NCBI RefSeq assembly: GCF_028550415.1
Contig: NZ_JAQQKX010000013.1
Location: 62,001 to 126,000 of the forward strand
Source: Asticcacaulis aquaticus
GTDB lineage: Bacteria; Pseudomonadota; Alphaproteobacteria; Caulobacterales; Caulobacteraceae
DNA length: 64,000 nt
Reading direction: 5' to 3'
The position numbers and the translations under genes were made by a program. The notes under the pieces were generated by a model, which worked only from the letters and a program-made list of their open reading frames with translations, searched no databases and had not been told where the DNA came from. Below are positions 1 to 64,000 of the stretch, piece after piece. Position 1 is the stretch's first letter. Each line of letters opens with the position of its first letter.

Positions 1-1163
1 AAACGGTCGACGCCCAGAATGATCGCCATTCCGGCCACCGGCACGCTCGGCACGACCGAGAGCGTCGCGGCCAGCGTGATAAAGCCGGCGCCGGTAACGC
101 CCGCCGCCCCCTTGGACGACAGCATGGCGACCGACAGGAGCAACACCTGTTCCCCCAGCGACAGGTGGGTATTGGTCGCCTGTGCGATGAACAGCGCCGC
201 CAGAGTCATGTAGATATTGGTGCCGTCGAGATTGAACGAATAGCCGGTCGGCACGACGAGGCCCACGACCGAGCGTTTGCAGCCTGCCGCCTCCATCTTC
301 TCCATCAGGCTCGGCAGGGCCGATTCCGACGACGAGGTTCCAAGTACCAGCAGCAGCTCAGCCTTCAGATAGGCGATCAGCCTGAAGATCGAGAAGCCGT
401 TGACAGCGCACACCGCCCCCAAAATGACGACCACGAACAGGGCCGAGGTAGCGTAAAACGTGCCGACCAGCGCCGCCAGATTGAGAATCGAAGCGATCCC
501 GTACTTGCCGATCGTGAAGGCGAAAGCCCCAAACGCGCCGATGGGCGCGGCCTTCATCAGGATCGACACCATCCTGAAAATACCGTGGCTGACAATCTCC
601 AGCATATTGACCAGCGGCTTCGCCTTCTCGCCGATCAGGACCAGCGAAATACCGAACAGGATAGCGATAAATAGCACCTGCAATATGTTCCCCTCGACGA
701 AGGCCGAGGTGAAGGTGGTCGGTATGATGTCCATCACGAAGCCGGTCAGGGTCGAATCGTGGGCCTTGGCGGCGTATTCGGCCACCTTCGGGTCGTGCAG
801 CGAGGCGGGATCGATATTCATGCCCCGACCCGGTTGTACGACATTGGCGACGATCAGCCCGACGATCAGGGCCAGGGTCGAAAAGGTCAGAAAATAGCCG
901 AAGGCCTTGGCAGTGACCGAGCCTACGCCCCTGAGGCTGCCCATACCGGCGATGCCGGTGACGAGGGTGAGGAAGATAACCGGGGAAATGATCATCTTGA
1001 CCAGCTTGATGAAGCCGTCGCCCAGCGGTTTCAGCGCCTCGCCTGTGGTCGGGTAAAAATGCCCGATGGCCGCGCCCAGTGTGATCGCCACCAGCACCTG
1101 AACATACAGATGGGTATAGACGGGGGATTTCCGGGGCGGGAGGGCGTCGTGAGATAGGGACAT
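1..1163 (-). CDS. dctA: C4-dicarboxylate:cation symporter DctA, C-terminus outside the window
   Basis: Inner-membrane symporter of the dicarboxylate/amino acid:cation symporter family; it takes up succinate, fumarate and malate with protons or sodium. Translating the minus strand from the ATG at 1163 gives about 387 residues beginning [20 protein letters not shown], an open frame that runs off the left edge. Hallmarks are the serine-rich re-entrant loop ([16 protein letters not shown]), the conserved [20 protein letters not shown] segment, and several hydrophobic helices. Known members are about 420-450 residues, so roughly 40-60 are missing. It is divergent from tldD; the 249-base gap between them must hold both promoters, but I could not pick a convincing one. 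No DctB/DctD two-component genes are in view. The family call is firm; the exact substrate is by homology. Confidence 0.93.
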
Positions 1164-1412
1164 CGGTGCCTTCGGGGGCGTGGGATCAGGGACGGCCGAC
1201 CATAACGCGCCCGACGATAACCGCAATATTTCAATCGCCGACAGGGCGATACCCAAGGGGACGACTGGATCGTCACAATGTTAACAAAAAGCAACTTGAC
1301 GCCTGTCTGAGGCAAGGCGATGGTCTCAAACGAAACGGCGTCGGGGGCCTTAGCGGCGGACGCGGTGACCCTGTACTTTTTATTCCGCCTTCCATCATTC
1401 CGGAGACACGCC

Positions 1413-3047
1413 TTGCAAAGACGAGATTTCCTTGCCTTGACCGGCTTCACCGCGGGCAGCCTGCTGATCCCGTCATTCCAGGGGCGGGCCATCGCCGCCG
1501 AGGCGTTGCAGAGCACGCTGGACGTCAAGATCAAGAAGACTCTGGCCGATGCGGCGCTCGGTGCCGCCACCGGGTCGGGCGCTTCCTACTGCGACGTGCG
1601 CGTGGGCCGTTATCTGCGTCAGTTCGTCATCACCCGCGAAGACCGCGTGGAAAACGTCGTCAACACCGAATCGACCGGCGTCGGCATCCGCGTCATCGCC
1701 GATGGCGCGTGGGGCTTCGCCGCGACCAATGAACTGACCACCGATGCGGTCGCCAAGGCCGCCAAGCAGGCCGTCGCTATCGCCAAGGCCAATGCCACGA
1801 TCCAGACCGCACCCGTGCAACTGGCCCCGGTCAAGGGCGTCGGCGAAGTGTCGTGGAAGACGCCGATCAAGAAAAACAGCATGACCGTGCCGATCAAGGA
1901 AAAGGCCGAGATGCTGATCGACGTCAATACTTCGGCGCTCAAGGCCGGGGCCGATTACGTCAATTCGATCCTGTTCCTAGTCAACGAGCAGAAATATTTC
2001 GCTTCGACCGACGGCTCATATATCGATCAGGACATCCACCGCATCTGGGCGCCGATGACGGCCACGGCCATCGACAAGACGACCGGCAAGTTCCGTACCC
2101 GTGACGGCCTGTCGGCGCCGATGGGTCTGGGCTACGAATATCTCGACGGCGACAAGGCGCAGAAGTTCACCTCGCCTAACGGTGTCGTCAATTACGGCCT
2201 CAGCTACGACCTCAAGGAAGACGCCATCGCGGCTGCCAAACAGGCGCGTGAAAAGCTGAAAGCGCCGTCGGTCAAGCCGGGCAAGTACGACCTCGTCCTC
2301 GACCCATCGCACACCTGGCTGACCATCCACGAATCGGTCGGTCACCCGCTCGAACTCGACCGCGTACTGGGGTACGAGGCCAACTATGCCGGGACGTCGT
2401 TCGCGACGCTCGACAAGCGTGAGGCGAAGTTCCAGTACGGCTCGGACAAGGTCAATATCGTCGCCGACAAGACCCAGTACGGCAGCCTCGGCGGCGTCGG
2501 CTACGACGACGAAGGCGTCAAGACCAAGGAATGGGACCTCATCAAGGACGGCAAGCTGGTCGACTATCAGGCCATCCGCGATCAGGCGCACATCCTCGGC
2601 AAGAAAGAATCTGACGGCTGCTGCTACGCCGACTCGTGGTCCAGCGTGCAGTTCCAGCGCATGGCCAATATCTCGCTCAAGCCCGGCAAGGAAAAGCTTT
2701 CCGTCGCCGACATGATCAGCAAGGTCGAAAACGGTATCTATATCGTCGGCGACGGCTCCTTCTCGATCGACCAGCAGCGCTATAACGCCCAGTTCGGTGG
2801 CCAGCTCTTCTACGAAATCAAGAACGGCAAGATCACCCAGATGATTGAGGATGTGGCCTATCAGATCCGCACGCCGGAATTCTGGAACGCCTGTACAGCC
2901 ATTTGCGACGAAAGCGACTACCGCATGGGCGGCTCGTTCTTCGACGGCAAGGGCCAGCCGGGGCAGGTTTCGACCGTCTCGCACGGTTCGTCCACCGCCC
3001 GCTTCAACGGCATCAACGTCATCAACACCGCAAGGTCGTTGGGTTAA
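1413..3047 (+). CDS. tldD: TldD-family metalloprotease with signal peptide
   Basis: Zinc metallopeptidase subunit that, in characterised systems, forms a heterodimer with TldE/PmbA and degrades unfolded or modified peptides (microcin B17 maturation, CcdA turnover). I chose the TTG at 1413: it follows CCGGAGAC at 1400-1407 with normal spacing, and the product then starts MQRRDFLALTGFTAGSLLIP, a twin-arginine signal. The in-frame ATG at 1320 would add 31 residues before that signal. The metal-binding HExxxH motif is present as HESVGH (H306, E307, H311). The mature length of about 515 residues fits the family. tldE starts 32 bases downstream. Cytoplasmic TldD has no signal, so export of this pair member is a notable variation. 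Confidence 0.9.
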   Translation: MQRRDFLALTGFTAGSLLIPSFQGRAIAAEALQSTLDVKIKKTLADAALGAATGSGASYCDVRVGRYLRQFVITREDRVENVVNTESTGVGIRVIADGAWGFAATNELTTDAVAKAAKQAVAIAKANATIQTAPVQLAPVKGVGEVSWKTPIKKNSMTVPIKEKAEMLIDVNTSALKAGADYVNSILFLVNEQKYFASTDGSYIDQDIHRIWAPMTATAIDKTTGKFRTRDGLSAPMGLGYEYLDGDKAQKFTSPNGVVNYGLSYDLKEDAIAAAKQAREKLKAPSVKPGKYDLVLDPSHTWLTIHESVGHPLELDRVLGYEANYAGTSFATLDKREAKFQYGSDKVNIVADKTQYGSLGGVGYDDEGVKTKEWDLIKDGKLVDYQAIRDQAHILGKKESDGCCYADSWSSVQFQRMANISLKPGKEKLSVADMISKVENGIYIVGDGSFSIDQQRYNAQFGGQLFYEIKNGKITQMIEDVAYQIRTPEFWNACTAICDESDYRMGGSFFDGKGQPGQVSTVSHGSSTARFNGINVINTARSLG

Positions 3048-3079
3048 TTGGCCCTCGGTTAAGATCAGGAATTTACATT

Positions 3080-4414
3080 ATGAGCATGCTCACTGAAGCC
3101 GAAGCCAAGGCGATCCTCGACAAGGTCATCAAGCTGTCCACCGCCGACGAATGTACGGCGACGCTGGACGGTTCGATCAACGGCAATATCCGTTTCGCGC
3201 TGAACAACGTCTCGACCAGCGGCGTCATCACCAATACGCAACTGGGGGTGCAGGTCGCCTTTGGCAAGCGCGTCGGCATCGCCACGATCAACGAGTTCGA
3301 TGACGCGGCGCTGGAACGCGTCGTCCGCCGCGCCGAAGATCTGGCCAAACTGGCACCGGAAAACCCGGAATTCATGCCGGCGGTCGCCAAGCAGACCTAT
3401 ACGCCGACCAAGACCTTCTCGGAAACGACCGCCGCCATCACACCGGAGATGCGCGCCAAGGTCGCCGCCGCCTCGATCACGCCGTGCAAGCAGGCCAAGC
3501 TGATCGCTGCGGGCTTCCTGTCGGATGGTCAAAGCTTTGCCGCCTTCGCCAATTCCAACGGCAATTTCGGGTACCAGAAGTCGACCGGCATGGACTATAC
3601 CTGCACCGTGCGCACCGAAGACGGTCGCGGCTCGGGCTGGGTTGCGCGCAACCTTCAGGATGTCAGCGCCTTCAAGCCCGACAGCGAAATCCAGATCGCC
3701 ATGAAAAAGGCCGCGGAATCAGCCGAAGCCAAGGCGCTGGAGCCCGGCAAATATACGGTCGTCATGGAACCGGCGGCCTCGGCGGGCCTGATTTCGTTCA
3801 TGATGGGCTATTTCGATGCCCGCCAGGCCGACGAAGGCCGCAGCTTCCTGTCGAAAAAGGGTGGCGGCAACAAGCTGGGTGAACAGGTCTACGACCCGCG
3901 CGTCACCCTCTATGCCGACCCGAACCATCCGGAAGCCTCGGTCCTCCCGTGGGATGGCGAAGGCCTGCCGCGCAAACGCCTGCCGATCATCGATAAGGGC
4001 AAGGTCGTCAACCTGCAATATTCGCGTTTCTGGGCGCAAAAGCAGGGCAAGACCGCCGATGCGTCGCCCGGCAACCTGATCATGGAAGGCGGCACCAAGT
4101 CGACCATGGACCTTGTCAAATCGACTCAGAAGGGCATTCTGGTCACGCGGACCTGGTATATCCGTATGGTCGATCCGCAGACCGTGCTGCTGACCGGCCT
4201 GACGCGCGACGGCACCTTCTATATCGAAAACGGCGTCATCAAGCACCCGGTGAAGAACTTCCGCTTCAACGAGTCGCCGGTGATCATGCTCAACAATATC
4301 GAGGAACTGGGCAAGCCAGTGCGCGTCGGCGACGATGAATCGCCGTTCGTCATGATGATTCCGGCGATGAAACTGCGCGACTTTACGTTCACGTCGTTGT
4401 CGGATGCCGTCTGA
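3080..4414 (+). CDS. pmbA: TldE/PmbA-family partner of TldD
   Basis: Second subunit of the TldD/TldE peptidase; it lacks the HExxxH motif and is thought to shape the substrate channel. The ATG at 3080 follows AGGA at 3067-3070 and gives 444 residues, the usual length. The upstream open frame to 2903 overlaps tldD and has no ribosome site, so I rejected it. Family features include the N-terminal region with the GVITNTQLGVQVAFGKRVG segment and the C-terminal stretch with LIMEGGTKS. The protein shows no signal peptide although its partner does, so either the partner's signal is not functional or the two do not form the classical cytoplasmic heterodimer. The stop overlaps the next possible start codon (4404). 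Confidence 0.88.
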   Translation: MSMLTEAEAKAILDKVIKLSTADECTATLDGSINGNIRFALNNVSTSGVITNTQLGVQVAFGKRVGIATINEFDDAALERVVRRAEDLAKLAPENPEFMPAVAKQTYTPTKTFSETTAAITPEMRAKVAAASITPCKQAKLIAAGFLSDGQSFAAFANSNGNFGYQKSTGMDYTCTVRTEDGRGSGWVARNLQDVSAFKPDSEIQIAMKKAAESAEAKALEPGKYTVVMEPAASAGLISFMMGYFDARQADEGRSFLSKKGGGNKLGEQVYDPRVTLYADPNHPEASVLPWDGEGLPRKRLPIIDKGKVVNLQYSRFWAQKQGKTADASPGNLIMEGGTKSTMDLVKSTQKGILVTRTWYIRMVDPQTVLLTGLTRDGTFYIENGVIKHPVKNFRFNESPVIMLNNIEELGKPVRVGDDESPFVMMIPAMKLRDFTFTSLSDAV

Positions 4415-5231
4415 CGGCAATATACCTCCCCTCTCCCTTGAGGGAGAGGGTGGTCCGAAGGACCGGGTGAGGGGGAAATGTCTGCCGCGAGTACGCTGTA
4501 ATAGTTCCCCCTCACCCCAACCCTCTCCCTCAAGGGAGAGGGAGTTTAGTCGCGCCACGTTTCTAAAGCTCCTTTTCGGTGGCCTGACCGGTCTGGCCCT
4601 CCCTGCCCGCGCTGCCGCCTACGATTTCTGGTTCACACGTCTGAAATATGACTCTGGTGACTGGGACGTCGATCAGCGCATGCCCGCCAATCTGATCACG
4701 TCGCTGATCGACTACACCACCCTGCGCGTCGATCCGAAAGAACACGTCCTCGATCTCTCGGACCCGAAGATGCTGACCGCGCCGTTCTGCTATCTGGCCG
4801 GACACAAGCTGGTCGAGTTCAATCCGGCGGAGCGGCGCAATTTCGAGACCTATGTCAGGAACGGCGGCTTCGTCTTTGTCGATGACTGCAACCACGATAT
4901 CGACGGTCTGTTCGCCAAATCGTTCGAGCGGCAGATGGCGTCGATCTTCGGCCCGTCCGCGCTTAAGGTCCTGCCGAAAACGCACGGAATTTACAGAAGT
5001 TTCTTCACCTTCGATGGCCCACCCAATACGTCATTTGAGTTGAACGGCTGGGGTGACGACCTGATCCACGACTACCTGAAAGGGATCGAGATTAACGGTC
5101 GTCTGGGGGTGCTCTATTCCAACAAGGACTATGGCTGCGAGTGGGACTACGACTGGCGCAACAAGCGCTTTCTGGCCGAAGACAACACCAAGTTCGCCGT
5201 CAATATCGTTATCTATGCTTTAAGTAATTAG
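4404..5231 (+). CDS. DUF4159 protein with repeat-derived N-terminus
   Basis: The body, from about residue 68 (YDFWFTRLKYDSGDWDVDQR), is a DUF4159 domain: two-strand start, a helix containing NLITSLIDYTT, then the GGFVFVDD stretch. DUF4159 proteins are predicted exported or membrane-linked partners of MoxR/DUF58 operons; their biochemical role is unknown. The start is a problem. A hydrophobic signal-like segment (residues 54-70) is preceded by no ATG, GTG or TTG of its own. The nearest in-frame starts are GTG 4467 and ATG 4404, and the frame between 4426 and 4544 reads straight through a palindromic intergenic repeat. The signal begins SRATFLK, one residue off a twin-arginine motif. The repeat may have inserted into the 5' end and replaced the original start, leaving a fused or poorly translated gene. 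MoxR follows after 87 bases. Confidence 0.75.
   Translation: MPSDGNIPPLSLEGEGGPKDRVRGKCLPRVRCNSSPSPQPSPSREREFSRATFLKLLFGGLTGLALPARAAAYDFWFTRLKYDSGDWDVDQRMPANLITSLIDYTTLRVDPKEHVLDLSDPKMLTAPFCYLAGHKLVEFNPAERRNFETYVRNGGFVFVDDCNHDIDGLFAKSFERQMASIFGPSALKVLPKTHGIYRSFFTFDGPPNTSFELNGWGDDLIHDYLKGIEINGRLGVLYSNKDYGCEWDYDWRNKRFLAEDNTKFAVNIVIYALSN
4426..4544. repeat. Palindromic intergenic repeat
   Basis: Two arms, each itself a near-perfect palindrome around CCCTCTCCCT-AGGGAGAGGG (4430-4450 and 4521-4542), are arranged so the whole unit is also inverted: GGGTGAGGGGG near 4465-4475 pairs with CCCCCTCACCC at 4507-4517. This is the layout of bacterial palindromic intergenic repeats found in many copies per genome. 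It sits exactly at the tldE/DUF4159 junction and is translated in the DUF4159 frame. I see no other copy in the window. Confidence 0.8.
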
Positions 5232-5318
5232 TCGCCTCATCTGATCCGAAAACCGCCGCGGCCCTGATACGGAGCTTGGCACTTTTCGGGATGAGGCTCC
5301 ATTTAGGAGACGGGTCGC

Positions 5319-6302
5319 ATGTCGATCACCGAAAGCGAAATCAAAGAATTGCTGTCGCGGCTGGGTCACCTGCGTCAAGCCATCGCTCAGGCCATCGTCG
5401 GTCAGGCCGATGTGGTCGAACAACTGCTGATCGGCTTGCTGGCGGGCGGGCACTGCTTGCTCGAAGGCGTGCCGGGGTTGGGCAAGACCCTGCTGGTGCG
5501 CTCGCTCAGCCAGGCGCTGGAACTGCAATTCCGCCGCGTGCAGTTCACCCCGGACCTGATGCCGAGCGATATCCTCGGCACCGAACTGCTCGAAGAAGAC
5601 CACGGCACCGGTCATCGCCATTTCCGTTTTCAGCCGGGACCGGTCTTCACCAACCTGCTGCTGGCCGACGAACTGAACCGCACCCCGCCCAAGACTCAGG
5701 CCGCTCTGCTGGAGGCCATGCAGGAAAAGACGGTGTCCTATGCCGGGGTGACGCACACCCTGCCCGCGCCGTTCTTCGTGCTGGCGACGCAGAACCCCCT
5801 CGAACAGGCCGGCACCTATCCTTTGCCCGAGGCGCAGTTGGACCGCTTCCTGCTGCATATCCGCGTCGATTATCCGACCGAGGCCGAGGAACACGATATC
5901 CTGAAGCAAACCACGGGTGTGGCATCGGGCGTCGTTCCCAAGGTCATGCACGCCGAGGATATCTTGCTGCTGCAAAAGCTGGTTCGCGACGTGCACCTCG
6001 GCGAAGACTTGCTAATGTGGATCACGCGGCTGGTGCGTGCCACGCGGCCGTCGGATACGTCGCCGCAAGAGGTCAAATCCTACGTCAAATGGGGCGCCGG
6101 GCCGCGCGCCGGGCAGTCGCTGGTGCTGGCGGCCAAGGCCCGCGCCCTGTTGCAGGGGCGTCTGGCGGCGACGCGCGAGGACATCATGGCCCTGGCCGCG
6201 CCGGTCATGCGCCACCGCTTGCTGCTGTCGTTCGCCGCGGAGGCCGAACAGGTCAGCGCCGACACGGTCGTTGCAGCGCTTCTGCGGTCGGTAAAGCTGT
6301 AG
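5319..6302 (+). CDS. MoxR-family AAA+ ATPase
   Basis: AAA+ ATPase of the MoxR family, thought to act as a chaperone with vWA-domain partners in maturation of envelope or metal-containing complexes. The ATG at 5319 follows TAGGAG at 5304-5309. It has a Walker A motif (GVPGLGKT), the MoxR-specific segment FTPDLMPSDILG, a Walker B region (LLADELNRTPPKTQ), and a sensor 1 region (VLATQNPLEQAGTYPLPEAQ). The length of 327 residues is typical. The next gene, DUF58, starts 5 bases after the stop. MoxR and DUF58/vWA proteins are a conserved functional pair, so the two products probably interact. Confidence 0.93.
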   Translation: MSITESEIKELLSRLGHLRQAIAQAIVGQADVVEQLLIGLLAGGHCLLEGVPGLGKTLLVRSLSQALELQFRRVQFTPDLMPSDILGTELLEEDHGTGHRHFRFQPGPVFTNLLLADELNRTPPKTQAALLEAMQEKTVSYAGVTHTLPAPFFVLATQNPLEQAGTYPLPEAQLDRFLLHIRVDYPTEAEEHDILKQTTGVASGVVPKVMHAEDILLLQKLVRDVHLGEDLLMWITRLVRATRPSDTSPQEVKSYVKWGAGPRAGQSLVLAAKARALLQGRLAATREDIMALAAPVMRHRLLLSFAAEAEQVSADTVVAALLRSVKL

Positions 6303-6306
6303 AGAA

Positions 6307-7188
6307 ATGATGTTCGACCCGATCCCGCCCGACGTGCGTCACAGGCTGAAAGGCCTGCGCCTCAGTGCGCGTCGGGCGTCGGGCGCGTCGGGCATCGGGC
6401 TGCACGCCAGCCGGTCGCGCGGCGCCGGGCTGGAGTTCGCCCAATACCGCGCTTATGAGCCGGGCGACGAATTGCGGCAAATCGACTGGAAGCTCTATGG
6501 CCGGTCGGACAAGTTTTTCGTCCGCGAATCCGAGCGCGAAAGCCCTCTGGCTGTGTGGATCATCGTCGATGCCTCGGCCTCGATGGGGCAATCGGACGCC
6601 GTTCGTGCGGCGTATTCACGCCTCGATGCCGCCAGGGCCATGGCCGCCTGTATCGGCGAACTGGCCCTGCGCCAAGGCGACCGGTTCGGCCTGATCAGCT
6701 TGAGCGACACCGGCATACGCGTGGCCGATCCAGCCACGGGTTTGCGGCAACGCGATCGACTGCGACTGGAACTCTACGGCCTCAAAGCCGCCGGTGAATT
6801 TCCCGCCGCGAATACCTTAGCGCCCGTGTGGGAACGCATCCGGGCGCAGGATCTGGTCATCGTCCTCAGCGACGGTTTCGACGAGGCGTGCATCGCCTTG
6901 ATGGAACGGTTGTCATCGGCGGGCCGCGAAGTCCTGTTCATTCAGACCCTTACCGCCGAAGAGCGCGACTTCCCCTTCGACGGCGGCTATCGTTTCGAAG
7001 ACCCGGAATCACGCGCCGAATTACTCGGCGACGGCAAGGCCCTGCGCACCGACTTTTTGCGTAAATTCGCCGCCGCCCGACAAGCGCTGGAAGCGCGTCT
7101 GACGGCGTCCGGCATTCGCCACACGCACTACTGGCTCGATGAGGCCGTCGATGCGCCGCTTGCGCGTCTGTTCGGCGGGGGCGCCTGA
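6307..7188 (+). CDS. DUF58 / von Willebrand A-like protein
   Basis: Cytoplasmic DUF58 protein of 293 residues. It carries the family signature YRAYEPGDELRQIDWKLYGR and, further on, a MIDAS-like vWA start, IIVDASASMGQSDA (DxSxS). Such proteins are the usual partners of MoxR ATPases, and the metal site would bind a client. No membrane segment is visible, unlike longer DUF58 members with N-terminal helices. The ATG at 6307 lies 5 bases after moxR; the stop overlaps the next start (TGATG at 7186-7190). Confidence 0.9.
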   Translation: MMFDPIPPDVRHRLKGLRLSARRASGASGIGLHASRSRGAGLEFAQYRAYEPGDELRQIDWKLYGRSDKFFVRESERESPLAVWIIVDASASMGQSDAVRAAYSRLDAARAMAACIGELALRQGDRFGLISLSDTGIRVADPATGLRQRDRLRLELYGLKAAGEFPAANTLAPVWERIRAQDLVIVLSDGFDEACIALMERLSSAGREVLFIQTLTAEERDFPFDGGYRFEDPESRAELLGDGKALRTDFLRKFAAARQALEARLTASGIRHTHYWLDEAVDAPLARLFGGGA

Positions 7189-8312
7189 TGCCGGGTTTGC
7201 TGTTCCCGCTCGGCCTGGCGGCGCTGACCGCCGTGATTTTGCCACTGGTGATCCACCTGATGCGGCGCGACGAAGCGCGCCCCGTGATGTTCGCAGCCCT
7301 GCGCTGGCTGCAAGCCAAACCGAAACCACGCCAGCGCATCCAGTTCAGCGAATGGCCCTTGCTGCTGATGCGGCTTGTGTTGCTGATCCTGCTGGCGCTC
7401 TTTCTGGCGCGTCCGGTATTGAATAGCGTGGTCGATCGCACGCCGTATGTCGCCGTCATGCCGGGTCTTGATCCGAAAACGATCGGGTCGGACAATGTGC
7501 GTCTGCACTGGCTGGCCCCGGATTTTCCCTCGACGGATAGTCCCGCGCCGAAAGCGCCTGCGGATTTTACCAGCCTGATCCGGCACCTGGATGCCGACCT
7601 GCCGAAGGGCGTCAAGCTGACCATTGTCGTGCCGGAAACCCCGCAAGGGGCGGATGCCGAGCGCCCGATCCTGTCGCGTGAGGTCGACTGGCGCGTCATG
7701 CCGGGGGCCATGCCCGCGCCGCAACCCGTGGCTGCCCGTCCTCTGGCTCTGTCCATGCGCGCCGCAACTGATCAGCCGGGTGCGCGTTATTTCCGCGCCG
7801 CAGCCGCCGCGTGGGAAGGCAATGCAACAACGGGCACATTGACCGATCCGTTGCCGCCGAAAGATACGGTACTGGTCTGGCTGAACAGCGGGCCGTTGCC
7901 GGACGCGGTGACAGGCTGGATCAAAACCGGCGGGACGATCATCGTCTCAAAAGACGTGCAAACGCCGAAATCCAATGCGCAAACCGTCCTGTGGCGTGAC
8001 GATGTTGGCGGCCCGCTGATCGACAGCGCATCGCTGGGCAAAGGCCGCTGGTTAAGGTTCACTCGCCCGCTGATCCCGGCTGAGATGCCGGAACTGCTTG
8101 AGCCCGACTTTCCCGATCAGTTGAAAGCTCTGCTAACCACCCCGCCCGCCCCGTCGCGGGTCGCCGCACGAGATTACGCGCCCTTGACCGGACGTCCGGC
8201 CTTTGCGCAGGCTGCCATCGACCTGCAACCGTGGTTAGCGGTTCTGGTGGCGCTGGTGTTCGGGCTTGAACGCTGGCTGGCGACATCGTCGCGCCGGAGG
8301 GCCGCGCCATGA
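7188..8312 (+). CDS. BatA N-terminal-domain membrane protein
   Basis: The first 70-90 residues match the BatA N-terminal module: a helix (LLFPLGLAALTAVILPLVIH), a short loop with RWLQAKPKPRQRIQF, and a second helix (LLLMRLVLLILLALFLARPV). A long periplasmic region follows, then a C-terminal helix around residues 343-362. The centre shows no catalytic motif that I recognise. In Bacteroides and Leptospira, Bat proteins accompany MoxR and vWA partners and affect aerotolerance; here the role is inferred only from the operon. It overlaps DUF58 by one base and the next gene by four (ATGA). Confidence 0.8.
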   Translation: MPGLLFPLGLAALTAVILPLVIHLMRRDEARPVMFAALRWLQAKPKPRQRIQFSEWPLLLMRLVLLILLALFLARPVLNSVVDRTPYVAVMPGLDPKTIGSDNVRLHWLAPDFPSTDSPAPKAPADFTSLIRHLDADLPKGVKLTIVVPETPQGADAERPILSREVDWRVMPGAMPAPQPVAARPLALSMRAATDQPGARYFRAAAAAWEGNATTGTLTDPLPPKDTVLVWLNSGPLPDAVTGWIKTGGTIIVSKDVQTPKSNAQTVLWRDDVGGPLIDSASLGKGRWLRFTRPLIPAEMPELLEPDFPDQLKALLTTPPAPSRVAARDYAPLTGRPAFAQAAIDLQPWLAVLVALVFGLERWLATSSRRRAAP

Positions 8313-10408
8313 CCCACATCAGTCCGTCACGGTTTTCACGACCGGCGCAGGTACGCAGCCTGCTCAATGATGCCCTGATCTATGCACCCCTGGCGGGGTT
8401 TGTTTTTACAACCTTCGCCGTACTATACCCTCATATGCGCACCGCTATCGTGCTCGGGGGCGTCGGTCTTTATGGCGCGGCATTGCTCATCGAAGGGCTG
8501 CGCCTCGGACGTTTCAATCGCGACTGGGTGATCAGCGCTTTGAACGAATTTTATCCCGATCTTGAGGACAGCGCCGACCTTCTGTTCACGCCGGACGCCA
8601 ATCTCAACAGCCTGCAGGTCTTGCAGCGTAGTCGTCTGATCGAGCGACTGCCGCCCGCCACCGCCCTGCGCGAACCGTGGCGCTGGGGCACGGTCATCAT
8701 CAGCACGATTGTGGCCATTCTCATCGTCGTGGCCGGGCTTTGGGCCTCAACTCTGAACGATGCCGGAGAGCGTCGACCCGCCCCTAAGACCTCAGCCATC
8801 AGCGGGCCCGTAAAACTTGCCGAAGCCCGGATCGATGTTACGCCGCCCGCCTATACCGGCCAGACGCGACATACGGAATCGGCACTGGATATCAAGGCAC
8901 CGCAGGGGACGCGACTGGTGTGGCGGCTGCGGTTTGCTCCGGAAACCGAAGCTGTCGATCTCGTCCTGCTCGACGGGCGCAAAATCGCCCTGACGCGAGA
9001 TAATGGCATGTGGACGACGCAACTGACGCTCGACAAATCAATGCTTTACCGGATCGTGTTCAAGGGCATGACCGGCACAGTACCGCTGCACCGACTGGAA
9101 GCCACACCCGACCTGCCGCCGAAAGTCGAGGTCGTCACGCCGGATCGTTCGCTATCCATCGTCAGCGAAGGCCAGACCGTCTGGCCGTTGGTTTTCGCCG
9201 TCAGCGACGACTACGGCGTCAATGCGACCGCCGAACTGCGGCTGACGCTGGCGCAGGGCGAAGGCGAAAATATCACCGTGCGCGAAAAGGTCGTGACCCT
9301 AACCGGTTCCGGCAGTGCGCGGGAAAAGCGCTTTGCCACGCAACTGGATATCAAAGGCCTCGGATTTGCCAAGGGCGACGACCTGATCGCGCAATTGACG
9401 GTACGCGACAATCGCGTCCCCTCACCGCAAAGCGTGCGTTCGCCTAGCCTGATCCTGCGCTGGCCGTCGGATCTCGGTAACGAAAGTACCGGCCTCGAAG
9501 GCCTGGCGCGCAAGACCCTGCCCGCCTATTTCCGCAGCCAGCGTCAGATCATCATCGATATCGAAGCTCTGCTAAAAGAAAAGAAAAAGCTGTCACCCGA
9601 CGCCTATCTGGCGCGCTCCGACTCCATCGGCGTCGATCAGCGGCTGCTGCGTCTGCGTTACGGACAGTTTCTGGGCGAAAGCGCCGAGGGCGAACCTGAA
9701 AACCCGACCGGCGACGGCGAAGCGCATCACGCCAACGACGGGCACGACCACGGCGACGATAGCTCAGCCGCCTTCGGTGACGGCGCCAACATAACCGCCA
9801 CCTACGGCCACGTGCATGATGAGGCCGAGGCCGCGACCCTGCTCGATCCGGAAACGCGCGCCCTGCTCAAAAAGGCGCTCGATGCCATGTGGCAGTCGGA
9901 ACTGCACCTGCGTCAAGGGCGACCGGACCTCGCCCTGCCCTACGCCTATACAGCGCTCAACTATATCAAGCAGGTCCAGCAGGCGACGCGTATCTTCCTG
10001 TCGCGCGTCGGACCGGAACTGCCACCGATCGACGACACCCGGCGCATGACCGGCAAGCGCGAGGGCATCATCGGCAACCGTCTGAGCCTCGATCCCGTCC
10101 CCGGTCCCGATGCCCCCGTGGTCGCGGCGTGGAGCGCTTTGGCCGAGGTGCCGGGCCGCCCGGTTGACGTGCCGCTGGGGCCTCTGGACACATGGATAGG
10201 CGCAAACGAAGCCCGGATTGGCGATCCTCTGGCCCTGTCCGCCGCCATCGACGCCGTACGCGGCGATTCCGCCTGCGCCAAATGCCGCCGCACCCTGCGC
10301 GGCCTGTTGTGGGGCGTGCTGGCGAAACCGCCCGCGCAGGTGATGCGGCGTGACGCGGCAACGGCTTCCGGCGGGCGCTATCTGGATGCCCTGGAGCGTC
10401 AGCCATGA
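8309..10408 (+). CDS. DUF4175-like membrane protein
   Basis: 699 residues. Three N-terminal hydrophobic helices lie at about 24-43, 47-65 and 130-150, followed by a large extracytoplasmic region. The segments RIDVTPPAYTG and VPSPQSVRSPSLIL resemble the beta-rich part of DUF4175 proteins, and an alpha-helical C-terminal part starts near residue 400. A loop around residues 472-487 is very rich in His and Asp (EAHHANDGHDHGDD) and could bind divalent metal. DUF4175 proteins regularly follow MoxR/DUF58/BatA genes in alphaproteobacteria; their function is not established. The ATG overlaps the BatA stop, and its own stop overlaps the next start. Confidence 0.7.
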   Translation: MTHISPSRFSRPAQVRSLLNDALIYAPLAGFVFTTFAVLYPHMRTAIVLGGVGLYGAALLIEGLRLGRFNRDWVISALNEFYPDLEDSADLLFTPDANLNSLQVLQRSRLIERLPPATALREPWRWGTVIISTIVAILIVVAGLWASTLNDAGERRPAPKTSAISGPVKLAEARIDVTPPAYTGQTRHTESALDIKAPQGTRLVWRLRFAPETEAVDLVLLDGRKIALTRDNGMWTTQLTLDKSMLYRIVFKGMTGTVPLHRLEATPDLPPKVEVVTPDRSLSIVSEGQTVWPLVFAVSDDYGVNATAELRLTLAQGEGENITVREKVVTLTGSGSAREKRFATQLDIKGLGFAKGDDLIAQLTVRDNRVPSPQSVRSPSLILRWPSDLGNESTGLEGLARKTLPAYFRSQRQIIIDIEALLKEKKKLSPDAYLARSDSIGVDQRLLRLRYGQFLGESAEGEPENPTGDGEAHHANDGHDHGDDSSAAFGDGANITATYGHVHDEAEAATLLDPETRALLKKALDAMWQSELHLRQGRPDLALPYAYTALNYIKQVQQATRIFLSRVGPELPPIDDTRRMTGKREGIIGNRLSLDPVPGPDAPVVAAWSALAEVPGRPVDVPLGPLDTWIGANEARIGDPLALSAAIDAVRGDSACAKCRRTLRGLLWGVLAKPPAQVMRRDAATASGGRYLDALERQP

Positions 10409-12156
10409 CCCCCTCGCTGATCACCGCGTCTGTTTTGGGCCTGATCGTTCTGATCGGGATGGGGCGCTTGCTGTGGTGGTGGCACACCGCGCCGCGCGAC
10501 CGGCGATCCAGTGTGCGGCTAGGCGTGCTGCTGATTGGGCAGCCGCTGTGCGCCGTATTGCTCTATCTGACCCTGTTTCCGCCGCCGCTGGCCTCGGCGC
10601 CCGGCACGCTGATCGTGGCGACCTACGGAGCGCGTCAGGTCTCTGCCCGTGCCGGAGACCGACTGATCGCCCTGCCCGAAGCCACGGTCAGCGGGGCGGA
10701 GCGCGTGCCCGATCTGGCCGCGGCCTTGCGCCAATACCCGGCGACACGGCTCCTGATCGTCGGCGACGGCCTGACGGCGCGGGACCGTGACGCCGCAAGC
10801 GGCCTTAAGATCGATTTCGAACCCGCCCCCCTGCCGCGCGGCCTGATCCGGCTCGACCTGCCTGAGCGCGTCTCCCCCGGCGGGAGGTTCCACATCGGTG
10901 GACAGGTGCACGACCTCAAGGGCGGCACGGTCGATCTGATCGACCCGGCGGGTAAGCTGGTCGAAACACAGCCTGTGCCCGCCGACGGCGCCTTCGTCCT
11001 CAGCGGCACGGCGCGCGCCGCCGGACCCGCCACCTTCACGCTCCGCCTGCGCGACGCCGGCAAATCGGTCATTCAGACGGTCGAGGCCCCCCTCTGGATC
11101 GCCGACGGCCCGCCGCCGCGTGTGCGCGTCATGGCCGGCGCGCCGGGACCGGAGATCAAGTATCTGCGTCGCTGGGCGACCGACGCTGGCGTGACCTTGC
11201 ATACGCAGACCATGCTCGGCGGTGGCATGGCGGCGGGCGACCCGCCTTTGCCCGTCACCGCCGCAGCCCTGCGCGAGGTCGATCTGCTGGTGCTCGACGA
11301 GCGCAGCTGGGAGACGATCGGCGCTTCGGGCCGTTCGGCGGTGCTTGAGGCCGTACACGGCGGCATGGGTCTGCTCCTGCGCCTCACGGCACCGCCGTCT
11401 CCTGATACGCGTACTCAGTGGGCGGCACTAGGCCTGCGCCTGTCCGGTAGCGGCGAGGCGAAACCAGTCATTTTGCCGCCCACCGGCACAGAAACCGTAA
11501 AACCCGTACCGCTCACACGGCTCGACTATCGTATCGAGGGGGCGGATGCCGTTCCCATTGTGCCCAGTGCCCCCGCGGTCGGTCTATGGCGCGCCGAAGG
11601 CCGCGGTCGTGTCGGTGTCTGGACGGTCACCGACAGCTTCGGCCTGACGCTCAGCGGGCAGGACGGGCACGATATCCTGTGGGCCGGGGTGTTTACGACT
11701 CTGACGCGCCCGCCCGCCGGGGCACCGCCGGTCAGGCACGCCATGGCACGGGTCAATGAACGCCTAACCCTGTGCGGCCTCAACGGAACGCTGGAATGGC
11801 TGGATGCTGAAGGCGGTTCGGTAACGCCGCTGATCGATCCGGCGACCGGAGCGGAACGCTGCGCCGCCGTCTGGCCCCGTCAGGCAGGCTGGCACCTTCT
11901 GCGTCAGACCACGGACGCCGGTACGCAGCTACAGCCGGTATTTGTCCATGCCACCGACGCCTTGCCCGGTGTGGTGGCCGGGGAACGGCAGACGGCGACG
12001 CGGCGGCTGATGACAGATGCGCCTCAGACAGCTTCCCTTATGTCCGGTGAAAAGCGGCGCGGTGCGGCATGGCCGTGGTTCCTGGGGTGGCTGACGGTCG
12101 CAGCGGGTCTATGGTGGTTCGAACGCGCGCGACCCGCCATTCGTACACCATCTTAG
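10405..12156 (+). CDS. Large membrane protein, last gene of the MoxR operon
   Basis: 583 residues with two N-terminal helices (about 4-22 and 36-56), a periplasmic-looking centre and one C-terminal helix (about 553-572) ending in a short basic tail. The layout resembles the BatA/glutamine-amidotransferase-like membrane proteins that close MoxR operons, but I do not see the Cys-His pair of a working amidotransferase, so any such domain would be structural. Residues 145-230 look like a beta-sandwich. It overlaps the preceding gene by ATGA. No better functional statement can be made from sequence alone. Confidence 0.6.
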   Translation: MTPSLITASVLGLIVLIGMGRLLWWWHTAPRDRRSSVRLGVLLIGQPLCAVLLYLTLFPPPLASAPGTLIVATYGARQVSARAGDRLIALPEATVSGAERVPDLAAALRQYPATRLLIVGDGLTARDRDAASGLKIDFEPAPLPRGLIRLDLPERVSPGGRFHIGGQVHDLKGGTVDLIDPAGKLVETQPVPADGAFVLSGTARAAGPATFTLRLRDAGKSVIQTVEAPLWIADGPPPRVRVMAGAPGPEIKYLRRWATDAGVTLHTQTMLGGGMAAGDPPLPVTAAALREVDLLVLDERSWETIGASGRSAVLEAVHGGMGLLLRLTAPPSPDTRTQWAALGLRLSGSGEAKPVILPPTGTETVKPVPLTRLDYRIEGADAVPIVPSAPAVGLWRAEGRGRVGVWTVTDSFGLTLSGQDGHDILWAGVFTTLTRPPAGAPPVRHAMARVNERLTLCGLNGTLEWLDAEGGSVTPLIDPATGAERCAAVWPRQAGWHLLRQTTDAGTQLQPVFVHATDALPGVVAGERQTATRRLMTDAPQTASLMSGEKRRGAAWPWFLGWLTVAAGLWWFERARPAIRTPS

Positions 12157-12273
12157 AACTTTACTTTCGAAACAAAAACTTATTTTAACATCATCAATAA
12201 ATTGAATTATTTAACTTAATTTAAATTGCAAATAGCAACCATTGAAAATCATCATCATGATTTCAAAATGCAA

Positions 12274-12301
12274 TTCACCCGGTTGAGGCCAACCGGGTGA
12301 A
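12274..12301 (-). terminator. Probable terminator of the Ala/Gly/Asn-rich protein gene
   Basis: A perfect 11-bp stem, TTCACCCGGTT / AACCGGGTGAA, with a 6-base loop, 16 bases after the stop of the minus-strand gene. Read on the minus strand it is followed by a T-containing stretch (TTGCATTTTG). The 12157-12270 stretch on its other side is strongly AT-rich and has a weaker imperfect inverted repeat (12241-12266) that might end the MoxR operon. Confidence 0.7.
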
Positions 12302-12316
12302 CTGTCTACAGGGTAT

Positions 12317-13327
12317 TTAGTTCTGCGACGATGTCTTGCGCGAGACGCTGGCATTGCCTGAGCCATTGGCATTGGCCGAGACCTTGCCGTCCTTGGCCGA
12401 AGCGCCGCCATTGCCGGAACCGCTGACCGAGGCATCGAGCGTGCCCGCCTCATTGACCCGGTTTTTGGCGCGGTCGGCGGCCGAGCGTACCTTGTCGCTA
12501 CCGGCGTCCGCCGTATTACCGGCTTTTTGCGCCGCGTCGCGGACCTTGCCCTTGGCCGCACCGGTAGCCTGCGCCCCATCGATCGTCGCGCTGCCACCCA
12601 GATTGCCATTGCCGTTACCATTGGCCGTGTTGCCCAACAGCGAACCGTTCAGATCGCCGTTGCCCGACGCATTGCCGCCGATGTTACGCGGCTGGCTGGC
12701 CTGCTCGCGCACAGTCCCGGCCGCGCCCTTCACCTTGCCGACGCCATTGCCCGCGAGGGTTTGGGCATCCCCCTTCGCATCGGCAGCCTTGTCACGCGCC
12801 ATGGAAGCCGTATCGCGCGCCTTACCGGTGGCCCGATCGGTCACCTGAGCGCTGTCGAACGCCGCGCCGCCGGTCAGGTCGGCATTACCCGCCGCATTAC
12901 CGTTCAGGGTGCGTCCGGTCAGGCTGCCATCGGCATTCCCGGACCCCGAGCCGGTCAGCGACCCGGCCAGATTGCCACGTTCCGAGGCTTGATTACGCAG
13001 ATTTTCGGACGCACCCCCTGCCTTTTCGCGAGCTTTTTCGGCGGCGCGCGCGGCCTTGTCGGCCTGACGCTGAGTACGTTCGGCGTCGCGCTGAGCGCGC
13101 AGCGCGGCGCGGTCCACCGTACCGAGTGTGTCGGGTGCACCGAACGCCCCATTGCCACTGCCGTTCAGAGTGCCGCCGATATTACCGGCGCCCATGCCAT
13201 TACCGAGGCCGCCGCCCAACCCGCCGTTACCGGTCAGACCGCCGCCACCGCCCAGCAACTGGGCATTGGCGCCGAAGGCGACGAAGGAAATGAGGGCGGT
13301 CGTGGTCAGAAAGGTCTTGATCTTCAT
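12317..13327 (-). CDS. Low-complexity Ala/Gly/Asn-rich exported protein
   Basis: 336 residues. A clear Sec signal peptide (MKIKTFLTTTALISFVAFGA, cleavage after ANA) is followed by a glycine-rich segment (LLGGGGGLTGNG). After that comes an alternation of Gly/Asn/Ser-rich segments and short charged helices such as RDTASMARDKAADAKGDAQ and KGKVRDAAQKAGNTADAGSD. The two halves look like degenerate copies of each other. The helical stretches resemble LEA- or apolipoprotein-like repeats, and the Gly/Asn parts resemble surface-adhesin linkers. The start is supported by AGGAG before the ATG (rc of 13333-13341). No family is recognised; likely periplasmic or surface-exposed. It stands alone with its own terminator. 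Confidence 0.7.
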   Translation of the reverse strand: MKIKTFLTTTALISFVAFGANAQLLGGGGGLTGNGGLGGGLGNGMGAGNIGGTLNGSGNGAFGAPDTLGTVDRAALRAQRDAERTQRQADKAARAAEKAREKAGGASENLRNQASERGNLAGSLTGSGSGNADGSLTGRTLNGNAAGNADLTGGAAFDSAQVTDRATGKARDTASMARDKAADAKGDAQTLAGNGVGKVKGAAGTVREQASQPRNIGGNASGNGDLNGSLLGNTANGNGNGNLGGSATIDGAQATGAAKGKVRDAAQKAGNTADAGSDKVRSAADRAKNRVNEAGTLDASVSGSGNGGASAKDGKVSANANGSGNASVSRKTSSQN

Positions 13328-13424
13328 GTCGGTATCTCCTGTGCGTTATGGCCAGATTAGCGGCCTCACTGGAAACAACGACGCGTCCGGCAGGTTTTCT
13401 CCCGCGGGTATGAAATTTTTTGAA

Positions 13425-14690
13425 CTATTTTTTCAAACCATTATTTTTATTGAAAATATTTTCACCGACGAGCCCGACACCATAGATCGTGTCGCGCCCC
13501 GCCTTGCCCAGATCGACGGCTTGCGCGCCGAGATCGTTGACGGCCTGAGCCGCCTTTGCCGGGTCGGGGGTGGTCAGTCGCCGCGACAGGAGACCGGCCA
13601 CCAACGGGGCGGCGAACGAGGTGCCGCGCACCGCGTCGATGCGTCCGCCCAGGGCGGCGGAGGTAATGTCCGATCCCGGCGCAGCGAAATCGACCTGAGG
13701 TCCGCGCCCGGCTTCGATCAGCACCTTCTGGCGCGCATCCACGCCCGTCACGCCGATAACGCCATCGAACGACGCCGGATACAGCGGTTTGGCGGCCGGG
13801 CCATCATTGCCCACCGCTGCCACGATCAGGTGCCCGCGTTTGACCAGAGCCCCAATGGCTGCCCTGAGCGGGCCGTTGGCGGGCCCAACGAGGCTGATGC
13901 TGATCACCGCCACCTTTTCGCGCGACATCCAGGCCAGCGCCCCGATGATGGCTTCGGTCGAACCGCCGGTGGGCCGGTTGCCATAGACATCGGCGACCCA
14001 AAGCTCTGCGCCCGAAGCGGCACCGCCACCATCCGCGCGTGCGATCAGCAACGCCGCCGTCGCCGTGCCATGCGGGCTGGGGATGGCATTGCCGCCGAAA
14101 CCCTTCTGTGTCAGTCGAATGCCGCGAAACAGCGGATGCGCCTGATCCACCCCGCCGTCGATCAGGCCGACGCGGCCTGCGCCCGCACCGCGCACCACGC
14201 TGGGATCACCGGTGGCCGCGCCGCCGGACCCCAGATAGATATGATTATAGTCATAGATGCCGTCGGGATCGAGGCTCATCAGGCGCTTCAGGGCCTCACG
14301 GCCCGACATACCCTTCGGCGGCGACAGGATGACCACTTCGGCGTCGAGATCCTCCAGCGGCGTGGTGCGCAAAACCGTAAACCCCTGCGCCTGCGCCGCC
14401 TTTATCGTCTCGGGCGACGGGGCCCAGACGACGACCTCGCCGCGCACGGCGACATCGCCCTGAGGCGTCCGTTCCAGCACATCGCGATTCCGCCGCAACA
14501 AATCCCGCGCCTGATCTAGCCGCTGTTGCGTCAAATCGGTTACCCGATCGGTGACGTCGCCCACACGACCGATGACATTGTCCAGCGGCTCGACGACGGG
14601 CAGATCGGCCTGCGGCAAAGGCAGGCCGCGCAGTTGCGCCGACGCCGGACAGGCCAGCACCAGAAACGCGAAAGCCAGAACGTGTCGCAT
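13425..14690 (-). CDS. Secreted subtilisin-like serine protease (S8)
   Basis: 421 residues with a Sec signal peptide (MRHVLAFAFLVLACPASAQ). A helical prodomain-like segment (about 40-75) precedes the catalytic domain. The triad is visible in order: Asp in GLIDGGVDQAHPLF, His in SPHGTATAALL, Ser in RGTSFAAPLVAG; the oxyanion Asn is in AAVGNDGPAA. The last residues (ENIFNKNNGLKK) are encoded by unusually AT-rich DNA. It is divergent from an ECF sigma/anti-sigma pair and shares a 118-base intergenic region with it. That arrangement suggests, without proving, that the sigma factor controls the protease or that the protease takes part in the envelope signal. Confidence 0.9.
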   Translation of the reverse strand: MRHVLAFAFLVLACPASAQLRGLPLPQADLPVVEPLDNVIGRVGDVTDRVTDLTQQRLDQARDLLRRNRDVLERTPQGDVAVRGEVVVWAPSPETIKAAQAQGFTVLRTTPLEDLDAEVVILSPPKGMSGREALKRLMSLDPDGIYDYNHIYLGSGGAATGDPSVVRGAGAGRVGLIDGGVDQAHPLFRGIRLTQKGFGGNAIPSPHGTATAALLIARADGGGAASGAELWVADVYGNRPTGGSTEAIIGALAWMSREKVAVISISLVGPANGPLRAAIGALVKRGHLIVAAVGNDGPAAKPLYPASFDGVIGVTGVDARQKVLIEAGRGPQVDFAAPGSDITSAALGGRIDAVRGTSFAAPLVAGLLSRRLTTPDPAKAAQAVNDLGAQAVDLGKAGRDTIYGVGLVGENIFNKNNGLKK

Positions 14691-14808
14691 GTCAAATCTC
14701 CACTCGTTTCCTATCTAACGCGCCGACGGGGCAACTTGCTGCAATTTTTTTTACAGGCTACGAAGAAAAGTCCGTCGGCCGTTCGTTGACACAGACAGGA
14801 GCCCTGAG

Positions 14809-15306
14809 ATCGATCCTCATGCCACCCGCGCCGGAATCGTTGCGCTGCTGCCGCGCCTGCGGCGGTTCGCGCGCGCCTTGACCGGCAATGTCGCCGACGC
14901 GGACGATCTCGTCCAGACCGGCGTCGAGCGGGCCTTGCGCCATCTGGATCAGTATCAGGCAGGCACGCGCCTCGACAGCTGGTTGTTCCGGATCGTGAAG
15001 AACCAGTGGATCGACGAGACGCGCAGCCGCCAGCGACGTGGACGCCTGTTCGCGCCGGAAGAGGACGGCGAACATATCGCCGGAATGGATGCCGCCACCA
15101 TCGAGGCCCGGCGGGAATTACAGGAGGTCGAAATCGCCATGCAAGCCCTGCCCGAAGACCAGAGACTGGCCATCGCGCTCATCTGCGTGGAAGGCCTGTC
15201 CTATACCGAGGCCTCGGCGATTCTGGATGTGCCGGTCGGCACCCTGTCCAGCCGCCTGACCCGGGGCCGCGAAGCGCTGATGCTGGCGCTCGGAGGACGG
15301 CCATGA
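14809..15306 (+). CDS. ECF RNA polymerase sigma factor with apparent ATC start
   Basis: Extracytoplasmic-function sigma factor: region 2 (LTGNVADADDLVQTGVERAL then DSWLFRIVKNQWIDETR) and region 4 (ALPEDQRLAIALICVEGLSY then SRLTRGREAL). The only standard in-frame start is TTG 14878, which would remove about 23 residues of region 2. The same frame continues upstream with excellent homology-like sequence (RAGIVALLPRLRRFARAL) but contains no ATG, GTG or TTG back to the stop at 14716. AGGAG at 14797-14801 is followed, 7 bases later, by ATC at 14809, which would give a normal 165-residue protein. The ATG at 14819 is in another frame that soon stops. So either a rare ATC start is used or a frameshift/sequencing error is present. 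The anti-sigma gene overlaps by ATGA. Confidence 0.85.
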   Translation: MDPHATRAGIVALLPRLRRFARALTGNVADADDLVQTGVERALRHLDQYQAGTRLDSWLFRIVKNQWIDETRSRQRRGRLFAPEEDGEHIAGMDAATIEARRELQEVEIAMQALPEDQRLAIALICVEGLSYTEASAILDVPVGTLSSRLTRGREALMLALGGRP

Positions 15307-16001
15307 CCGTATCCGAAAAAATCGTCGCTTATGTCGATGGCGAACTGAATGCCAGCGACCGCGCCGAAATCGAGACGCTGGCGGCAAGTGACTCGGATAT
15401 CGCGGCGCAGATCGAGGCGCATCGTGCCCTGTCGGCGCGGCTGTCGGCGGCGTTCGCACCCGTGGGCGATGAGCCCGTGTCCGCCGGTTTGGCGGCCTTG
15501 CTAAACGCGCCTGAAGCCCCGCCAGAAGCCTTGAAGCCCGCCGATAATGTCGTGGCCTTTGCGCCGCGCAAGCTGCGTCCGATCTATATGCAGGCGGCAG
15601 CTATGGCCGCCTGTCTGGTTGCCGGAATCGCAATGACGCTCGCGCTGACGCCGCAGGGCGATTTCCGTCAGACGAACGACGGCCTGATCGCGCGCGGCGG
15701 GCTGGACAGGGCCTTGTCGACGCAACTGGCTGCCGATGCGAACGGTCCGACGCGTATCGGCCTGACCTTCGCCGATAAGGCAGGCGCTTTGTGCCGCACC
15801 TTTGCCACCGCTTCGAACGAAGGCATGGCCTGCCGGACGGACGGTAAATGGCATATCGAGGTCGCCGCCCGCGCTACGACGCGCACCGAATTTACCCAGG
15901 CGGGATCGCCCCTGATCCTTCAGGCGGTCGATGCGCGGCTGGATGGCGATGTCTTCGACGCCGATCAGGAACGCAGCGCCCGCGACAGCGGGTGGAAATA
16001 G
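15303..16001 (+). CDS. Membrane-anchored anti-sigma factor
   Basis: 232 residues. The N-terminal 90 residues form a short helical cytoplasmic domain with the typical anti-sigma opening MTVSEKIVAYVDGELNASDR. One transmembrane segment follows at about 96-115 (AAAMAACLVAGIAMTLAL), then a periplasmic domain of about 115 residues. No zinc-binding HxxxCxxC is present. The start overlaps the sigma stop (ATGA), the usual coupling that keeps the two in balance. The stop TAG at 15999-16001 overlaps the first bases of a palindromic repeat copy, so the repeat appears to have supplied the stop codon. Confidence 0.85.
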   Translation: MTVSEKIVAYVDGELNASDRAEIETLAASDSDIAAQIEAHRALSARLSAAFAPVGDEPVSAGLAALLNAPEAPPEALKPADNVVAFAPRKLRPIYMQAAAMAACLVAGIAMTLALTPQGDFRQTNDGLIARGGLDRALSTQLAADANGPTRIGLTFADKAGALCRTFATASNEGMACRTDGKWHIEVAARATTRTEFTQAGSPLILQAVDARLDGDVFDADQERSARDSGWK

Positions 16002-16028
16002 AGCGCATGCCAAAAAGTGTGCAGCGGT
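16000..16028 (+). repeat. Partial copy of the AGAGCGC-type 3'-end repeat
   Basis: The stretch starts AGAGCGCATGCC and continues AAAAAGTGTGCAGCGGT, matching the reverse complement of the long element at 60245-60330 (AGAGCGCATTGGC, then CCGAAAAGTGTGTAACGGT) with the internal 23-mers missing. It begins inside the TAG stop of the anti-sigma gene. The rest of the gap to the autotransporter shows no clear promoter. Confidence 0.6.
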
Positions 16029-16147
16029 ACAGCAAGGCTTTCGTTACGGGGCCGACACACTGTGGAGGGCGCGACATTTAAGCGTCCAACTTCCTTCTCA
16101 CTCTCCCTTTACCTGCTTGACGACATTCTTCCCGCCGAAAGTCGATC

Positions 16148-19100
16148 ATGCGCCATTCCCACCTGCTGACCTCCGCCGCATTGGGCATTATCTTTGCAAG
16201 CGCGCCTGCGTTTGCCGATACGACCATCTCCACCGCCACGACGACCCCGGTCAAGTCGGCGACCATCAATAGTGGCTCTGCGGACAATATCGACATCACC
16301 GCCGACGGTTCGATCACCCTGACCAGCGGCACGGCGATCACGGTCAATTCCGACAATACCCTCATCATGAACGGCACGATCGAGATGTCGGGAGCCGAAA
16401 GCGGCGCGACCGGCATCCTTATCGACGGGGCGCGCACGACGAAGCTGGAACTGGCCGGGACCATCACCGTCACCGACGACTACACCGCCGAAGATACGGA
16501 CGACGACGATATCGTGGACGGCCCTTTCGCCGAAGGGACCGGCCGATATGGCGTCCGTGCCACGGGCCTGCTCACCGGCGACGCCGACATCAGCTCGACC
16601 ATCACCGTCCACGGTAACCAGTCGAGCGCCATCGCCTTCGAAAACGGTCAGGTCGGCGACTTCCTGTTCGACGGCACGATCAGCGTGCTGGGTGAAGACA
16701 GCACCGGCATCGCCCTGAGCGGCTTGCAGACCGGACAGGTCTATATCAGCGGCAGTATCGGCGTGTCGGGCAAGAATTCGCAGGCCGTCACTCTGTCGGG
16801 CGGCATCGACGGTGCCCTGATCATCGACGCGGCCATATCGGGGACGGGTTACCGCTATACCAGCATTTCGGACGATTATCTCGATCTGCTCGACGAAGAC
16901 GACCTCTATCAGAACAAGGCCCTGGTCAGCGTCTCGTCGAATGTGACGCAAGGCATACTGATCGGCGCGGCCATCACCGGCGAAGACGACGACAATGACG
17001 ACGAAAACGGCAACGGCATCGACGATTCCGAAGAAAGCACCGCGGCCCTGACCCAGTATGGCAGCGCTGCGGCCCTGCTGATCGGATCGGACTCGAAGGC
17101 CATCACCATCGGTTCGATCGTCGTCAATGACAGCGCCATCGACCCGGACGAAATAAATCACGCCCTCGATATCCGCGGCACCATCACAAGCTACGGCCTC
17201 TACGAAGGCATTGACGCCACGGCGGTTCAGATCGCCGGGCTCGGCTATACGACGACGCTCGTCAACGGCATCAGCCTGTCGGGCAGCGTGGCGGCGACGT
17301 CATGGGAAGGGACGGCGCGCGGCCTGTCGCTACTGAGCGGTGCCGAGGTCGGGCGGCTCGATCTGTCCGGCGCCCTCACCGCCAGCACGACGACGACCGA
17401 TTCCGACACGGCCTACGGGCTCGATATCGCGTCGGGGGCCAATCTGTCGACACTCACCGTGCGCACCGGCGGCAGCGTGTCGGCCTATGGCTACGGCACG
17501 ACGGCCAATGCCACGGCGGTACGCGATCAGTCCAATACCCTTAGCCAAATCACCGTCAATGGCGCGATCTTCGCCAGCCTGACCGCCGGCGACGAAGACG
17601 ATGACGATGTCACCGACACCCTGATCAACCGTCCCGTTGCCATCGACCTCAGCGCCAACACCATCGGCACGACGCTGGACCTGACCGACCTCTATCCGGA
17701 CGATGACGACTACGCGACGCCCTATATCAGCGGCGACATCAAGTTCGGCTCCGGCAATGACGTTGTCAATCTGAGCGGCGGCTATATCTATGGCAATATC
17801 GATTTCGGCGCGGGCGCCAACAGCCTGAACATCGACGATGGCGGCATCGTCATCGGCAAGCTGAACGGGGCCGGTACGGTCGCCGTCGATGTCGAAGACG
17901 GCCGCCTCGGCCTCGCCGCCGGGTCGCTGCTCAATGTCACCTCCCTGCATCTGGGCAGCGAGGCCGAACTCTACATGGTCTTGCAAACCGCCAGCCCGAC
18001 CTCGGCCCTGCTCGTCAATTCCGGTACGACGACCTTCGATAACGGCGCCAGCATCTACCTGTCGCTGGACAAGATCATCCAGTCACCGACGCGCTTCACC
18101 CTGATCAGCGGCAGCAATATCAATTACGGCAATCTCGACCTCAACAATCTCGACGGCAATGTGCCGTGGATCTACAAGGCGACCCTGGCCACCGGCACCG
18201 GCAACACCAATCTTTACGCCGATTTCCGTCTGCGGACCCAGGCCGAGTCCGGCCTGTCGGTCAACGAATATACGGCCCTGTCGGCGGTACTGACGGCGGC
18301 GGCGACCAACAGCTATACCACGGCGACGATTCTCAACACGACGGTGCAGGCCGATTTCATTCAGGCCTATGCCGCCTTCCTGCCCGACTATTCCGGCGAA
18401 AACCTGCTCAGCCTGTCGCGCGGTCATGAGGCGCTGGGGCGGACGCTGGAGCGTCAGGCCTATCTGCCGGTCAATGGCGATACCCAGTTCTGGCTTCAGG
18501 AATTCGGCTATCAGACGTCGCGCGGCCGCGGCGTGACCACGGGCTTCGATGCCACCGGCTTCAGCTTCGCCGGCGGGGCCGAACGCGCGGTCGGCGCGCA
18601 TCAGGCCACCGGCATCTATGTGTCCTATACCTCCACAGCCCCCAAGGATACCTACGCTACCGCCTATGAGACCACGACGGCGCAGGATATCACCTTCGGC
18701 GGGTACTGGCGTCTTCAGGCCGGGGATTTCCGCGGCTGGGCCACCGCCGGGGCGGGCAAGACCCTGTTCAGCAGCGACCGGCAGCTTATTTCGTCGTCTG
18801 TCGCCCTGATCTCCAAAAGCAAATGGGACGGCTACAGCCTCAGCGGCAGCGCGGGCGCCTCCTATCGAGTCGGCCTCGGCCCGATCAGTCTCAAGCCGTT
18901 GATCTCGGTCGACTATTACGGGCTCAAGGAAAGCGACCGCAACGAGTCCGGCGGCGGCACGGCCTACGATCTGACCATTGCCGAACGCACCAGCCATATC
19001 GCCACCGGCAGCGCCCTTCTCTATATCGGGCGCGGCGACAAGACCGGCCTGTTCCAGCCCGAAGTCTGGGTCGGCTACAAGAACAATTTCTCGGTCAAGG

Positions 19101-19300
19101 CGGACGATACGACGGCCAGCTTCACCGGCGGGACGCCGTTCACACTCAATGCCGGTAATCTCAAAGGCGGCGCGCCAGTGCTGGGTCTACGCATGTCGGC
19201 AGGCAACGAATACGGCTACCTGTCGCTGGAGGCCGAGGGCGAGAAATACAGCGATTATTCCAACTATTCGCTCAGCCTGCGCACTGGTTTCCGGTTTTAA
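16148..19300 (+). CDS. Type V autotransporter with beta-helix passenger
   Basis: 1050 residues: a Sec signal (MRHSHLLTSAALGIIFASAP, ending APAFA), a long passenger of short Ser/Thr/Gly/Asp-rich repeats typical of a right-handed beta-helix, and a C-terminal beta-barrel of about 280 residues ending RTGFRF, with the terminal Phe recognised by the BAM machinery. The barrel starts near residue 770 (FWLQEFGYQTSRGRG). The passenger carries four acidic loops (near residues 117-122, 279-297, 480-486 and 518-522; for example EDTDDDDIVDG and EDDDNDDENGNG) that resemble calcium-binding turns. No protease or lipase motif is visible, so an adhesin or structural surface role is more likely. It lies 146 bases after the anti-sigma gene and may be a target of that sigma factor. 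Confidence 0.9.
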   Translation: MRHSHLLTSAALGIIFASAPAFADTTISTATTTPVKSATINSGSADNIDITADGSITLTSGTAITVNSDNTLIMNGTIEMSGAESGATGILIDGARTTKLELAGTITVTDDYTAEDTDDDDIVDGPFAEGTGRYGVRATGLLTGDADISSTITVHGNQSSAIAFENGQVGDFLFDGTISVLGEDSTGIALSGLQTGQVYISGSIGVSGKNSQAVTLSGGIDGALIIDAAISGTGYRYTSISDDYLDLLDEDDLYQNKALVSVSSNVTQGILIGAAITGEDDDNDDENGNGIDDSEESTAALTQYGSAAALLIGSDSKAITIGSIVVNDSAIDPDEINHALDIRGTITSYGLYEGIDATAVQIAGLGYTTTLVNGISLSGSVAATSWEGTARGLSLLSGAEVGRLDLSGALTASTTTTDSDTAYGLDIASGANLSTLTVRTGGSVSAYGYGTTANATAVRDQSNTLSQITVNGAIFASLTAGDEDDDDVTDTLINRPVAIDLSANTIGTTLDLTDLYPDDDDYATPYISGDIKFGSGNDVVNLSGGYIYGNIDFGAGANSLNIDDGGIVIGKLNGAGTVAVDVEDGRLGLAAGSLLNVTSLHLGSEAELYMVLQTASPTSALLVNSGTTTFDNGASIYLSLDKIIQSPTRFTLISGSNINYGNLDLNNLDGNVPWIYKATLATGTGNTNLYADFRLRTQAESGLSVNEYTALSAVLTAAATNSYTTATILNTTVQADFIQAYAAFLPDYSGENLLSLSRGHEALGRTLERQAYLPVNGDTQFWLQEFGYQTSRGRGVTTGFDATGFSFAGGAERAVGAHQATGIYVSYTSTAPKDTYATAYETTTAQDITFGGYWRLQAGDFRGWATAGAGKTLFSSDRQLISSSVALISKSKWDGYSLSGSAGASYRVGLGPISLKPLISVDYYGLKESDRNESGGGTAYDLTIAERTSHIATGSALLYIGRGDKTGLFQPEVWVGYKNNFSVKADDTTASFTGGTPFTLNAGNLKGGAPVLGLRMSAGNEYGYLSLEAEGEKYSDYSNYSLSLRTGFRF

Positions 19301-19653
19301 CCTCCGCCTTAAAATACGGCGGTACCATGAGACTTATGGTGTGAACCAGGACTCGCTCCTTACGGCTGAGATAATGACATTCGCACCTAAAGCGAAGTAT
19401 CAGCCCCATTTTAGCCACGTCTTGCCCGCAAAGGGCGAGACGTGTTAAGGTCACATTAATAAACGGCGACCTATAAAAATCGTACCGCCAATTTTACAGA
19501 CGCACGAAAAGCCTCAGACCTCGATCCGGAGACATTCTGAGCGCTTGCGCGGTGGCGGAGGCCTACCCAGACTTCCCACTTACAAACGACGCCTGCCTCT
19601 ACAATCGATTCCCTCCCGCGTTCCCGACACACGCGGCCTACTCAGGAAAAGTA
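19301..19653. other. 353-base intergenic region with one hairpin
   Basis: There is no supportable gene. A short stem CCGCC/GGCGG (19304-19322) follows the autotransporter stop and may be a weak terminator. A 12-bp hairpin with one G-T pair lies at 19416-19444 (CACGTCTTGCCC, loop GCAAA, GGGCGAGACGTG). An AT-rich stretch 19453-19480 contains TATAAA at 19472 but no matching -35. The DUF1800 frame is open from 19552, but its likely start is 19654. Confidence 0.5.
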
Positions 19654-21396
19654 ATGTATTCTTCGCGTAGCAGAAGCCCTCGCCCGGCCATCGTCCGGCG
19701 TGTGTCGAATCTTTTTGTCATAGTCTCGCTCGTCTTGCTCTCCGCCTGTGGCGGCGGAGGCAGTGGAGGTGGCGGAAGCTCCGGGGGCGGTACGACGGCA
19801 CCACCCGTCGTGGTCAAACCGACCGCCGCTGAGGCTAGCCGATTTCTGGCTCAGGCGACGTTCGGGGCCAATGATGCCGATATAGCCGCCGTCAGCGCGG
19901 CTGGCTATGCCGACTGGATCAACGCGCAGATGGCTCTACCGATCGGTACAACGCATCTGGAACAGATGGATACACGTCTGATCGACCTGCGCACGACCAA
20001 TGCGACGGCCACCCTGTCTTCGACGCAGTTTTACGAATCCTTCTGGATGCAGACGGCGACCTCGCCCGATCAGTTGCGTCAGCGCGTGAAATTCGCCCTG
20101 TCCGAAATCTTCGTCGTCTCCTTTACCAGCAGCATCGATGCCCGGGGTCTCGCCTCCTATTACGACATGCTGGGTCGCGATGCTTTCGGCAATTTCCGCA
20201 CCCTGCTGGAGGACGTAACCTACCACCCGGCCATGGGGTTGTACCTGACCTATCTCGCCAACCAGAAGGAAAATACGGCGACGGGCCGTAACCCGGACGA
20301 AAACTATGCCCGCGAAGTGATGCAGTTGTTTACGCTCGGTCTTTATCAGCTCAATACCGACGGCACGGTCAAGACCGACCTGCTCGGTAATACGACACCG
20401 ACCTATGCGACCGCTGATATTCAGGGACTGGCCAAGGTGTTTACGGGCCTCAGCTATTATCACCCGACGCCCACTAACTCGACTTTCGGGGGCGGCAGCC
20501 GCGACACTGAGGCCTATACCAAGCCCATGATCGGCTATAATAATTACCACTCGATCTCGGCCAAGACGTTTTTGGGGACGACCATCCCGGCTTCGACGGT
20601 CGCCGATACTAATGGCGACGTGAAGGCGGCGCTCGACGCCCTGTTTAACCACCCGAATGTCGGGCCGTTCATCGCCAAACAACTGATCCAGCGTCTGATC
20701 ACCTCCAACCCGACGCCGGCCTATGTCGGACGTGTGGCGGCGGTATTCAACAATAATGGTTCGGGTGTACGCGGTGACATGGGTGCGGTCGTTCGCGCCA
20801 TCCTGCTCGATTCCGAGGCCCGCACCGCCGCCGACGGCGATTATGGTAAACTACGCGAGCCCGTCGTGCGTCTGGCCCACTGGATGCGCGCGTTCGAGGC
20901 CACCTCGACCAGCGGCAAGTGGCTGATGGGATCGACCAGCGCCAACACCTCGCTGAACCAGTCGCCTCTGACCTCGGGCTCGGTGTTCAACTTCTTCCGC
21001 CCCGGATATGTGCCGCCCAACACCCTGATCGGCAATAAGAACAAGGTCGCGCCGGAAATGCAGATCACCGACGAGGTGACGACGGCCAGCTATATCAACA
21101 CCATGAACACGACGATCAATACCGGAATCGGCACCAGTTCGGACATCAAGGCGACCTACCCCAAGGAGTTGGCGCTTGCCGCCGATCCGGCGGCTCTGGT
21201 CGATCGTCTGGACCTGTTGTTGTTCGGCGGAAGGATGTCGGCGACGCTGAAAAGCAAGATCGTCACGGCGGTCAGCACGGTAACCATCCCCGGCGGCACA
21301 GCCACTCAGGCGCAGATCGACGCCGCCAAGCTCAACCGCGTCAAACTGGCCGTCCTGCTCAGCATGGCTTCCCCCGAATATATAGCCCAGCGTTAG
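19654..21396 (+). CDS. DUF1800 lipoprotein
   Basis: The ATG at 19654 follows AGGAAAA and gives 580 residues with a basic N-terminus, a hydrophobic stretch and a lipobox ending LLSAC (Cys32). A linker of Gly and Ser follows (CGGGGSGGGGSSGGG), then the DUF1800 domain starting AEASRFLAQATFGANDADI. The frame is open back to 19552, but those residues would precede the signal. DUF1800 proteins are nearly always encoded beside a DUF1501 protein, as here (14-base gap); the pair is exported and its function is unknown. The family recognition is strong; no catalytic residues can be named. Confidence 0.88.
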   Translation: MYSSRSRSPRPAIVRRVSNLFVIVSLVLLSACGGGGSGGGGSSGGGTTAPPVVVKPTAAEASRFLAQATFGANDADIAAVSAAGYADWINAQMALPIGTTHLEQMDTRLIDLRTTNATATLSSTQFYESFWMQTATSPDQLRQRVKFALSEIFVVSFTSSIDARGLASYYDMLGRDAFGNFRTLLEDVTYHPAMGLYLTYLANQKENTATGRNPDENYAREVMQLFTLGLYQLNTDGTVKTDLLGNTTPTYATADIQGLAKVFTGLSYYHPTPTNSTFGGGSRDTEAYTKPMIGYNNYHSISAKTFLGTTIPASTVADTNGDVKAALDALFNHPNVGPFIAKQLIQRLITSNPTPAYVGRVAAVFNNNGSGVRGDMGAVVRAILLDSEARTAADGDYGKLREPVVRLAHWMRAFEATSTSGKWLMGSTSANTSLNQSPLTSGSVFNFFRPGYVPPNTLIGNKNKVAPEMQITDEVTTASYINTMNTTINTGIGTSSDIKATYPKELALAADPAALVDRLDLLLFGGRMSATLKSKIVTAVSTVTIPGGTATQAQIDAAKLNRVKLAVLLSMASPEYIAQR

Positions 21397-21410
21397 TAGG
21401 AGTAACTGAT

Positions 21411-22958
21411 ATGACCGTTTCTCTCGACAGACGTCAGTTTCTCCGTTTCGGTGCCGGCCTCGCCGGCATGACCACAGCCGGTTCGTTCGGCCTGCAATTG
21501 GCCGCCGCCGGTTCCGCCGCCGGGCAAAGCGCCTCGGACTACAAGGCCATTGTCTGCGTCTTCCTGTTCGGCGGGAACGACGCCAACAACATGGTGCTGG
21601 CGACCGACACGGATTCGTGGGGCCGCTACTTCTCGGCGCGCAATCAGGGGGCTGATCCGATCGCCCTGATGCCGGTAGGTACGCCCGCTACGCCGATAGG
21701 CGCGATCAATCCGGTCACGGGCCGCGCGTCGGCGCTCGGTAAGCCTGAACATTGGGGCGGCGTCTTGCCCATCGCGCCGAAAACCACTCAGGCCATTCCG
21801 GCTGGCACCACGGCGTCGAACCGCACCTTCGCCCTGCACCCGCTGATGGCGCCGTGCAAGACCCTGTTCGATCAGGGCCGCCTGGCGGTTATGGCCAATG
21901 TCGGCACCCTGATCCAGCCGGTGACCAAGGCGCAGTACAATGCCCGCAGTGTGTCGCTACCCGCTAACCTCTATTCGCACAATGACCAGCAATCGACCTG
22001 GCAGGCAGGGGCCGCCGAAGGGGCGCGCATCGGCTGGGGCGGTCAGATGGGCGATCTGCTGATGTCGATGAATGGGACCAACACCATTTTCACTGCCATC
22101 ACAGCGGGCGGCACGGCGGTCTATCTGTCCGGGCGTAATGTGGTGCAATACCCGCTGTCGACCAATAATTCGCCCGCCATCATCGTCAACGGCACCGCCT
22201 CGACCTCGCTTTACGGTTCGACTGCGGCCCCCGCCGCCCTGAAAGAGATCATCAGCAACACCGCCTCGACCAGCGACTTCGCCAACGACTTCGGCAGCGT
22301 CGTCAACCGCTCGGTCGGTGCGGCCAGCGTGGTCAACGAGGTCTTTGGCCGCAGTGTGGTGACCAGCGTCCCCTCACCGGCCAACTATACCAATCCGGCA
22401 ACCAATGCGGTGGAAACCAACAGCCTCGCCCTGCAACTCCGGACCGTGGCGCGGATGATCGCGGCGGGCCCGTCCTTCGGTCTCAAGCGTCAGGTGTTTA
22501 TGGTGTCATTAGGCGGCTTCGACAGCCACGACACCCAGAACCGCGATCAGTCGAACAACCTCGCCAAGATCGCCCACGCCTTCGCCTATTTCGACCAGAC
22601 GCTTTCCAATATCGGCGGCGTCGATATGCGCAACAGCGTGACAACCTTTACAGCGTCGGACTTCTCGCGCACGTTCTCGACCAATGGCGACGGCACCGAC
22701 CACGCCTGGGGCGGCCACCACCTGATCATGGGCGGTGCGGTCAAGGGCGGTGACATGTACGGGCAGTTCCCGACCGTCGGCATGGATGTCAATGGCTTCA
22801 GCAATCCCGGCATGGTCGGCGCATCCTTTATCCCGACGACCTCGGTCGATCAGTACGCAGCGACCATGGGGGCGTGGTTCGGCGTCGGCAATTCCGATCT
22901 CAACACCATCTTCCCCAACCTGCGCAACTTCTCGACAGCCAATCTCGGCTTCGTCTGA
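21411..22958 (+). CDS. Tat-exported DUF1501 protein
   Basis: 515 residues. A twin-arginine signal (DRRQFLRFGAGLAGM, Arg7-Arg8) is followed by the DUF1501 domain, a member of the alkaline phosphatase/sulfatase-like fold. The opening VCVFLFGGNDANNM, the middle MVSLGGFDSHDTQ and the later TFTASDFSRTF and HAWGGHHLIMGG match the family, including candidate metal ligands (Asp in GGND, Asp-His in FDSHD, His in HAWGGHH). The substrate is unknown. AGGAG precedes the ATG. It is co-transcribed with the DUF1800 lipoprotein; Tat export suggests it folds, perhaps with metal, before export. Confidence 0.88.
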   Translation: MTVSLDRRQFLRFGAGLAGMTTAGSFGLQLAAAGSAAGQSASDYKAIVCVFLFGGNDANNMVLATDTDSWGRYFSARNQGADPIALMPVGTPATPIGAINPVTGRASALGKPEHWGGVLPIAPKTTQAIPAGTTASNRTFALHPLMAPCKTLFDQGRLAVMANVGTLIQPVTKAQYNARSVSLPANLYSHNDQQSTWQAGAAEGARIGWGGQMGDLLMSMNGTNTIFTAITAGGTAVYLSGRNVVQYPLSTNNSPAIIVNGTASTSLYGSTAAPAALKEIISNTASTSDFANDFGSVVNRSVGAASVVNEVFGRSVVTSVPSPANYTNPATNAVETNSLALQLRTVARMIAAGPSFGLKRQVFMVSLGGFDSHDTQNRDQSNNLAKIAHAFAYFDQTLSNIGGVDMRNSVTTFTASDFSRTFSTNGDGTDHAWGGHHLIMGGAVKGGDMYGQFPTVGMDVNGFSNPGMVGASFIPTTSVDQYAATMGAWFGVGNSDLNTIFPNLRNFSTANLGFV

Positions 22959-22978
22959 TCCCTTTCGTTTGTGTTCTA

Positions 22979-23008
22979 TTGTGACAGTGGGTAGAATCCG
23001 GGCATAAC
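22979..23008 (+). promoter_or_regulatory. virB: Possible promoter upstream of the virB locus
   Basis: TTGTGA (22979-22984), 18 bases, CATAAC (23003-23008). The same -10 hexamer and spacing recur at 30812-30841. The match is moderate and no transcription start is known. Confidence 0.3.
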
Positions 23009-23126
23009 CTCCGTATTCGGATCACCGGCGTACGGGCTGTAACAAATCTGACAAGATTAGCTGTTAGAGCCCCTGTCATTGTCATAAAGCGGCGCACGAC
23101 GCCGTGGTGGGAAAGAGGAGTTACCC

Positions 23127-23696
23127 GTGCGGGTCGGTGTGGCGACAGCGGCAATAATGGCGACGGTCCTGCCGGGTCTGGCACAGGCGCAGGTCATGGA
23201 ACGCGGCGCCGACGGCGAATATCGCACGGTCTGCGCGTCTCTGGCGCCCGTCGTCGTGACCGCTCGCGCCACCGCCAAGACGCCCTATGCCGCTGAAATC
23301 CAGCGCGCCGCCGACACCTATGGCCTCAGCCCCGACCTTTTGATCAGCGTCATCCGTCAGGAATCGGGCTTTAACCCGAACGCCGTATCGCCGCGCGGGG
23401 CCATCGGCCTGATGCAGCTTCTGCCCTCGACAGCCGCCGAACTAGGCGTCGATCCCTACGACCCGGCGGCCAATATCATGGGTGGCGCGGCCTATCTGCG
23501 CCGTCAGCTCGATCGTTTCGACGGACGTATCGATCTGGCGCTCGCGGCCTATAATGCCGGAGCCGGGGCCGTCGCCCGTCACAAGGGCGTCCCGCCCTAT
23601 GATGAGACCCGTACCTATGTCGCCCGCAACCTCGATCGCCTAAGCGACGGGGCGGGTGTGCCCGCCGATCCCCTGCCGACCCAGACCTGTGGTTAA
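23127..23696 (+). CDS. virB1: VirB1-like lytic transglycosylase
   Basis: 189 residues from a GTG at 23127, preceded by AGAGGAG. A signal peptide (MRVGVATAAIMATVLPGLAQ) is followed by an SLT domain. The catalytic Glu is in VIRQESGFNPNAVSP, followed by GAIGLMQLLPSTAAELG, the DPAANIMGGAAYLR repeat and LALAAYNAGAGAV. It opens gaps in peptidoglycan for assembly of the secretion channel. It is the first gene of the VirB locus, with virB2 12 bases on. VirB1 proteins are short and modular, and this one has only the SLT part. Confidence 0.9.
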   Translation: MRVGVATAAIMATVLPGLAQAQVMERGADGEYRTVCASLAPVVVTARATAKTPYAAEIQRAADTYGLSPDLLISVIRQESGFNPNAVSPRGAIGLMQLLPSTAAELGVDPYDPAANIMGGAAYLRRQLDRFDGRIDLALAAYNAGAGAVARHKGVPPYDETRTYVARNLDRLSDGAGVPADPLPTQTCG

Positions 23697-23708
23697 GGAT
23701 AAAACCGA

Positions 23709-24017
23709 ATGAAAACCGATCGTTTCACCGCATTCTTCGCCGCCCTGCCTGCGCTTCTTCTGGCCGCCCCCGTCTCGGCCCAGACCGCCGGTCAGAACCC
23801 CGCCGGGTCCGGCCCCATCGTCAACGCCTTGAGCTGGATTCAGGGCACGCTGCTGGGCAATGTCGCCACCGCCGTCGCCGTCATCGCGGTCGCCTGCGTC
23901 GGCTTCATGATGCTATCGGGCCGGATGAACTGGCGCTTCGGGGCGACCGTCATCCTCGGCGTCTTCATCCTGTTCGGCGCCGCGACCATCGTCGCCGGCA
24001 TCCAGTCGGCGGTGTAG
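23709..24017 (+). CDS. virB2: VirB2-like pilin
   Basis: 102 residues with a signal peptide (cleavage after SAQ at about 25) and two hydrophobic helices around a short basic loop (MMLSGRMNWRFGATVILGVF), the layout of the T4SS major pilin. The loop Gly-Arg is typical. It lies between virB1 and virB3 in the canonical order. Mature length would be about 77 residues, as in known pilins. Confidence 0.9.
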   Translation: MKTDRFTAFFAALPALLLAAPVSAQTAGQNPAGSGPIVNALSWIQGTLLGNVATAVAVIAVACVGFMMLSGRMNWRFGATVILGVFILFGAATIVAGIQSAV

Positions 24018-24020
24018 CCT

Positions 24021-24305
24021 ATGGCCGAGCTGGTCAAGGCACCGGTGTTTCGCGCATTGACGCAGCCGCAGATGTTCGCGGGGGTGACCTATTCGTATTT
24101 CATCATCAACGGGGTGATTACGACCGAGGCCTTCCTGATTACACGGTCCTTCTGGGCCTTCGGCGTGGCGCTGCTGGTCCACATAATCGGCTATCTGGCC
24201 TGTTTGCGTGAACCGCGTCTGTTCGACCTGTGGTTCACCAAGGTGAGCCGCTGCCCCCGCATCCGGAACTTCAAGTTCTGGCGCTGCAACTCCTACCAGC
24301 CGTAA
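24021..24305 (+). CDS. virB3: VirB3-like inner-membrane protein
   Basis: 94 residues: a short N-terminus (MAELVKAPVFRALTQPQMFA), which is the family hallmark, then one or two hydrophobic helices and a Cys/Arg-rich tail (RCPRIRNFKFWRCNSYQP). VirB3 links the ATPase VirB4 to the channel. It starts 3 bases after virB2, and virB4 starts 13 bases after its stop. Confidence 0.9.
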   Translation: MAELVKAPVFRALTQPQMFAGVTYSYFIINGVITTEAFLITRSFWAFGVALLVHIIGYLACLREPRLFDLWFTKVSRCPRIRNFKFWRCNSYQP

Positions 24306-24318
24306 GGGCGTTTATTGC

Positions 24319-26736
24319 ATGAGTGGTTTTCTGGGCTTGGGTGCGAAAGAACAAAGGATCGGCGATCGCCTGCCCTATGCGCACCTGTATAACGACCACA
24401 CGGTGACGCTGCGCGACGGCTCGCTGATGCAGGCCCTCTATATCGACGGCTTCGGCTTCGAGACGGCCGACACGACCGATCTCAACAGCCTCCATGCTTT
24501 GCGTGAGAGCGCGCTGCGCGCCATCGGTGACTCGCGTCTGGTCCTGCACCACCATATCCTGCGCCGCAAGGTGTCGGTCGCGACGGCAGGCAGCTTCGAC
24601 GACCCCGCCGCCTCCCATATCGACGCGCGCTGGCAGGCGCGGTTGTCGTCGCGCGAACTGTTCGTCAACGACCTGTTCATCACCATCGTCCGCCGCCCGG
24701 CGCGCGGCAAGGCCGGTCTGGCCGAAGTGCTCGGCAATCTGTTCGGCGGCAAGTCGGGCGCGGATCGCGAAGGTCTTGGGGCAGAACTGCGTGAACTCGA
24801 TGCGGCGCGCGATGCCCTGATGGCGGCGCTGGGCCTTTATGGCCCGCGTCTGCTCGGTGGCTACGACAGCCGCGACGGACGCTGTTCCGAGCCGCTCGAA
24901 CTGCTCTCGGCCCTGTTCCACGGTGAGATGCGCCCGGTCCTGCGCCCCGATCCGCTGGCCAAGGACGATGCCGGTCATTACCTCCCCTATCAGCGCCTGA
25001 GCGTCGGGGTCGATGCGCTGGAACTGAAAAGCGCCGGTGCATCCAAGTCCTTCGGGGCCATGATTTCGGTCAAAGAATACCCGCCGCAAGCCGCACCCGG
25101 CATGCTCGATGCCCTGCTGCACCTGCCTTACGAGATGACCCTGTCGCAGAGTTTCCAGTTCGTCGATCGTCAGATCGGGCTGGAGCGCGTCAATCTGGCG
25201 CTACGTCGTCTGCGCGCCGCCGATGATGACGGGATTACGCTGCGGGCCGGGTTGATGAACGCCAAGGACGAACTGGCCTCGGGCCAGACGGCGCTTGGCG
25301 AACATCATCTGACGGTTCTGGTGCGTGCGTCGGGTCTCAGCCAGCTCGATCAGGCCGCCGCTCAGGTCGCCTCGACTCTGGCCGATACGGGGGCGGTGTC
25401 GGTACGCGAGGACATCAATCTCGAACCGGCCTTCTGGGCGCAGTTCCCCGGCAACGAATCCTATATCGCGCGCAAGGCCCTGATCTCGGTCTCGGCCTTC
25501 GCCGGGATGGCCAGCCTGCACGGTTTCGCACTCGGCCGAGCCACCGGCAACCACTGGGGCGAGGCGATCACGGTTCTGGAGACGACCGCCGCGACGCCGT
25601 ATTTCTTCAATTTCCATTCCGGCGACCTCGGCAACTTTACCCTGATCGGGCCGTCGGGCTCGGGTAAGACCGTCGTGCTCAACTTCCTTGCCGCTCAGGC
25701 GCAGAAGGCCAAACCGCGCACGGTCATCTTCGACAAGGACCGCGGGTCTGAGCTGTTTGTGCGCGCCATCGGCGGCCACTATGCCGCCCTGCGCGCCGGA
25801 GAGCCGACCGGCTTCAACCCGCTGCAACTGCCCGACAACGCGATCAACCGCGCTTTCCTGCGCGACCTGATCAGCCGCCTGATTTCCGGCGACGGTCCGG
25901 CGCTGGCGCCCGAAGACGAGGCCATCCTCACCGAGGCCATCGACGCCATGTACGCTCAGGCCCCGGCCTATCGTCGCCTGCGTTATTTCCAGGAATTGCT
26001 CGGCGGTCTGCGCCGGCCCAGCCATACCGACCTGGCCGCGCGTCTGGCCCCGTGGTGCGGGCGTGGCGAATGGGCATGGCTGTTCGACAACGAGGCCGAT
26101 CAGCTCGATCTGTCGGCGCGCGTCCTCGGCTTCGACATGACGCAGTTCCTCGATACGCCGATCCTGCGTACGCCGATTATGATGTACCTCTTCCACCGCA
26201 TCGAAGAGCGTCTGGACGGCACGCCCGCCATGATCCTTATCGACGAAGGCTGGAAGGCGCTCGACGACGAGTCCTTCTCGGCGCGCATCCGCGACTGGAT
26301 GAAGACCCTGCGCAAGCGCAACGCCATCCTCGGGTTTGGCACCCAGAGCGCCAGCGACGCCCTCGACAGCCGCATCGCTTCGGCGATCATCGAACAGGCC
26401 GCGACGCAGATCTTCATGGCCAATCCGCGCGCCCGCATGGAAGATTACGGCGACGGTTTCGGCCTGAGCGAGCACGAGGTCGGCCTTGTCCGTGCCCTGC
26501 CGCCGCACGCGCATGCTTTCCTCGTCAAGCACGGCAACCATTCGGTCGTCGCGCGCCTCGACCTGTCGGCCATGCCGGACCTGCTCAACATCCTGTCGGG
26601 CCGCGAATCGAGCGTACGCAAGCTGGACGAGTTGCGCGCCGAGGTCGGCGACGCGCCCGAAGCGTGGTGGCCCGAAATCGCAGGGACTCCGTGGCCCGGC
26701 AACGTCACGCGTCAAAAGCTCAAGGTGAGCGCATGA
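24319..26736 (+). CDS. virB4: VirB4 ATPase of the T4SS
   Basis: 805 residues, the usual VirB4 length. The N-terminal CagE/TrbE/VirB domain is followed by a RecA-like ATPase with Walker A (LIGPSGSGKTVVL, near residue 444) and Walker B (MILIDEGWKAL, near 637), plus the downstream segment FGTQSASDALDS. It powers pilin extraction and substrate transfer. The ATG at 24319 follows AAGGG. The last codons overlap virB6 as ATGA. No VirD4 coupling ATPase is found in the window, so any substrate would have to be recognised by another route. Confidence 0.95.
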   Translation: MSGFLGLGAKEQRIGDRLPYAHLYNDHTVTLRDGSLMQALYIDGFGFETADTTDLNSLHALRESALRAIGDSRLVLHHHILRRKVSVATAGSFDDPAASHIDARWQARLSSRELFVNDLFITIVRRPARGKAGLAEVLGNLFGGKSGADREGLGAELRELDAARDALMAALGLYGPRLLGGYDSRDGRCSEPLELLSALFHGEMRPVLRPDPLAKDDAGHYLPYQRLSVGVDALELKSAGASKSFGAMISVKEYPPQAAPGMLDALLHLPYEMTLSQSFQFVDRQIGLERVNLALRRLRAADDDGITLRAGLMNAKDELASGQTALGEHHLTVLVRASGLSQLDQAAAQVASTLADTGAVSVREDINLEPAFWAQFPGNESYIARKALISVSAFAGMASLHGFALGRATGNHWGEAITVLETTAATPYFFNFHSGDLGNFTLIGPSGSGKTVVLNFLAAQAQKAKPRTVIFDKDRGSELFVRAIGGHYAALRAGEPTGFNPLQLPDNAINRAFLRDLISRLISGDGPALAPEDEAILTEAIDAMYAQAPAYRRLRYFQELLGGLRRPSHTDLAARLAPWCGRGEWAWLFDNEADQLDLSARVLGFDMTQFLDTPILRTPIMMYLFHRIEERLDGTPAMILIDEGWKALDDESFSARIRDWMKTLRKRNAILGFGTQSASDALDSRIASAIIEQAATQIFMANPRARMEDYGDGFGLSEHEVGLVRALPPHAHAFLVKHGNHSVVARLDLSAMPDLLNILSGRESSVRKLDELRAEVGDAPEAWWPEIAGTPWPGNVTRQKLKVSA

Positions 26737-27932
26737 CGCCTTGCCCGTCCATGCCCCTCGACGGCAATTCCGGCATTTCCGGCGCCCTTCTGAGCGTCGA
26801 TTGCCAGATCAGTAGCGTCGTTGAAGACAGCTTCGGCCGTCTGTTCGGTACGGACGGCTATCTCGGCGCAGCCCTGACCATCTGTCTGACGTTGTATATC
26901 GCGTTTCTCGCCTTCGGTCTGATTACCGGGCGGACGCGCCTGACCCTGACGACCATGACGCCCAAGGTGCTGGCCATAGGGCTGGTCCTGACCTTCGTCA
27001 CGGCGTGGCCCGCCTATCAGACCGTGGTCTATAACCTGCTGACCAAGGGCCCGGACGAGATCGCCGCCGCCCTCACCGGTTCGGGCGAAGGGGCAAGCGT
27101 GGCGTTTGCCAAGCGCCTCGACACCCTGTTCGTCCACTTCGCCGACGCAGCCACCGCGTTCGAAAATACGACGGCGCAGGTGGCCCAGAATAATCAAGCC
27201 CAAGCTGTCGCCATGCCGATGCGCAACGGCAAGTCTTCGGCGTCGGACATGTTATGGAGTTCGGGCCTGATCCTGCTGCTGTCGACCGTCGGCGTGCTGG
27301 TCCTGTCGCGCCTGATCCTGACCCTGCTGCTGGCGCTCGGGCCTCTGTTCGTGGTCTTCGCCCTGTTTTCACAGACGCGCGGCCTGTTCGAAGGCTGGCT
27401 GCGTACCTCGATCGGGTTCGCGTTTATACCCATGCTGGTGACACTGGGCGGATCGGCGGCGCTGGCGTTGCTTACCCCGCCCATTCTGGCCATTTCCGGA
27501 GACCCGTTGCAAACGGTGAAGGACATTCAGCCCATCGTCATTTTGTTCATGGGATCCGTGATTTACGCCGCTTTCCTCATCATGTTGATGGTGGTCGCGT
27601 TCAATATCGTCAAGAACTGGAACCCGCTCAAGGCCCGCCCCGACGCGCCCTCGACCGAAACCCAGGTCGCCGCTACCTCCGCCGCGCTTCTGGCCTCCAG
27701 CCGCAGCGTCACCACGGTTCAGGGCAGCAATGCCACAGCTTCGGCCAATGTCTCTGCCGCCCGCGACGGGCGCGCCCAGACGATCGCTACGACGCTCAGC
27801 GCCGCCCCCTCCGCGCTCGGCGGCAACACCGCCATCTCCGCCACTGCGCGCCGTCAGGGTCTGGGACAAAGGTTCCGCCCTGCCACCGCCGCGCAAACGA
27901 CGAAACCCCTGTCAAAGACCGTAGGTTCATGA
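26733..27932 (+). CDS. virB6: VirB6-like polytopic membrane protein
   Basis: 399 residues with about six hydrophobic helices (for example LTICLTLYIAFLAFGLI and LILLLSTVGVLVLSRLIL), the conserved KGPDEIAAAL region and a central GPLFVVFALF, as in TrbL/VirB6. The C-terminus is an unusually long polar tail (about 100 residues) rich in Ala, Ser, Thr and Gln. It starts at ATG 26733, overlapping the virB4 stop; the longer frame upstream (to 26052) is antiparallel noise inside virB4. virB9 follows immediately; in the classical order virB7 and virB8 would lie here and are absent. Confidence 0.9.
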   Translation: MTPCPSMPLDGNSGISGALLSVDCQISSVVEDSFGRLFGTDGYLGAALTICLTLYIAFLAFGLITGRTRLTLTTMTPKVLAIGLVLTFVTAWPAYQTVVYNLLTKGPDEIAAALTGSGEGASVAFAKRLDTLFVHFADAATAFENTTAQVAQNNQAQAVAMPMRNGKSSASDMLWSSGLILLLSTVGVLVLSRLILTLLLALGPLFVVFALFSQTRGLFEGWLRTSIGFAFIPMLVTLGGSAALALLTPPILAISGDPLQTVKDIQPIVILFMGSVIYAAFLIMLMVVAFNIVKNWNPLKARPDAPSTETQVAATSAALLASSRSVTTVQGSNATASANVSAARDGRAQTIATTLSAAPSALGGNTAISATARRQGLGQRFRPATAAQTTKPLSKTVGS

Positions 27933-28714
27933 AGTCCGTTCTGCTCTCCGCCCTGATGCTTACCGCCGCCGGATCGGCGTTCGCCGATGGCCGTATCCGC
28001 ACCATCGACTATACCGACGGCGCGGTCGTGCGTCTGGATACCTGTCTCGGCTTCCAGACTATGATCACCTTCGGCGACAGCGAGAAGATCGAGAACGTCG
28101 CCATCGGCGACGCTGCCCAGTGGCAAGCGACGCCGAACAAGCGCGGCAATCTGATCTTCATCAAGCCTTTCACCAAAAGCGCCTATACCAACCTGTCGGT
28201 CGTCACCGACCGCCGCGCCTATGCCTTCGAACTGAGCGCCAAGGATACGGCGGCGTGCAAGCGCGGCGAAGTCCTCTACGACCTGCGGTTCCGGTATCCG
28301 AATGATCCGGTCGAGAACCCGGCCCCGCCGCCACCCGAAGACATCGCCTCTACCCTGCCGGAAAAGCGCAACACCGCCTATACCTATGCCGGGGAACAGA
28401 CTCTGGTGCCGCTACGCATGTTCGACGACGGGCAATCGACCTATCTGATGTGGGCCGAAGGCGTCGCCTTTCCGGCCATCTATGCCCTGACCGACGGTAA
28501 GGAAAGCCTGATCAATTTCGGCTATCGCGAGGGCTATATCGTCATCGAGCAGGTCGGTCCGGCCTTCATCCTGCGCCGTGGCGACCTCAAGGCGACGGTG
28601 TTTAATGACGCCTTCGTGCCACCGGCGCTCGACGCCTTGTCGCCGCAGCCACGTCCCGTCGAACAACAGCCCAAGCCGAAGAAATCCGGCTGGTTCGGCC
28701 GGAAGGAACAGTAA
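27929..28714 (+). CDS. virB9: VirB9-like outer-membrane core protein
   Basis: 261 residues. A signal peptide (MKSVLLSALMLTAAGSAFAD) is followed by the N-terminal beta domain (YTDGAVVRLDTCLGFQTMIT) and the C-terminal domain that packs on VirB10 (YTYAGEQTLVPLRMFDDGQS and YVIEQVGPAFILRRGD-type strands). The C-terminus is basic (KPKKSGWFGRKEQ). VirB9 and VirB10 form the outer ring; VirB7, which normally anchors VirB9 as a small lipoprotein, is not encoded here. The ATG overlaps the virB6 stop (ATGA). Confidence 0.92.
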   Translation: MKSVLLSALMLTAAGSAFADGRIRTIDYTDGAVVRLDTCLGFQTMITFGDSEKIENVAIGDAAQWQATPNKRGNLIFIKPFTKSAYTNLSVVTDRRAYAFELSAKDTAACKRGEVLYDLRFRYPNDPVENPAPPPPEDIASTLPEKRNTAYTYAGEQTLVPLRMFDDGQSTYLMWAEGVAFPAIYALTDGKESLINFGYREGYIVIEQVGPAFILRRGDLKATVFNDAFVPPALDALSPQPRPVEQQPKPKKSGWFGRKEQ

Positions 28715-28715
28715 G

Positions 28716-29819
28716 ATGCGTAACACCTTCGATGCCGACCCGAAGTCGCAGAAAGACCCGCGCACCACCTTGCCGCCATCGGACCTCGATGCCGCCACGA
28801 CGCGTGCCCTGCCCGCCGTCGCCGCCACCTCGACGCTGAAAGATAGCCTCGTGCTGGCGGGCGGCATCATGGGCGCGGTGTTCCTCGGTGCCCTGACCCT
28901 GATCTTCATGGGCAATAATCGCCGCGATGTGGCGCAGGTCGCGGCCAATACGCCGCCGGTTCAGCAACAACAAGTGCCGCCGCCGGGCCAAAACCCGCCC
29001 GGCACCGTCATGGAACTGCCGCCCGTCGCGCTTCCTGAAGGTCCGATCCAGCCCGTCCCGCCGCAACCCGGTGCACCGCCGCCGGTCGCCGCGCCTGACA
29101 ACAGCATGCGCGCCAATGCGCTGGTCTATGATGTCAGCGCGCCGGACCCGGCGCCCGCCGATGCCGCCAACGCCGCCGCCAACAAGGTCGCGCCAAAGGA
29201 AAACGTCTTTGACGCCAATAATCTGGCCGACGCCACCGGCTTCGACGCTTCACGTCAGGTCCGCGCCACGCGTATCGCCAACCCCGCCTCGACCGTATCG
29301 CAAGGCACCCTGATCCCCGCCGTACTGGAAACCGCGCTCAATTCCGATCTGCCGGGCTATACCCGCGCTCTGGTCGCACGCGATGTAAAAAGTTTCGACG
29401 GCCGCCGCGTCCTCATCCCGCGCGGCTCGCGCCTGATCGGTTCCTATCGTTCGGGCCTGCAAAGCGGGCAGAAACGCCTGTTCATCACCTGGGCGCGCCT
29501 GATCCGTCCGGACGGCACCGCGATCACCCTCAGCGACCCCTCGACCGACAATCTCGGTCAGGCGGGGCAGACCGGCGAGGTCGACAGCCACTTCTTCAAG
29601 CGCTTCGGCTCGGCCATGCTGCTGTCGATCGTCGGCGGCCTGTCCAATTCGCTCGGCGACGGCAATAATTCGACCATCGTCATCGGTACGGCGGCGGGCG
29701 CCAACAGCGCGGCGACCGGCGCTCTGTCCAGCGACTCGAAGATCTCCCCCACCGTCAAGGTGGCGCAGGGCACGCCGATTCAGGTCTTCGTCTCCCGCGA
29801 CCTCGATTTCTCGCTGTAA
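28716..29819 (+). CDS. virB10: VirB10-like channel protein
   Basis: 367 residues. A short cytoplasmic N-terminus and one transmembrane helix (about 46-68, ending GALTLIFMG) precede a Pro/Gln-rich periplasmic linker (VQQQQVPPPGQNPPGTV). The TrbI/VirB10 beta-barrel follows, with SRLIGSYRSGLQSGQKRLFI and the loop with the antenna helix (FFKRFGSAMLLSIVGGL). The linker spans the periplasm. It starts one base after virB9. Confidence 0.93.
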   Translation: MRNTFDADPKSQKDPRTTLPPSDLDAATTRALPAVAATSTLKDSLVLAGGIMGAVFLGALTLIFMGNNRRDVAQVAANTPPVQQQQVPPPGQNPPGTVMELPPVALPEGPIQPVPPQPGAPPPVAAPDNSMRANALVYDVSAPDPAPADAANAAANKVAPKENVFDANNLADATGFDASRQVRATRIANPASTVSQGTLIPAVLETALNSDLPGYTRALVARDVKSFDGRRVLIPRGSRLIGSYRSGLQSGQKRLFITWARLIRPDGTAITLSDPSTDNLGQAGQTGEVDSHFFKRFGSAMLLSIVGGLSNSLGDGNNSTIVIGTAAGANSAATGALSSDSKISPTVKVAQGTPIQVFVSRDLDFSL

Positions 29820-29822
29820 GCC

Positions 29823-30800
29823 ATGGCCGACCTGCTCCCCACCGAAGGCGTCTATCTCAAGGCCTACCTCCAGCCGTTCCGCCAGTGGCTGGACCGCGCC
29901 GAAGTGACCGAAGTCATGGTCAACCGCCCCGGTGAGGTCTGGGTCGAGATCAGCGGTCAGGCCCGGATGCAGCGCTTCGACGCGCCCGATATCGATGATG
30001 GCCTCCTTAGCCGTCTGGCCGCACAGATCGCCCGCATCAGCCATCAGGGCATCAACCGTGAAAACCCTCTGCTGGCGGCCACCCTGCCGACCGGTGAACG
30101 CGTGCAGATCGTCGGCCCGCCCGCCACACGCCGTCACTGGGCCATCGCCATCCGTCGCCATCTGATGGTCAATCGCCCGCTCGCCTCCTACGATCGCGGC
30201 CCAATCGCGCCGCCCGCCTACGCCAATATGGCCGACGAACAGGCCGCCGCCCGCGCCAACCCGGTCGCCTTCCTCACGGCGGCGGTCGCGGCGCGCAAAA
30301 CGATCCTTATTTCCGGCGGCACCTCGTCGGGCAAGACCACCTTCCTCAATGCGCTGCTGGGGGCCGTACCGGAATATGAGCGCGTCATCCTGGTCGAGGA
30401 TACCCCCGAAATCGCCGTCACCCAGCCGAATGCACTGGGCCTTGTCGCCGTCAAGGGTGAGCTGGGCGAGGCCAAGGTCGCGGTCAACGATCTGCTTCAG
30501 GCCTCGCTCCGTCTGCGGCCCGACCGCATTATCGTCGGCGAAATCCGCGGTGCCGAGGCCGTGACCTTTCTACGCGCCATCAATACCGGCCATCCGGGCT
30601 CCTTCACCACGGTCCACGCCAACACCCCTCAGGGCGCGTTGGAACAGATTGCCCTGATGGTCATGCAGTCGGGCATGAGCCTCTCGCGGCAGGAAACCAT
30701 CGCCTATGCCTGCGGCCTGATCGACGTGGTGGTGCAGCTATCCAAGGCGGGCGGTGAACGCGGCATCAGTGACATCTGCCTGCCGCGCACCCTGCTCTGA
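29823..30800 (+). CDS. virB11: VirB11 hexameric ATPase
   Basis: 325 residues: an N-terminal domain (VTEVMVNRPGEVWVEISGQ) and a RecA-like domain with Walker A (SGGTSSGKTTFLNALL, near residue 166), the Asp box (ILVEDTPEIAV), Walker B (DRIIVGEIRGAEA) and the His box (SFTTVHANTP). It drives pilus assembly and substrate transfer. The gene starts three bases after virB10 and ends the locus; the gap of 117 bases and a promoter-like sequence at 30812 set the next gene apart. Confidence 0.95.
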   Translation: MADLLPTEGVYLKAYLQPFRQWLDRAEVTEVMVNRPGEVWVEISGQARMQRFDAPDIDDGLLSRLAAQIARISHQGINRENPLLAATLPTGERVQIVGPPATRRHWAIAIRRHLMVNRPLASYDRGPIAPPAYANMADEQAAARANPVAFLTAAVAARKTILISGGTSSGKTTFLNALLGAVPEYERVILVEDTPEIAVTQPNALGLVAVKGELGEAKVAVNDLLQASLRLRPDRIIVGEIRGAEAVTFLRAINTGHPGSFTTVHANTPQGALEQIALMVMQSGMSLSRQETIAYACGLIDVVVQLSKAGGERGISDICLPRTLL

Positions 30801-30811
30801 TCATTTCAATT

Positions 30812-30841
30812 TTGACATACACATAACGCGCGCGACATAAC
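30812..30841 (+). promoter_or_regulatory. Sigma70-like promoter for the intradiol dioxygenase-fold gene
   Basis: TTGACA (30812-30817) is a perfect -35, followed by 18 bases and CATAAC (30836-30841), which keeps four of six -10 bases. It lies between the virB11 stop and the ATG at 30918. Confidence 0.5.
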
Positions 30842-30917
30842 CGCGTTACCATATCCGCCGTATTCGGTCTCTACCTCTCATCTTGTTCCCCAACAAGAAA
30901 GTAACCGAGGACCGCGT

Positions 30918-31841
30918 ATGCCCCATCCCCATTCCCCTGAAGAACCGTTCCACAAAGACGAAGGCAGCCTTCAGGATCTCATCGCCTCGCTGTCGCGACG
31001 CCGGACCCTGGCCATGCTGGGAACCATGGCCTTTGGATCGAGTTTCGTCGCGGCCTGCGGTGGCGGAGGCGGCGGCAGTTCCAGTACAACCGCCGTCGCC
31101 TCATCTTCTTCCACATCCAGCAGTAGCGCCTCGTCGTCCAGTTCATCGACATCTTCGGCGGCTTCATCCAGTTCCGGAACCTGCACCACCTACCCGACCG
31201 AAACCGAAGGGCCCTATCCCGGCGACGGCTCCAACACCGTGTCGGGCAGCGTCGTCAATGCCCTGACCCTGTCCGGCATCAACCGCTCGGATATTCGTAC
31301 CTCGGTCGGCAGCGCGTCTGGCACGGCACCGGGTCTGCCGGTGCAACTGACCATTACGCTGGTCAATTCGGGGACGGGCTGCACCCCGATGGCGGGCTAC
31401 GTCATCTATCTTTGGCACTGTACGCGCGACGGGCTCTATTCGCTCTATTCCAGCGGCGTGACGGCGCAAAACTATCTACGCGGTATCCAGGTGACCGACT
31501 CCAGCGGCAAGGTGACCTTCACGACGATCTTCCCGGGCTGCTATTCGGGGCGGATGCCGCACATCCACGTCGAGGTCTATCCCAGCCTGTCGAGCGCAAC
31601 CAGCTACGCCAACAAGATCAAGACGTCGCAGTTTGCGCTGGATCGCAGCATATGCTCGACGGTTTATAATACCGTCACCGGCTACAGCGCCTCGGTGTCC
31701 AATCTGGCCGCGATCAGCTTTGCCACGGACAATGTGTTCGGCGACAACACATCGTCGCAACTGGCAGCCCAGACCATTGCCCTGACCGGCGACACAACCA
31801 ACGGCTACACCGGTACGGTGACTTTGGGCATGACGCTTTAA
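30918..31841 (+). CDS. Exported intradiol ring-cleavage dioxygenase-like lipoprotein
   Basis: 307 residues. An N-terminal arginine cluster (LSRRRTLAMLGTMAFG) and a hydrophobic stretch end in AAC (Cys47), so the protein is probably a Tat-routed lipoprotein. It is followed by about 50 residues of Ser/Thr/Gly linker. The remaining part is an intradiol dioxygenase fold: YPTETEGPYPGDGSN opens the domain, GYVIYLWHCTRDGLYSLYS and TTIFPGCYSGRMPHIHVEV carry candidate iron ligands (two Tyr, two His in HIH). Protocatechuate dioxygenases use Tyr/Tyr/His/His, so the site looks complete. The substrate is not predictable; related secreted proteins exist in many proteobacteria. It has its own promoter. Confidence 0.8.
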   Translation: MPHPHSPEEPFHKDEGSLQDLIASLSRRRTLAMLGTMAFGSSFVAACGGGGGGSSSTTAVASSSSTSSSSASSSSSSTSSAASSSSGTCTTYPTETEGPYPGDGSNTVSGSVVNALTLSGINRSDIRTSVGSASGTAPGLPVQLTITLVNSGTGCTPMAGYVIYLWHCTRDGLYSLYSSGVTAQNYLRGIQVTDSSGKVTFTTIFPGCYSGRMPHIHVEVYPSLSSATSYANKIKTSQFALDRSICSTVYNTVTGYSASVSNLAAISFATDNVFGDNTSSQLAAQTIALTGDTTNGYTGTVTLGMTL

Positions 31842-31937
31842 TAAACCGCACTTCATGCAAAACTTTTAAAGCATTGCATTAAGCGCGGTTTTAAGTTTTT
31901 AATTCAGAAAACAAATGCAACATGTTGATTGTATAAA

Positions 31938-32561
31938 TTAAACCTCTCTGTATCGATATATCATCAATCCTGGCACCAGCATAAACAGGGTCGAAGCCAG
32001 CCCGAACAATCCCGCGCGCCACAGGTCTTCGCGGATAAAGAAACTCAGAAAACCGACGATCATCCATCCGGCGGCGGGCCACAGCAACCAGGTCCGCGCG
32101 CTCGACGCCCCCATAACAGCGGTCACCAGACTGAAAATCATGGCGCTGAATACGATATTATAGGTCGCATTGGCCTCACCGCTCAGGGCTGCGCCCACGC
32201 CGATCACCAGAAAGACCAAACCGGCAAACCCCCAGGCCATCGAAATGGCGTGCGACCGCCACGATTTGAGCAAGGGTTGCGGATTGAGCCAGCGATCGAT
32301 GGCAAAGCTACCCACGCAGCCGAAAATCGTCGGCAGAGGCCCCAGCGTATCCGGCAGCCACGGCGGCAGCAGATTGCCGAGCAGCGCCACGTGCCAGTAA
32401 GACATGATGCCCATCATCAGCCCCCACCACGCCAGCACCGGCCCGGCAGCCGCCGCCAGCACGTCGCCACGCCGCGCCAGTTGCCTCAGACGCGTCAGTT
32501 CGTCATCCATCAGCCGCACGTCTTCGGGCGTCACCGGCGGCAACAGATCATCATATTTCAC
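31938..32561 (-). CDS. Membrane protein with four to six helices
   Basis: 207 residues from the GTG at 32561, preceded by AGGGG on the minus strand. Hydrophobic stretches include [55 protein letters not shown] and [12 protein letters not shown]. There is no motif of a known transporter or enzyme. The GTG overlaps the stop of the upstream PLP enzyme (GTGA), so it is translated with that gene. The function is not recognised; the tie to a cysteine enzyme may suggest transport of a sulfur compound, but that is only context. Confidence 0.7.
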
Positions 32562-33628
32562 AGGCTGCCCCTTCCCTCGAATACGGCCTTCAACTGCCCA
32601 TAGGGCGTTTGCCAGTCGGCACCGCGCGCCGTCAGCCACGTATCGTCGTAATAGGTATCGGTGTAGCGTTCGCCGCCGTCGCACAGGATGGTGACGATCG
32701 CGCCCGCTTCGCCGCGCGCCGCCATCTCTTCCATCAGGACCGCACAGGCCCAGATATTGGTGCCCGTCGAGCCCCCCACGCGCCGCCCCAGCCGTTCCGA
32801 TATCAGGCGCGCCGCGGCGATGGACTGCGCATCGCTGATGGCTTCCATACGGTCGATCAGCGACGGCAGGAAACTGGGCTCGACGCGCGGGCGGCCGATA
32901 CCCTCGATGAATGAGGCGCAACGGTCCAGCGTGGTGACGGAGCGGTCGGCGAAATGGCGATGAAAGACCGAGCCTTCCGGGTCGGCCACGCAGAGCCGTG
33001 TCGGCAGGCGGCGATAGCGGATATACCGCCCCAGTGTCGCCGAAGTGCCTCCGGTCCCTGCCCCGGTAACGATCCACGCCGGGACCGGATGCGGCTCCTC
33101 GGACATCTGCGCAAACAGGCTTTCGGCGATATTATTATTGCCGCGCCAGTCGGTCGCCCGTTCGGCGTAGGTGAACTGATCGAGATAATGACCGCCGGTT
33201 TCCGTCGCCAGCCGATGCGCGGCCTCATAGACGCTCGACGGGTCATCGACGGCGTGGATTTCGCCGCCATGAAAGCGGATAGCGTCGATCTTGGCTTGCG
33301 CGACGGACTTCGGCACGACGGCGATGAAGCGCAGACCCAGCAGTTTGGCGAAATAGGCCTCCGATACCGCCGTCGAGCCCGACGAGGCCTCGATCACCGT
33401 CGTGTCAGGCCCGATCCATTCGTTGCATAGGGCGTAAAGAAACAGCGACCTTGCCAGACGATGCTTGAGGCTGCCTGTTGGATGCGACGATTCATCCTTA
33501 AGATACAAAGGGATTCCGGGAAATCCTTCGACTTCGTGGTGGATGAGGTGTGTGTCGGACGAGCGGTTGAAATCCGCCTCGATACGGCGCACGGCCTCTA
33601 TCAGCCAGCTACGGGAAACAGACGACAT
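32558..33628 (-). CDS. PLP-dependent cysteine synthase / desulfhydrase family enzyme
   Basis: 356 residues of the beta family (fold type II). The PLP lysine is in [13 protein letters not shown]; the phosphate loop is [10 protein letters not shown]. The pattern [14 protein letters not shown] with a large N-terminal part resembles the mycobacterial L-cysteine desulfhydrase Cds1 more than CysK. The reaction may be release of sulfide and pyruvate from cysteine, or cysteine synthesis; sequence alone does not decide. It is coupled to a membrane protein by a four-base overlap. Confidence 0.8.
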
Positions 33629-33663
33629 AACAAACCCTCAAACTCTTTACAGTCGCGATATTG

Positions 33664-33713
33664 ATGCCGAAAACCGCTGACACTTTTGGCTGCGCCGAAC
33701 TTCGTTTCGGCAT
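33664..33713 (-). repeat. Copy of the dispersed palindromic element, downstream of the beta-galactosidase gene
   Basis: On the plus strand a 9-bp terminal inverted repeat (ATGCCGAAA at 33664-33672, TTTCGGCAT at 33705-33713) brackets the segment. Positions 33688-33710 are the reverse complement of the 23-mer at 60258-60280 with one mismatch, and the inner part CCAAAAGTGTCAGCGGTT matches the 16000 copy. It lies 44 bases after the GH2 stop, at its 3' end. Confidence 0.7.
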
Positions 33714-33756
33714 ATCGCTTTCCCCGACAGAAACCGCCGGGGAGAGTCGAGTCAAG

Positions 33757-36966
<3,210 letters not shown>

Positions 36967-37007
36967 TCAAAACACCCCAGATAAGATTCACCTAAAGGAG
37001 CCTCAGC

Positions 37008-37883
37008 ATGACCCCACCCAATGCCGCCCGTTCGGGCACTTTCGCCATCGGTGGCGATCTGAGCGTCAACCGCCTCGGCTTCGGGGCGATGCGCGTCACC
37101 GGCCGCGGCGTCTGGGGCCCGCCCGCCGACGAAGCCGAGGCTCTGCGCACTTTGCAGCGTCTGCCGGAACTGGGGGTCAATTTTATCGACACCGCCGATT
37201 CTTACGGCCCTGAAACGTCCGAAAAGCTAATTCGTCGGGCGCTGCATCCCTATGCGGATGATCTGGTTATCGCCACCAAGGGCGGCCTCACCCGCTCCGG
37301 CCCGGACCAGTGGCACATGAAGGGCGATCCGGCCTATCTGATCCAGCAGGCTCATCGCAGCCGCGACCTTCTGGGCGTCGAACACATCGATCTGTGGCAA
37401 CTGCACCGCATCGACCCGCGGGTGCCGCGCGACGAACAATTCGCCGCCATCCGCCAATTGCTCGACGACGGCGTCATCCGTCACGCGGGCCTGAGCGAGG
37501 TTTCCGTTGCCGACATCGACGCCGCGTCCAGGGTCTTTCCGGTGGCCACCGTACAAAACCGTTACAACCTGATCGACCGGTCGAGCGAGGACGTGCTCGA
37601 TCATTGCGAGGCGCACGGCATCGGTTTCATTCCGTGGTATCCGCTGGCGGCAGGCGATCTGGCGCGGCCCGGCGGGATACTGGATCAACTGGTCACGAAA
37701 TACGCCGCCTCGCCGTCGCAGATTGCCCTGGCGTGGGTGTTGAAACGCAGTCCCGTCATGCTGCCCATTCCCGGTACGGGCAAGGTCAAACATCTGGAAG
37801 ACAATGTCGCCGCCGCCGGGATCGATCTCAGCGACGACGATTTCGCCGCGCTGGATAAGGCCGCACGCAGTCAACGCAGATAG
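37008..37883 (+). CDS. Aldo/keto reductase
   Basis: 291 residues. The family pattern is complete: [15 protein letters not shown], catalytic Asp and Tyr in [13 protein letters not shown], Lys in [10 protein letters not shown] and His in [12 protein letters not shown]-terminal NADPH-binding part ([20 protein letters not shown]) is present. It reduces aldehydes or ketones with NADPH. It diverges from the beta-galactosidase over a short region with two palindromes, and ends convergently with the heme oxygenase gene (13-base overlap). The substrate is unknown; sugar reduction is possible from context. Confidence 0.92.
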
Positions 37884-38440
37884 AGATCGACGAGAGCGCG
37901 AACGCGGTCAAAGGCCGCCCGCGCCCCGGCGACGGCTCTTGCCTCGTCGGCCTCGGTCAGGTCCGCGCCGTCCAGCGCCGCCGTAAAGGTGCGCCAATGC
38001 AGACCGCGGCCTTCCGTTGCCCCGGCCAGATGCCGCGCACCATGTTCGGCGCTCAGCCCCAGCCCCTGCGCGTCCTTGAACAGAAAGGCCGCCCCAAGGT
38101 TCGAGCCTTCGGCCACATAGAGCCAGCCCAACCTTTCGGCAAGGTCATCCGGTATGGTTGCCCGATCGGCGTCCGGAGGATCGCACCCCAGGTCCCGCAG
38201 GTCGTCGGCCACCTTTTGCCACCGCCGCCGCGTGGCCATATCCGGCAACAGCGCCGTCAGGCGCGGGTCGTCATAAAGACCGTCGATATCGCGATGAAAG
38301 ACATACTGCATCCGCAGAAATTTCGCGTAATTGTCCCGTGAGCCGAACGGATTGCCCGCCATTACCGCCGTGTCGAGGCGATCGTGAATCTGGGTCGTGG
38401 CGGCTTTCAGGCGCCTGGCGCGGCTGGGGTCGGGTGTCAT
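37871..38440 (-). CDS. Biliverdin-producing heme oxygenase
   Basis: 189 residues from the ATG at 38440. The heme-ligand His19 is in [11 protein letters not shown], and the middle [17 protein letters not shown] matches the distal helix of bacterial heme oxygenases (BphO/HmuO group). It opens heme to biliverdin, iron and CO, for iron recovery or as the chromophore of a bacteriophytochrome. No phytochrome and no heme uptake gene is close by. A longer frame starts at 38488 but shows no ribosome site; neither start has a strong one. Confidence 0.85.
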
Positions 38441-38512
38441 GCAGGTACTCGCTACAATATCGCGTCTGTACTGTGACGCGAAACGCAAACGGTTTCAAAC
38501 CCGGAAATAAAA

Positions 38513-38540
38513 AAGACCCGGGGCACCACTCCCGGGTCTT
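38513..38540 (-). terminator. Rho-independent terminator of the substrate-binding protein gene
   Basis: A perfect 10-bp stem (AAGACCCGGG / CCCGGGTCTT) with a loop of eight bases, which on the minus strand is followed by TTTTTTATTT. It lies 68 bases after the stop at 38608 and just upstream of the heme oxygenase gene. Confidence 0.9.
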
Positions 38541-38607
38541 CTGAGCGATGCGTCGCAGGGGCAACGTCACCGCCTTAAACGGCGTCGGTCACTGAGGGGG
38601 ATAGGTC

Positions 38608-39678
38608 TCAGGCGACGACGTTTAATCGCTTGTATTTCTCCTTTATATCCGTCGGTTGGGCAAAGATGTTGAGTACATCGGTGCGCTGCCACGGCGTGAG
38701 GTTCAGGCTGTCATCCACCGCGTGACGCAGCTTCAGCCAGTCGAGCAGGACCTGCAGATCCCTGAGCCGCCAGTCTTCCGCACCGAGCGCGGCGCCGGCG
38801 TTGATCAGCGGACCGTAGGCCTGCGCCGCGTCCGCGACCTCGACCTTGCCTTCCAGCGCGATGTGATTGAGCGCTTCTTTTGGAAATTGCGCGGCCCAGT
38901 CCGCTGCCGAGGTCAGTTGGCGCAACAGCCGGGCAACCACGGCTTCGTTGGCCTCCAGAAACGGGTAGTCGACCGTCAGGGTCCGCAGTTCGACCAGACC
39001 CGACAGGGCCGGATCGTTACGAATGACCTCGGGCGTAAAGCTATGGATAACCTTCAGCCCCGCCGCACGAGCCAGTTCGAGGCCCTTGGCACCGAACAGC
39101 AGACCGGCGTCGGCCTGCCCGCTGAGGACGGCTTCGATTTCGCGCCGCGCGATGTCGCCGAACGGCGTCGAGGGATGATCGGCGACGATATTGTGGAATT
39201 CGATATCCGAGGCGCGGAGGCCGACCGTATCGAGGATAGTTTCCCACGCCCTCAGCGACCGGACACGGGCCGGGGAAAAGGCCCCCGCTTCGCGCGGCAG
39301 GGCCAGGGTACGGCCTTTCAGGTCGTTCAGGCGACCGATACCGCTGCGGCCGGATGCCACCACCAGAACGGTGTGCCAGGTATGGCCGACGGCCAGCAGA
39401 CGCGACCGCTGATTGAGGCCGTAGGACCACAGGGCCGTCGCCGCATCGCCTTCGCGAATCAGGTTCGGCAGCGAGTGATCGAGATAGCCCTGACGCACGC
39501 TGGGTGTCGAATTTTCACGCACCGAGACCAGATTGATCGGTTCCCGCAGGAATTCCCGCTGCAACGCCCCCCGGTTGGCCAAAAGGCCCATGGCCGTCAG
39601 GGTCGGGCAGCGCGCATACCATACGAGCTGCGACGGCATGGTCGCGGTCGAGGTATCGGTGCCGGGTCTGACGGTCAT
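38608..39678 (-). CDS. NMT1/SsuA-type substrate-binding protein, DszB-like
   Basis: 356 residues from the ATG at 39678, preceded by AAGGA on the minus strand. The core LVWYARCPTLTAMGLLANRG, DLKGRTLALPREAGAF and VLSGQADAGLLFGAKGLEL is typical of sulfonate/taurine-type periplasmic proteins, and the overall length resembles DszB-type desulfinases. No signal peptide is visible, and no ABC permease or ATPase lies nearby. So it may be an enzyme of the desulfinase kind, or a binding protein working with a transporter elsewhere. A strong terminator follows. Confidence 0.75.
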   Translation of the reverse strand: MTVRPGTDTSTATMPSQLVWYARCPTLTAMGLLANRGALQREFLREPINLVSVRENSTPSVRQGYLDHSLPNLIREGDAATALWSYGLNQRSRLLAVGHTWHTVLVVASGRSGIGRLNDLKGRTLALPREAGAFSPARVRSLRAWETILDTVGLRASDIEFHNIVADHPSTPFGDIARREIEAVLSGQADAGLLFGAKGLELARAAGLKVIHSFTPEVIRNDPALSGLVELRTLTVDYPFLEANEAVVARLLRQLTSAADWAAQFPKEALNHIALEGKVEVADAAQAYGPLINAGAALGAEDWRLRDLQVLLDWLKLRHAVDDSLNLTPWQRTDVLNIFAQPTDIKEKYKRLNVVA

Positions 39679-39834
39679 GGAAGTTATCCTTCTGAGGGAG
39701 GATAGAAACAAGGGACAGATGCACCATTGGATGGGCGCCTCATATTCCTACTAAATAGATTTTATATTGTCCAAGCCGAATTCGCTTTTCACGTGTGATT
39801 TATTCTCAACAGTCAAATCAGAAAGAGTAATGAA

Positions 39835-39862
39835 AAAGGGCGCCGCTGGTGCGACGCCCTTT
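39835..39862 (-). terminator. Terminator of the RhaT-type transporter gene
   Basis: AAAGGGCG (39835-39842) pairs with CGCCCTTT (39855-39862); on the minus strand the stem is followed by TTCATTAC after a short T run. It lies 26 bases after the stop at 39888. The rest of 39679-39887 is AT-rich and holds nothing else that I can support. Confidence 0.75.
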
Positions 39863-39887
39863 GTATAACCGATAAATTCTGTTGGAT

Positions 39888-40967
39888 TTAATGTGCGGCC
39901 CCTGATGCTGCCAGCATATTGCCGATCCCGATGATGACCGTCGAGCCGACAAGGGTCGCGATACCGCCCCACACATAGGCACGGGTCTTGACCGAAGTCC
40001 CGGCCCATTCCTTGAGCGCGAAGCCCCACAGCGTCGAGAAGAGGATGATCGAGGCCATGTGCAGGGTCCACGACGAGAAGCCGTATTCGCCCATCTGGCT
40101 TTCGCCCATGGTGTAAAAGAAGAACTGGAAGTACCACAGGGTCCCGCCTAGCGCCGCCAGACCATAGTTCAGCAGCAGCGGAATCTTGCCCTTGGACTCA
40201 TTGCCAGGCTTCGGCTTACCGACCCACTCGGAAGCCGATTTGTTCTTGAGGATCAGATAGCCCGACCAGATCAGGTTGGTCGTCAGGCCGCCCAGCAACA
40301 CCATGCACAGGACCGGAAGGCCGACCCATAACGGGCCCGTCCCGGCCGCCGCCGAAGCTTCACGCACCGGCGCACCGGCGGCCAGCCCGAAGGCAAAGCA
40401 CGACGACATGACGCCGCAGAAAATGGCGACCAGAATGCCCTTGGTCAGGTTGAACTCGCTCAGGGATTCGGAAACCTCGGTCACCTCCTCTTCCTTGGCG
40501 TGACCGGCCTTGGCGACCAGAACGATCCCGACCAGAACGACCAGAACGCCGACCAGAGTCACCTGACCGCTCAGGGTCTGAACCAGTTGCACGATCTTGC
40601 CGGTGAAGATGGGCTCACCCAGCGTGCCGATGACCGTGGTCAGACCGAGCGCCACGGCCATGCCGAGACTCAGGCCCAGATAGCGCATGGTGAGGCCGAA
40701 GGTCAGACCGCCGAGGCCCCACAACAGGCCCCAGAACACGCACCAGAACCAAACCGAACCCGACGCGCCGCCCAAAACCCCGAACAGATCCGAGGTTTGA
40801 AAATAGGCGAAAATCCACGGCGCGATCAGCCACGAAAAAATCCCGCCGGTCAGCCAGAAGATTTCCCACGACCATAGCTTGATCTTTTTATAGGGCACAT
40901 AGAACGAGGCCGAGGCGAGACCGCCCAGCCAGTGAAAAAAGACGCCGATCAGCGGGTTGGGTGTCAT
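39888..40967 (-). CDS. rhaT: L-rhamnose/H+ symporter (RhaT family)
   Basis: 359 residues, ten predicted helices. The N-terminus (NPLIGVFFHWLGGLASASFY) and the segments VPYKKIKLWSWE, WGLGGLTFGLTMRYLGLSLG and FFFYTMGESQMGEY are the RhaT pattern. Known RhaT imports L-rhamnose with a proton, but family members close to polysaccharide-degrading genes can carry other 6-deoxy or pentose sugars. AGGGAA precedes the ATG. No rhaA/B/D genes are seen here. Confidence 0.9.
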   Translation of the reverse strand: MTPNPLIGVFFHWLGGLASASFYVPYKKIKLWSWEIFWLTGGIFSWLIAPWIFAYFQTSDLFGVLGGASGSVWFWCVFWGLLWGLGGLTFGLTMRYLGLSLGMAVALGLTTVIGTLGEPIFTGKIVQLVQTLSGQVTLVGVLVVLVGIVLVAKAGHAKEEEVTEVSESLSEFNLTKGILVAIFCGVMSSCFAFGLAAGAPVREASAAAGTGPLWVGLPVLCMVLLGGLTTNLIWSGYLILKNKSASEWVGKPKPGNESKGKIPLLLNYGLAALGGTLWYFQFFFYTMGESQMGEYGFSSWTLHMASIILFSTLWGFALKEWAGTSVKTRAYVWGGIATLVGSTVIIGIGNMLAASGAAH

Positions 40968-41027
40968 GAAGGGTTCCCTGAATGTGATATGTATTTCAAA
41001 TAGTGGTAACCGTAATGCCGGGTTTGC

Positions 41028-41065
41028 GCAATCGCGTTTTATGGTGATTGTTTATGCGCGATTGC
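41028..41065. repeat. Inverted repeat between rhaT and the GH43 gene
   Basis: GCAATCGCG (41028-41036) and CGCGATTGC (41057-41065) form a perfect 9-bp inverted repeat with a 20-base loop, 13 bases after the GH43 stop. It has no T run, so a terminator is possible but unproven; it may instead be a regulator site for rhaT. Confidence 0.45.
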
Positions 41066-41077
41066 CTCTCGCCCCCC

Positions 41078-42853
41078 TTACGGCGTCACCTTGAAATATT
41101 CGAACTCCACAAAGCCGACGCGTGTCGCGGTATTCGATGGCGTACCTGTGGGCGACTGCGCGAAAACGCCGATCTGCGCGCCGACCCAGCGTCCTGGCTG
41201 CGAGGTGAAACCGGCTCCGATCGGGGTAAAGGTCACGCCGTCGAGGCTGTAGCTGAACGTCACCGTCGCATGGGTCGAACGCAGCATGGACGGCCAGTAG
41301 AAGGGCTGGTTCGGCGGTGAATCGACGACGGTGACCGGTTCGAGGTGCGCCCGCACCCATACCGGGCCGGTGATCTTTTCCGGTGCGGCCATGACGGTTT
41401 CCGCCCCGCCTGCGCTGGCTTTCAGCCGCGTCACCTGCACCAGTCGGACACCCTCGGCGGTATTTTCCAGTCCGACCCAGCCGTAATTATAGCCCAGCAC
41501 CACCAGTCCGGCGCGCTCACCAGCCAGATTCGGCATCAGGCTCAGCTTCGTCGTGGCGCTGAACGTCATGCCGGGGAGTTTCTGCGTCAGCAAATTCCCC
41601 GCTTCCCACAGATTGACCGAGGACGAGATCGACTTCAGGCGCAACTTGCCTTTAATGCTGGCATCGGCCCAGTCCTCGTTGGGATTGGCGTTCCATTGCC
41701 ACCCAAGGTGATAGCCGTTGCGGAAATCGTCATCGACGACCGGCACGGCCACGGGCTGGGCTGGCACATTCGGCTTTTTGTGTCGCCAGACGGGCTGTCC
41801 ATAGACCTGTCCCTTCTGGCGTTCGCCGATGATCGGCCAGCCATCCTTGCCCCAGGTCATCGGTTGCAGCATGACGCGGCGGCCATAGGAATCGGCGTCC
41901 TGAAAATGCAGGAACCAATCCTCGCCCGGTTTTCCGTTTTTGGGGGCTGTATCGACCCACGCGCCCTGATGCGGGCCGTTCATCTCCGTCGTCCCCTGAT
42001 CGATAACGCTGCGGCCTTCATAGGGGCCGTCGATGGTCTTTGCGCGGAAAACGCCCTGCCAGCCGCCCTTGACCGAACCCGACGGCACGAAGACGTAATA
42101 ATAGCCGGCGCGCTTATAGAGCTTCGGCCCTTCGGTGGTGAACCAGGACACCAGCCCCTGCGAGGTCTGCACCTTGGGCAATTTGTCGCCTTCGATGATA
42201 TATTTGCCCGAATCCAGCGTCTTCGTGCCGTCCGGGCTCATCTTTTTAAGGGTGATGATGTTCTTGATCCCGGCGCGCGACCCCGCGAAGCCGTGCACCA
42301 GATAAGCTTGCCCGTCCTCATCCCAGAACGGCGCCGGATCGATCGCGCCTTTGGTATTGTCCACCAGCACCGGTTTGGTCCACGGCCCTTTTGGATCCGT
42401 GGCGGTGACGAGAAAAATCCCGAAATCCGGATCGGGATAATAGATCATGAACTTGCCGTCGTGGTGACGGATCGCCGGAGCCCACACCCCGCCGCCGCGC
42501 CGGGGCGTCGTATGATGACCGTCGGGTACATTGCGTTCCAGCGCGTAACCGATCAGGGTCCAGTTCACGAGGTCCTTCGAATGCAGGATCGGTAGGCCCG
42601 GTATGTTGGTGAAACTCGACGCCGTCAGGTAATAATCGTCACCGACCCGGATTGCGTCAGGGTCGGAATAGTCACCCTGAAGCACCGGATTGATATAGGT
42701 GCCGTCGCCCTGATCCGGCACCCAGATGCCGGCGGGCATCGATGATTCGGGAGACTTCTGGCTGACTTTCGGGGCTTCGGCGGCGAAGGCGGCGACCGGC
42801 AAAACCACGCTCGCCGCCAGGGCGAACGACCGCATCGTCATCATAATGGGCAT
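41078..42853 (-). CDS. Exported GH43-family glycosidase
   Basis: 591 residues with a Sec signal (RSFALAASVVLPVAAFA), a five-blade propeller and a C-terminal beta-sandwich. The general-base Asp is in LQGDYSDPDAIRV (Asp64), the pKa modulator Asp in KGAIDPAPFWDEDGQ, and the general-acid Glu in FTTEGPKLYKR. GH43 enzymes release arabinose, xylose or galactose from plant polysaccharides. The first ATG (42853) has AGAGA upstream; ATGs at 42844 and 42841 are also possible and would still keep the signal. It diverges from a membrane-bound HTH regulator. Confidence 0.93.
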   Translation of the reverse strand: MPIMMTMRSFALAASVVLPVAAFAAEAPKVSQKSPESSMPAGIWVPDQGDGTYINPVLQGDYSDPDAIRVGDDYYLTASSFTNIPGLPILHSKDLVNWTLIGYALERNVPDGHHTTPRRGGGVWAPAIRHHDGKFMIYYPDPDFGIFLVTATDPKGPWTKPVLVDNTKGAIDPAPFWDEDGQAYLVHGFAGSRAGIKNIITLKKMSPDGTKTLDSGKYIIEGDKLPKVQTSQGLVSWFTTEGPKLYKRAGYYYVFVPSGSVKGGWQGVFRAKTIDGPYEGRSVIDQGTTEMNGPHQGAWVDTAPKNGKPGEDWFLHFQDADSYGRRVMLQPMTWGKDGWPIIGERQKGQVYGQPVWRHKKPNVPAQPVAVPVVDDDFRNGYHLGWQWNANPNEDWADASIKGKLRLKSISSSVNLWEAGNLLTQKLPGMTFSATTKLSLMPNLAGERAGLVVLGYNYGWVGLENTAEGVRLVQVTRLKASAGGAETVMAAPEKITGPVWVRAHLEPVTVVDSPPNQPFYWPSMLRSTHATVTFSYSLDGVTFTPIGAGFTSQPGRWVGAQIGVFAQSPTGTPSNTATRVGFVEFEYFKVTP

Positions 42854-42915
42854 CAGGCATTTCTCTCTGTTAATGGGCGTAGGCGCCCTGTCCTTGTTAA
42901 GCGCACTTAAGCAAC

Positions 42916-42929
42916 TGTTAGCGGTAACG
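42916..42929. promoter_or_regulatory. LacI-type operator-like palindrome
   Basis: TGTTAGCGGTAACG is an imperfect palindrome of the size and type seen for LacI-family repressors, between the GH43 gene and the regulator gene. Beside it are TTAAG-CGCA-CTTAA (42897-42910) and GGGCG-tagg-CGCCC (42875-42888). No LacI-family gene is in the window. Confidence 0.35.
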
Positions 42930-42986
42930 TCAATTCCACACCTTGCCCCGGTGTGGTTTGCGAGCGAAGAACGATGTCATTCGGCA

Positions 42987-43015
42987 TTGTCATACCTTAT
43001 CCGCCCTTCTATACT
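42987..43015 (+). promoter_or_regulatory. Sigma70-like promoter of the HTH-TPR regulator
   Basis: TTGTCA (42987-42992), 17 bases, TATACT (43010-43015). Transcription would start near 43022, about 25 bases before the GTG at 43047, which supports that start. Confidence 0.6.
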
Positions 43016-43046
43016 CGCGGCAGGAGAATTCGGGGGATCAAGCGGC

Positions 43047-44396
43047 GTGGGCTCATCCAATCGCATCGACGGCTGGAAAGCGATCGGCGGCCATTTCGGG
43101 CGCGACCGGACGACCGTCATGCGCTGGGCGCAGCAGCGTGGTCTGCCGGTGCGACGCCTGCCGGGCGGCAAGACCGGCACCGTCTATGCCCTCAGAGACG
43201 AACTGGATCGCTGGGCGGCCAATCAGACTAATCTGAACGAGGAGGTGCCAGACGGCCTGACGGAGACTCAGGCTCTCCCGGTCGCCACGCCGGAACGATC
43301 GTTCTGGGCGCGAAACTGGCGGCGTCTGGCCGTCGTGGGGCTGATGGGACTGGCCATCGCCTTTGCGGCAGGCACGATCCTCATGTCGCGTGTCGCCTCG
43401 CCCGCCCAAACCCCGGCCCTGCCGTCCGATCCGGCGGTCAGCGCCCTCTATCTCGAAGCGCGCGACGCCTGGGCCCAGCGTACGCCGGCCTCGCTCACAC
43501 GGGCCATCAGCCTGCTCACCACCATTACCCGGAAAGACCCGGGCTTCGCCCCCGCCTGGGCCGGGCTGGCCGACGCCTATCTGCTGTCGCGTGAATTCGG
43601 CATCACCCCCGATGCCGAAGCGTTCCCAAAGGCGAAAGCCGCCGCCGAAACCGCCCTGCAGCGCAACCCGGAACTGGGGGCGGCCCACCGGGCGCTGGGC
43701 TTTATCGCCTACTGGTGGCAGGACGATCCGCAAACGGCGGGCCGGTTCTTCCGTAAGGCTCTGACGCTGTCGCCGCGCGATGCTCAGACGCATTTCTGGT
43801 ACGGCAATATCCTTTCGGACAACGGACAGCACGTGGCCGGATTGCGCGAACTGAACACGGCCCGCCTGATCGAGCCGGGTTCGGTCGCCATTCAGACCGA
43901 TCTCGCCTGGGCGCAGTGGTCGGCGGGCGAAGACGCCGAAGCGCGGCAGGCGCTCAGCCAGCTCATGCAGGTTCGGGCCGACTTTCCCGTCGTCCACGAC
44001 TGTACCAGCCTGATCAAGCTGGCCGATGGCGACTATGTCGGTTACGTGCAGGATCTGGGCGAATTCGCCCGCCTGCGCGGCGATCCTGAACTGATCCGCC
44101 ATGCCACGGCCCTGCGCGACGATCTGAAAACCGGTGCGGACGCCGTTCAGCGTCGCCTGATGCAATATGCGCTGGCTGAGATCGCCGCCAAGACCCGCCG
44201 CACGCATGTGTGGCCGGTATTTCTCGCCTCGGTCGCCCAGAACCGTCAGCAGGTGGTCAATCTGCTCAAAGCCGCCGAGACGCGCGGCGAAAAATGGGGC
44301 GAGGCCGGTCTTACCGCCCGCATCGCCCGTCTGTGGATGGACGACGGCGAAATCGCCGCCAGCCTGCGTCGTCTGAAAGCCGCACCGGTCGAATAG
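43047..44396 (+). CDS. Membrane-bound HTH-TPR regulator
   Basis: 449 residues from the GTG at 43047, preceded by GGGGGA. The N-terminus (about 1-55) is an excisionase/MerR-type helix-turn-helix: RIDGWKAIGGHFGRDRTTVM then RWAQQRGLPVRRLPGGKTGT and YALRDELDRWAAN. One transmembrane segment follows (about 92-112), then TPR-like repeats (PAWAGLADAYLLSREFGI, AAHRALGFIAYWWQDDPQTA and others) on the outside. The layout is like CadC-type one-component regulators with a periplasmic sensor. It diverges from the GH43 gene and is a likely regulator of the sugar genes. The frame is open to 42726, but that region is the promoter. Confidence 0.75.
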   Translation: MGSSNRIDGWKAIGGHFGRDRTTVMRWAQQRGLPVRRLPGGKTGTVYALRDELDRWAANQTNLNEEVPDGLTETQALPVATPERSFWARNWRRLAVVGLMGLAIAFAAGTILMSRVASPAQTPALPSDPAVSALYLEARDAWAQRTPASLTRAISLLTTITRKDPGFAPAWAGLADAYLLSREFGITPDAEAFPKAKAAAETALQRNPELGAAHRALGFIAYWWQDDPQTAGRFFRKALTLSPRDAQTHFWYGNILSDNGQHVAGLRELNTARLIEPGSVAIQTDLAWAQWSAGEDAEARQALSQLMQVRADFPVVHDCTSLIKLADGDYVGYVQDLGEFARLRGDPELIRHATALRDDLKTGADAVQRRLMQYALAEIAAKTRRTHVWPVFLASVAQNRQQVVNLLKAAETRGEKWGEAGLTARIARLWMDDGEIAASLRRLKAAPVE

Positions 44397-44554
44397 GCGG
44401 CGGACGCGCCGAAAATGCGACACGGGCTGCGGCGCTATTCCACGCTTTGCAACAATTTGCGACATCGCCAATCCAGCGAAAACCTCCATGCTTTCCGAAC
44501 ATTAGGCGGCGCACCTTCCGATAGGGGAAAACGCGCCGAACCGGGGTTTCGGAC

Positions 44555-45217
44555 ATGGTGCACTTTACCCGCAGATCGGCGTTCAGCCTCCCCGTCATGG
44601 GTGTGGTCGGCGGTATGGCGGTTCTGTTGTGGCCGCGCGGTGGGCACGCCGCCCCCACCTTTGCACCGCGACCGGCCCTGAAGGGCCTGATGGCCGCCCG
44701 GCAAAGCGCCATCTGTCACGTGGCCGACTACGGCGGCAGCCAGACCCTGATCCTGCTGATTAATGGTATCCCGGTCGAAGCTCATCTCCGCCGCAACGGC
44801 CTCTATCAGCCCAAGGACCAGCGCCGGTCGCGCGCGGCCAAACCGGTCACCCCGGTCGATTTCAACCGCCTGATCGCCGCGGCGGGCGGGCTGGACAAGG
44901 GCGTCAACGGCACCCCCAGAGCGGCCGAATTTTTCGCGCTTTATAACAGCCTGATGCCCGCCGTCACGGCACCGGACCCCTGCCCGGCCGATTTCGCCCA
45001 CCGGACCACCAGCGAGCGCGCCACGATCCGTCAGGGACTGGGGACGGCGGCATATACGCGCTACGCCCCCTGCTTCACCCTCGATGGCGACGCGGTGCGC
45101 CTCGATTTCAGCGACGATCCCTTTTTCGATACCTGGACGTTCGAACGCGACGCCCAGGGGCATTTTTACGGCCTGAGCGCACCCGGCGTGCGGGCCATAT
45201 GGTCATTGGAGGCCTGA
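44555..45217 (+). CDS. Exported protein of unknown family, first gene of the secretin operon
   Basis: 220 residues. An N-terminal arginine pair and hydrophobic stretch (FTRRSAFSLPVMGVVGGMAV) look like a signal for Sec or Tat export. The mature part has three Cys (near residues 54, 147 and 168), a segment LILLINGIPVEAHLRRNGLY and an acidic end. No family is recognised. It ends five bases before the secretin gene, so the two are translated together. The upstream 158-base gap holds no clear promoter. Confidence 0.65.
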   Translation: MVHFTRRSAFSLPVMGVVGGMAVLLWPRGGHAAPTFAPRPALKGLMAARQSAICHVADYGGSQTLILLINGIPVEAHLRRNGLYQPKDQRRSRAAKPVTPVDFNRLIAAAGGLDKGVNGTPRAAEFFALYNSLMPAVTAPDPCPADFAHRTTSERATIRQGLGTAAYTRYAPCFTLDGDAVRLDFSDDPFFDTWTFERDAQGHFYGLSAPGVRAIWSLEA

Positions 45218-45222
45218 ACGCT

Positions 45223-46851
45223 ATGACGCCCAAACCCCTGATCCGCGCCACCCTGATGGCCGCTCTGCTGTGCAGCGTATCCGCCTGCGCGACCGCCCCT
45301 TCCGGCCCGTCGGCGACCGCCGATATACCCCGCGCCATCGGTATCGATCAGGCGGCGCTGGCCCTGCAAACCGGCGATCATGCCACGGCGCTCAAAGGGT
45401 TCGGCGACGCGGCGGCGCGCGATCCGTCCGACGCCGCGCGGCAGACCCTGCTGGGTATGACCTATCAGGCAGCGGCACAGGGCGACCCGGAACAGCTCGA
45501 TCTGGCGCTGGCCGGTTACGATCTGGCGCTGCGCAGCGGTCAGGATGCCTTCTGGGCCGCGGCGCTGGCGGGCAAGGCGGCGTTCGACCGCGGCCGCTAC
45601 GCCCAGGCCCAGAGCTACTATGCGCGGGCCGTCATGATGCGTCCCGACGATGCGCGTGCCCTGCTGGGGCTGGCGATGAGCGCCTATATGGCGGGCGATC
45701 CGCAACTGGCCGCGCTGAGTGCCGAACGCGCTGCCGCCCTAAGTAGCGATCCGGCCCTGATGAGCGGGGCGCTGAAAATCGGCGCCCTGTCCTATGCCGC
45801 CACAGGCCGCCGCGATCAGGCCGCCGCCCGATACCAGAAGCTTATCCTTGTCGCGCCGGAACAGGCCGCGCCGGTCAAGGCGCGCATGGAGGAACTGACC
45901 CGGACCGAGGCCACCGACCCGGTACCGGAGGCCGCGACGCGCGATCCCGGCACGCCTGATCAGGTCTCGGTCGATGTCGCGATCATCCTGTCGCAGAACG
46001 CCCAGCGCGACTCCATAGGCCTGAACCTGCTCGACGGCCTGCAAATTCAGTATGGCCGTCAGGACCAGCAGACCCATGCCGGCAGCGATACCGGTGTATC
46101 ACGCACCATCACCGATACTATCACCCTGCCCCAACTGACCTATAACCTCAATCTCTTCAACCGGTTCGGTCAATATTATCAGGTGGTTGCCCGCCCCATG
46201 CTCACCGCCTATCGCGGCGAGCCCTCGGACTTTTTCGTCGGCCGTTCGACCAAGGTCGCCGTCAAGGGCGTCAACTTCTCGCAACTGGAAAACATCGACA
46301 TCGGCACCCAGGTCAAGGTGACGCCGCTGGAGATCACCGCCGAGGGCACGCGTCTGAAGATCGAGGTCACCCGTTCCTTCCTGTCCGGCGAACCGGCGGG
46401 GAATTTCAATGAGGCGCTGAATACCTGGCGGCAGACGGTCTCGACCACCGTCGAGGTAAAGTTCGGCACAACGCTGATCCTGTCCGGCCTGTCCGAAAGC
46501 GTTCGCGACTCCTCGGTCACCAAAACCCCTCTGCTGGGCGATGCGCCGGTCATCGGTTCTGCCTTCAATCGCCGGGTGACCAATGAACGCCGCGATGCGG
46601 TGCTGGTCCTTGTCACGCCCGCCCCGGCTCAGGCCATCCAAAGCACACCGTGGGCGCGTCCGGCCGATGTGGAGCGCCTGATCGGCCTGTGGGGCACGAC
46701 GGTCGCACCGGGTTCGGATCTGGGCGCGATCACGGGAAACCTGTCGCGCTCGCGCCTGTTCACCCGCGCCCGCAAGACCGATGCCCAATTGTCGTGGCCC
46801 AGCCTGCCGCACGATCAGGGTGAAATCCTCAAAGACCTTATCCTGCCGTAA
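45223..46851 (+). CDS. TPR-secretin lipoprotein
   Basis: 542 residues. A lipobox ends SAC (Cys22). Residues about 45-220 form TPR-like helical repeats (GIDQAALALQTGDHATALKG; AALAGKAAFDRGRYAQAQSY). From about 245 the protein is a secretin domain: QVSVDVAIILSQNAQRDSIG opens it, and the family signature near the end is GTTLILSGLSESVRDSSVTK then LLGDAPVIGSAFNRRV and DAVLVLVTPAP. The usual N0 and N1 modules are replaced by the TPR part. Secretins form outer-membrane rings in type II/III secretion and type IV pili, but no ATPase, pseudopilin or inner-membrane platform gene lies nearby. GGAGG precedes the ATG. Confidence 0.8.
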   Translation: MTPKPLIRATLMAALLCSVSACATAPSGPSATADIPRAIGIDQAALALQTGDHATALKGFGDAAARDPSDAARQTLLGMTYQAAAQGDPEQLDLALAGYDLALRSGQDAFWAAALAGKAAFDRGRYAQAQSYYARAVMMRPDDARALLGLAMSAYMAGDPQLAALSAERAAALSSDPALMSGALKIGALSYAATGRRDQAAARYQKLILVAPEQAAPVKARMEELTRTEATDPVPEAATRDPGTPDQVSVDVAIILSQNAQRDSIGLNLLDGLQIQYGRQDQQTHAGSDTGVSRTITDTITLPQLTYNLNLFNRFGQYYQVVARPMLTAYRGEPSDFFVGRSTKVAVKGVNFSQLENIDIGTQVKVTPLEITAEGTRLKIEVTRSFLSGEPAGNFNEALNTWRQTVSTTVEVKFGTTLILSGLSESVRDSSVTKTPLLGDAPVIGSAFNRRVTNERRDAVLVLVTPAPAQAIQSTPWARPADVERLIGLWGTTVAPGSDLGAITGNLSRSRLFTRARKTDAQLSWPSLPHDQGEILKDLILP

Positions 46852-46880
46852 GACCGCCCATATTTTCAGAGGTTTACATC

Positions 46881-47936
46881 ATGACCCGCGCCTTCGTTTC
46901 ACGTACCGCCGCCGCCCTGTGCCTGATCGCCGCCCCCCTTGCCGCCTCAGCGCAGACGCCACAGCCGCGCTCCGACCTGACGGTCGCTGCCGACATCAAA
47001 CCCATGATCAGCGCCCAGCAGATGACCCGACTCAAAGCGGTCAGCAGCCGCTACGATCAGCGGATCGCCACCGCTTTCAAGGGCAAAGAGACATTGCGTC
47101 AGACGATGGAGACCGATCTGCGTGCCATCGAGGCCGAGGCGGCCCCTGCGCGGCGCAAGGCCCTGATCCAGACCTATCGCAGTAAGCACGGCGCCGCTTA
47201 CAAGCAGGTTCTCCGCGAAGGCGGCGTTGATCTTAAGGTCGTCTCCGGTGAATTCAGCGCCATCGTCCCGGAACTGGACTTTGAGGTCGTCGACGGGCTG
47301 AACCTGAGGGCCGTCCCGCGCACCGACGCGACCCGCAAAAAGGCCGCTGCCAAAACCTCGGCACCGCGCCCGACGACTCAGGTCAAGGCTCTGATGGGGG
47401 CCGACTATAGCATCGACAAGGATCTGAGTTGCGGAGCGATCGCCGGAAGCTCCGTCACCACCTCCGGCGGCTATATGCGCAATTCGACCTGGGCAGCCGA
47501 AGCGGGCGGTTGCGAAAACGAAGGCACGTTCCGCCACCGCTTCACCACCACGGCGAACCAAACGGTACGGGTGGAGATGACCGCCGATCTGGAGACCGAA
47601 GCCTATGCGGTCGCCATCCTTGCCGAAGCCATTGGACGCGCCCACGCTTCGCTCGACGTAACCTCGGCAAGCGGTCGAAGCCTGAGTGAAATCGATGGTT
47701 ACGATTACGAAGTGCCGTCGGTGAATTGCTACGCCTTCGCGATGTTCATGTGGGCGACATCGGAAACCTGTGAACGGCAGAACGTCGTCCTTTCGGTCGA
47801 GCTGAAATCACCCGGCACCTATGTGGTGCGTGGTCACACGGTGACCCGCACCATCGCCGGAGGTGTCGTCACAGGCACCACGGCGGAGGCCCGCATCAAG
47901 CAACTGCGCACCACCATCACCACGGAACCGAAATAA
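46881..47936 (+). CDS. Secreted protein A, paralog of the 48980 gene
   Basis: 351 residues with a signal peptide (cleavage after SAQ at about 25). A helical N-terminal part (RLKAVSSRYDQRIATAFKGK, then MRQTMETDLRAIEA-type helix) is followed by FEVVDGLNLRAV and a beta-rich C-terminal part with a cysteine pair around SCGAIAGSS and AAEAGGCENEGTFRHRF. The same arrangement is found in the gene at 48980. It has a good ribosome site and lies 29 bases after the secretin gene. No known family; probably a substrate or partner of the secretin. Confidence 0.65.
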   Translation: MTRAFVSRTAAALCLIAAPLAASAQTPQPRSDLTVAADIKPMISAQQMTRLKAVSSRYDQRIATAFKGKETLRQTMETDLRAIEAEAAPARRKALIQTYRSKHGAAYKQVLREGGVDLKVVSGEFSAIVPELDFEVVDGLNLRAVPRTDATRKKAAAKTSAPRPTTQVKALMGADYSIDKDLSCGAIAGSSVTTSGGYMRNSTWAAEAGGCENEGTFRHRFTTTANQTVRVEMTADLETEAYAVAILAEAIGRAHASLDVTSASGRSLSEIDGYDYEVPSVNCYAFAMFMWATSETCERQNVVLSVELKSPGTYVVRGHTVTRTIAGGVVTGTTAEARIKQLRTTITTEPK

Positions 47937-47961
47937 TCATCCGCGCGAAAGGACATTCAGT

Positions 47962-48960
47962 ATGTTCAGATATTTAGCCCCCGCCTTTATCATGGCCGCC
48001 TGCGCCGGACAGGCTGTCGCCCTGTGTCCCGGAACTGATGTGCCCGGCGCACCGCTGCTTCCTGCCGTAACTGCAGTCGAATTCTACAATGCCGCTGTTC
48101 CGGCCAAACCGCTAAAAGCCGTCGCCACCACGGAAACCGACCGTATGCAGGTCACCGGCGGCGTAGTCGGTAAGGGCAGCCTGACCCTCAACCTGACGCT
48201 TTCATCTGAGGTTGCGGCGGGGTGCGAACTCAGCTTCAGCCTGTTCGATGCCGCCACGCCTATTAATGGCCAGCGACAGACAGCAACGGAGCAAGTGTTT
48301 CCGGCCATTAATGTCCACAGAAACTACCTCCGTGTGATGTCTAACGGCACCAACAAGGTTCAGGTGACGCTTCCGGTAGGCATACGGCTGGGTAACTCCG
48401 CGATCCACCGTCATCGCATCGGCCTGAGTTCGCTTCGGGTGAACCAGACCCCTGAAACACCGCAGACATTTGAATTTCGCAACAACCCCATCCAGATCAA
48501 AGAGATACGACGCATCAGCCCAACCGCCGCTTCCGTGCGCGATGGCGATCGCGTCGAGATGGCCGTCTATCTGCAGGAACCGCTGGATGTCGCCACCTAC
48601 GAGTATGACCTTCTGCCTTCCCTGAGCAGTGAGTACCGCAGCAACAGCCTGCGCGTCGAATTCACCATAAGCCCGTCGGACGCCGCTTATCTGCTGCCGC
48701 GTGAGACACGGAGCTATGTGTATTTCCGCCCGGAATTCGCCGACGGCAGTTCCCGCACCGGCCTGATGATCGATGTCCCCGAGGCCCCCGCGAGCAAGGA
48801 ACTGAAGAAGAAGACAGAAACACCGCTGGCTCTGCCCGGACGACTGACTCTGCCAAAGAGCGATCAAACGCCCACGACCATCACCATCACGGCCCAGCTA
48901 TCGACCTATTTTTCCGGCCCCGGTGGCCAAACCCTTACCCTGCAAATTCCCGTCAACTAA
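47962..48960 (+). CDS. Exported beta-rich protein between the two paralogs
   Basis: 332 residues from the ATG at 47962 (AAAGGA upstream). A signal peptide (MFRYLAPAFIMAACAGQAVA) is followed by predicted beta strands with two Cys, for example GKGSLTLNLTLSSEV and GCELSFSLFD, later KVQVTLPVGIRLGNSA. A lysine-rich insert (ASKELKKKTETPL) precedes the C-terminal strands. No family is recognised. The position inside the operon suggests a common pathway with the secretin. Confidence 0.6.
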   Translation: MFRYLAPAFIMAACAGQAVALCPGTDVPGAPLLPAVTAVEFYNAAVPAKPLKAVATTETDRMQVTGGVVGKGSLTLNLTLSSEVAAGCELSFSLFDAATPINGQRQTATEQVFPAINVHRNYLRVMSNGTNKVQVTLPVGIRLGNSAIHRHRIGLSSLRVNQTPETPQTFEFRNNPIQIKEIRRISPTAASVRDGDRVEMAVYLQEPLDVATYEYDLLPSLSSEYRSNSLRVEFTISPSDAAYLLPRETRSYVYFRPEFADGSSRTGLMIDVPEAPASKELKKKTETPLALPGRLTLPKSDQTPTTITITAQLSTYFSGPGGQTLTLQIPVN

Positions 48961-48979
48961 ATCCCCGAAAGGAGCCACC

Positions 48980-49960
48980 ATGCGTACCTTACCGCTGATT
49001 GCCGCTGCCCTGTTGATCGCCACGCCCATAGCGGCACAGGAATCCAAAACGGTTGCCAAAACGCCTGCCGCGTCTGATGATACCAAGGAACAGACCGCCA
49101 AGGTTCAGGCCGTCCTTGCCGATTTCGATAAGAAGGTCATGGCGGGCTTCCAAGGCGAAGATAAACTGCTTGCGGCTATGCAGGCCGACCTCAAAGCCAT
49201 CGAGACTCAGAAAGACCCCAAGGCCCGCGCCGCCGCCATCACCGCCTATCAGAAGAAATATGCCGACTCCTACCGCAACGCGCTGAAAAAGGGCGGAGCG
49301 GATATCGGCAGTCTGGCGTCTGTCCTGTCGCAAATTCTGGGGGGGCGCACCTTCAAGGTGGTGGATGGCACGCATCTGGTAGCCGTAACCGACAACGGTG
49401 AGACGCCGCCCGCCCCGCCGCCGGCGCCCGCCAAACAAACGATTACGCTGGGCAGCAGCGACTTTACCTTCAGCCAGTCCGGATCATGCGCCGGCATCCG
49501 CGACTCCGACAGTTCCTATGCGAACTTTCGCGTGCGAACCTATACCTGGGCCGGAGTCGCCGGGGGCTGCGAAGAAAAAGGCACGCTCAACTATATCTTC
49601 GCGGTTGTCGACGGCCTGAACCCCACGGCACGCGTGAAGTTCGATCTGACCGCCGAAGCCAGCGCCGCGGCGGCAGGCGGTGCGGCGTGGTCGAAGGGCA
49701 TCAGCAGCATGACTGTTTTCGGCGGCCCGACACCGCTTGTCCGTTCCCTCACCATCGACGTGGTCGCCGCTGTCATGTGGGCCGCCGAAGACGACGGAGA
49801 AGTGCAGAACGCCGTCATGACCGTGACCGCCGGGCGCAACAGGGGCCTCATGATTCAGGGCCAGTCGATCAGTCGCGCCAATGCCGTCGGCCTGGCGGCC
49901 GGTACGGAATCGTCCAGCTCCGTGAAGATACAGGAAGCCTCGGTCGTGGCAAATCCCTGA
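48980..49960 (+). CDS. Secreted protein B, paralog of the 46881 gene
   Basis: 326 residues, preceded by AAAGGAG. A signal peptide (MRTLPLIAAALLIATPIAAQ) is followed by a helical segment (KVQAVLADFDKKVMAGFQGE; LLAAMQADLKAIETQ), FKVVDGTHLVAV, a proline-rich linker (ETPPAPPPAPAK) and a beta-rich end with SCAGIRDSDSS and WAGVAGGCEEKGTLNYIF. Each element has a counterpart at the same relative place in the 46881 product, so they are diverged duplicates. It converges with the Rieske gene, with four bases between the stops. Confidence 0.65.
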   Translation: MRTLPLIAAALLIATPIAAQESKTVAKTPAASDDTKEQTAKVQAVLADFDKKVMAGFQGEDKLLAAMQADLKAIETQKDPKARAAAITAYQKKYADSYRNALKKGGADIGSLASVLSQILGGRTFKVVDGTHLVAVTDNGETPPAPPPAPAKQTITLGSSDFTFSQSGSCAGIRDSDSSYANFRVRTYTWAGVAGGCEEKGTLNYIFAVVDGLNPTARVKFDLTAEASAAAAGGAAWSKGISSMTVFGGPTPLVRSLTIDVVAAVMWAAEDDGEVQNAVMTVTAGRNRGLMIQGQSISRANAVGLAAGTESSSSVKIQEASVVANP

Positions 49961-49964
49961 GTCT

Positions 49965-50969
49965 CTATAACCACATCTCGAACGGTCCCAGGGTTTCCGG
50001 CGTTAGTCGCTGTCCCTGATAAAGCGCCGTCAGTTTGTCGCCCAGACGGTCGGCGGGCCCTGCCTTGAAGCGCGGCCCGCCGAAGGTTTCGATATTGTCG
50101 CGCAGGTGTTTCAAGGCTTCTGCGTCCTGTTCAATGACCTTGAATAAGAACAAGCGGATCAGAACTTCGGTCAGCCACGCCGGGCCGCGTTTTTTCGGCG
50201 TCGAAAAGCGCGCGAAGGGCCGCATAACGCCCTCGGCCTCAGGCACGAACCAGATGGTGACACACAGGGTCAGTCCGGACGGGCTTTCCCAGCGCCCCTG
50301 AAAGGCCACCGGCGGATAGTAGCTGCCGGTCGAACGCGCGCGCGGCCCTTCGAGCGCCCGCGACATCCAGCCATGATCGGTGTCCTGCGCATAGACGGCC
50401 TCGAACCGGTCCTCGAAAACGTGCAGGGTCTGCTCGACGCGCTGCCGCCGCGATTTCACGCGGATATAGCCATCGTGGATGAAGTTGGTGTGGAAGGGAT
50501 CGAGGACATTGTCCAGCGCATCGTAGACCCTCGCTGCCTGTGGCCGGATCGCCCACCAGAAATGGTGATGCTCCGCCGCATCGGGCATCGGCGGCAAGGC
50601 GGTTGTGAAATCGTCCGGCCCGCTTTGCAGACGCACGAAGATGACACCGAAGGCTTCGCGCGCATCAACCGTCTCGGCGCTCAGGCGGCGCGTGTCGGGA
50701 TCGACGCACCCCGGTACGTCGCGGCAGGCGCCTTCGGCGTCGAAGGCCCAGCCGTGATAGGGGCAAACCAGCCGCCCGGCCTCGACCCGACCTTCCGACA
50801 GTGGATAGTTGCGATGCGGGCAACGGTCACGGAAGGCCACGATGCCCTCGGCGGTGCGCCACAGGACAACGGGATGCCCCGCCACCACGCGCTTGAGCGG
50901 CTTACGGCGCACCTGACGGCTGAGGGCGACCGGCAGCCACGAGGTCTCGATTCCAGCAGGCAGACTCAT
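49965..50969 (-). CDS. Rieske-type oxygenase, last gene of the biosynthetic operon
   Basis: 334 residues. The Rieske [2Fe-2S] site is complete (Cys50-His52 in RCPHRNYPLSEG, Cys69-His72 in VCPYHGWAFD). The mononuclear iron motif is visible as DPFHTNFIH (Asp157, His160, His165). Such proteins hydroxylate, demethylate or desaturate with electrons from a reductase, which is not encoded here. It overlaps the GNAT-like gene by four bases. In this context it probably does a late tailoring oxidation. Confidence 0.9.
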   Translation of the reverse strand: MSLPAGIETSWLPVALSRQVRRKPLKRVVAGHPVVLWRTAEGIVAFRDRCPHRNYPLSEGRVEAGRLVCPYHGWAFDAEGACRDVPGCVDPDTRRLSAETVDAREAFGVIFVRLQSGPDDFTTALPPMPDAAEHHHFWWAIRPQAARVYDALDNVLDPFHTNFIHDGYIRVKSRRQRVEQTLHVFEDRFEAVYAQDTDHGWMSRALEGPRARSTGSYYPPVAFQGRWESPSGLTLCVTIWFVPEAEGVMRPFARFSTPKKRGPAWLTEVLIRLFLFKVIEQDAEALKHLRDNIETFGGPRFKAGPADRLGDKLTALYQGQRLTPETLGPFEMWL

Positions 50970-51940
50970 GCGGCACTCCTCAGGAGGTGGGGTTCGGCGC
51001 GACCCAGGACAAAGGCGAGCAGGCTATAGCCCGTCCGACGCCATAGCGGCAGGTGCGCATCGATGACGATCATATATTCGACATAGGGTTTCGCGCCGCG
51101 ATGGGCCTTGAACCGCCCGGCCCCCGCCGACAAATTCAACGCCACCCCCTTCGCACAGGCGGCTTCGAAAGCCACGGTCATGATGCTGCGATAAAGGCCG
51201 TCGCCGGCCGGACGCGTCCGGTCGTAACCGACCATCGGCACGGTCAGCATATCGTCATTGCCATGCAGGGCGCAGACGGCGACAATGCCCGTTGCATCCG
51301 ACAGGGTATGGATTTCCAGACAACCCTCCGCCAGAAGCGATTGTATATATTCGAGTTCATAGTCGGGATTGAACCGGCTATAGGCGTCGATATAGAGGCT
51401 GCGATAGAGGCTCAGACAGCGCGTCAGCATGACCTCAGGCAAACCGTTGCGATGGATGTCGTGCCGCAACCCGGATTGCGCCAACCGCACCCGGTCGCGC
51501 CGGGCATCGCGGCGGTCGCACCAGTCGCGCTTAGGGTCGCCGACGATCCACACCACGCGGAACGGCCAGCGTTTGTAAGCTTGCGCCAAGATGTCGCGAT
51601 GCGAAAAGGCGTTGAGCGAACGGATCAGCACCGCCCGGTCCGCAAAACGCACCTCTTCGGCCAGAACCGCCGTCAGACGGTCTGGGGTGTATAGCGAGGT
51701 GCTCAATAATCTGTGGTCGGGATAGATGGCCTGGTCGATGCGAAAAAGTCGCCCCACCCTCTCGGCCAGATGGCTGATCATGACCGCCACCCACGCGGAC
51801 GGCCCGTGCATCACTCGACCTATTTCCTCGCGCGCTACGGGGCCGATGGCCGTCGTCAGCGACGTCAGCCAGCAGCGGTTCGGCGCCTCCGGCACCGCCA
51901 CCGCGCCATCGAACCGGACACGGGCATTACGCAGACCCAT
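50966..51940 (-). CDS. GNAT-like acyltransferase
   Basis: 324 residues. The C-terminal half (from about 175) looks like a GNAT fold: a helix with CLSLYRSLYIDAYSRFNPDY, strands EIHTLSDATGIVAVCALHGN and VPMVGYD, then GDGLYRSIMTVAFEAACAKG and the acyl-CoA-binding-like loop. The N-terminal half has an own small domain. Similarity is weak; a related acyl- or aminoacyl-transferase fold is also possible. It overlaps ATP-grasp by 14 bases and Rieske by four. Confidence 0.55.
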   Translation of the reverse strand: MGLRNARVRFDGAVAVPEAPNRCWLTSLTTAIGPVAREEIGRVMHGPSAWVAVMISHLAERVGRLFRIDQAIYPDHRLLSTSLYTPDRLTAVLAEEVRFADRAVLIRSLNAFSHRDILAQAYKRWPFRVVWIVGDPKRDWCDRRDARRDRVRLAQSGLRHDIHRNGLPEVMLTRCLSLYRSLYIDAYSRFNPDYELEYIQSLLAEGCLEIHTLSDATGIVAVCALHGNDDMLTVPMVGYDRTRPAGDGLYRSIMTVAFEAACAKGVALNLSAGAGRFKAHRGAKPYVEYMIVIDAHLPLWRRTGYSLLAFVLGRAEPHLLRSAA

Positions 51941-53045
51941 AGCGGCCTCCGTTATATTCGATGTCGGCGGTCATCCCGGCGGCCAGGCTCTGCCCTTGTC
52001 TCACGGCACGCCAGCCGTAACCGAGGGTGTCGCGCAAAGCCGCGATGCTCAGTCCGGCAAGGACATCCCGGCCCCGCGCCCGATCGTCCCGCCATGGCGT
52101 CAGACGCCCTTCGCGCAGGGCTTTCGGCAAGCCATAGAGCCACATGGCCGGGCCGACAAAGGCAGGCGTGCCGTCCGTTCGCAGGACCGGCCCAGCTCCC
52201 ATAAACGCCGCTGCCAGCCCCGCCGGATCGTGGGCCAGCAGGTGCAGGCCGGACGTGGCGCGCGGGTTGCATTCCAGCAGCCACAACCGTCCGTCGGCGT
52301 CCTGCCGCAGGTCGCAGGCTACCTGCCCGGTGAGGCCCAGCCCTCCGATCAGGGTCCGGGCCACATCTTCGAGCCTTCCCGACAGGACCGGCTCGACCGG
52401 GTCGATATAGTAGCTGGCACCGCCGCGGGTTCGCCATCCCGACCGGTAGGCGCAAAAGGCCGAGACCTCCCCCGCGTGGGCCAGAGCATAGAAACTCAGG
52501 TCTTCGCCATCGATACAGGCCTGCATCAGCCAGGGATTGGCCGGGTCATGACGCAGCGATTCAAGGCGGGATACGGCCGGGCGGATCAGAACCTGCGTAC
52601 CGAAGCGCGAAAACTCAGGCTTGAATACGGACCGAGCGGCGGCGTGGCGCGCCCCTTCATCCGTACCGGTCAGGCGGCGCGTGGCGGGCACAGCGATCCC
52701 CAGACCTCCGGCCAGTTCGAGAGCGTCGAACTTGGAATGCAGGGCGAGCAGCCGGTCAGGCTCAGGCGCAAAGAGCGGCAGGTCCAGAGCCGACCAATGG
52801 AAAATTTCCTCGCACAGACAGATGATTACATCCATCTTTTCGCCAATTTTCAAAGCCTCTGTCCGGAACCGCGATGCGGCGAAGACCGGCGAGGCATGCG
52901 TCTGGAACGCCTGCACCGGCAATCGGTCGACAATCGCGCTGCGGTGAACATCGGCGGCGTGGACCTCGTGCCCCTGTCCGCTCAGGGCGCGGATCAGGTC
53001 GACCGCCACGGGGGCGCGGACACCGGTGACCAGAATTCGGCTCAT
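51927..53045 (-). CDS. ATP-grasp ligase
   Basis: 372 residues. The N-terminus MSRILVTGVRAPVAVDLIRA is a Rossmann-like pre-ATP-grasp domain; the ATP-grasp part has FKPEFSRFGTQVLIRP, QACIDGEDLSFYALA and the metal-binding end LWLLECNPRATSGLHLL (Glu and Asn). ATP-grasp enzymes join a carboxylate to an amine or thiol through an acyl-phosphate. The ATG at 53045 overlaps the previous stop by four bases. The likely task is to form an amide on the pathway product. Confidence 0.8.
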   Translation of the reverse strand: MSRILVTGVRAPVAVDLIRALSGQGHEVHAADVHRSAIVDRLPVQAFQTHASPVFAASRFRTEALKIGEKMDVIICLCEEIFHWSALDLPLFAPEPDRLLALHSKFDALELAGGLGIAVPATRRLTGTDEGARHAAARSVFKPEFSRFGTQVLIRPAVSRLESLRHDPANPWLMQACIDGEDLSFYALAHAGEVSAFCAYRSGWRTRGGASYYIDPVEPVLSGRLEDVARTLIGGLGLTGQVACDLRQDADGRLWLLECNPRATSGLHLLAHDPAGLAAAFMGAGPVLRTDGTPAFVGPAMWLYGLPKALREGRLTPWRDDRARGRDVLAGLSIAALRDTLGYGWRAVRQGQSLAAGMTADIEYNGGRYGSA

Positions 53046-54220
53046 GACATCCACCGAACATGCCGCCGCTTGGGGTAGCCCTGAGCCGGGTCCCACGCCG
53101 TTCGCTGCACGGGCTGTCCGAACCTTGCCAAGGCCGCCGCCACGGCGCTGGCGTCATCATCATGGGCGCAGGCAAAGACGATACCGTTCGGCCTGCCGGT
53201 CGCCGTCCAGCCTTGATCGGACGGTAAACCGGGCGATACCCGTGCCTCGACCTCGCCCGGAAAAACGGTCTGCGCGCCCCAGCGCCAGATATCCTGAACC
53301 CGCCCTTCGACGGGCCTGACGGCACGCAGGGCCGAACCGCAGGCACAGACGGTGTCCTGAAGGATATCGTCCAGCCGCAGGCGAATGACGGCCTGCGACC
53401 GGCGGCGCAGATCGGTGACGACGGGGCGAAACCGCCCCTGATCACCCAGCGGCTCGGTCTCGACGATCAGGCTGTCCTCATTGAGATGCAGGGTGCCCAA
53501 CCGGCACGGCGCGCCGAGAAAGCCTTCCGTCGCCTGATAGATCGGATCGGGCCGGACACCCAGCCGAGCGGCGATGCCGTCGCGTTCGACGACGTTCAGC
53601 GTCTCCGCGCCATAAAAGACCCGGCGCAGCGACGGCAGGGTGCGCAACTTCAGCAGAACTTGCGGCGGCGCGATAAGGATTTCGGGGTCGAAGGCCTCTA
53701 TTTCGTCCGCGTCGCCGTTCAGCGGAAAAAAGCGCAGGTCGAACCGTTTCGACCGGTAGAGGTCGTTCGGCGCACGCAGGCACAGGGCGACCCTCCGATA
53801 GCGCATCAGTTCGATCGGCGTCAGCAGCTTGCCCAGCAACTGCCCCATATAGGCGGCGCGCTCGACCGGTGTGGTCACGAACAGGCCCCGCGTGCCACCG
53901 GACGTGCCGGTCGAAAATCCGGCCCGCAGGCCCGGCGACTGGGCGACGCCGGTTTCCGCCGCGGTGGCCAGAGCCTCGGCCTCGGTGTAGGTGACCCCCG
54001 ACGCAAAGGCGTCGAACCTTGTGCGAAATGCGGCAATGTCCGTGACCTGAAAATCGGTCAGGGCGTCACCCGTAACCTCGGCATAGGCCGGCACCGCCCG
54101 CAGTTCCACGCGTTTTCGCTGCCACAGCCGCGCCTGATGACGCGCGATCGTGGCGCGCGACCAGCGGCGGCTGATCAGGGCCGTCGTATAGGCCGACAGA
54201 AAAGCCCCCGCCTCAGCCAT
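53042..54220 (-). CDS. CapK/F390-synthetase-like adenylate-forming enzyme
   Basis: 392 residues. The phosphate loop is FSTGTSGGTRG (residues 102-112), and the later segments FYGAETLNVVERDGIAARLG and IYQATEGFLG belong to the adenylating-enzyme core, as in phenylacetate-CoA ligase and coenzyme F390 synthetase relatives. It would activate a carboxylic acid as an acyl-AMP. Four Cys/His-like residues (TVCACGSALR) may bind zinc. It overlaps its neighbours by eight and four bases. Confidence 0.82.
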   Translation of the reverse strand: MAEAGAFLSAYTTALISRRWSRATIARHQARLWQRKRVELRAVPAYAEVTGDALTDFQVTDIAAFRTRFDAFASGVTYTEAEALATAAETGVAQSPGLRAGFSTGTSGGTRGLFVTTPVERAAYMGQLLGKLLTPIELMRYRRVALCLRAPNDLYRSKRFDLRFFPLNGDADEIEAFDPEILIAPPQVLLKLRTLPSLRRVFYGAETLNVVERDGIAARLGVRPDPIYQATEGFLGAPCRLGTLHLNEDSLIVETEPLGDQGRFRPVVTDLRRRSQAVIRLRLDDILQDTVCACGSALRAVRPVEGRVQDIWRWGAQTVFPGEVEARVSPGLPSDQGWTATGRPNGIVFACAHDDDASAVAAALARFGQPVQRTAWDPAQGYPKRRHVRWMS

Positions 54221-55040
54221 GCCTCACCCACTTCCCCGCTGTACGCGCGCAATGCGACGGAATGATCTCCACCCGCCCGCGCTTCGATAGCGCGTTGAGC
54301 GCCGTCAGCGTCGCACGATAAGTCGCCGTATGCCCCAGCAGGCCCGTGGTCAGGGCAGGCGGCGGCACATTGTCTTCGACGGCGTCCAGCGACCACGCGG
54401 CATCCCCGATAAAGAACAGCCGTGCTTGGGGCACCCACAATCCCCAATGTCCCTTACAATGCCCGGGCAGTTCGACCGCGATCAGACTGCCGTCACCGCA
54501 GAGATCAACGCCGTGCGTGAACGGCGCCAAATCGTCACCCAAAGCCTCAGGCGGCAGAACCTCGAAAAAGGTGGCGCGCCGATCTATATCCTCCGGCACG
54601 AGCGCACCGAGCAGGCCCTGCCGGACGCGCGTGAACCGACTGCCCCGTCGGGTGGCCTCCAGACCCGCCCGGGCGCAAAAAATCCGGGCCTGCGTAAATC
54701 GCGTCAGCCCCGCGACGTGGTCGCCGTGGAAATGCGAGACGACGACCGCCGCGATATCGTCCGGCGCGTAACCGTAGGTTTTCAGTTGATCTTCAAGCGG
54801 TTGTTCGGGCAGGCTCACGGGCGTGGCCAACCGGTAGAGCCGTTCGGGAAAGGGTTCGGTCGCCGTAAAAAAGCGTCGGTCATAGCCGGTATCGAACAGG
54901 ATCGGCCCCCAACTTTCATGCACGATCAGGCCCACCAGCGCCGGGAAATCGACCGGACACAAATGGCCGCCGCGACGGCTCATGATTTCCGGGTGTCGAC
55001 AGGCCCCGACCTGCAAAATGTGGACCGCCGTCACGCTCAT
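54213..55040 (-). CDS. Metallo-beta-lactamase-fold hydrolase
   Basis: 275 residues with the dinuclear metal motif HFHGDH (residues 103-108), ILFDTGYDRR, the later His in ELPGHCKGHWGLW, Asp in FFIGDAAWSLD and His in IIPSHCARTAG. The pattern is that of acyl-homoserine-lactonase-like hydrolases, so the substrate could be a lactone or thioester. In this operon it may release or open a pathway intermediate. Confidence 0.85.
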   Translation of the reverse strand: MSVTAVHILQVGACRHPEIMSRRGGHLCPVDFPALVGLIVHESWGPILFDTGYDRRFFTATEPFPERLYRLATPVSLPEQPLEDQLKTYGYAPDDIAAVVVSHFHGDHVAGLTRFTQARIFCARAGLEATRRGSRFTRVRQGLLGALVPEDIDRRATFFEVLPPEALGDDLAPFTHGVDLCGDGSLIAVELPGHCKGHWGLWVPQARLFFIGDAAWSLDAVEDNVPPPALTTGLLGHTATYRATLTALNALSKRGRVEIIPSHCARTAGKWVRHG

Positions 55041-56011
55041 GAGGCCGCCTCGATGGCGCTTTGGAAGGCGTCATATGCCGGTTTGAACCCTAGCCGCTCG
55101 CGCGCCACGCTCAGGTCGAACATCTGCGAAAAGGCCAGGGTCGTCAGACCATAGACGGTCAGCGGCGGTTCCGGCTGACCGGGGAGCCGGCGGCAGACGG
55201 CTTCCATACCCGCAACTGCCAGACGTAACGGCCCGTAGGGTACGGGGACAAATTTGACCGGCAAATTGAGAGCCTGTGCAAATCGCTCGACCATCTCCCT
55301 GACCGGCAAGGCATGACCGCCAGAAATATTAACCGCTTCGCCATTCAACAGGGGCGCGCGTTGTTCGGCCAGCACCAGCGCCTGCGCCACATCACGCACA
55401 TCGGTCAGTTCCATCAGGGCCTGGCCGCCTCGCAGAAGCGGAAACCGGCCCCTGCGCATCAGGCGCAGGACGCGCGGCAGCAGCACCGTATCGTCGGGGC
55501 CGACAATGGCACGGGGACGGATCGACACGCAGGCCATATCGGCGTTGGCCGCATTGAGCACCCGCCGCTCGGCCTCGATCTTGGTGGCGGCATAGGCGTT
55601 GAGAGGGCGCGGCGTGACCGGATCGCTTTCCCGGAGGCCGATCTGGTCTGCGGCACGCGCATAAACCGAAGGTGAGGAAACGAATACAAATCTCTGACAT
55701 TTTTCAGCTTTTGCCGCGATTAACAACGCCTCGGTCGCCGCCACATTGATCGCGTGAAAGGCCGCTTTCGCGCCCCATGGGCTCGACAGAGCCGCCGCGT
55801 GGATCACGCTGTCCATGCCGTCGACCAACGCCTGAGCCGCCCCCGGCGTACACAGATCGGTGGCGACGAATTCCACGCCCGGCCCTTCGAGGCGCGCACC
55901 GCGCGTCACGTCGCGCCCCGTCGCCCGCACGCGATAGCCTTGTCGGCGCAAGACCTCGACGACCGCCAGCCCCAGCCCGCCCGTCGCCCCTGTGACCAGC
56001 ACCCGCCTCAC
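55037..56011 (-). CDS. NAD(P)-dependent epimerase/3-beta-hydroxysteroid dehydrogenase-like SDR
   Basis: 324 residues, extended short-chain dehydrogenase. Cofactor motif TGATGGLG (residues 7-14), catalytic Tyr140 and Lys144 in YAATKIEAE, and Ser in VFVSSPSVYA. The closest general type is the sterol/2-alkyl-3-ketoalkanoate reductase group (OleD-like). Beside a KAS III-like enzyme, reduction of a beta-keto acyl product is plausible. It overlaps both neighbours by four bases. Confidence 0.85.
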   Translation of the reverse strand: MRRVLVTGATGGLGLAVVEVLRRQGYRVRATGRDVTRGARLEGPGVEFVATDLCTPGAAQALVDGMDSVIHAAALSSPWGAKAAFHAINVAATEALLIAAKAEKCQRFVFVSSPSVYARAADQIGLRESDPVTPRPLNAYAATKIEAERRVLNAANADMACVSIRPRAIVGPDDTVLLPRVLRLMRRGRFPLLRGGQALMELTDVRDVAQALVLAEQRAPLLNGEAVNISGGHALPVREMVERFAQALNLPVKFVPVPYGPLRLAVAGMEAVCRRLPGQPEPPLTVYGLTTLAFSQMFDLSVARERLGFKPAYDAFQSAIEAAS

Positions 56012-57006
56012 AGACGCAACACCATGGCGCCGATGCTCACCCCCGCCGAGGTGCCGAGCAGCAGCGCGGTCGATCCGGGCGTCAGGCGGCCCTCGACCTG
56101 CGCCGCGTACAACGCCGACGGCAAGGAGGCGGCGATCTGGTTGCCATGGTCGGCAAAGATATCGACCACGCGTTCGGGGCGCACCTTCACCAGATGACGG
56201 ATATATTCGAGGCCCGGCTGACTGGCCTGATGGCAGACGATCGTGTCGATCGCGTCGAGCGTCAACCCGGCCTGAGCCATCACCTTATCGAGCACCACCG
56301 GCACATGCCGCCCTGCCGCCTTGAACACGGCGAACGGGTCCATCTGAAACAGCGCCGCCGCGCGCAGGGCCTCGATGCCATCCTCGATGCGCACCTTCGT
56401 GCCGCCCGCCCGCAGCACCGCCGTATCCTTGCCCGTGCTGAACGTGGCAAACACTGAACCGAGGACGGCGGGGCCTTCCGATGACGCCTCCACACAAACC
56501 GCTGCGGCCCCGTCACCGAAAATGGCCGAGATTTCCGGACGACTGTAATCAAGCCCCGCCGAGGCGATGTCGCTGGCAAAGATGACCGCCCGACGACAGC
56601 GACCGGCGGCGATGTAGAGGCTGACCGTATCCAGTGCCTGAAGGAAGGACAGGCAGGTCATATTGATATCGAAAGCCACAATGCCGGATCGGGCCAGACC
56701 CAGCCGGTCCTGCACCAGCGGCGCCGTCCCGGGGATGGGCTGCTCCATTACACCGCACGCCCCGACCAGCAGATCGAACGCGCCGTCGGACCACCCGGCC
56801 TGCTTCAGAGCCTCACGACAGGCTTCCGCGGCCATGAACGAAGTCGTCTCATCGCGGGCGGCGATACCACGCGACCCTATGCCGAAGCGGGCCTCGGTCC
56901 AGCCCCCGGCTTCGCCGAAGCGGGCATCGAGCGCCGTGGACGGTTGGGAAACGCGCGGGCGATACCGGCCCAGCCCCGCCAATCTCACGCCAATAGGAAA
57001 TGTCAT
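56008..57006 (-). CDS. 3-oxoacyl-ACP synthase III / OleA-like ketosynthase
   Basis: 332 residues of the FabH/thiolase superfamily. Catalytic Cys118 in DINMTCLSFLQ, His259 in VCHQASQPGLEYIR and Asn289 in DHGNQIAASLPSAL make a full triad. FabH-specific GDGAAAV is present. As the only ketosynthase in a coupled operon and not near fatty-acid genes, it probably condenses acyl chains for a specialised product. It is the first gene of the seven-gene operon. Confidence 0.88.
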   Translation of the reverse strand: MTFPIGVRLAGLGRYRPRVSQPSTALDARFGEAGGWTEARFGIGSRGIAARDETTSFMAAEACREALKQAGWSDGAFDLLVGACGVMEQPIPGTAPLVQDRLGLARSGIVAFDINMTCLSFLQALDTVSLYIAAGRCRRAVIFASDIASAGLDYSRPEISAIFGDGAAAVCVEASSEGPAVLGSVFATFSTGKDTAVLRAGGTKVRIEDGIEALRAAALFQMDPFAVFKAAGRHVPVVLDKVMAQAGLTLDAIDTIVCHQASQPGLEYIRHLVKVRPERVVDIFADHGNQIAASLPSALYAAQVEGRLTPGSTALLLGTSAGVSIGAMVLRL

Positions 57007-57310
57007 TCAAACGGCCCTACAGTCGACCGGAACGCATGACGTGTTTTCACGCGGATCATGCGCGTTCCCCGGTCTTAGACTGTCCCCGCCTTTGATATAG
57101 AAGGCCATGATAGGCCTGTCCATCGCAACGCAACGGAAACGTTCTCACGTTTATGTGCGATAGATTCTCACAATTAAGTGGATGGTTACCTTATCCTGCT
57201 ACCGTATCCGGTATCATATTAGCGGCGAGCGATATGCCGAAAAGTGCCAAGACGCTTTTTGGAGTTTTCGGCAGCAATATCGTGACAAACTCATCGAGGT
57301 AGCGATCTAT
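57007..57310. other. 304-base divergent intergenic region
   Basis: No supportable gene. It separates the biosynthetic operon (minus) from the GGDEF-EAL gene (plus). Besides the inverted repeat at 57027-57072 I see no good promoter. The GGDEF frame is open from 57182, but those residues look random and the helix-like N-terminus starts at 57311. Confidence 0.5.
57027..57072. promoter_or_regulatory. Imperfect inverted repeat in the leader of the biosynthetic operon
   Basis: CCGGAACGCATGA (57027-57039) pairs with TCATGCGCGTTCCCCGG (57056-57072) with small insertions. It lies 21-66 bases upstream of the KAS III gene. It could be an operator or a leader hairpin. Confidence 0.4.
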
Positions 57311-59299
57311 ATGGCATCGGCAACACACGACACGCACTTGCTGACGGCGCAAATCCGCGCCGACCAGCTCGCGACCGTGCGGCGCAGCGTCAAGATTTCG
57401 ATCCCGATCAATATCGTCCTGTCGCTGATCATAATGACGGTGACGGTCTATTACGGCCACGCCCAGTCCGGCGTCCTGTGGTTCGCCACCGCCCTGCTCA
57501 TCAACATGGTGCGCGTGGCCCTATGCCAGGCGCCCTTCCCCGGTACGGCGGCCAAAGGGGCTTTTGCCGGCATGGCAAAACTGTCGGTCGACCGGCACCT
57601 GTTCATCGCTTCTCTGGCCGCGCTGACATCGGGTTCGGTCTGGGCGCTGATGCCAGCCCTGTGCGAAGGCTATACGTCGGCGCAGTCCGGCTTCTATCTG
57701 GTCGTCATCTGCGGCATCACGGCGGGGGCCGTCGTCCACGGCAATGCATACGCCATTATCCCCATATGTTTTATCGTGCCGCCGCTGATGTCGATGGCCG
57801 GATGCCTGTTCTATGCGGGCGGCTTCGACCGCATCGGTCTGGCCTGTGCGACCCTGCTCTATCTGGGGGCGCTGATCCGCTCGGCGCTGGAAAGCGAGGT
57901 CATGTTCCGTTACGGCAGCCAGCGCAAGAACGAAGCGACGACGCTGGCCGGCTCCCTGAAACAGGCCCATGCCCGCACGACCGAGGTCGCCGAGGAAATG
58001 CGTCATCGCGCTGTTCACGATGCCCTGACCGGTCTTCTAAACCGCAGCGGTTTCGCCGCCGAAGTCGAACGCCGGGTATTGGACAACGCTCAGCCCCTGT
58101 GCCTGATGATCCTCGATCTGGACGGTTTCAAATCGGTCAATGACGTCTTCGGTCACCGCGCCGGAGACGATGTTCTGGTCGAAGTCGCCCGCCGCCTGAA
58201 AACGATCGCCCGCGACGGCTTTACCATTGCCCGTCTGGGCGGCGACGAATTCGCGGTCCTCTTCGATGCCGATGCCGCCCCTGCCGATGAGATCGCCGGC
58301 CGGATCATAACCGCCATAGGCCAGCCGTTCGACGGCTTCGACGCCGGTCGCGTCGGCGTCAGCATCGGCATCCATCACCCCCGCGACCGCGTCAGCTTCT
58401 CCGAAATGATGGTCTGCGCCGACACCGCGCTCTATGCGGCCAAGAACGGCGGTCGCAACCGCTTCCACCACTTCGATGCGACGCTCAGCGACCGGCTGGA
58501 TATGAAGCGCGACATCGAGCGCGACCTGCCCCGCGCCCTAACCGAGCATCAGTTGCACATGTGGTATCAGCCGATCTTTTCGAACGGCGGCCGCACCTTC
58601 AGCCACTTCGAAGCCCTGCTGCGCTGGGAACACGACAAGCACGGCTGGGTGTCACCGGTCGATATCGTCGAAAACGCCGCTGTTCTGGGCCTGTCGGAAC
58701 CGCTGCTCAAATATATTCTGGCCGAGGCCTGCGCCATGACCGCGCGCCTCAAAGCCTCGGGCCTCGATAAATCGTGGATCGCCGTCAATATCTCGCCGCG
58801 TGAAATGTCGCGCCTGCCGGTCGAGACCATGGTCTTCGAGGCCCTGAAACAGGCGGGCGTGTCCCCCTCGATGATCGAGATCGAGATCACCGAAGAAACC
58901 GCCATGGACATGCGCGCCGTCGAAGGCAAGCTGGCCGTGCTGGCCGAAGGCGGCATCCGCCTCGCCATCGACGATTTCGGTGTCGGTTATTCGTCCCTGT
59001 CGTCGCTGCGCCATCTGCGCGTCGACCGCCTGAAAATCGACAAGTCCTTCGTCATCGGCCTGACCGACTCGACCTCGGCGCAGGTCATGGTGCAGGCCAT
59101 CGTCAATCTGGGGCACTCGCTCGGCATGGAGGTCGTTGCCGAAGGGGTCGAAAATGCCGAGACTCAGGCCCTGCTGCAACGCTTCGGGTGCCGCAATATG
59201 CAGGGCTATCATCTGGGCCGCCCGATGAGCAAAGACGCCGCTATTGAATGGGCCACGAAAAAACCGACCGACATCCTGCCCGCCGGTCAGGTCGCCTGA
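57311..59299 (+). CDS. Membrane GGDEF-EAL c-di-GMP enzyme
   Basis: 662 residues from the ATG at 57311. Five to six hydrophobic segments in the first 200 residues form a membrane sensor domain. The diguanylate cyclase domain has the intact active site GGDEF (310-314), and the phosphodiesterase domain has EALLRW (EAL at 434-436), NISPREMSRL, EITEETAMDM and DDFGVGYSSLSSL with the later KIDKSFV. Both domains look catalytic, so the protein may make or break c-di-GMP depending on the signal. A REC-REC protein follows. Confidence 0.9.
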   Translation: MASATHDTHLLTAQIRADQLATVRRSVKISIPINIVLSLIIMTVTVYYGHAQSGVLWFATALLINMVRVALCQAPFPGTAAKGAFAGMAKLSVDRHLFIASLAALTSGSVWALMPALCEGYTSAQSGFYLVVICGITAGAVVHGNAYAIIPICFIVPPLMSMAGCLFYAGGFDRIGLACATLLYLGALIRSALESEVMFRYGSQRKNEATTLAGSLKQAHARTTEVAEEMRHRAVHDALTGLLNRSGFAAEVERRVLDNAQPLCLMILDLDGFKSVNDVFGHRAGDDVLVEVARRLKTIARDGFTIARLGGDEFAVLFDADAAPADEIAGRIITAIGQPFDGFDAGRVGVSIGIHHPRDRVSFSEMMVCADTALYAAKNGGRNRFHHFDATLSDRLDMKRDIERDLPRALTEHQLHMWYQPIFSNGGRTFSHFEALLRWEHDKHGWVSPVDIVENAAVLGLSEPLLKYILAEACAMTARLKASGLDKSWIAVNISPREMSRLPVETMVFEALKQAGVSPSMIEIEITEETAMDMRAVEGKLAVLAEGGIRLAIDDFGVGYSSLSSLRHLRVDRLKIDKSFVIGLTDSTSAQVMVQAIVNLGHSLGMEVVAEGVENAETQALLQRFGCRNMQGYHLGRPMSKDAAIEWATKKPTDILPAGQVA

Positions 59300-59372
59300 T
59301 CCGAATAGTTGGGGAAGTAATCCGTCCACCTCACCAATAATTAAGGATAACAGTGTATCAGGGATGTCGATC

Positions 59373-59395
59373 GCTTCCGAAAGGGGTTCGGAAGC
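59373..59395 (+). promoter_or_regulatory. Hairpin in front of the REC-REC gene
   Basis: GCTTCCGAA and TTCGGAAGC form a perfect 9-bp stem with a five-base loop, 24 bases before the GTG at 59420. There is no T run, so attenuation or control of translation is as possible as termination of the GGDEF-EAL gene. Confidence 0.4.
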
Positions 59396-59419
59396 CACCA
59401 GCAAGAAAGCGGGTACGGC

Positions 59420-60187
59420 GTGGCTGAAGGTTTGGCGTTGATCATCGAAGACAGCATGACTCAGGCGAATATCGTGGGGCGTATGCTTCAGGACGAAGAC
59501 TGGGATTTTGTCGTCGCCCGCTCGCTGGCCGAATGCCACGAAGTGCTGATGCACCAGCGCCCGAACCTGATCTTCGTCGATGTGTTTCTGGGCGAAGAAA
59601 ACGGCCTCGATCACCTGACCCAGATCCGCGAACGCGCGCTCGACGCGACCATCGCCGTCATGACCGCGGGCAGCCGTCAGGAATCGATCGACGAAACGCT
59701 GAAACTGGCGCGTAACTCCAAAGTCGATTTCGTGCTGCGCAAGCCGTTCTCGCGGCCGCAACTGCGCGCCATCGTCGAGTCGGCTCAGGCCGATGCCGCC
59801 GAAGGTCGCCGCCGCAAGCACGCCCTCGTCATCGACGACAGCCATACGGTCGCCACCCTTACCGCGCAGATCCTGACCGACAACGGCTACCGCGTTTCGA
59901 TCGCCCATTCGATGGAAGAGGCGCTCGACAATACCGATATCGCTCACGTCGACCTGATCGTCACCGATGTCTTCATGCCGGGCATGGGCGGTTTGCAAGG
60001 CATCCGCGTCATCAAATCGACCTGGGACAATGTCCGCATTCTGGCCATGTCGGCGGGCCTCGCCTCGCGCGTCAGTTCTGACCGCGCGACGTCGGCCGCC
60101 GTCGCTGCCGGGGCCGATGCCGAGATCCAGAAGCCGTTCAAGCCGGTCGAACTGATCAACACCGCCATCCATCTGATGGCGTCCTGA
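59420..60187 (+). CDS. Two-domain response regulator (REC-REC)
   Basis: 255 residues from a GTG. REC1 has the acidic pair in LIIEDSMTQ, phospho-acceptor Asp54 in FVDVFLGEENG and Lys108 in VLRKPF. REC2 has LVIDDSHTVA, Asp183 in VTDVFMPGMGG and Lys238 in EIQKPF. No output domain follows. PleD-type regulators have REC-REC-GGDEF; here the REC pair is a separate protein just behind a GGDEF-EAL enzyme, so the two may work together. A strong terminator follows. Confidence 0.88.
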   Translation: MAEGLALIIEDSMTQANIVGRMLQDEDWDFVVARSLAECHEVLMHQRPNLIFVDVFLGEENGLDHLTQIRERALDATIAVMTAGSRQESIDETLKLARNSKVDFVLRKPFSRPQLRAIVESAQADAAEGRRRKHALVIDDSHTVATLTAQILTDNGYRVSIAHSMEEALDNTDIAHVDLIVTDVFMPGMGGLQGIRVIKSTWDNVRILAMSAGLASRVSSDRATSAAVAAGADAEIQKPFKPVELINTAIHLMAS

Positions 60188-60190
60188 TTT

Positions 60191-60228
60191 AGAGCGCGTC
60201 CCGATCTGATTGGATCGGGACGCGCTCT
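60191..60228 (+). terminator. Terminator after the REC-REC gene
   Basis: A perfect 16-bp stem (AGAGCGCGTCCCGATC / GATCGGGACGCGCTCT) with a six-base loop, followed by AAAATTTTTGTTTT. It begins three bases after the stop. The first bases (AGAGCGC) are the same as those of the dispersed element next to it. Confidence 0.92.
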
Positions 60229-60244
60229 AAAATTTTTGTTTTAT

Positions 60245-60330
60245 AGCGCATTTGATTCCGAAACGAAGTTCGGCGAAGCCAAAACCGTTACACACTTTTC
60301 GGAAACGTAGTTCGGCGCAGCCAATGCGCT
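60245..60330. repeat. Long copy of the dispersed 3'-end palindromic element
   Basis: Terminal inverted repeats AGCGCATT (60245-60252) and AATGCGCT (60323-60330) enclose two direct copies of a 23-mer (60258-60280 and 60300-60322; three mismatches, spaced by 42 bases) and an inner CCGTTACACACTTTTCGG. The right end runs into the TAG stop codon of the IclR gene (60331-60333). Other copies lie at 16000 and 33664. Confidence 0.75.
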
Positions 60331-61122
60331 CTATTTCACGGGCGCGCCCAGACCCTGCGATATCCGGGCGGCGTAGGTCTTCAGAACCTCAAGCGCCGCC
60401 TTGCGCGTCACCTGCTGCGATCCGTCGATCAACTCAAGGAACGGCACCGTCAGAGTTCCGACCGCGTAGCCGTCCAGGCCGATAATCGGACAGGCCATGT
60501 CAGTTACCCCGCGCGTGCGGATGCTGGGCATCATCTCATAGCCCTGCGCCCGCACCTTTTCGATACGCGCGCGCTCCTCGTCCGGCAGGGCCGGGTTCTG
60601 CGCCAGGACGCGCGCGGCGGTGGACGGCTCTGAAAAAGCCATCAGGACGTGGCCGGAACAGGTGCGCACCGCATCGATGGTCACGCCGCGCTTGACGACA
60701 AAAGCCGTCGGCCCCGGACTTTCCTGACGCATGATGACAAGGCCTTTGGCGCCGTTCAGCACGACCACATGGCACGACTGCTGAATGGCGTGGGCCAGTT
60801 CCAGCATCAGGGGCGCCGCGACCAGCGACAGTTCGTGCGTCGGCAAGGCGCGGAACACCGTCTCCAGCACCTTGTGCGTCACCGTGTAACGGTCGGTGTC
60901 GGGATTCTTCGCCAGCCAGCCCCGCCGCTCCATGACGATGATGATGCGGAAAATCTCGCTCATCGAATTGAACCCCAGCCGGGCCGCTATTTCCGACAGA
61001 GTCAGGCCGTCCGGCGCCGTCGCCAGCAGCTCGATGACATTGAACCCTTTTTCCAGCGCCGGAGCGGAATAGGTGTTTTGGGATTTGGGTTGCGCGTCGT
61101 CGCGGGTCGAAGATCTGGCCAT
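60331..61122 (-). CDS. IclR-family transcriptional regulator
   Basis: 263 residues from the ATG at 61122 (the frame is open upstream to 61251, but that part overlaps the divergent promoter region). A winged HTH (SAPALEKGFNVIELLATAPD, LTLSEIAARLGF) is followed by the IclR effector domain (MLELAHAIQQSCHVVVLNG, DAVRTCSGHVLMAFS, and the end GVTDMACPIIGLDGYAVGTL). IclR proteins sense small acids or sugars. It diverges from the zinc sugar dehydrogenase and probably controls it. Confidence 0.9.
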   Translation of the reverse strand: MARSSTRDDAQPKSQNTYSAPALEKGFNVIELLATAPDGLTLSEIAARLGFNSMSEIFRIIIVMERRGWLAKNPDTDRYTVTHKVLETVFRALPTHELSLVAAPLMLELAHAIQQSCHVVVLNGAKGLVIMRQESPGPTAFVVKRGVTIDAVRTCSGHVLMAFSEPSTAARVLAQNPALPDEERARIEKVRAQGYEMMPSIRTRGVTDMACPIIGLDGYAVGTLTVPFLELIDGSQQVTRKAALEVLKTYAARISQGLGAPVK

Positions 61123-61249
61123 GTCCAGATACCTAAACCCTCTGACGCAGAATGCAAGATTCGCCCCCTGTGACCCGGGGTGGGAATTCCTCTTGTTTAT
61201 TTTCTTATGCGGCATTAATAACCAAATATAAAATAAAAGAGGTTGCGCC

Positions 61250-62260
61250 ATGAAGGCTGTTATCTGTGAAAAACCTTATGCGCTGGAGATTACGGAGCGG
61301 CCCTTGCCCGTTCGGGCGTCCGGCGATGTCATGATCCGCATCGATCGGATCGGCCTGTGCGGCACCGACTATCATATATTCGCTGGCAATCAGCCCTTCC
61401 TCGCCTATCCCCGCGTCATGGGTCACGAACTGTCAGGCCACGTGGCCGAGGCCGATGCTGATTCGCCGCTGACAGTCGGCGCACGCGTGACCATCAATCC
61501 GTACCTGCCGTGCGGCACCTGCATCGCCTGCCGCAAGGCCAGGCCCAATTGCTGCGTCAATATCAGGGTGCTGGGCGTCCATATCGACGGCGGCATGACC
61601 GAATTCGTCTGCGTTCCCGAAGCCGCCGTCATCCCGGTCGAAGGCCTGACGCCCGATCAGGCGGCGATGGTCGAGTTTCTGTCGATCGGCGCCCATGCCG
61701 TGCGGCGCGGCGCGACCGGTCCTTCCGACCGCGCTCTGGTCGTCGGTGCCGGGCCCATCGGCGTCGGCGTCGCTCTGTTCGCGGCCATGGCCGGGGCCGA
61801 GGTCACCCTGATCGACACCAGCGCCGCGCGTCTCGACTATGCCCGCGACTTTGTCGGCATACCGCATACGGCGGTCGTCAGCGACGACCTGGACGCCTAT
61901 CTTAAACGCCGCACGGACGGCGACTATTTCGACATCGTCTTCGACTGCACCGGCAGCGCCAGAGCTATCGAAAAAGGCTTTTCTTACGTCGCGCACGGTG
62001 GCCGCTACGTGCTGGTCAGCGTCGTCAAGGATACGCTCAGCTTTGCCGACCCCGAATTCCACAAGCGCGAAATGCAGCTGATCGGCAGCCGCAACGCCAC
62101 GGCCGAGGATTTCCGTCACGTCATCGATTCGATCCGTTCCGGCGCGATCCCGACAGACGTGCTGAAAACGCAGGGTTTTCCCATGCTGGACCTGCCAGAT
62201 CGCATTGGCGATCTGATCGCCGATCAGGGCAAGGTTCTCAAGGCGATCGTCACGCTTTGA
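61250..62260 (+). CDS. Zinc-binding sugar-acid dehydrogenase (MDR family)
   Basis: 336 residues. Catalytic zinc ligands Cys37 (GLCGTDYHIF) and His59-Glu60 (VMGHELSGHV), structural zinc cysteines in LPCGTCIACRKARPNCC, and the NAD-binding VVGAGPIGVGVALFA with the Asp in LIDTS. The family includes L-galactonate and L-threonine dehydrogenases. Beside uxuA and a FadR-type regulator, oxidation of an aldonate in the hexuronate route is the best inference. AGAGG precedes the ATG. Confidence 0.88.
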   Translation: MKAVICEKPYALEITERPLPVRASGDVMIRIDRIGLCGTDYHIFAGNQPFLAYPRVMGHELSGHVAEADADSPLTVGARVTINPYLPCGTCIACRKARPNCCVNIRVLGVHIDGGMTEFVCVPEAAVIPVEGLTPDQAAMVEFLSIGAHAVRRGATGPSDRALVVGAGPIGVGVALFAAMAGAEVTLIDTSAARLDYARDFVGIPHTAVVSDDLDAYLKRRTDGDYFDIVFDCTGSARAIEKGFSYVAHGGRYVLVSVVKDTLSFADPEFHKREMQLIGSRNATAEDFRHVIDSIRSGAIPTDVLKTQGFPMLDLPDRIGDLIADQGKVLKAIVTL

Positions 62261-62276
62261 CCACCCGAATATATTG

Positions 62277-62313
62277 ATCAACCAATTTAAGCCACGGGGT
62301 TAAATTGGTTGAT
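62277..62313. promoter_or_regulatory. Operator-like palindrome in front of the gntR-uxuA operon
   Basis: ATCAACCAATTTAA (62277-62290) and TTAAATTGGTTGAT (62300-62313) form a perfect 14-bp inverted repeat with nine bases between. The half-site TTGGTTGAT is of the kind bound by FadR-subfamily GntR regulators. It lies 61 bases before the gntR start, so autoregulation is likely. It could also act as terminator of the dehydrogenase gene, but it is AT-rich and has no clear T run. Confidence 0.7.
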
Positions 62314-62374
62314 ATATCCCGGCAAAGTCTTTATGGTGCGACAAACCTCCCGTTTGTACCCTTAAGGATGCCGT

Positions 62375-63130
62375 ATGGCTACGGAAGATCGCGACCGTCG
62401 CTTCTATCAGGTGATCGGCGAAAGCCTGTCCGAACGCATCCGTGCGGGCGAGTTCAGTCTGGGCGGCCGCCTGCCGCCGGAACGCGAACTGGCCGAAGCC
62501 TATAATGTCGGACGCACCGTCATCCGCGACGCGCTGGTAATGCTTGAGGTCAAGGGGCTGGTCGAAATCCGTCAGGGCTCGGGCATCTACGTCACCCGGC
62601 GCGCCTATGAGGCGGTGGCCCCCGAAGACGTGACCATCGAAATGCGCCCGCCCGCCGGACCGTTCGAACTGTTACAGGCCCGGCAATGGCTGGAAAGCCA
62701 TATGGCTCGTCTGGCGGCGCTCAACGCCACCGAAGCCGATCTGGCCGCCATCCGCGAGGCCTGCGAGGATCATCGCACCGCCGCCTGGGGCGAAGCCAAG
62801 GAAAGCATGGATATCCGCTTCCATATGGCCATCGCCCGCGCGGCACAGAATTCGGAACTGACGGCGCTGGTCGCCCAATTGTGGCACCGGCGCGACCACA
62901 ACCCGATGTGGCGCTCGCTGCACGGTCGCATCCGGGACACGACCTATCGCCAACGCTGGGTGCGCGACCACGAAGCCATCGTCGCCGCGCTTACCCGGCG
63001 CGACCCCGAGGCGGCCTATGTCGCCATGTGGTCGCATATCGAAAACGTCAAGAACTTCCTCATGAACGCGGCGGACGTCGAAGACGACGCCACGCCCGTG
63101 CCGCTCGAACGAAAGGATCAGGCCTCGTGA
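62375..63130 (+). CDS. GntR-family regulator, FadR subfamily
   Basis: 251 residues from the ATG at 62375, preceded by AAGGA. The N-terminal wHTH has [40 protein letters not shown] and [19 protein letters not shown]. The C-terminal FCD domain has [24 protein letters not shown] and [12 protein letters not shown] with its metal-binding Asp/His. Such regulators of uxu and related operons sense hexuronate intermediates. The stop overlaps the GTG of uxuA. Confidence 0.92.
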
Positions 63131-64000
63131 CCACCCTCCCCTATCTTATGGAACAGACCATGCGCTGGTTCGGGCCCAAGGACCCGGTCAGCCTCCGCGA
63201 CATCCGTCAGGCGGGCTGCGAAGGCGTGGTCTCGGCCCTGCACCACATCCCGAACGGCGAGGTGTGGACGGTAGAGGAAATCCTGATCCGCAAGACCGAG
63301 ATCGAAAACGCCGGCATGACCTGGAGTGTGGTCGAAAGCCTGCCGATCGACGAGCGCATCAAGACGCAAGGCGCGGGCTTTGAAACCTGCATCGAAAACT
63401 ACATGACGTCCCTGCGCAATCTGGCGGCCTGCGGCGTTTATGTAGTGACCTACAATTTCATGCCGCTGCTCGACTGGACGCGGACGAATCTCAGCTTCGC
63501 CATGCCCGACGGCGCCAAGGCCCTCAAGTTCGAACTGGATGCCGTCGCCGCTTTCGACATCTATATGCTGAAGCGTCCCGGCGCGGAAGCCGACTACAGC
63601 GCCGATATCCTCGCCGCGGCCAAGGCCCGCTTCGACGCCATGGACGACGACGCGAAAACCCTGCTGGAGCGCAATATCATCAAGGGCCTGCCCGGCTCCG
63701 AAGAAAGCTTCACCGCCGCCGATTTCCTCAAGGCCATTCAGGGCTATGCCGGCATCGACCACGCGCGCCTGAAAAACCATCTGGTGCATTTCCTGAGCGA
63801 AATCTGCCCGGTGGCCGACGAACTGGGCATCAAGATGGTCATCCACCCCGACGACCCGCCCTACACCATGTTCGGTCTGCCGCGCGTCGTCTCGACCGAA
63901 GCCGACATGGCCGACCTGTTCGCACGCGTACCGAATATCTCGAACGGTCTGTGCTTCTGCGCCGGTTCGTTCAGCATCCGCGCGGACAACGATCTGGTCG
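63127..64000 (+). CDS. uxuA: Mannonate dehydratase UxuA, C-terminus outside the window
   Basis: 291 residues visible. The GTG at 63127 follows AAAGGA and overlaps the gntR stop (GTGA); the ATG at 63148 would give the start [16 protein letters not shown], which agrees better with known UxuA N-termini but has no ribosome site. TIM-barrel segments [31 protein letters not shown] and [17 protein letters not shown] are diagnostic. It dehydrates D-mannonate to 2-keto-3-deoxygluconate in D-glucuronate breakdown and needs Mn/Fe. Confidence 0.95.

Follow-up and report, generated by a model that had tools for sequence, protein, structure and literature searches.

What does a secretin do in a gene set that carries no ATPase, platform or pilin gene? 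To our knowledge, the known secretins serve motor-driven machines: the type II and type III secretion systems, type IV and Tad pili, and filamentous phage. In the window (the whole stretch of 64,000 nucleotides of Asticcacaulis aquaticus DNA analysed here), a tight set of five genes around a secretin gene occupies positions 44555-49960. An earlier note had read it as an outer-membrane pore with exported partners, forming an undescribed export or display system. The explanation that we favour, though at slightly short of an even chance, is that these genes form an accessory unit for export or surface display around a self-piloting secretin, which would transport dedicated Sec-exported partners and has no dedicated ATPase.

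The gene set and its secretin lipoprotein

The five genes and the gene before them are the following.

REG, 43047-44396, + strand: probable membrane-anchored transcription regulator; its start is possibly further upstream
G1, 44555-45217, + strand: small exported protein of no known family, bearing a twin-arginine (Tat-like) signal
G2, 45223-46851, + strand: outer-membrane lipoprotein with a TPR front and a secretin channel domain, no N0/N1
G3, 46881-47936, + strand: exported partner, paralog of G5
G4, 47962-48960, + strand: exported partner of a family unrelated to G3/G5
G5, 48980-49960, + strand: exported partner, paralog of G3

The successive gaps between the five genes are 5, 29, 25 and 19 bases, which agrees with the spacing of 5-29 bases noted earlier. 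We found that REG belongs to the unit as well. In 10 of the 11 Asticcacaulis loci, a copy 54-84% identical to that of the window lies immediately 5′ of G1-G2, so that REG and G1 together accompany G2 in these 10 loci. REG has one TM segment, a TPR_19 match over the cut-off and a weak HTH_17 match below its cut-off. It is probably a membrane-anchored transcription regulator whose TPR domain is presumably periplasmic.

On the other side, Rieske, GNAT and ATP-grasp genes (49965-57006) were excluded from the unit because they are on the opposite strand and, among the compared loci, recur only in YBE204. A graspetide link (secretin and TPR terms, with an ATP-grasp gene nearby) was also considered and dropped, as no connection was found in the accessible part of PMC8939145.

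No pseudopilin or platform family was detected among the neighbours scanned, and there is no T2SSF gene on this contig. The only T2SSE-family ATPase of the window (29823-30800) lies 14 kb from G1, within a VirB-like type IV secretion cluster. The statement that no ATPase, pseudopilin or platform gene is near thus holds.

The Secretin domain of G2 (PF00263) spans residues 319-466 and covers profile positions 8-165 of 169 (E = 7.9e-24; 84.6 bits against a cut-off of 27.5). TPR_2 and TPR_16 were also above their cut-offs. The protein divides into a TPR front at about residues 45-220 and a secretin channel domain at about 247-470, and no STN, Secretin_N or other N-module was found in Pfam at E ≤ 1. 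Of 25 Asticcacaulis genomes, 11 have a G2 ortholog, as do three sampled genomes of other genera. All 12 orthologs in our alignment have the lipobox cysteine C22, and a lipobox-like motif could be read in 13 of the 14 orthologs, the one from G216 having no lipobox as read. T435, P436, G439, P442, G445 and F448, which we take to be the C-terminal secretin signature, are invariant in 12/12 orthologs. These observations bear out the earlier description of a TPR-secretin lipoprotein that has no N0/N1 modules.

The other four proteins had been described as exported and of no recognised family. A Pfam and NCBIfam scan of G1, G3, G4 and G5 gave no match over a cut-off, and all four satisfy a crude rule for soluble exported proteins, as do 69 of the 350 genes of the loci. 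In G1, the RR at residues 6-7 is invariant in 10/10 homologs. Its structure model (4 rows) had low confidence (pLDDT 57); Foldseek returned nothing for it at E ≤ 0.001, and the G1 profile had no match among PDB sequences at E ≤ 1.

Partner genes behind the secretin

G3 and G5 are indeed diverged copies of each other (29% identity, E = 2e-37). All eight family members share C170 and C197 of G5, and the mature part of G3 has four paired cysteines. In the low-confidence model of G5 (3 rows, pLDDT 52), the front (36-119) is helical and the back consists only of beta structure; together with the invariant cysteines, this is consistent with the helical front and conserved cysteine-containing back part proposed before. 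Foldseek listed 14 chains for this model at E ≤ 0.001, mostly of jelly-roll or carbohydrate-binding folds with TM ≤ 0.36. As the G1 and G5 models were too weak for fold assignment, we used the latter only for its helical front and beta back. Searched against PDB sequences at E ≤ 1, the G3/G5 profile gave a single match, a designed TIM barrel (E = 0.59), and the c5 profile gave none.

All 11 Asticcacaulis loci have at least one gene from four families (G3/G5, G4, c5 and c6) behind G2 and in the same direction. From strain to strain, the partner genes are swapped among these mutually unrelated families. The duplicated secreted pair is therefore real in the window but is not a general feature of the unit. 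The profile-profile comparisons A2/A3, A4/A3, A5/A3, A4/A5, A2/A4 and A2/A5 revealed no shared domain, all being below 1% probability, although alignments of 3-8 rows allow for a distant kinship. Among the partner proteins, 20 of 23 pass the crude export rule, compared with the 69/350 given above. Relatives of G4 lie behind the secretin in three further genomes (G029, G099 and G109). In G187 and G216, G2 is present and the fetched stretch contains no member of the four families. These two loci weigh against the export reading, as do seven others inspected (L100-L106), in which no exported partner of the TPR-secretin was recognised.

The association also holds beyond the individual loci. G1 occurs in 10 of the 25 Asticcacaulis genomes, every one of them with G2. 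The G3/G5 family occurs in 6 of 199 genomes of the bacterial family and 6 of 25 in the genus, all six having G2; it is beside G2 in four (G000, G029, G042 and G141) and away from it in G085, in G129 and, as a second copy, in G029. The nine genus genomes with c5 (eight if one fragment is left out) all belong to the 11 of the genus with G2. Hypergeometric tests, uncorrected for relatedness, gave P = 3e-6 for G1, 0.0026 for G3/G5 and 3e-5 for c5 (1.5e-4 without the fragment). In an order-wide draw, c5 was found in 4 of 398 genomes (one of them a fragment), all among the six with G2, and one of these, G249, belongs to another family of the order. Some copies of c5, like some of G3/G5, are unlinked to G2, and extra unlinked partner copies occur in genomes with a single G2 gene. 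The unit itself has different flanks in several genomes, and in strain AND118 it is carried by a plasmid of 135 kb. If homologs of the exported proteins lay mostly away from secretin genes, the claim of a system would fall; in the draws searched, G3/G5 is confined to genomes with G2, and G4 was seen, in the fetched loci that were searched, only behind G2. This outcome does not refute the claim.

Of six locus pairs compared, five show more rapid divergence of the partners than of the pore. Between the window and YBE204, where a G5 ortholog follows the secretin (64-66% identity), the identity is 85% for G2, 68% for G4 and 64% for G5. However, G1 (70%) and two flanking genes (68% and 70%) differ as much, so rapid divergence is not peculiar to the partners.

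The exported proteins might instead be parts of an outer-membrane complex, such as a cap, a plug or the base of a surface structure, serving as strain-specific decorations of one pore rather than as its cargo. This predicts the same fixed neighbourhood and co-occurrence, and the jelly-roll carbohydrate-binding and adhesive domains listed for the low-confidence G5 model would suit it. Four unrelated families at one position, unlinked extra copies in genomes with a single G2 gene and partners diverging faster than the pore all fit cargo better. We consider such a complex unlikely, though it is the strongest competitor of export or display.

Relation to Tad and type II secretion

Could G2 be an alternative secretin that serves a Tad pilus motor whose genes lie in another part of the genome? 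By sequence, the PDB secretin chain that scores best against G2 is the Tad secretin RcpA, which works with the TPR lipoprotein TadD (PMC10499894). G2 resembles this pair in its secretin domain, TPR module and lipid anchor, but it joins TPR and secretin in one polypeptide with no N-domain found. Because all 14 genomes with a G2 ortholog carry two or more T2SSF proteins, which is what Tad would lead one to expect, borrowing of the Tad motor by the G2 clade is still conceivable. However, the Tad-like locus of the same genome (contig C22) has its own secretin. This contig, away from G2, also carries the gene for the CpaF-type ATPase and those for both T2SSF proteins that the genome encodes. CpaF-type ATPases occur without G2 in 14 of 25 genus genomes. 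In the secretin-domain tree, a split with 100/100 support separates 33/33 TPR-secretin rows from 5/5 CpaC rows, the latter named from their position beside CpaF. On this domain alone, TPR-secretins thus form one clade apart from both Tad and type II secretins. Finally, although a T2SSF protein was found somewhere in 34 of the 39 genomes searched, three genomes estimated to be 99% complete have an intact TPR-secretin and no T2SSF platform match. We regard service to a Tad motor as improbable.

Type II GspD is an outer-membrane secretin like G2, and it passes folded exported proteins. In contrast, G2 has no N0-N3 modules (no N0/N1 at E ≤ 1), and its genome has no GspE-strength ATPase match and no T2SSF protein besides the two on C22. 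A GspE-strength match is likewise absent from 9 of the 11 G2 genomes. Membership of the secretin in a known Tad or type II set would have undone the claim of a system; because of the separate Tad secretin, the missing GspE-strength matches, the 100/100 split and the co-occurrence of the partners, a separate, undescribed system is supported instead. No described TPR-secretin system was found in the literature searched, which covered subscription journals and preprints thinly.

A possible route to the cell surface

REG and G2, through the TPR parts of both, might also detect or admit an outside ligand captured by the exported proteins. The regulators that adjoin the pore are of three kinds, REG and two types of kinase/regulator pair, and in 3/3 loci tested from another lineage the TPR-secretin is preceded by a periplasmic binding protein of NMT1-like type. 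The unit has no inner-membrane transporter gene, and export is the better fit for partners that diverge fast and carry signal peptides, which leaves uptake or sensing a small chance. It is very improbable that genes of unrelated roles are co-transcribed by chance: some partner homologs are unlinked and two ortholog loci have no recognised partner, but G1, G3/G5 and c5 co-occur with G2 without exception in the 25 genus genomes, as does c5 in the order-wide draw, and the association holds across several flanks and a plasmid.

The export or display unit might work as follows. REG would switch the unit on, acting as a one-component regulator in the membrane that senses through its TPR domain in the periplasm. 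G2 would be exported by Sec, lipidated and brought to the outer membrane, where its secretin part, with a fold assigned by homology, would assemble into a multimeric channel. Its TPR part may stand in for a separate TPR lipoprotein, such as the TadD that serves the Tad secretin, and may in addition provide a docking site for cargo. G3, G4 and G5, or c5 or c6 proteins in other strains, would enter the periplasm via Sec and fold with disulfides, then leave through the channel or be displayed on it, using no dedicated ATPase or pseudopilus. G1, which is co-inherited with REG and probably exported by Tat, may be an accessory factor. Of the earlier proposal, the separate system is supported by the co-occurrence and the distinct clade; export or display is what we infer from the whole.

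Partial parallels exist. Slam, PgaA and PelB/BcsC are TPR-plus-barrel exporters, in which, as in G2, a periplasmic TPR front is fused to an outer-membrane pore. However, the pore of G2 is a secretin rather than a monomeric barrel, and the similarity is weak and limited to the TPR part. In two-partner secretion (TpsA/TpsB), as in this gene set, one outer-membrane channel gene adjoins that of an exported partner, with no ATPase. In G2, a secretin replaces the Omp85 barrel with POTRA domains, and the partners come from several unrelated families.

TPR-secretins may even form a separate class across Alphaproteobacteria, of stand-alone, self-piloting channels with no inner-membrane motor and with lineage-specific exported partners (c5, G3, G4 and c6 in Caulobacterales, pentapeptide-repeat proteins in another lineage). 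We consider this generalization rather doubtful. The class-wide count of 26/385 is an upper bound for TPR-secretins, as G659 and G677 group with canonical secretins and nine of the 26 are uninspected. If true, it would mean a two-partner-like secretion route through a secretin. With built-in-pilotin secretins in some genomes that are estimated to be 99% complete and have no platform match, it becomes testable whether folded proteins can pass a secretin that lacks its own ATPase. The exchangeable partners, none of them assigned to a family, are candidates for surface or secreted proteins, and the Asticcacaulis gene set suggests a simple, so far undescribed route of proteins to the cell surface.

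The gene set and its surroundings

The five genes at 44555-49960 (G1 to G5) were tightly spaced, as the earlier note had claimed, with gaps of 5, 29, 25 and 19 bases, and the gene downstream runs convergently. G2 is, as described, a TPR and secretin lipoprotein; the secretin domain was matched at E 7.9e-24 and no N-module was found at E <= 1. Likewise, G1, G3, G4 and G5 had no family match over the cut-off, and the supposed diverged copies, G3 and G5, were indeed paralogs (29% identity, E 2e-37). The gene preceding G1 (REG) is a member of the unit. The source genome is an Asticcacaulis, with strain YBE204 as a near relative.

43047-44396: REG; weak HTH match, one hydrophobic segment, TPRs
49965-57006, minus strand: seven genes (Rieske, GNAT, ATP-grasp, an unknown, metallo-beta-lactamase fold, epimerase, KAS III)

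YBE204 shares the gene order of this seven-gene set, which resembles a small biosynthetic cluster. Elsewhere in the window, a VirB-type type IV secretion cluster (23157-30800, about 12 kb before REG) comprised transglycosylase, VirB3, CagE_TrbE_VirB, TrbL/VirB6, CagX, TrbI and T2SSE/VirB11 families, and a DUF1800-DUF1501 gene pair was found at 19810-22958.

Conservation of the unit and its partners

Among 199 genomes of the family, 17 matched G2 at E <= 1e-15. Twelve were orthologs (53-100% identity), from 11 of the 25 Asticcacaulis genomes and from G187 of another genus; five were distant (~30% identical). At E <= 1e-40, 398 genomes drawn from across the order gave six matches, of which G216 and G249 were new; these two represent two further families. 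We examined the loci of all 14 orthologs. REG-G1-G2 kept its order in all genus loci but one (10 of 11), whereas the genes behind G2 varied among four exported partner families (G3/G5, G4, c5 and c6).

Same-direction genes behind G2 in the genus loci; REG-G1-G2 precede them in all but G129
Window: G3-G4-G5
YBE204: G4-G5
G042: G3
G109: G4; 7 kb further along, c5 on the other strand
G099 (A. currens): G4, followed by c5 in two frames
G089 (AND118): c5-c6
G085: c6
G052 (AC402): c6 and a 386-residue exported protein
G119: c5
G141: a 164-residue protein, a G3-like protein, c5
G129: G2-c5 without REG and G1; divergent histidine kinase/response regulator pair

The split c5 gene of A. currens lies at L036:12941-14447, in two frames as assembled. 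Most G2 loci differ in their flanking genes, and in AND118 the unit is plasmid-borne, its genes annotated there as hypothetical or TPR proteins. The stretches fetched for G187 and G216 contained no recognised member of these four families; in G216 the secretin is followed by other exported-looking genes, one of them GDSL-like.

Profile comparison gave no matches among the four families. A crude test for soluble exported proteins was passed by 20 of 23 partner proteins, compared with 69 of the 350 genes of the loci, and the cysteine count after the signal was even in most partners (L016 was an exception). The partners diverged more than the pore in five of six locus pairs, with equal divergence in the sixth, G052/G085; proteins on the outside of the cell would be expected to behave in this way. 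Divergence from YBE204 is, however, just as large for G1 and two flanking genes.

Genome-wide counts covered G1, G3/G5 and c5. In the 25 genus genomes, G1 occurred in 10, G3/G5 in six and c5 in nine, all within the 11 with G2; the G052 c5 match is a 46-residue fragment, without which c5 is 8/8 in G2 genomes. Hypergeometric probabilities, uncorrected for relatedness, were 3.4e-6 for G1, 0.0026 for G3/G5 and 2.7e-5 or 1.5e-4 for c5. In the order-wide draw, c5 was present in four of 398 genomes (one a fragment), all among the six with G2; G042 and G216 had G2 and lacked c5, and G249 was the sole independent c5/G2 case. Unlinked copies also occur: c5 lies on another contig (C16) in the source genome and ~100 kb from the unit in YBE204, and G3-like genes are unlinked to G2 in G085, G129 and YBE204. 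The C16 gene (L118:8663-10186) is followed by another exported-looking gene, and YBE204 shows the same arrangement.

In G187, G216 and G249, the secretin adjoins a kinase/regulator pair. The hybrid kinases of these pairs are related (42-48% identity), as are the response regulators, and in G249 the pair stands between secretin and c5 gene; the pair in G129 is of a different kind. These four genomes fall outside the ten with REG and G1 in the tree (100/97). REG and G1 therefore probably replaced an older two-component control.

Relation to Tad, T2SS and other TPR-secretins

Besides G2, the source genome encodes one other secretin, in a locus named Tad-like from its gene order, which also holds a CpaF-type ATPase and two T2SSF (platform) proteins. 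ATPase matches of GspE strength occurred in five of 25 genus genomes; two of the five belong to the 11 G2 genomes. A midpoint-rooted tree was built from 46 secretin domains. At 100/100 it split 13 other secretins (five beside CpaF, four from genomes with GspE, four of other sorts) from the 33 TPR-secretin rows, which comprise 14 orthologs and 19 others and were picked with a profile spanning the TPR part as well. G718 and G807, whose genes are split, were left out, and two long rows, G108 and G165b, are of doubtful pairing. Both domains were Pfam-confirmed in six of the 33 rows, the remainder being assigned by alignment; 27 carry a loose lipobox. G2 thus probably belongs to neither a Tad nor a T2SS set.

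All 14 G2-ortholog genomes have at least two T2SSF proteins, so this clade could borrow a Tad motor. Among 39 genomes searched, T2SSF was present in 34 and absent in five, although draft assemblies could hide genes: G613, G614 and G643 (99% complete) with an intact TPR-secretin gene, G718 (98% complete, gene split) and G627 (80% complete). The wider TPR-secretin class therefore seems independent of a Tad motor.

Class-wide, 26 of 385 genomes matched at E <= 1e-25, the source genome included. Beyond it, we read 14 neighbourhoods, fetched two matches for the tree only (canonical secretins) and left out nine. In another alphaproteobacterial lineage (L097, L098, L107, L120, L121), a pentapeptide-repeat gene follows the TPR-secretin gene (G613, G718, G807, G884, G885; Pfam, 5/5), and by eye most of these proteins carry a signal peptide; two genomes of this group, G613 and G718, have no T2SSF match. 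An NMT1-like binding protein precedes the secretin at all three loci tested. By eye, exported-looking proteins also adjoin distant TPR-secretins in L048, L050, L096 and L099; two of them were run against Pfam and gave no match. L100-L106 showed no recognisable exported partner, and G742 carries the TPR-secretin gene twice in tandem. Exported neighbours are thus recurrent in some lineages and absent from others.

Several other arrangements were seen. The TPR-secretin at L120:5716-7890 has a LysM domain between its two parts, tandem pairs of TPR-secretin genes lie at L105:7270-10997 and L098:6870-10594, and in L046 a distant TPR-secretin adjoins ABC exporter-like and TonB receptor-like genes (named by eye).

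Proposed working

Sequence features, gene order, co-occurrence and the secretin clade are established for the unit. The TPR lipoprotein TadD is reported to bind RcpA and to link it with the outer membrane (PMC10499894); by this analogy, the fused TPR lipoprotein front of G2 would most simply be a built-in pilotin. The secretin would assemble as a ring and its TPR part may dock cargo; folded, disulfide-bonded partners would pass through the channel without an ATPase and then be displayed or released, with REG as the putative sensor. A literature search, in which few subscription journals and preprints were covered, found no published description of a TPR-secretin system. G2 is a secretin by family, with a separate clade and architecture and its own gene neighbourhood.
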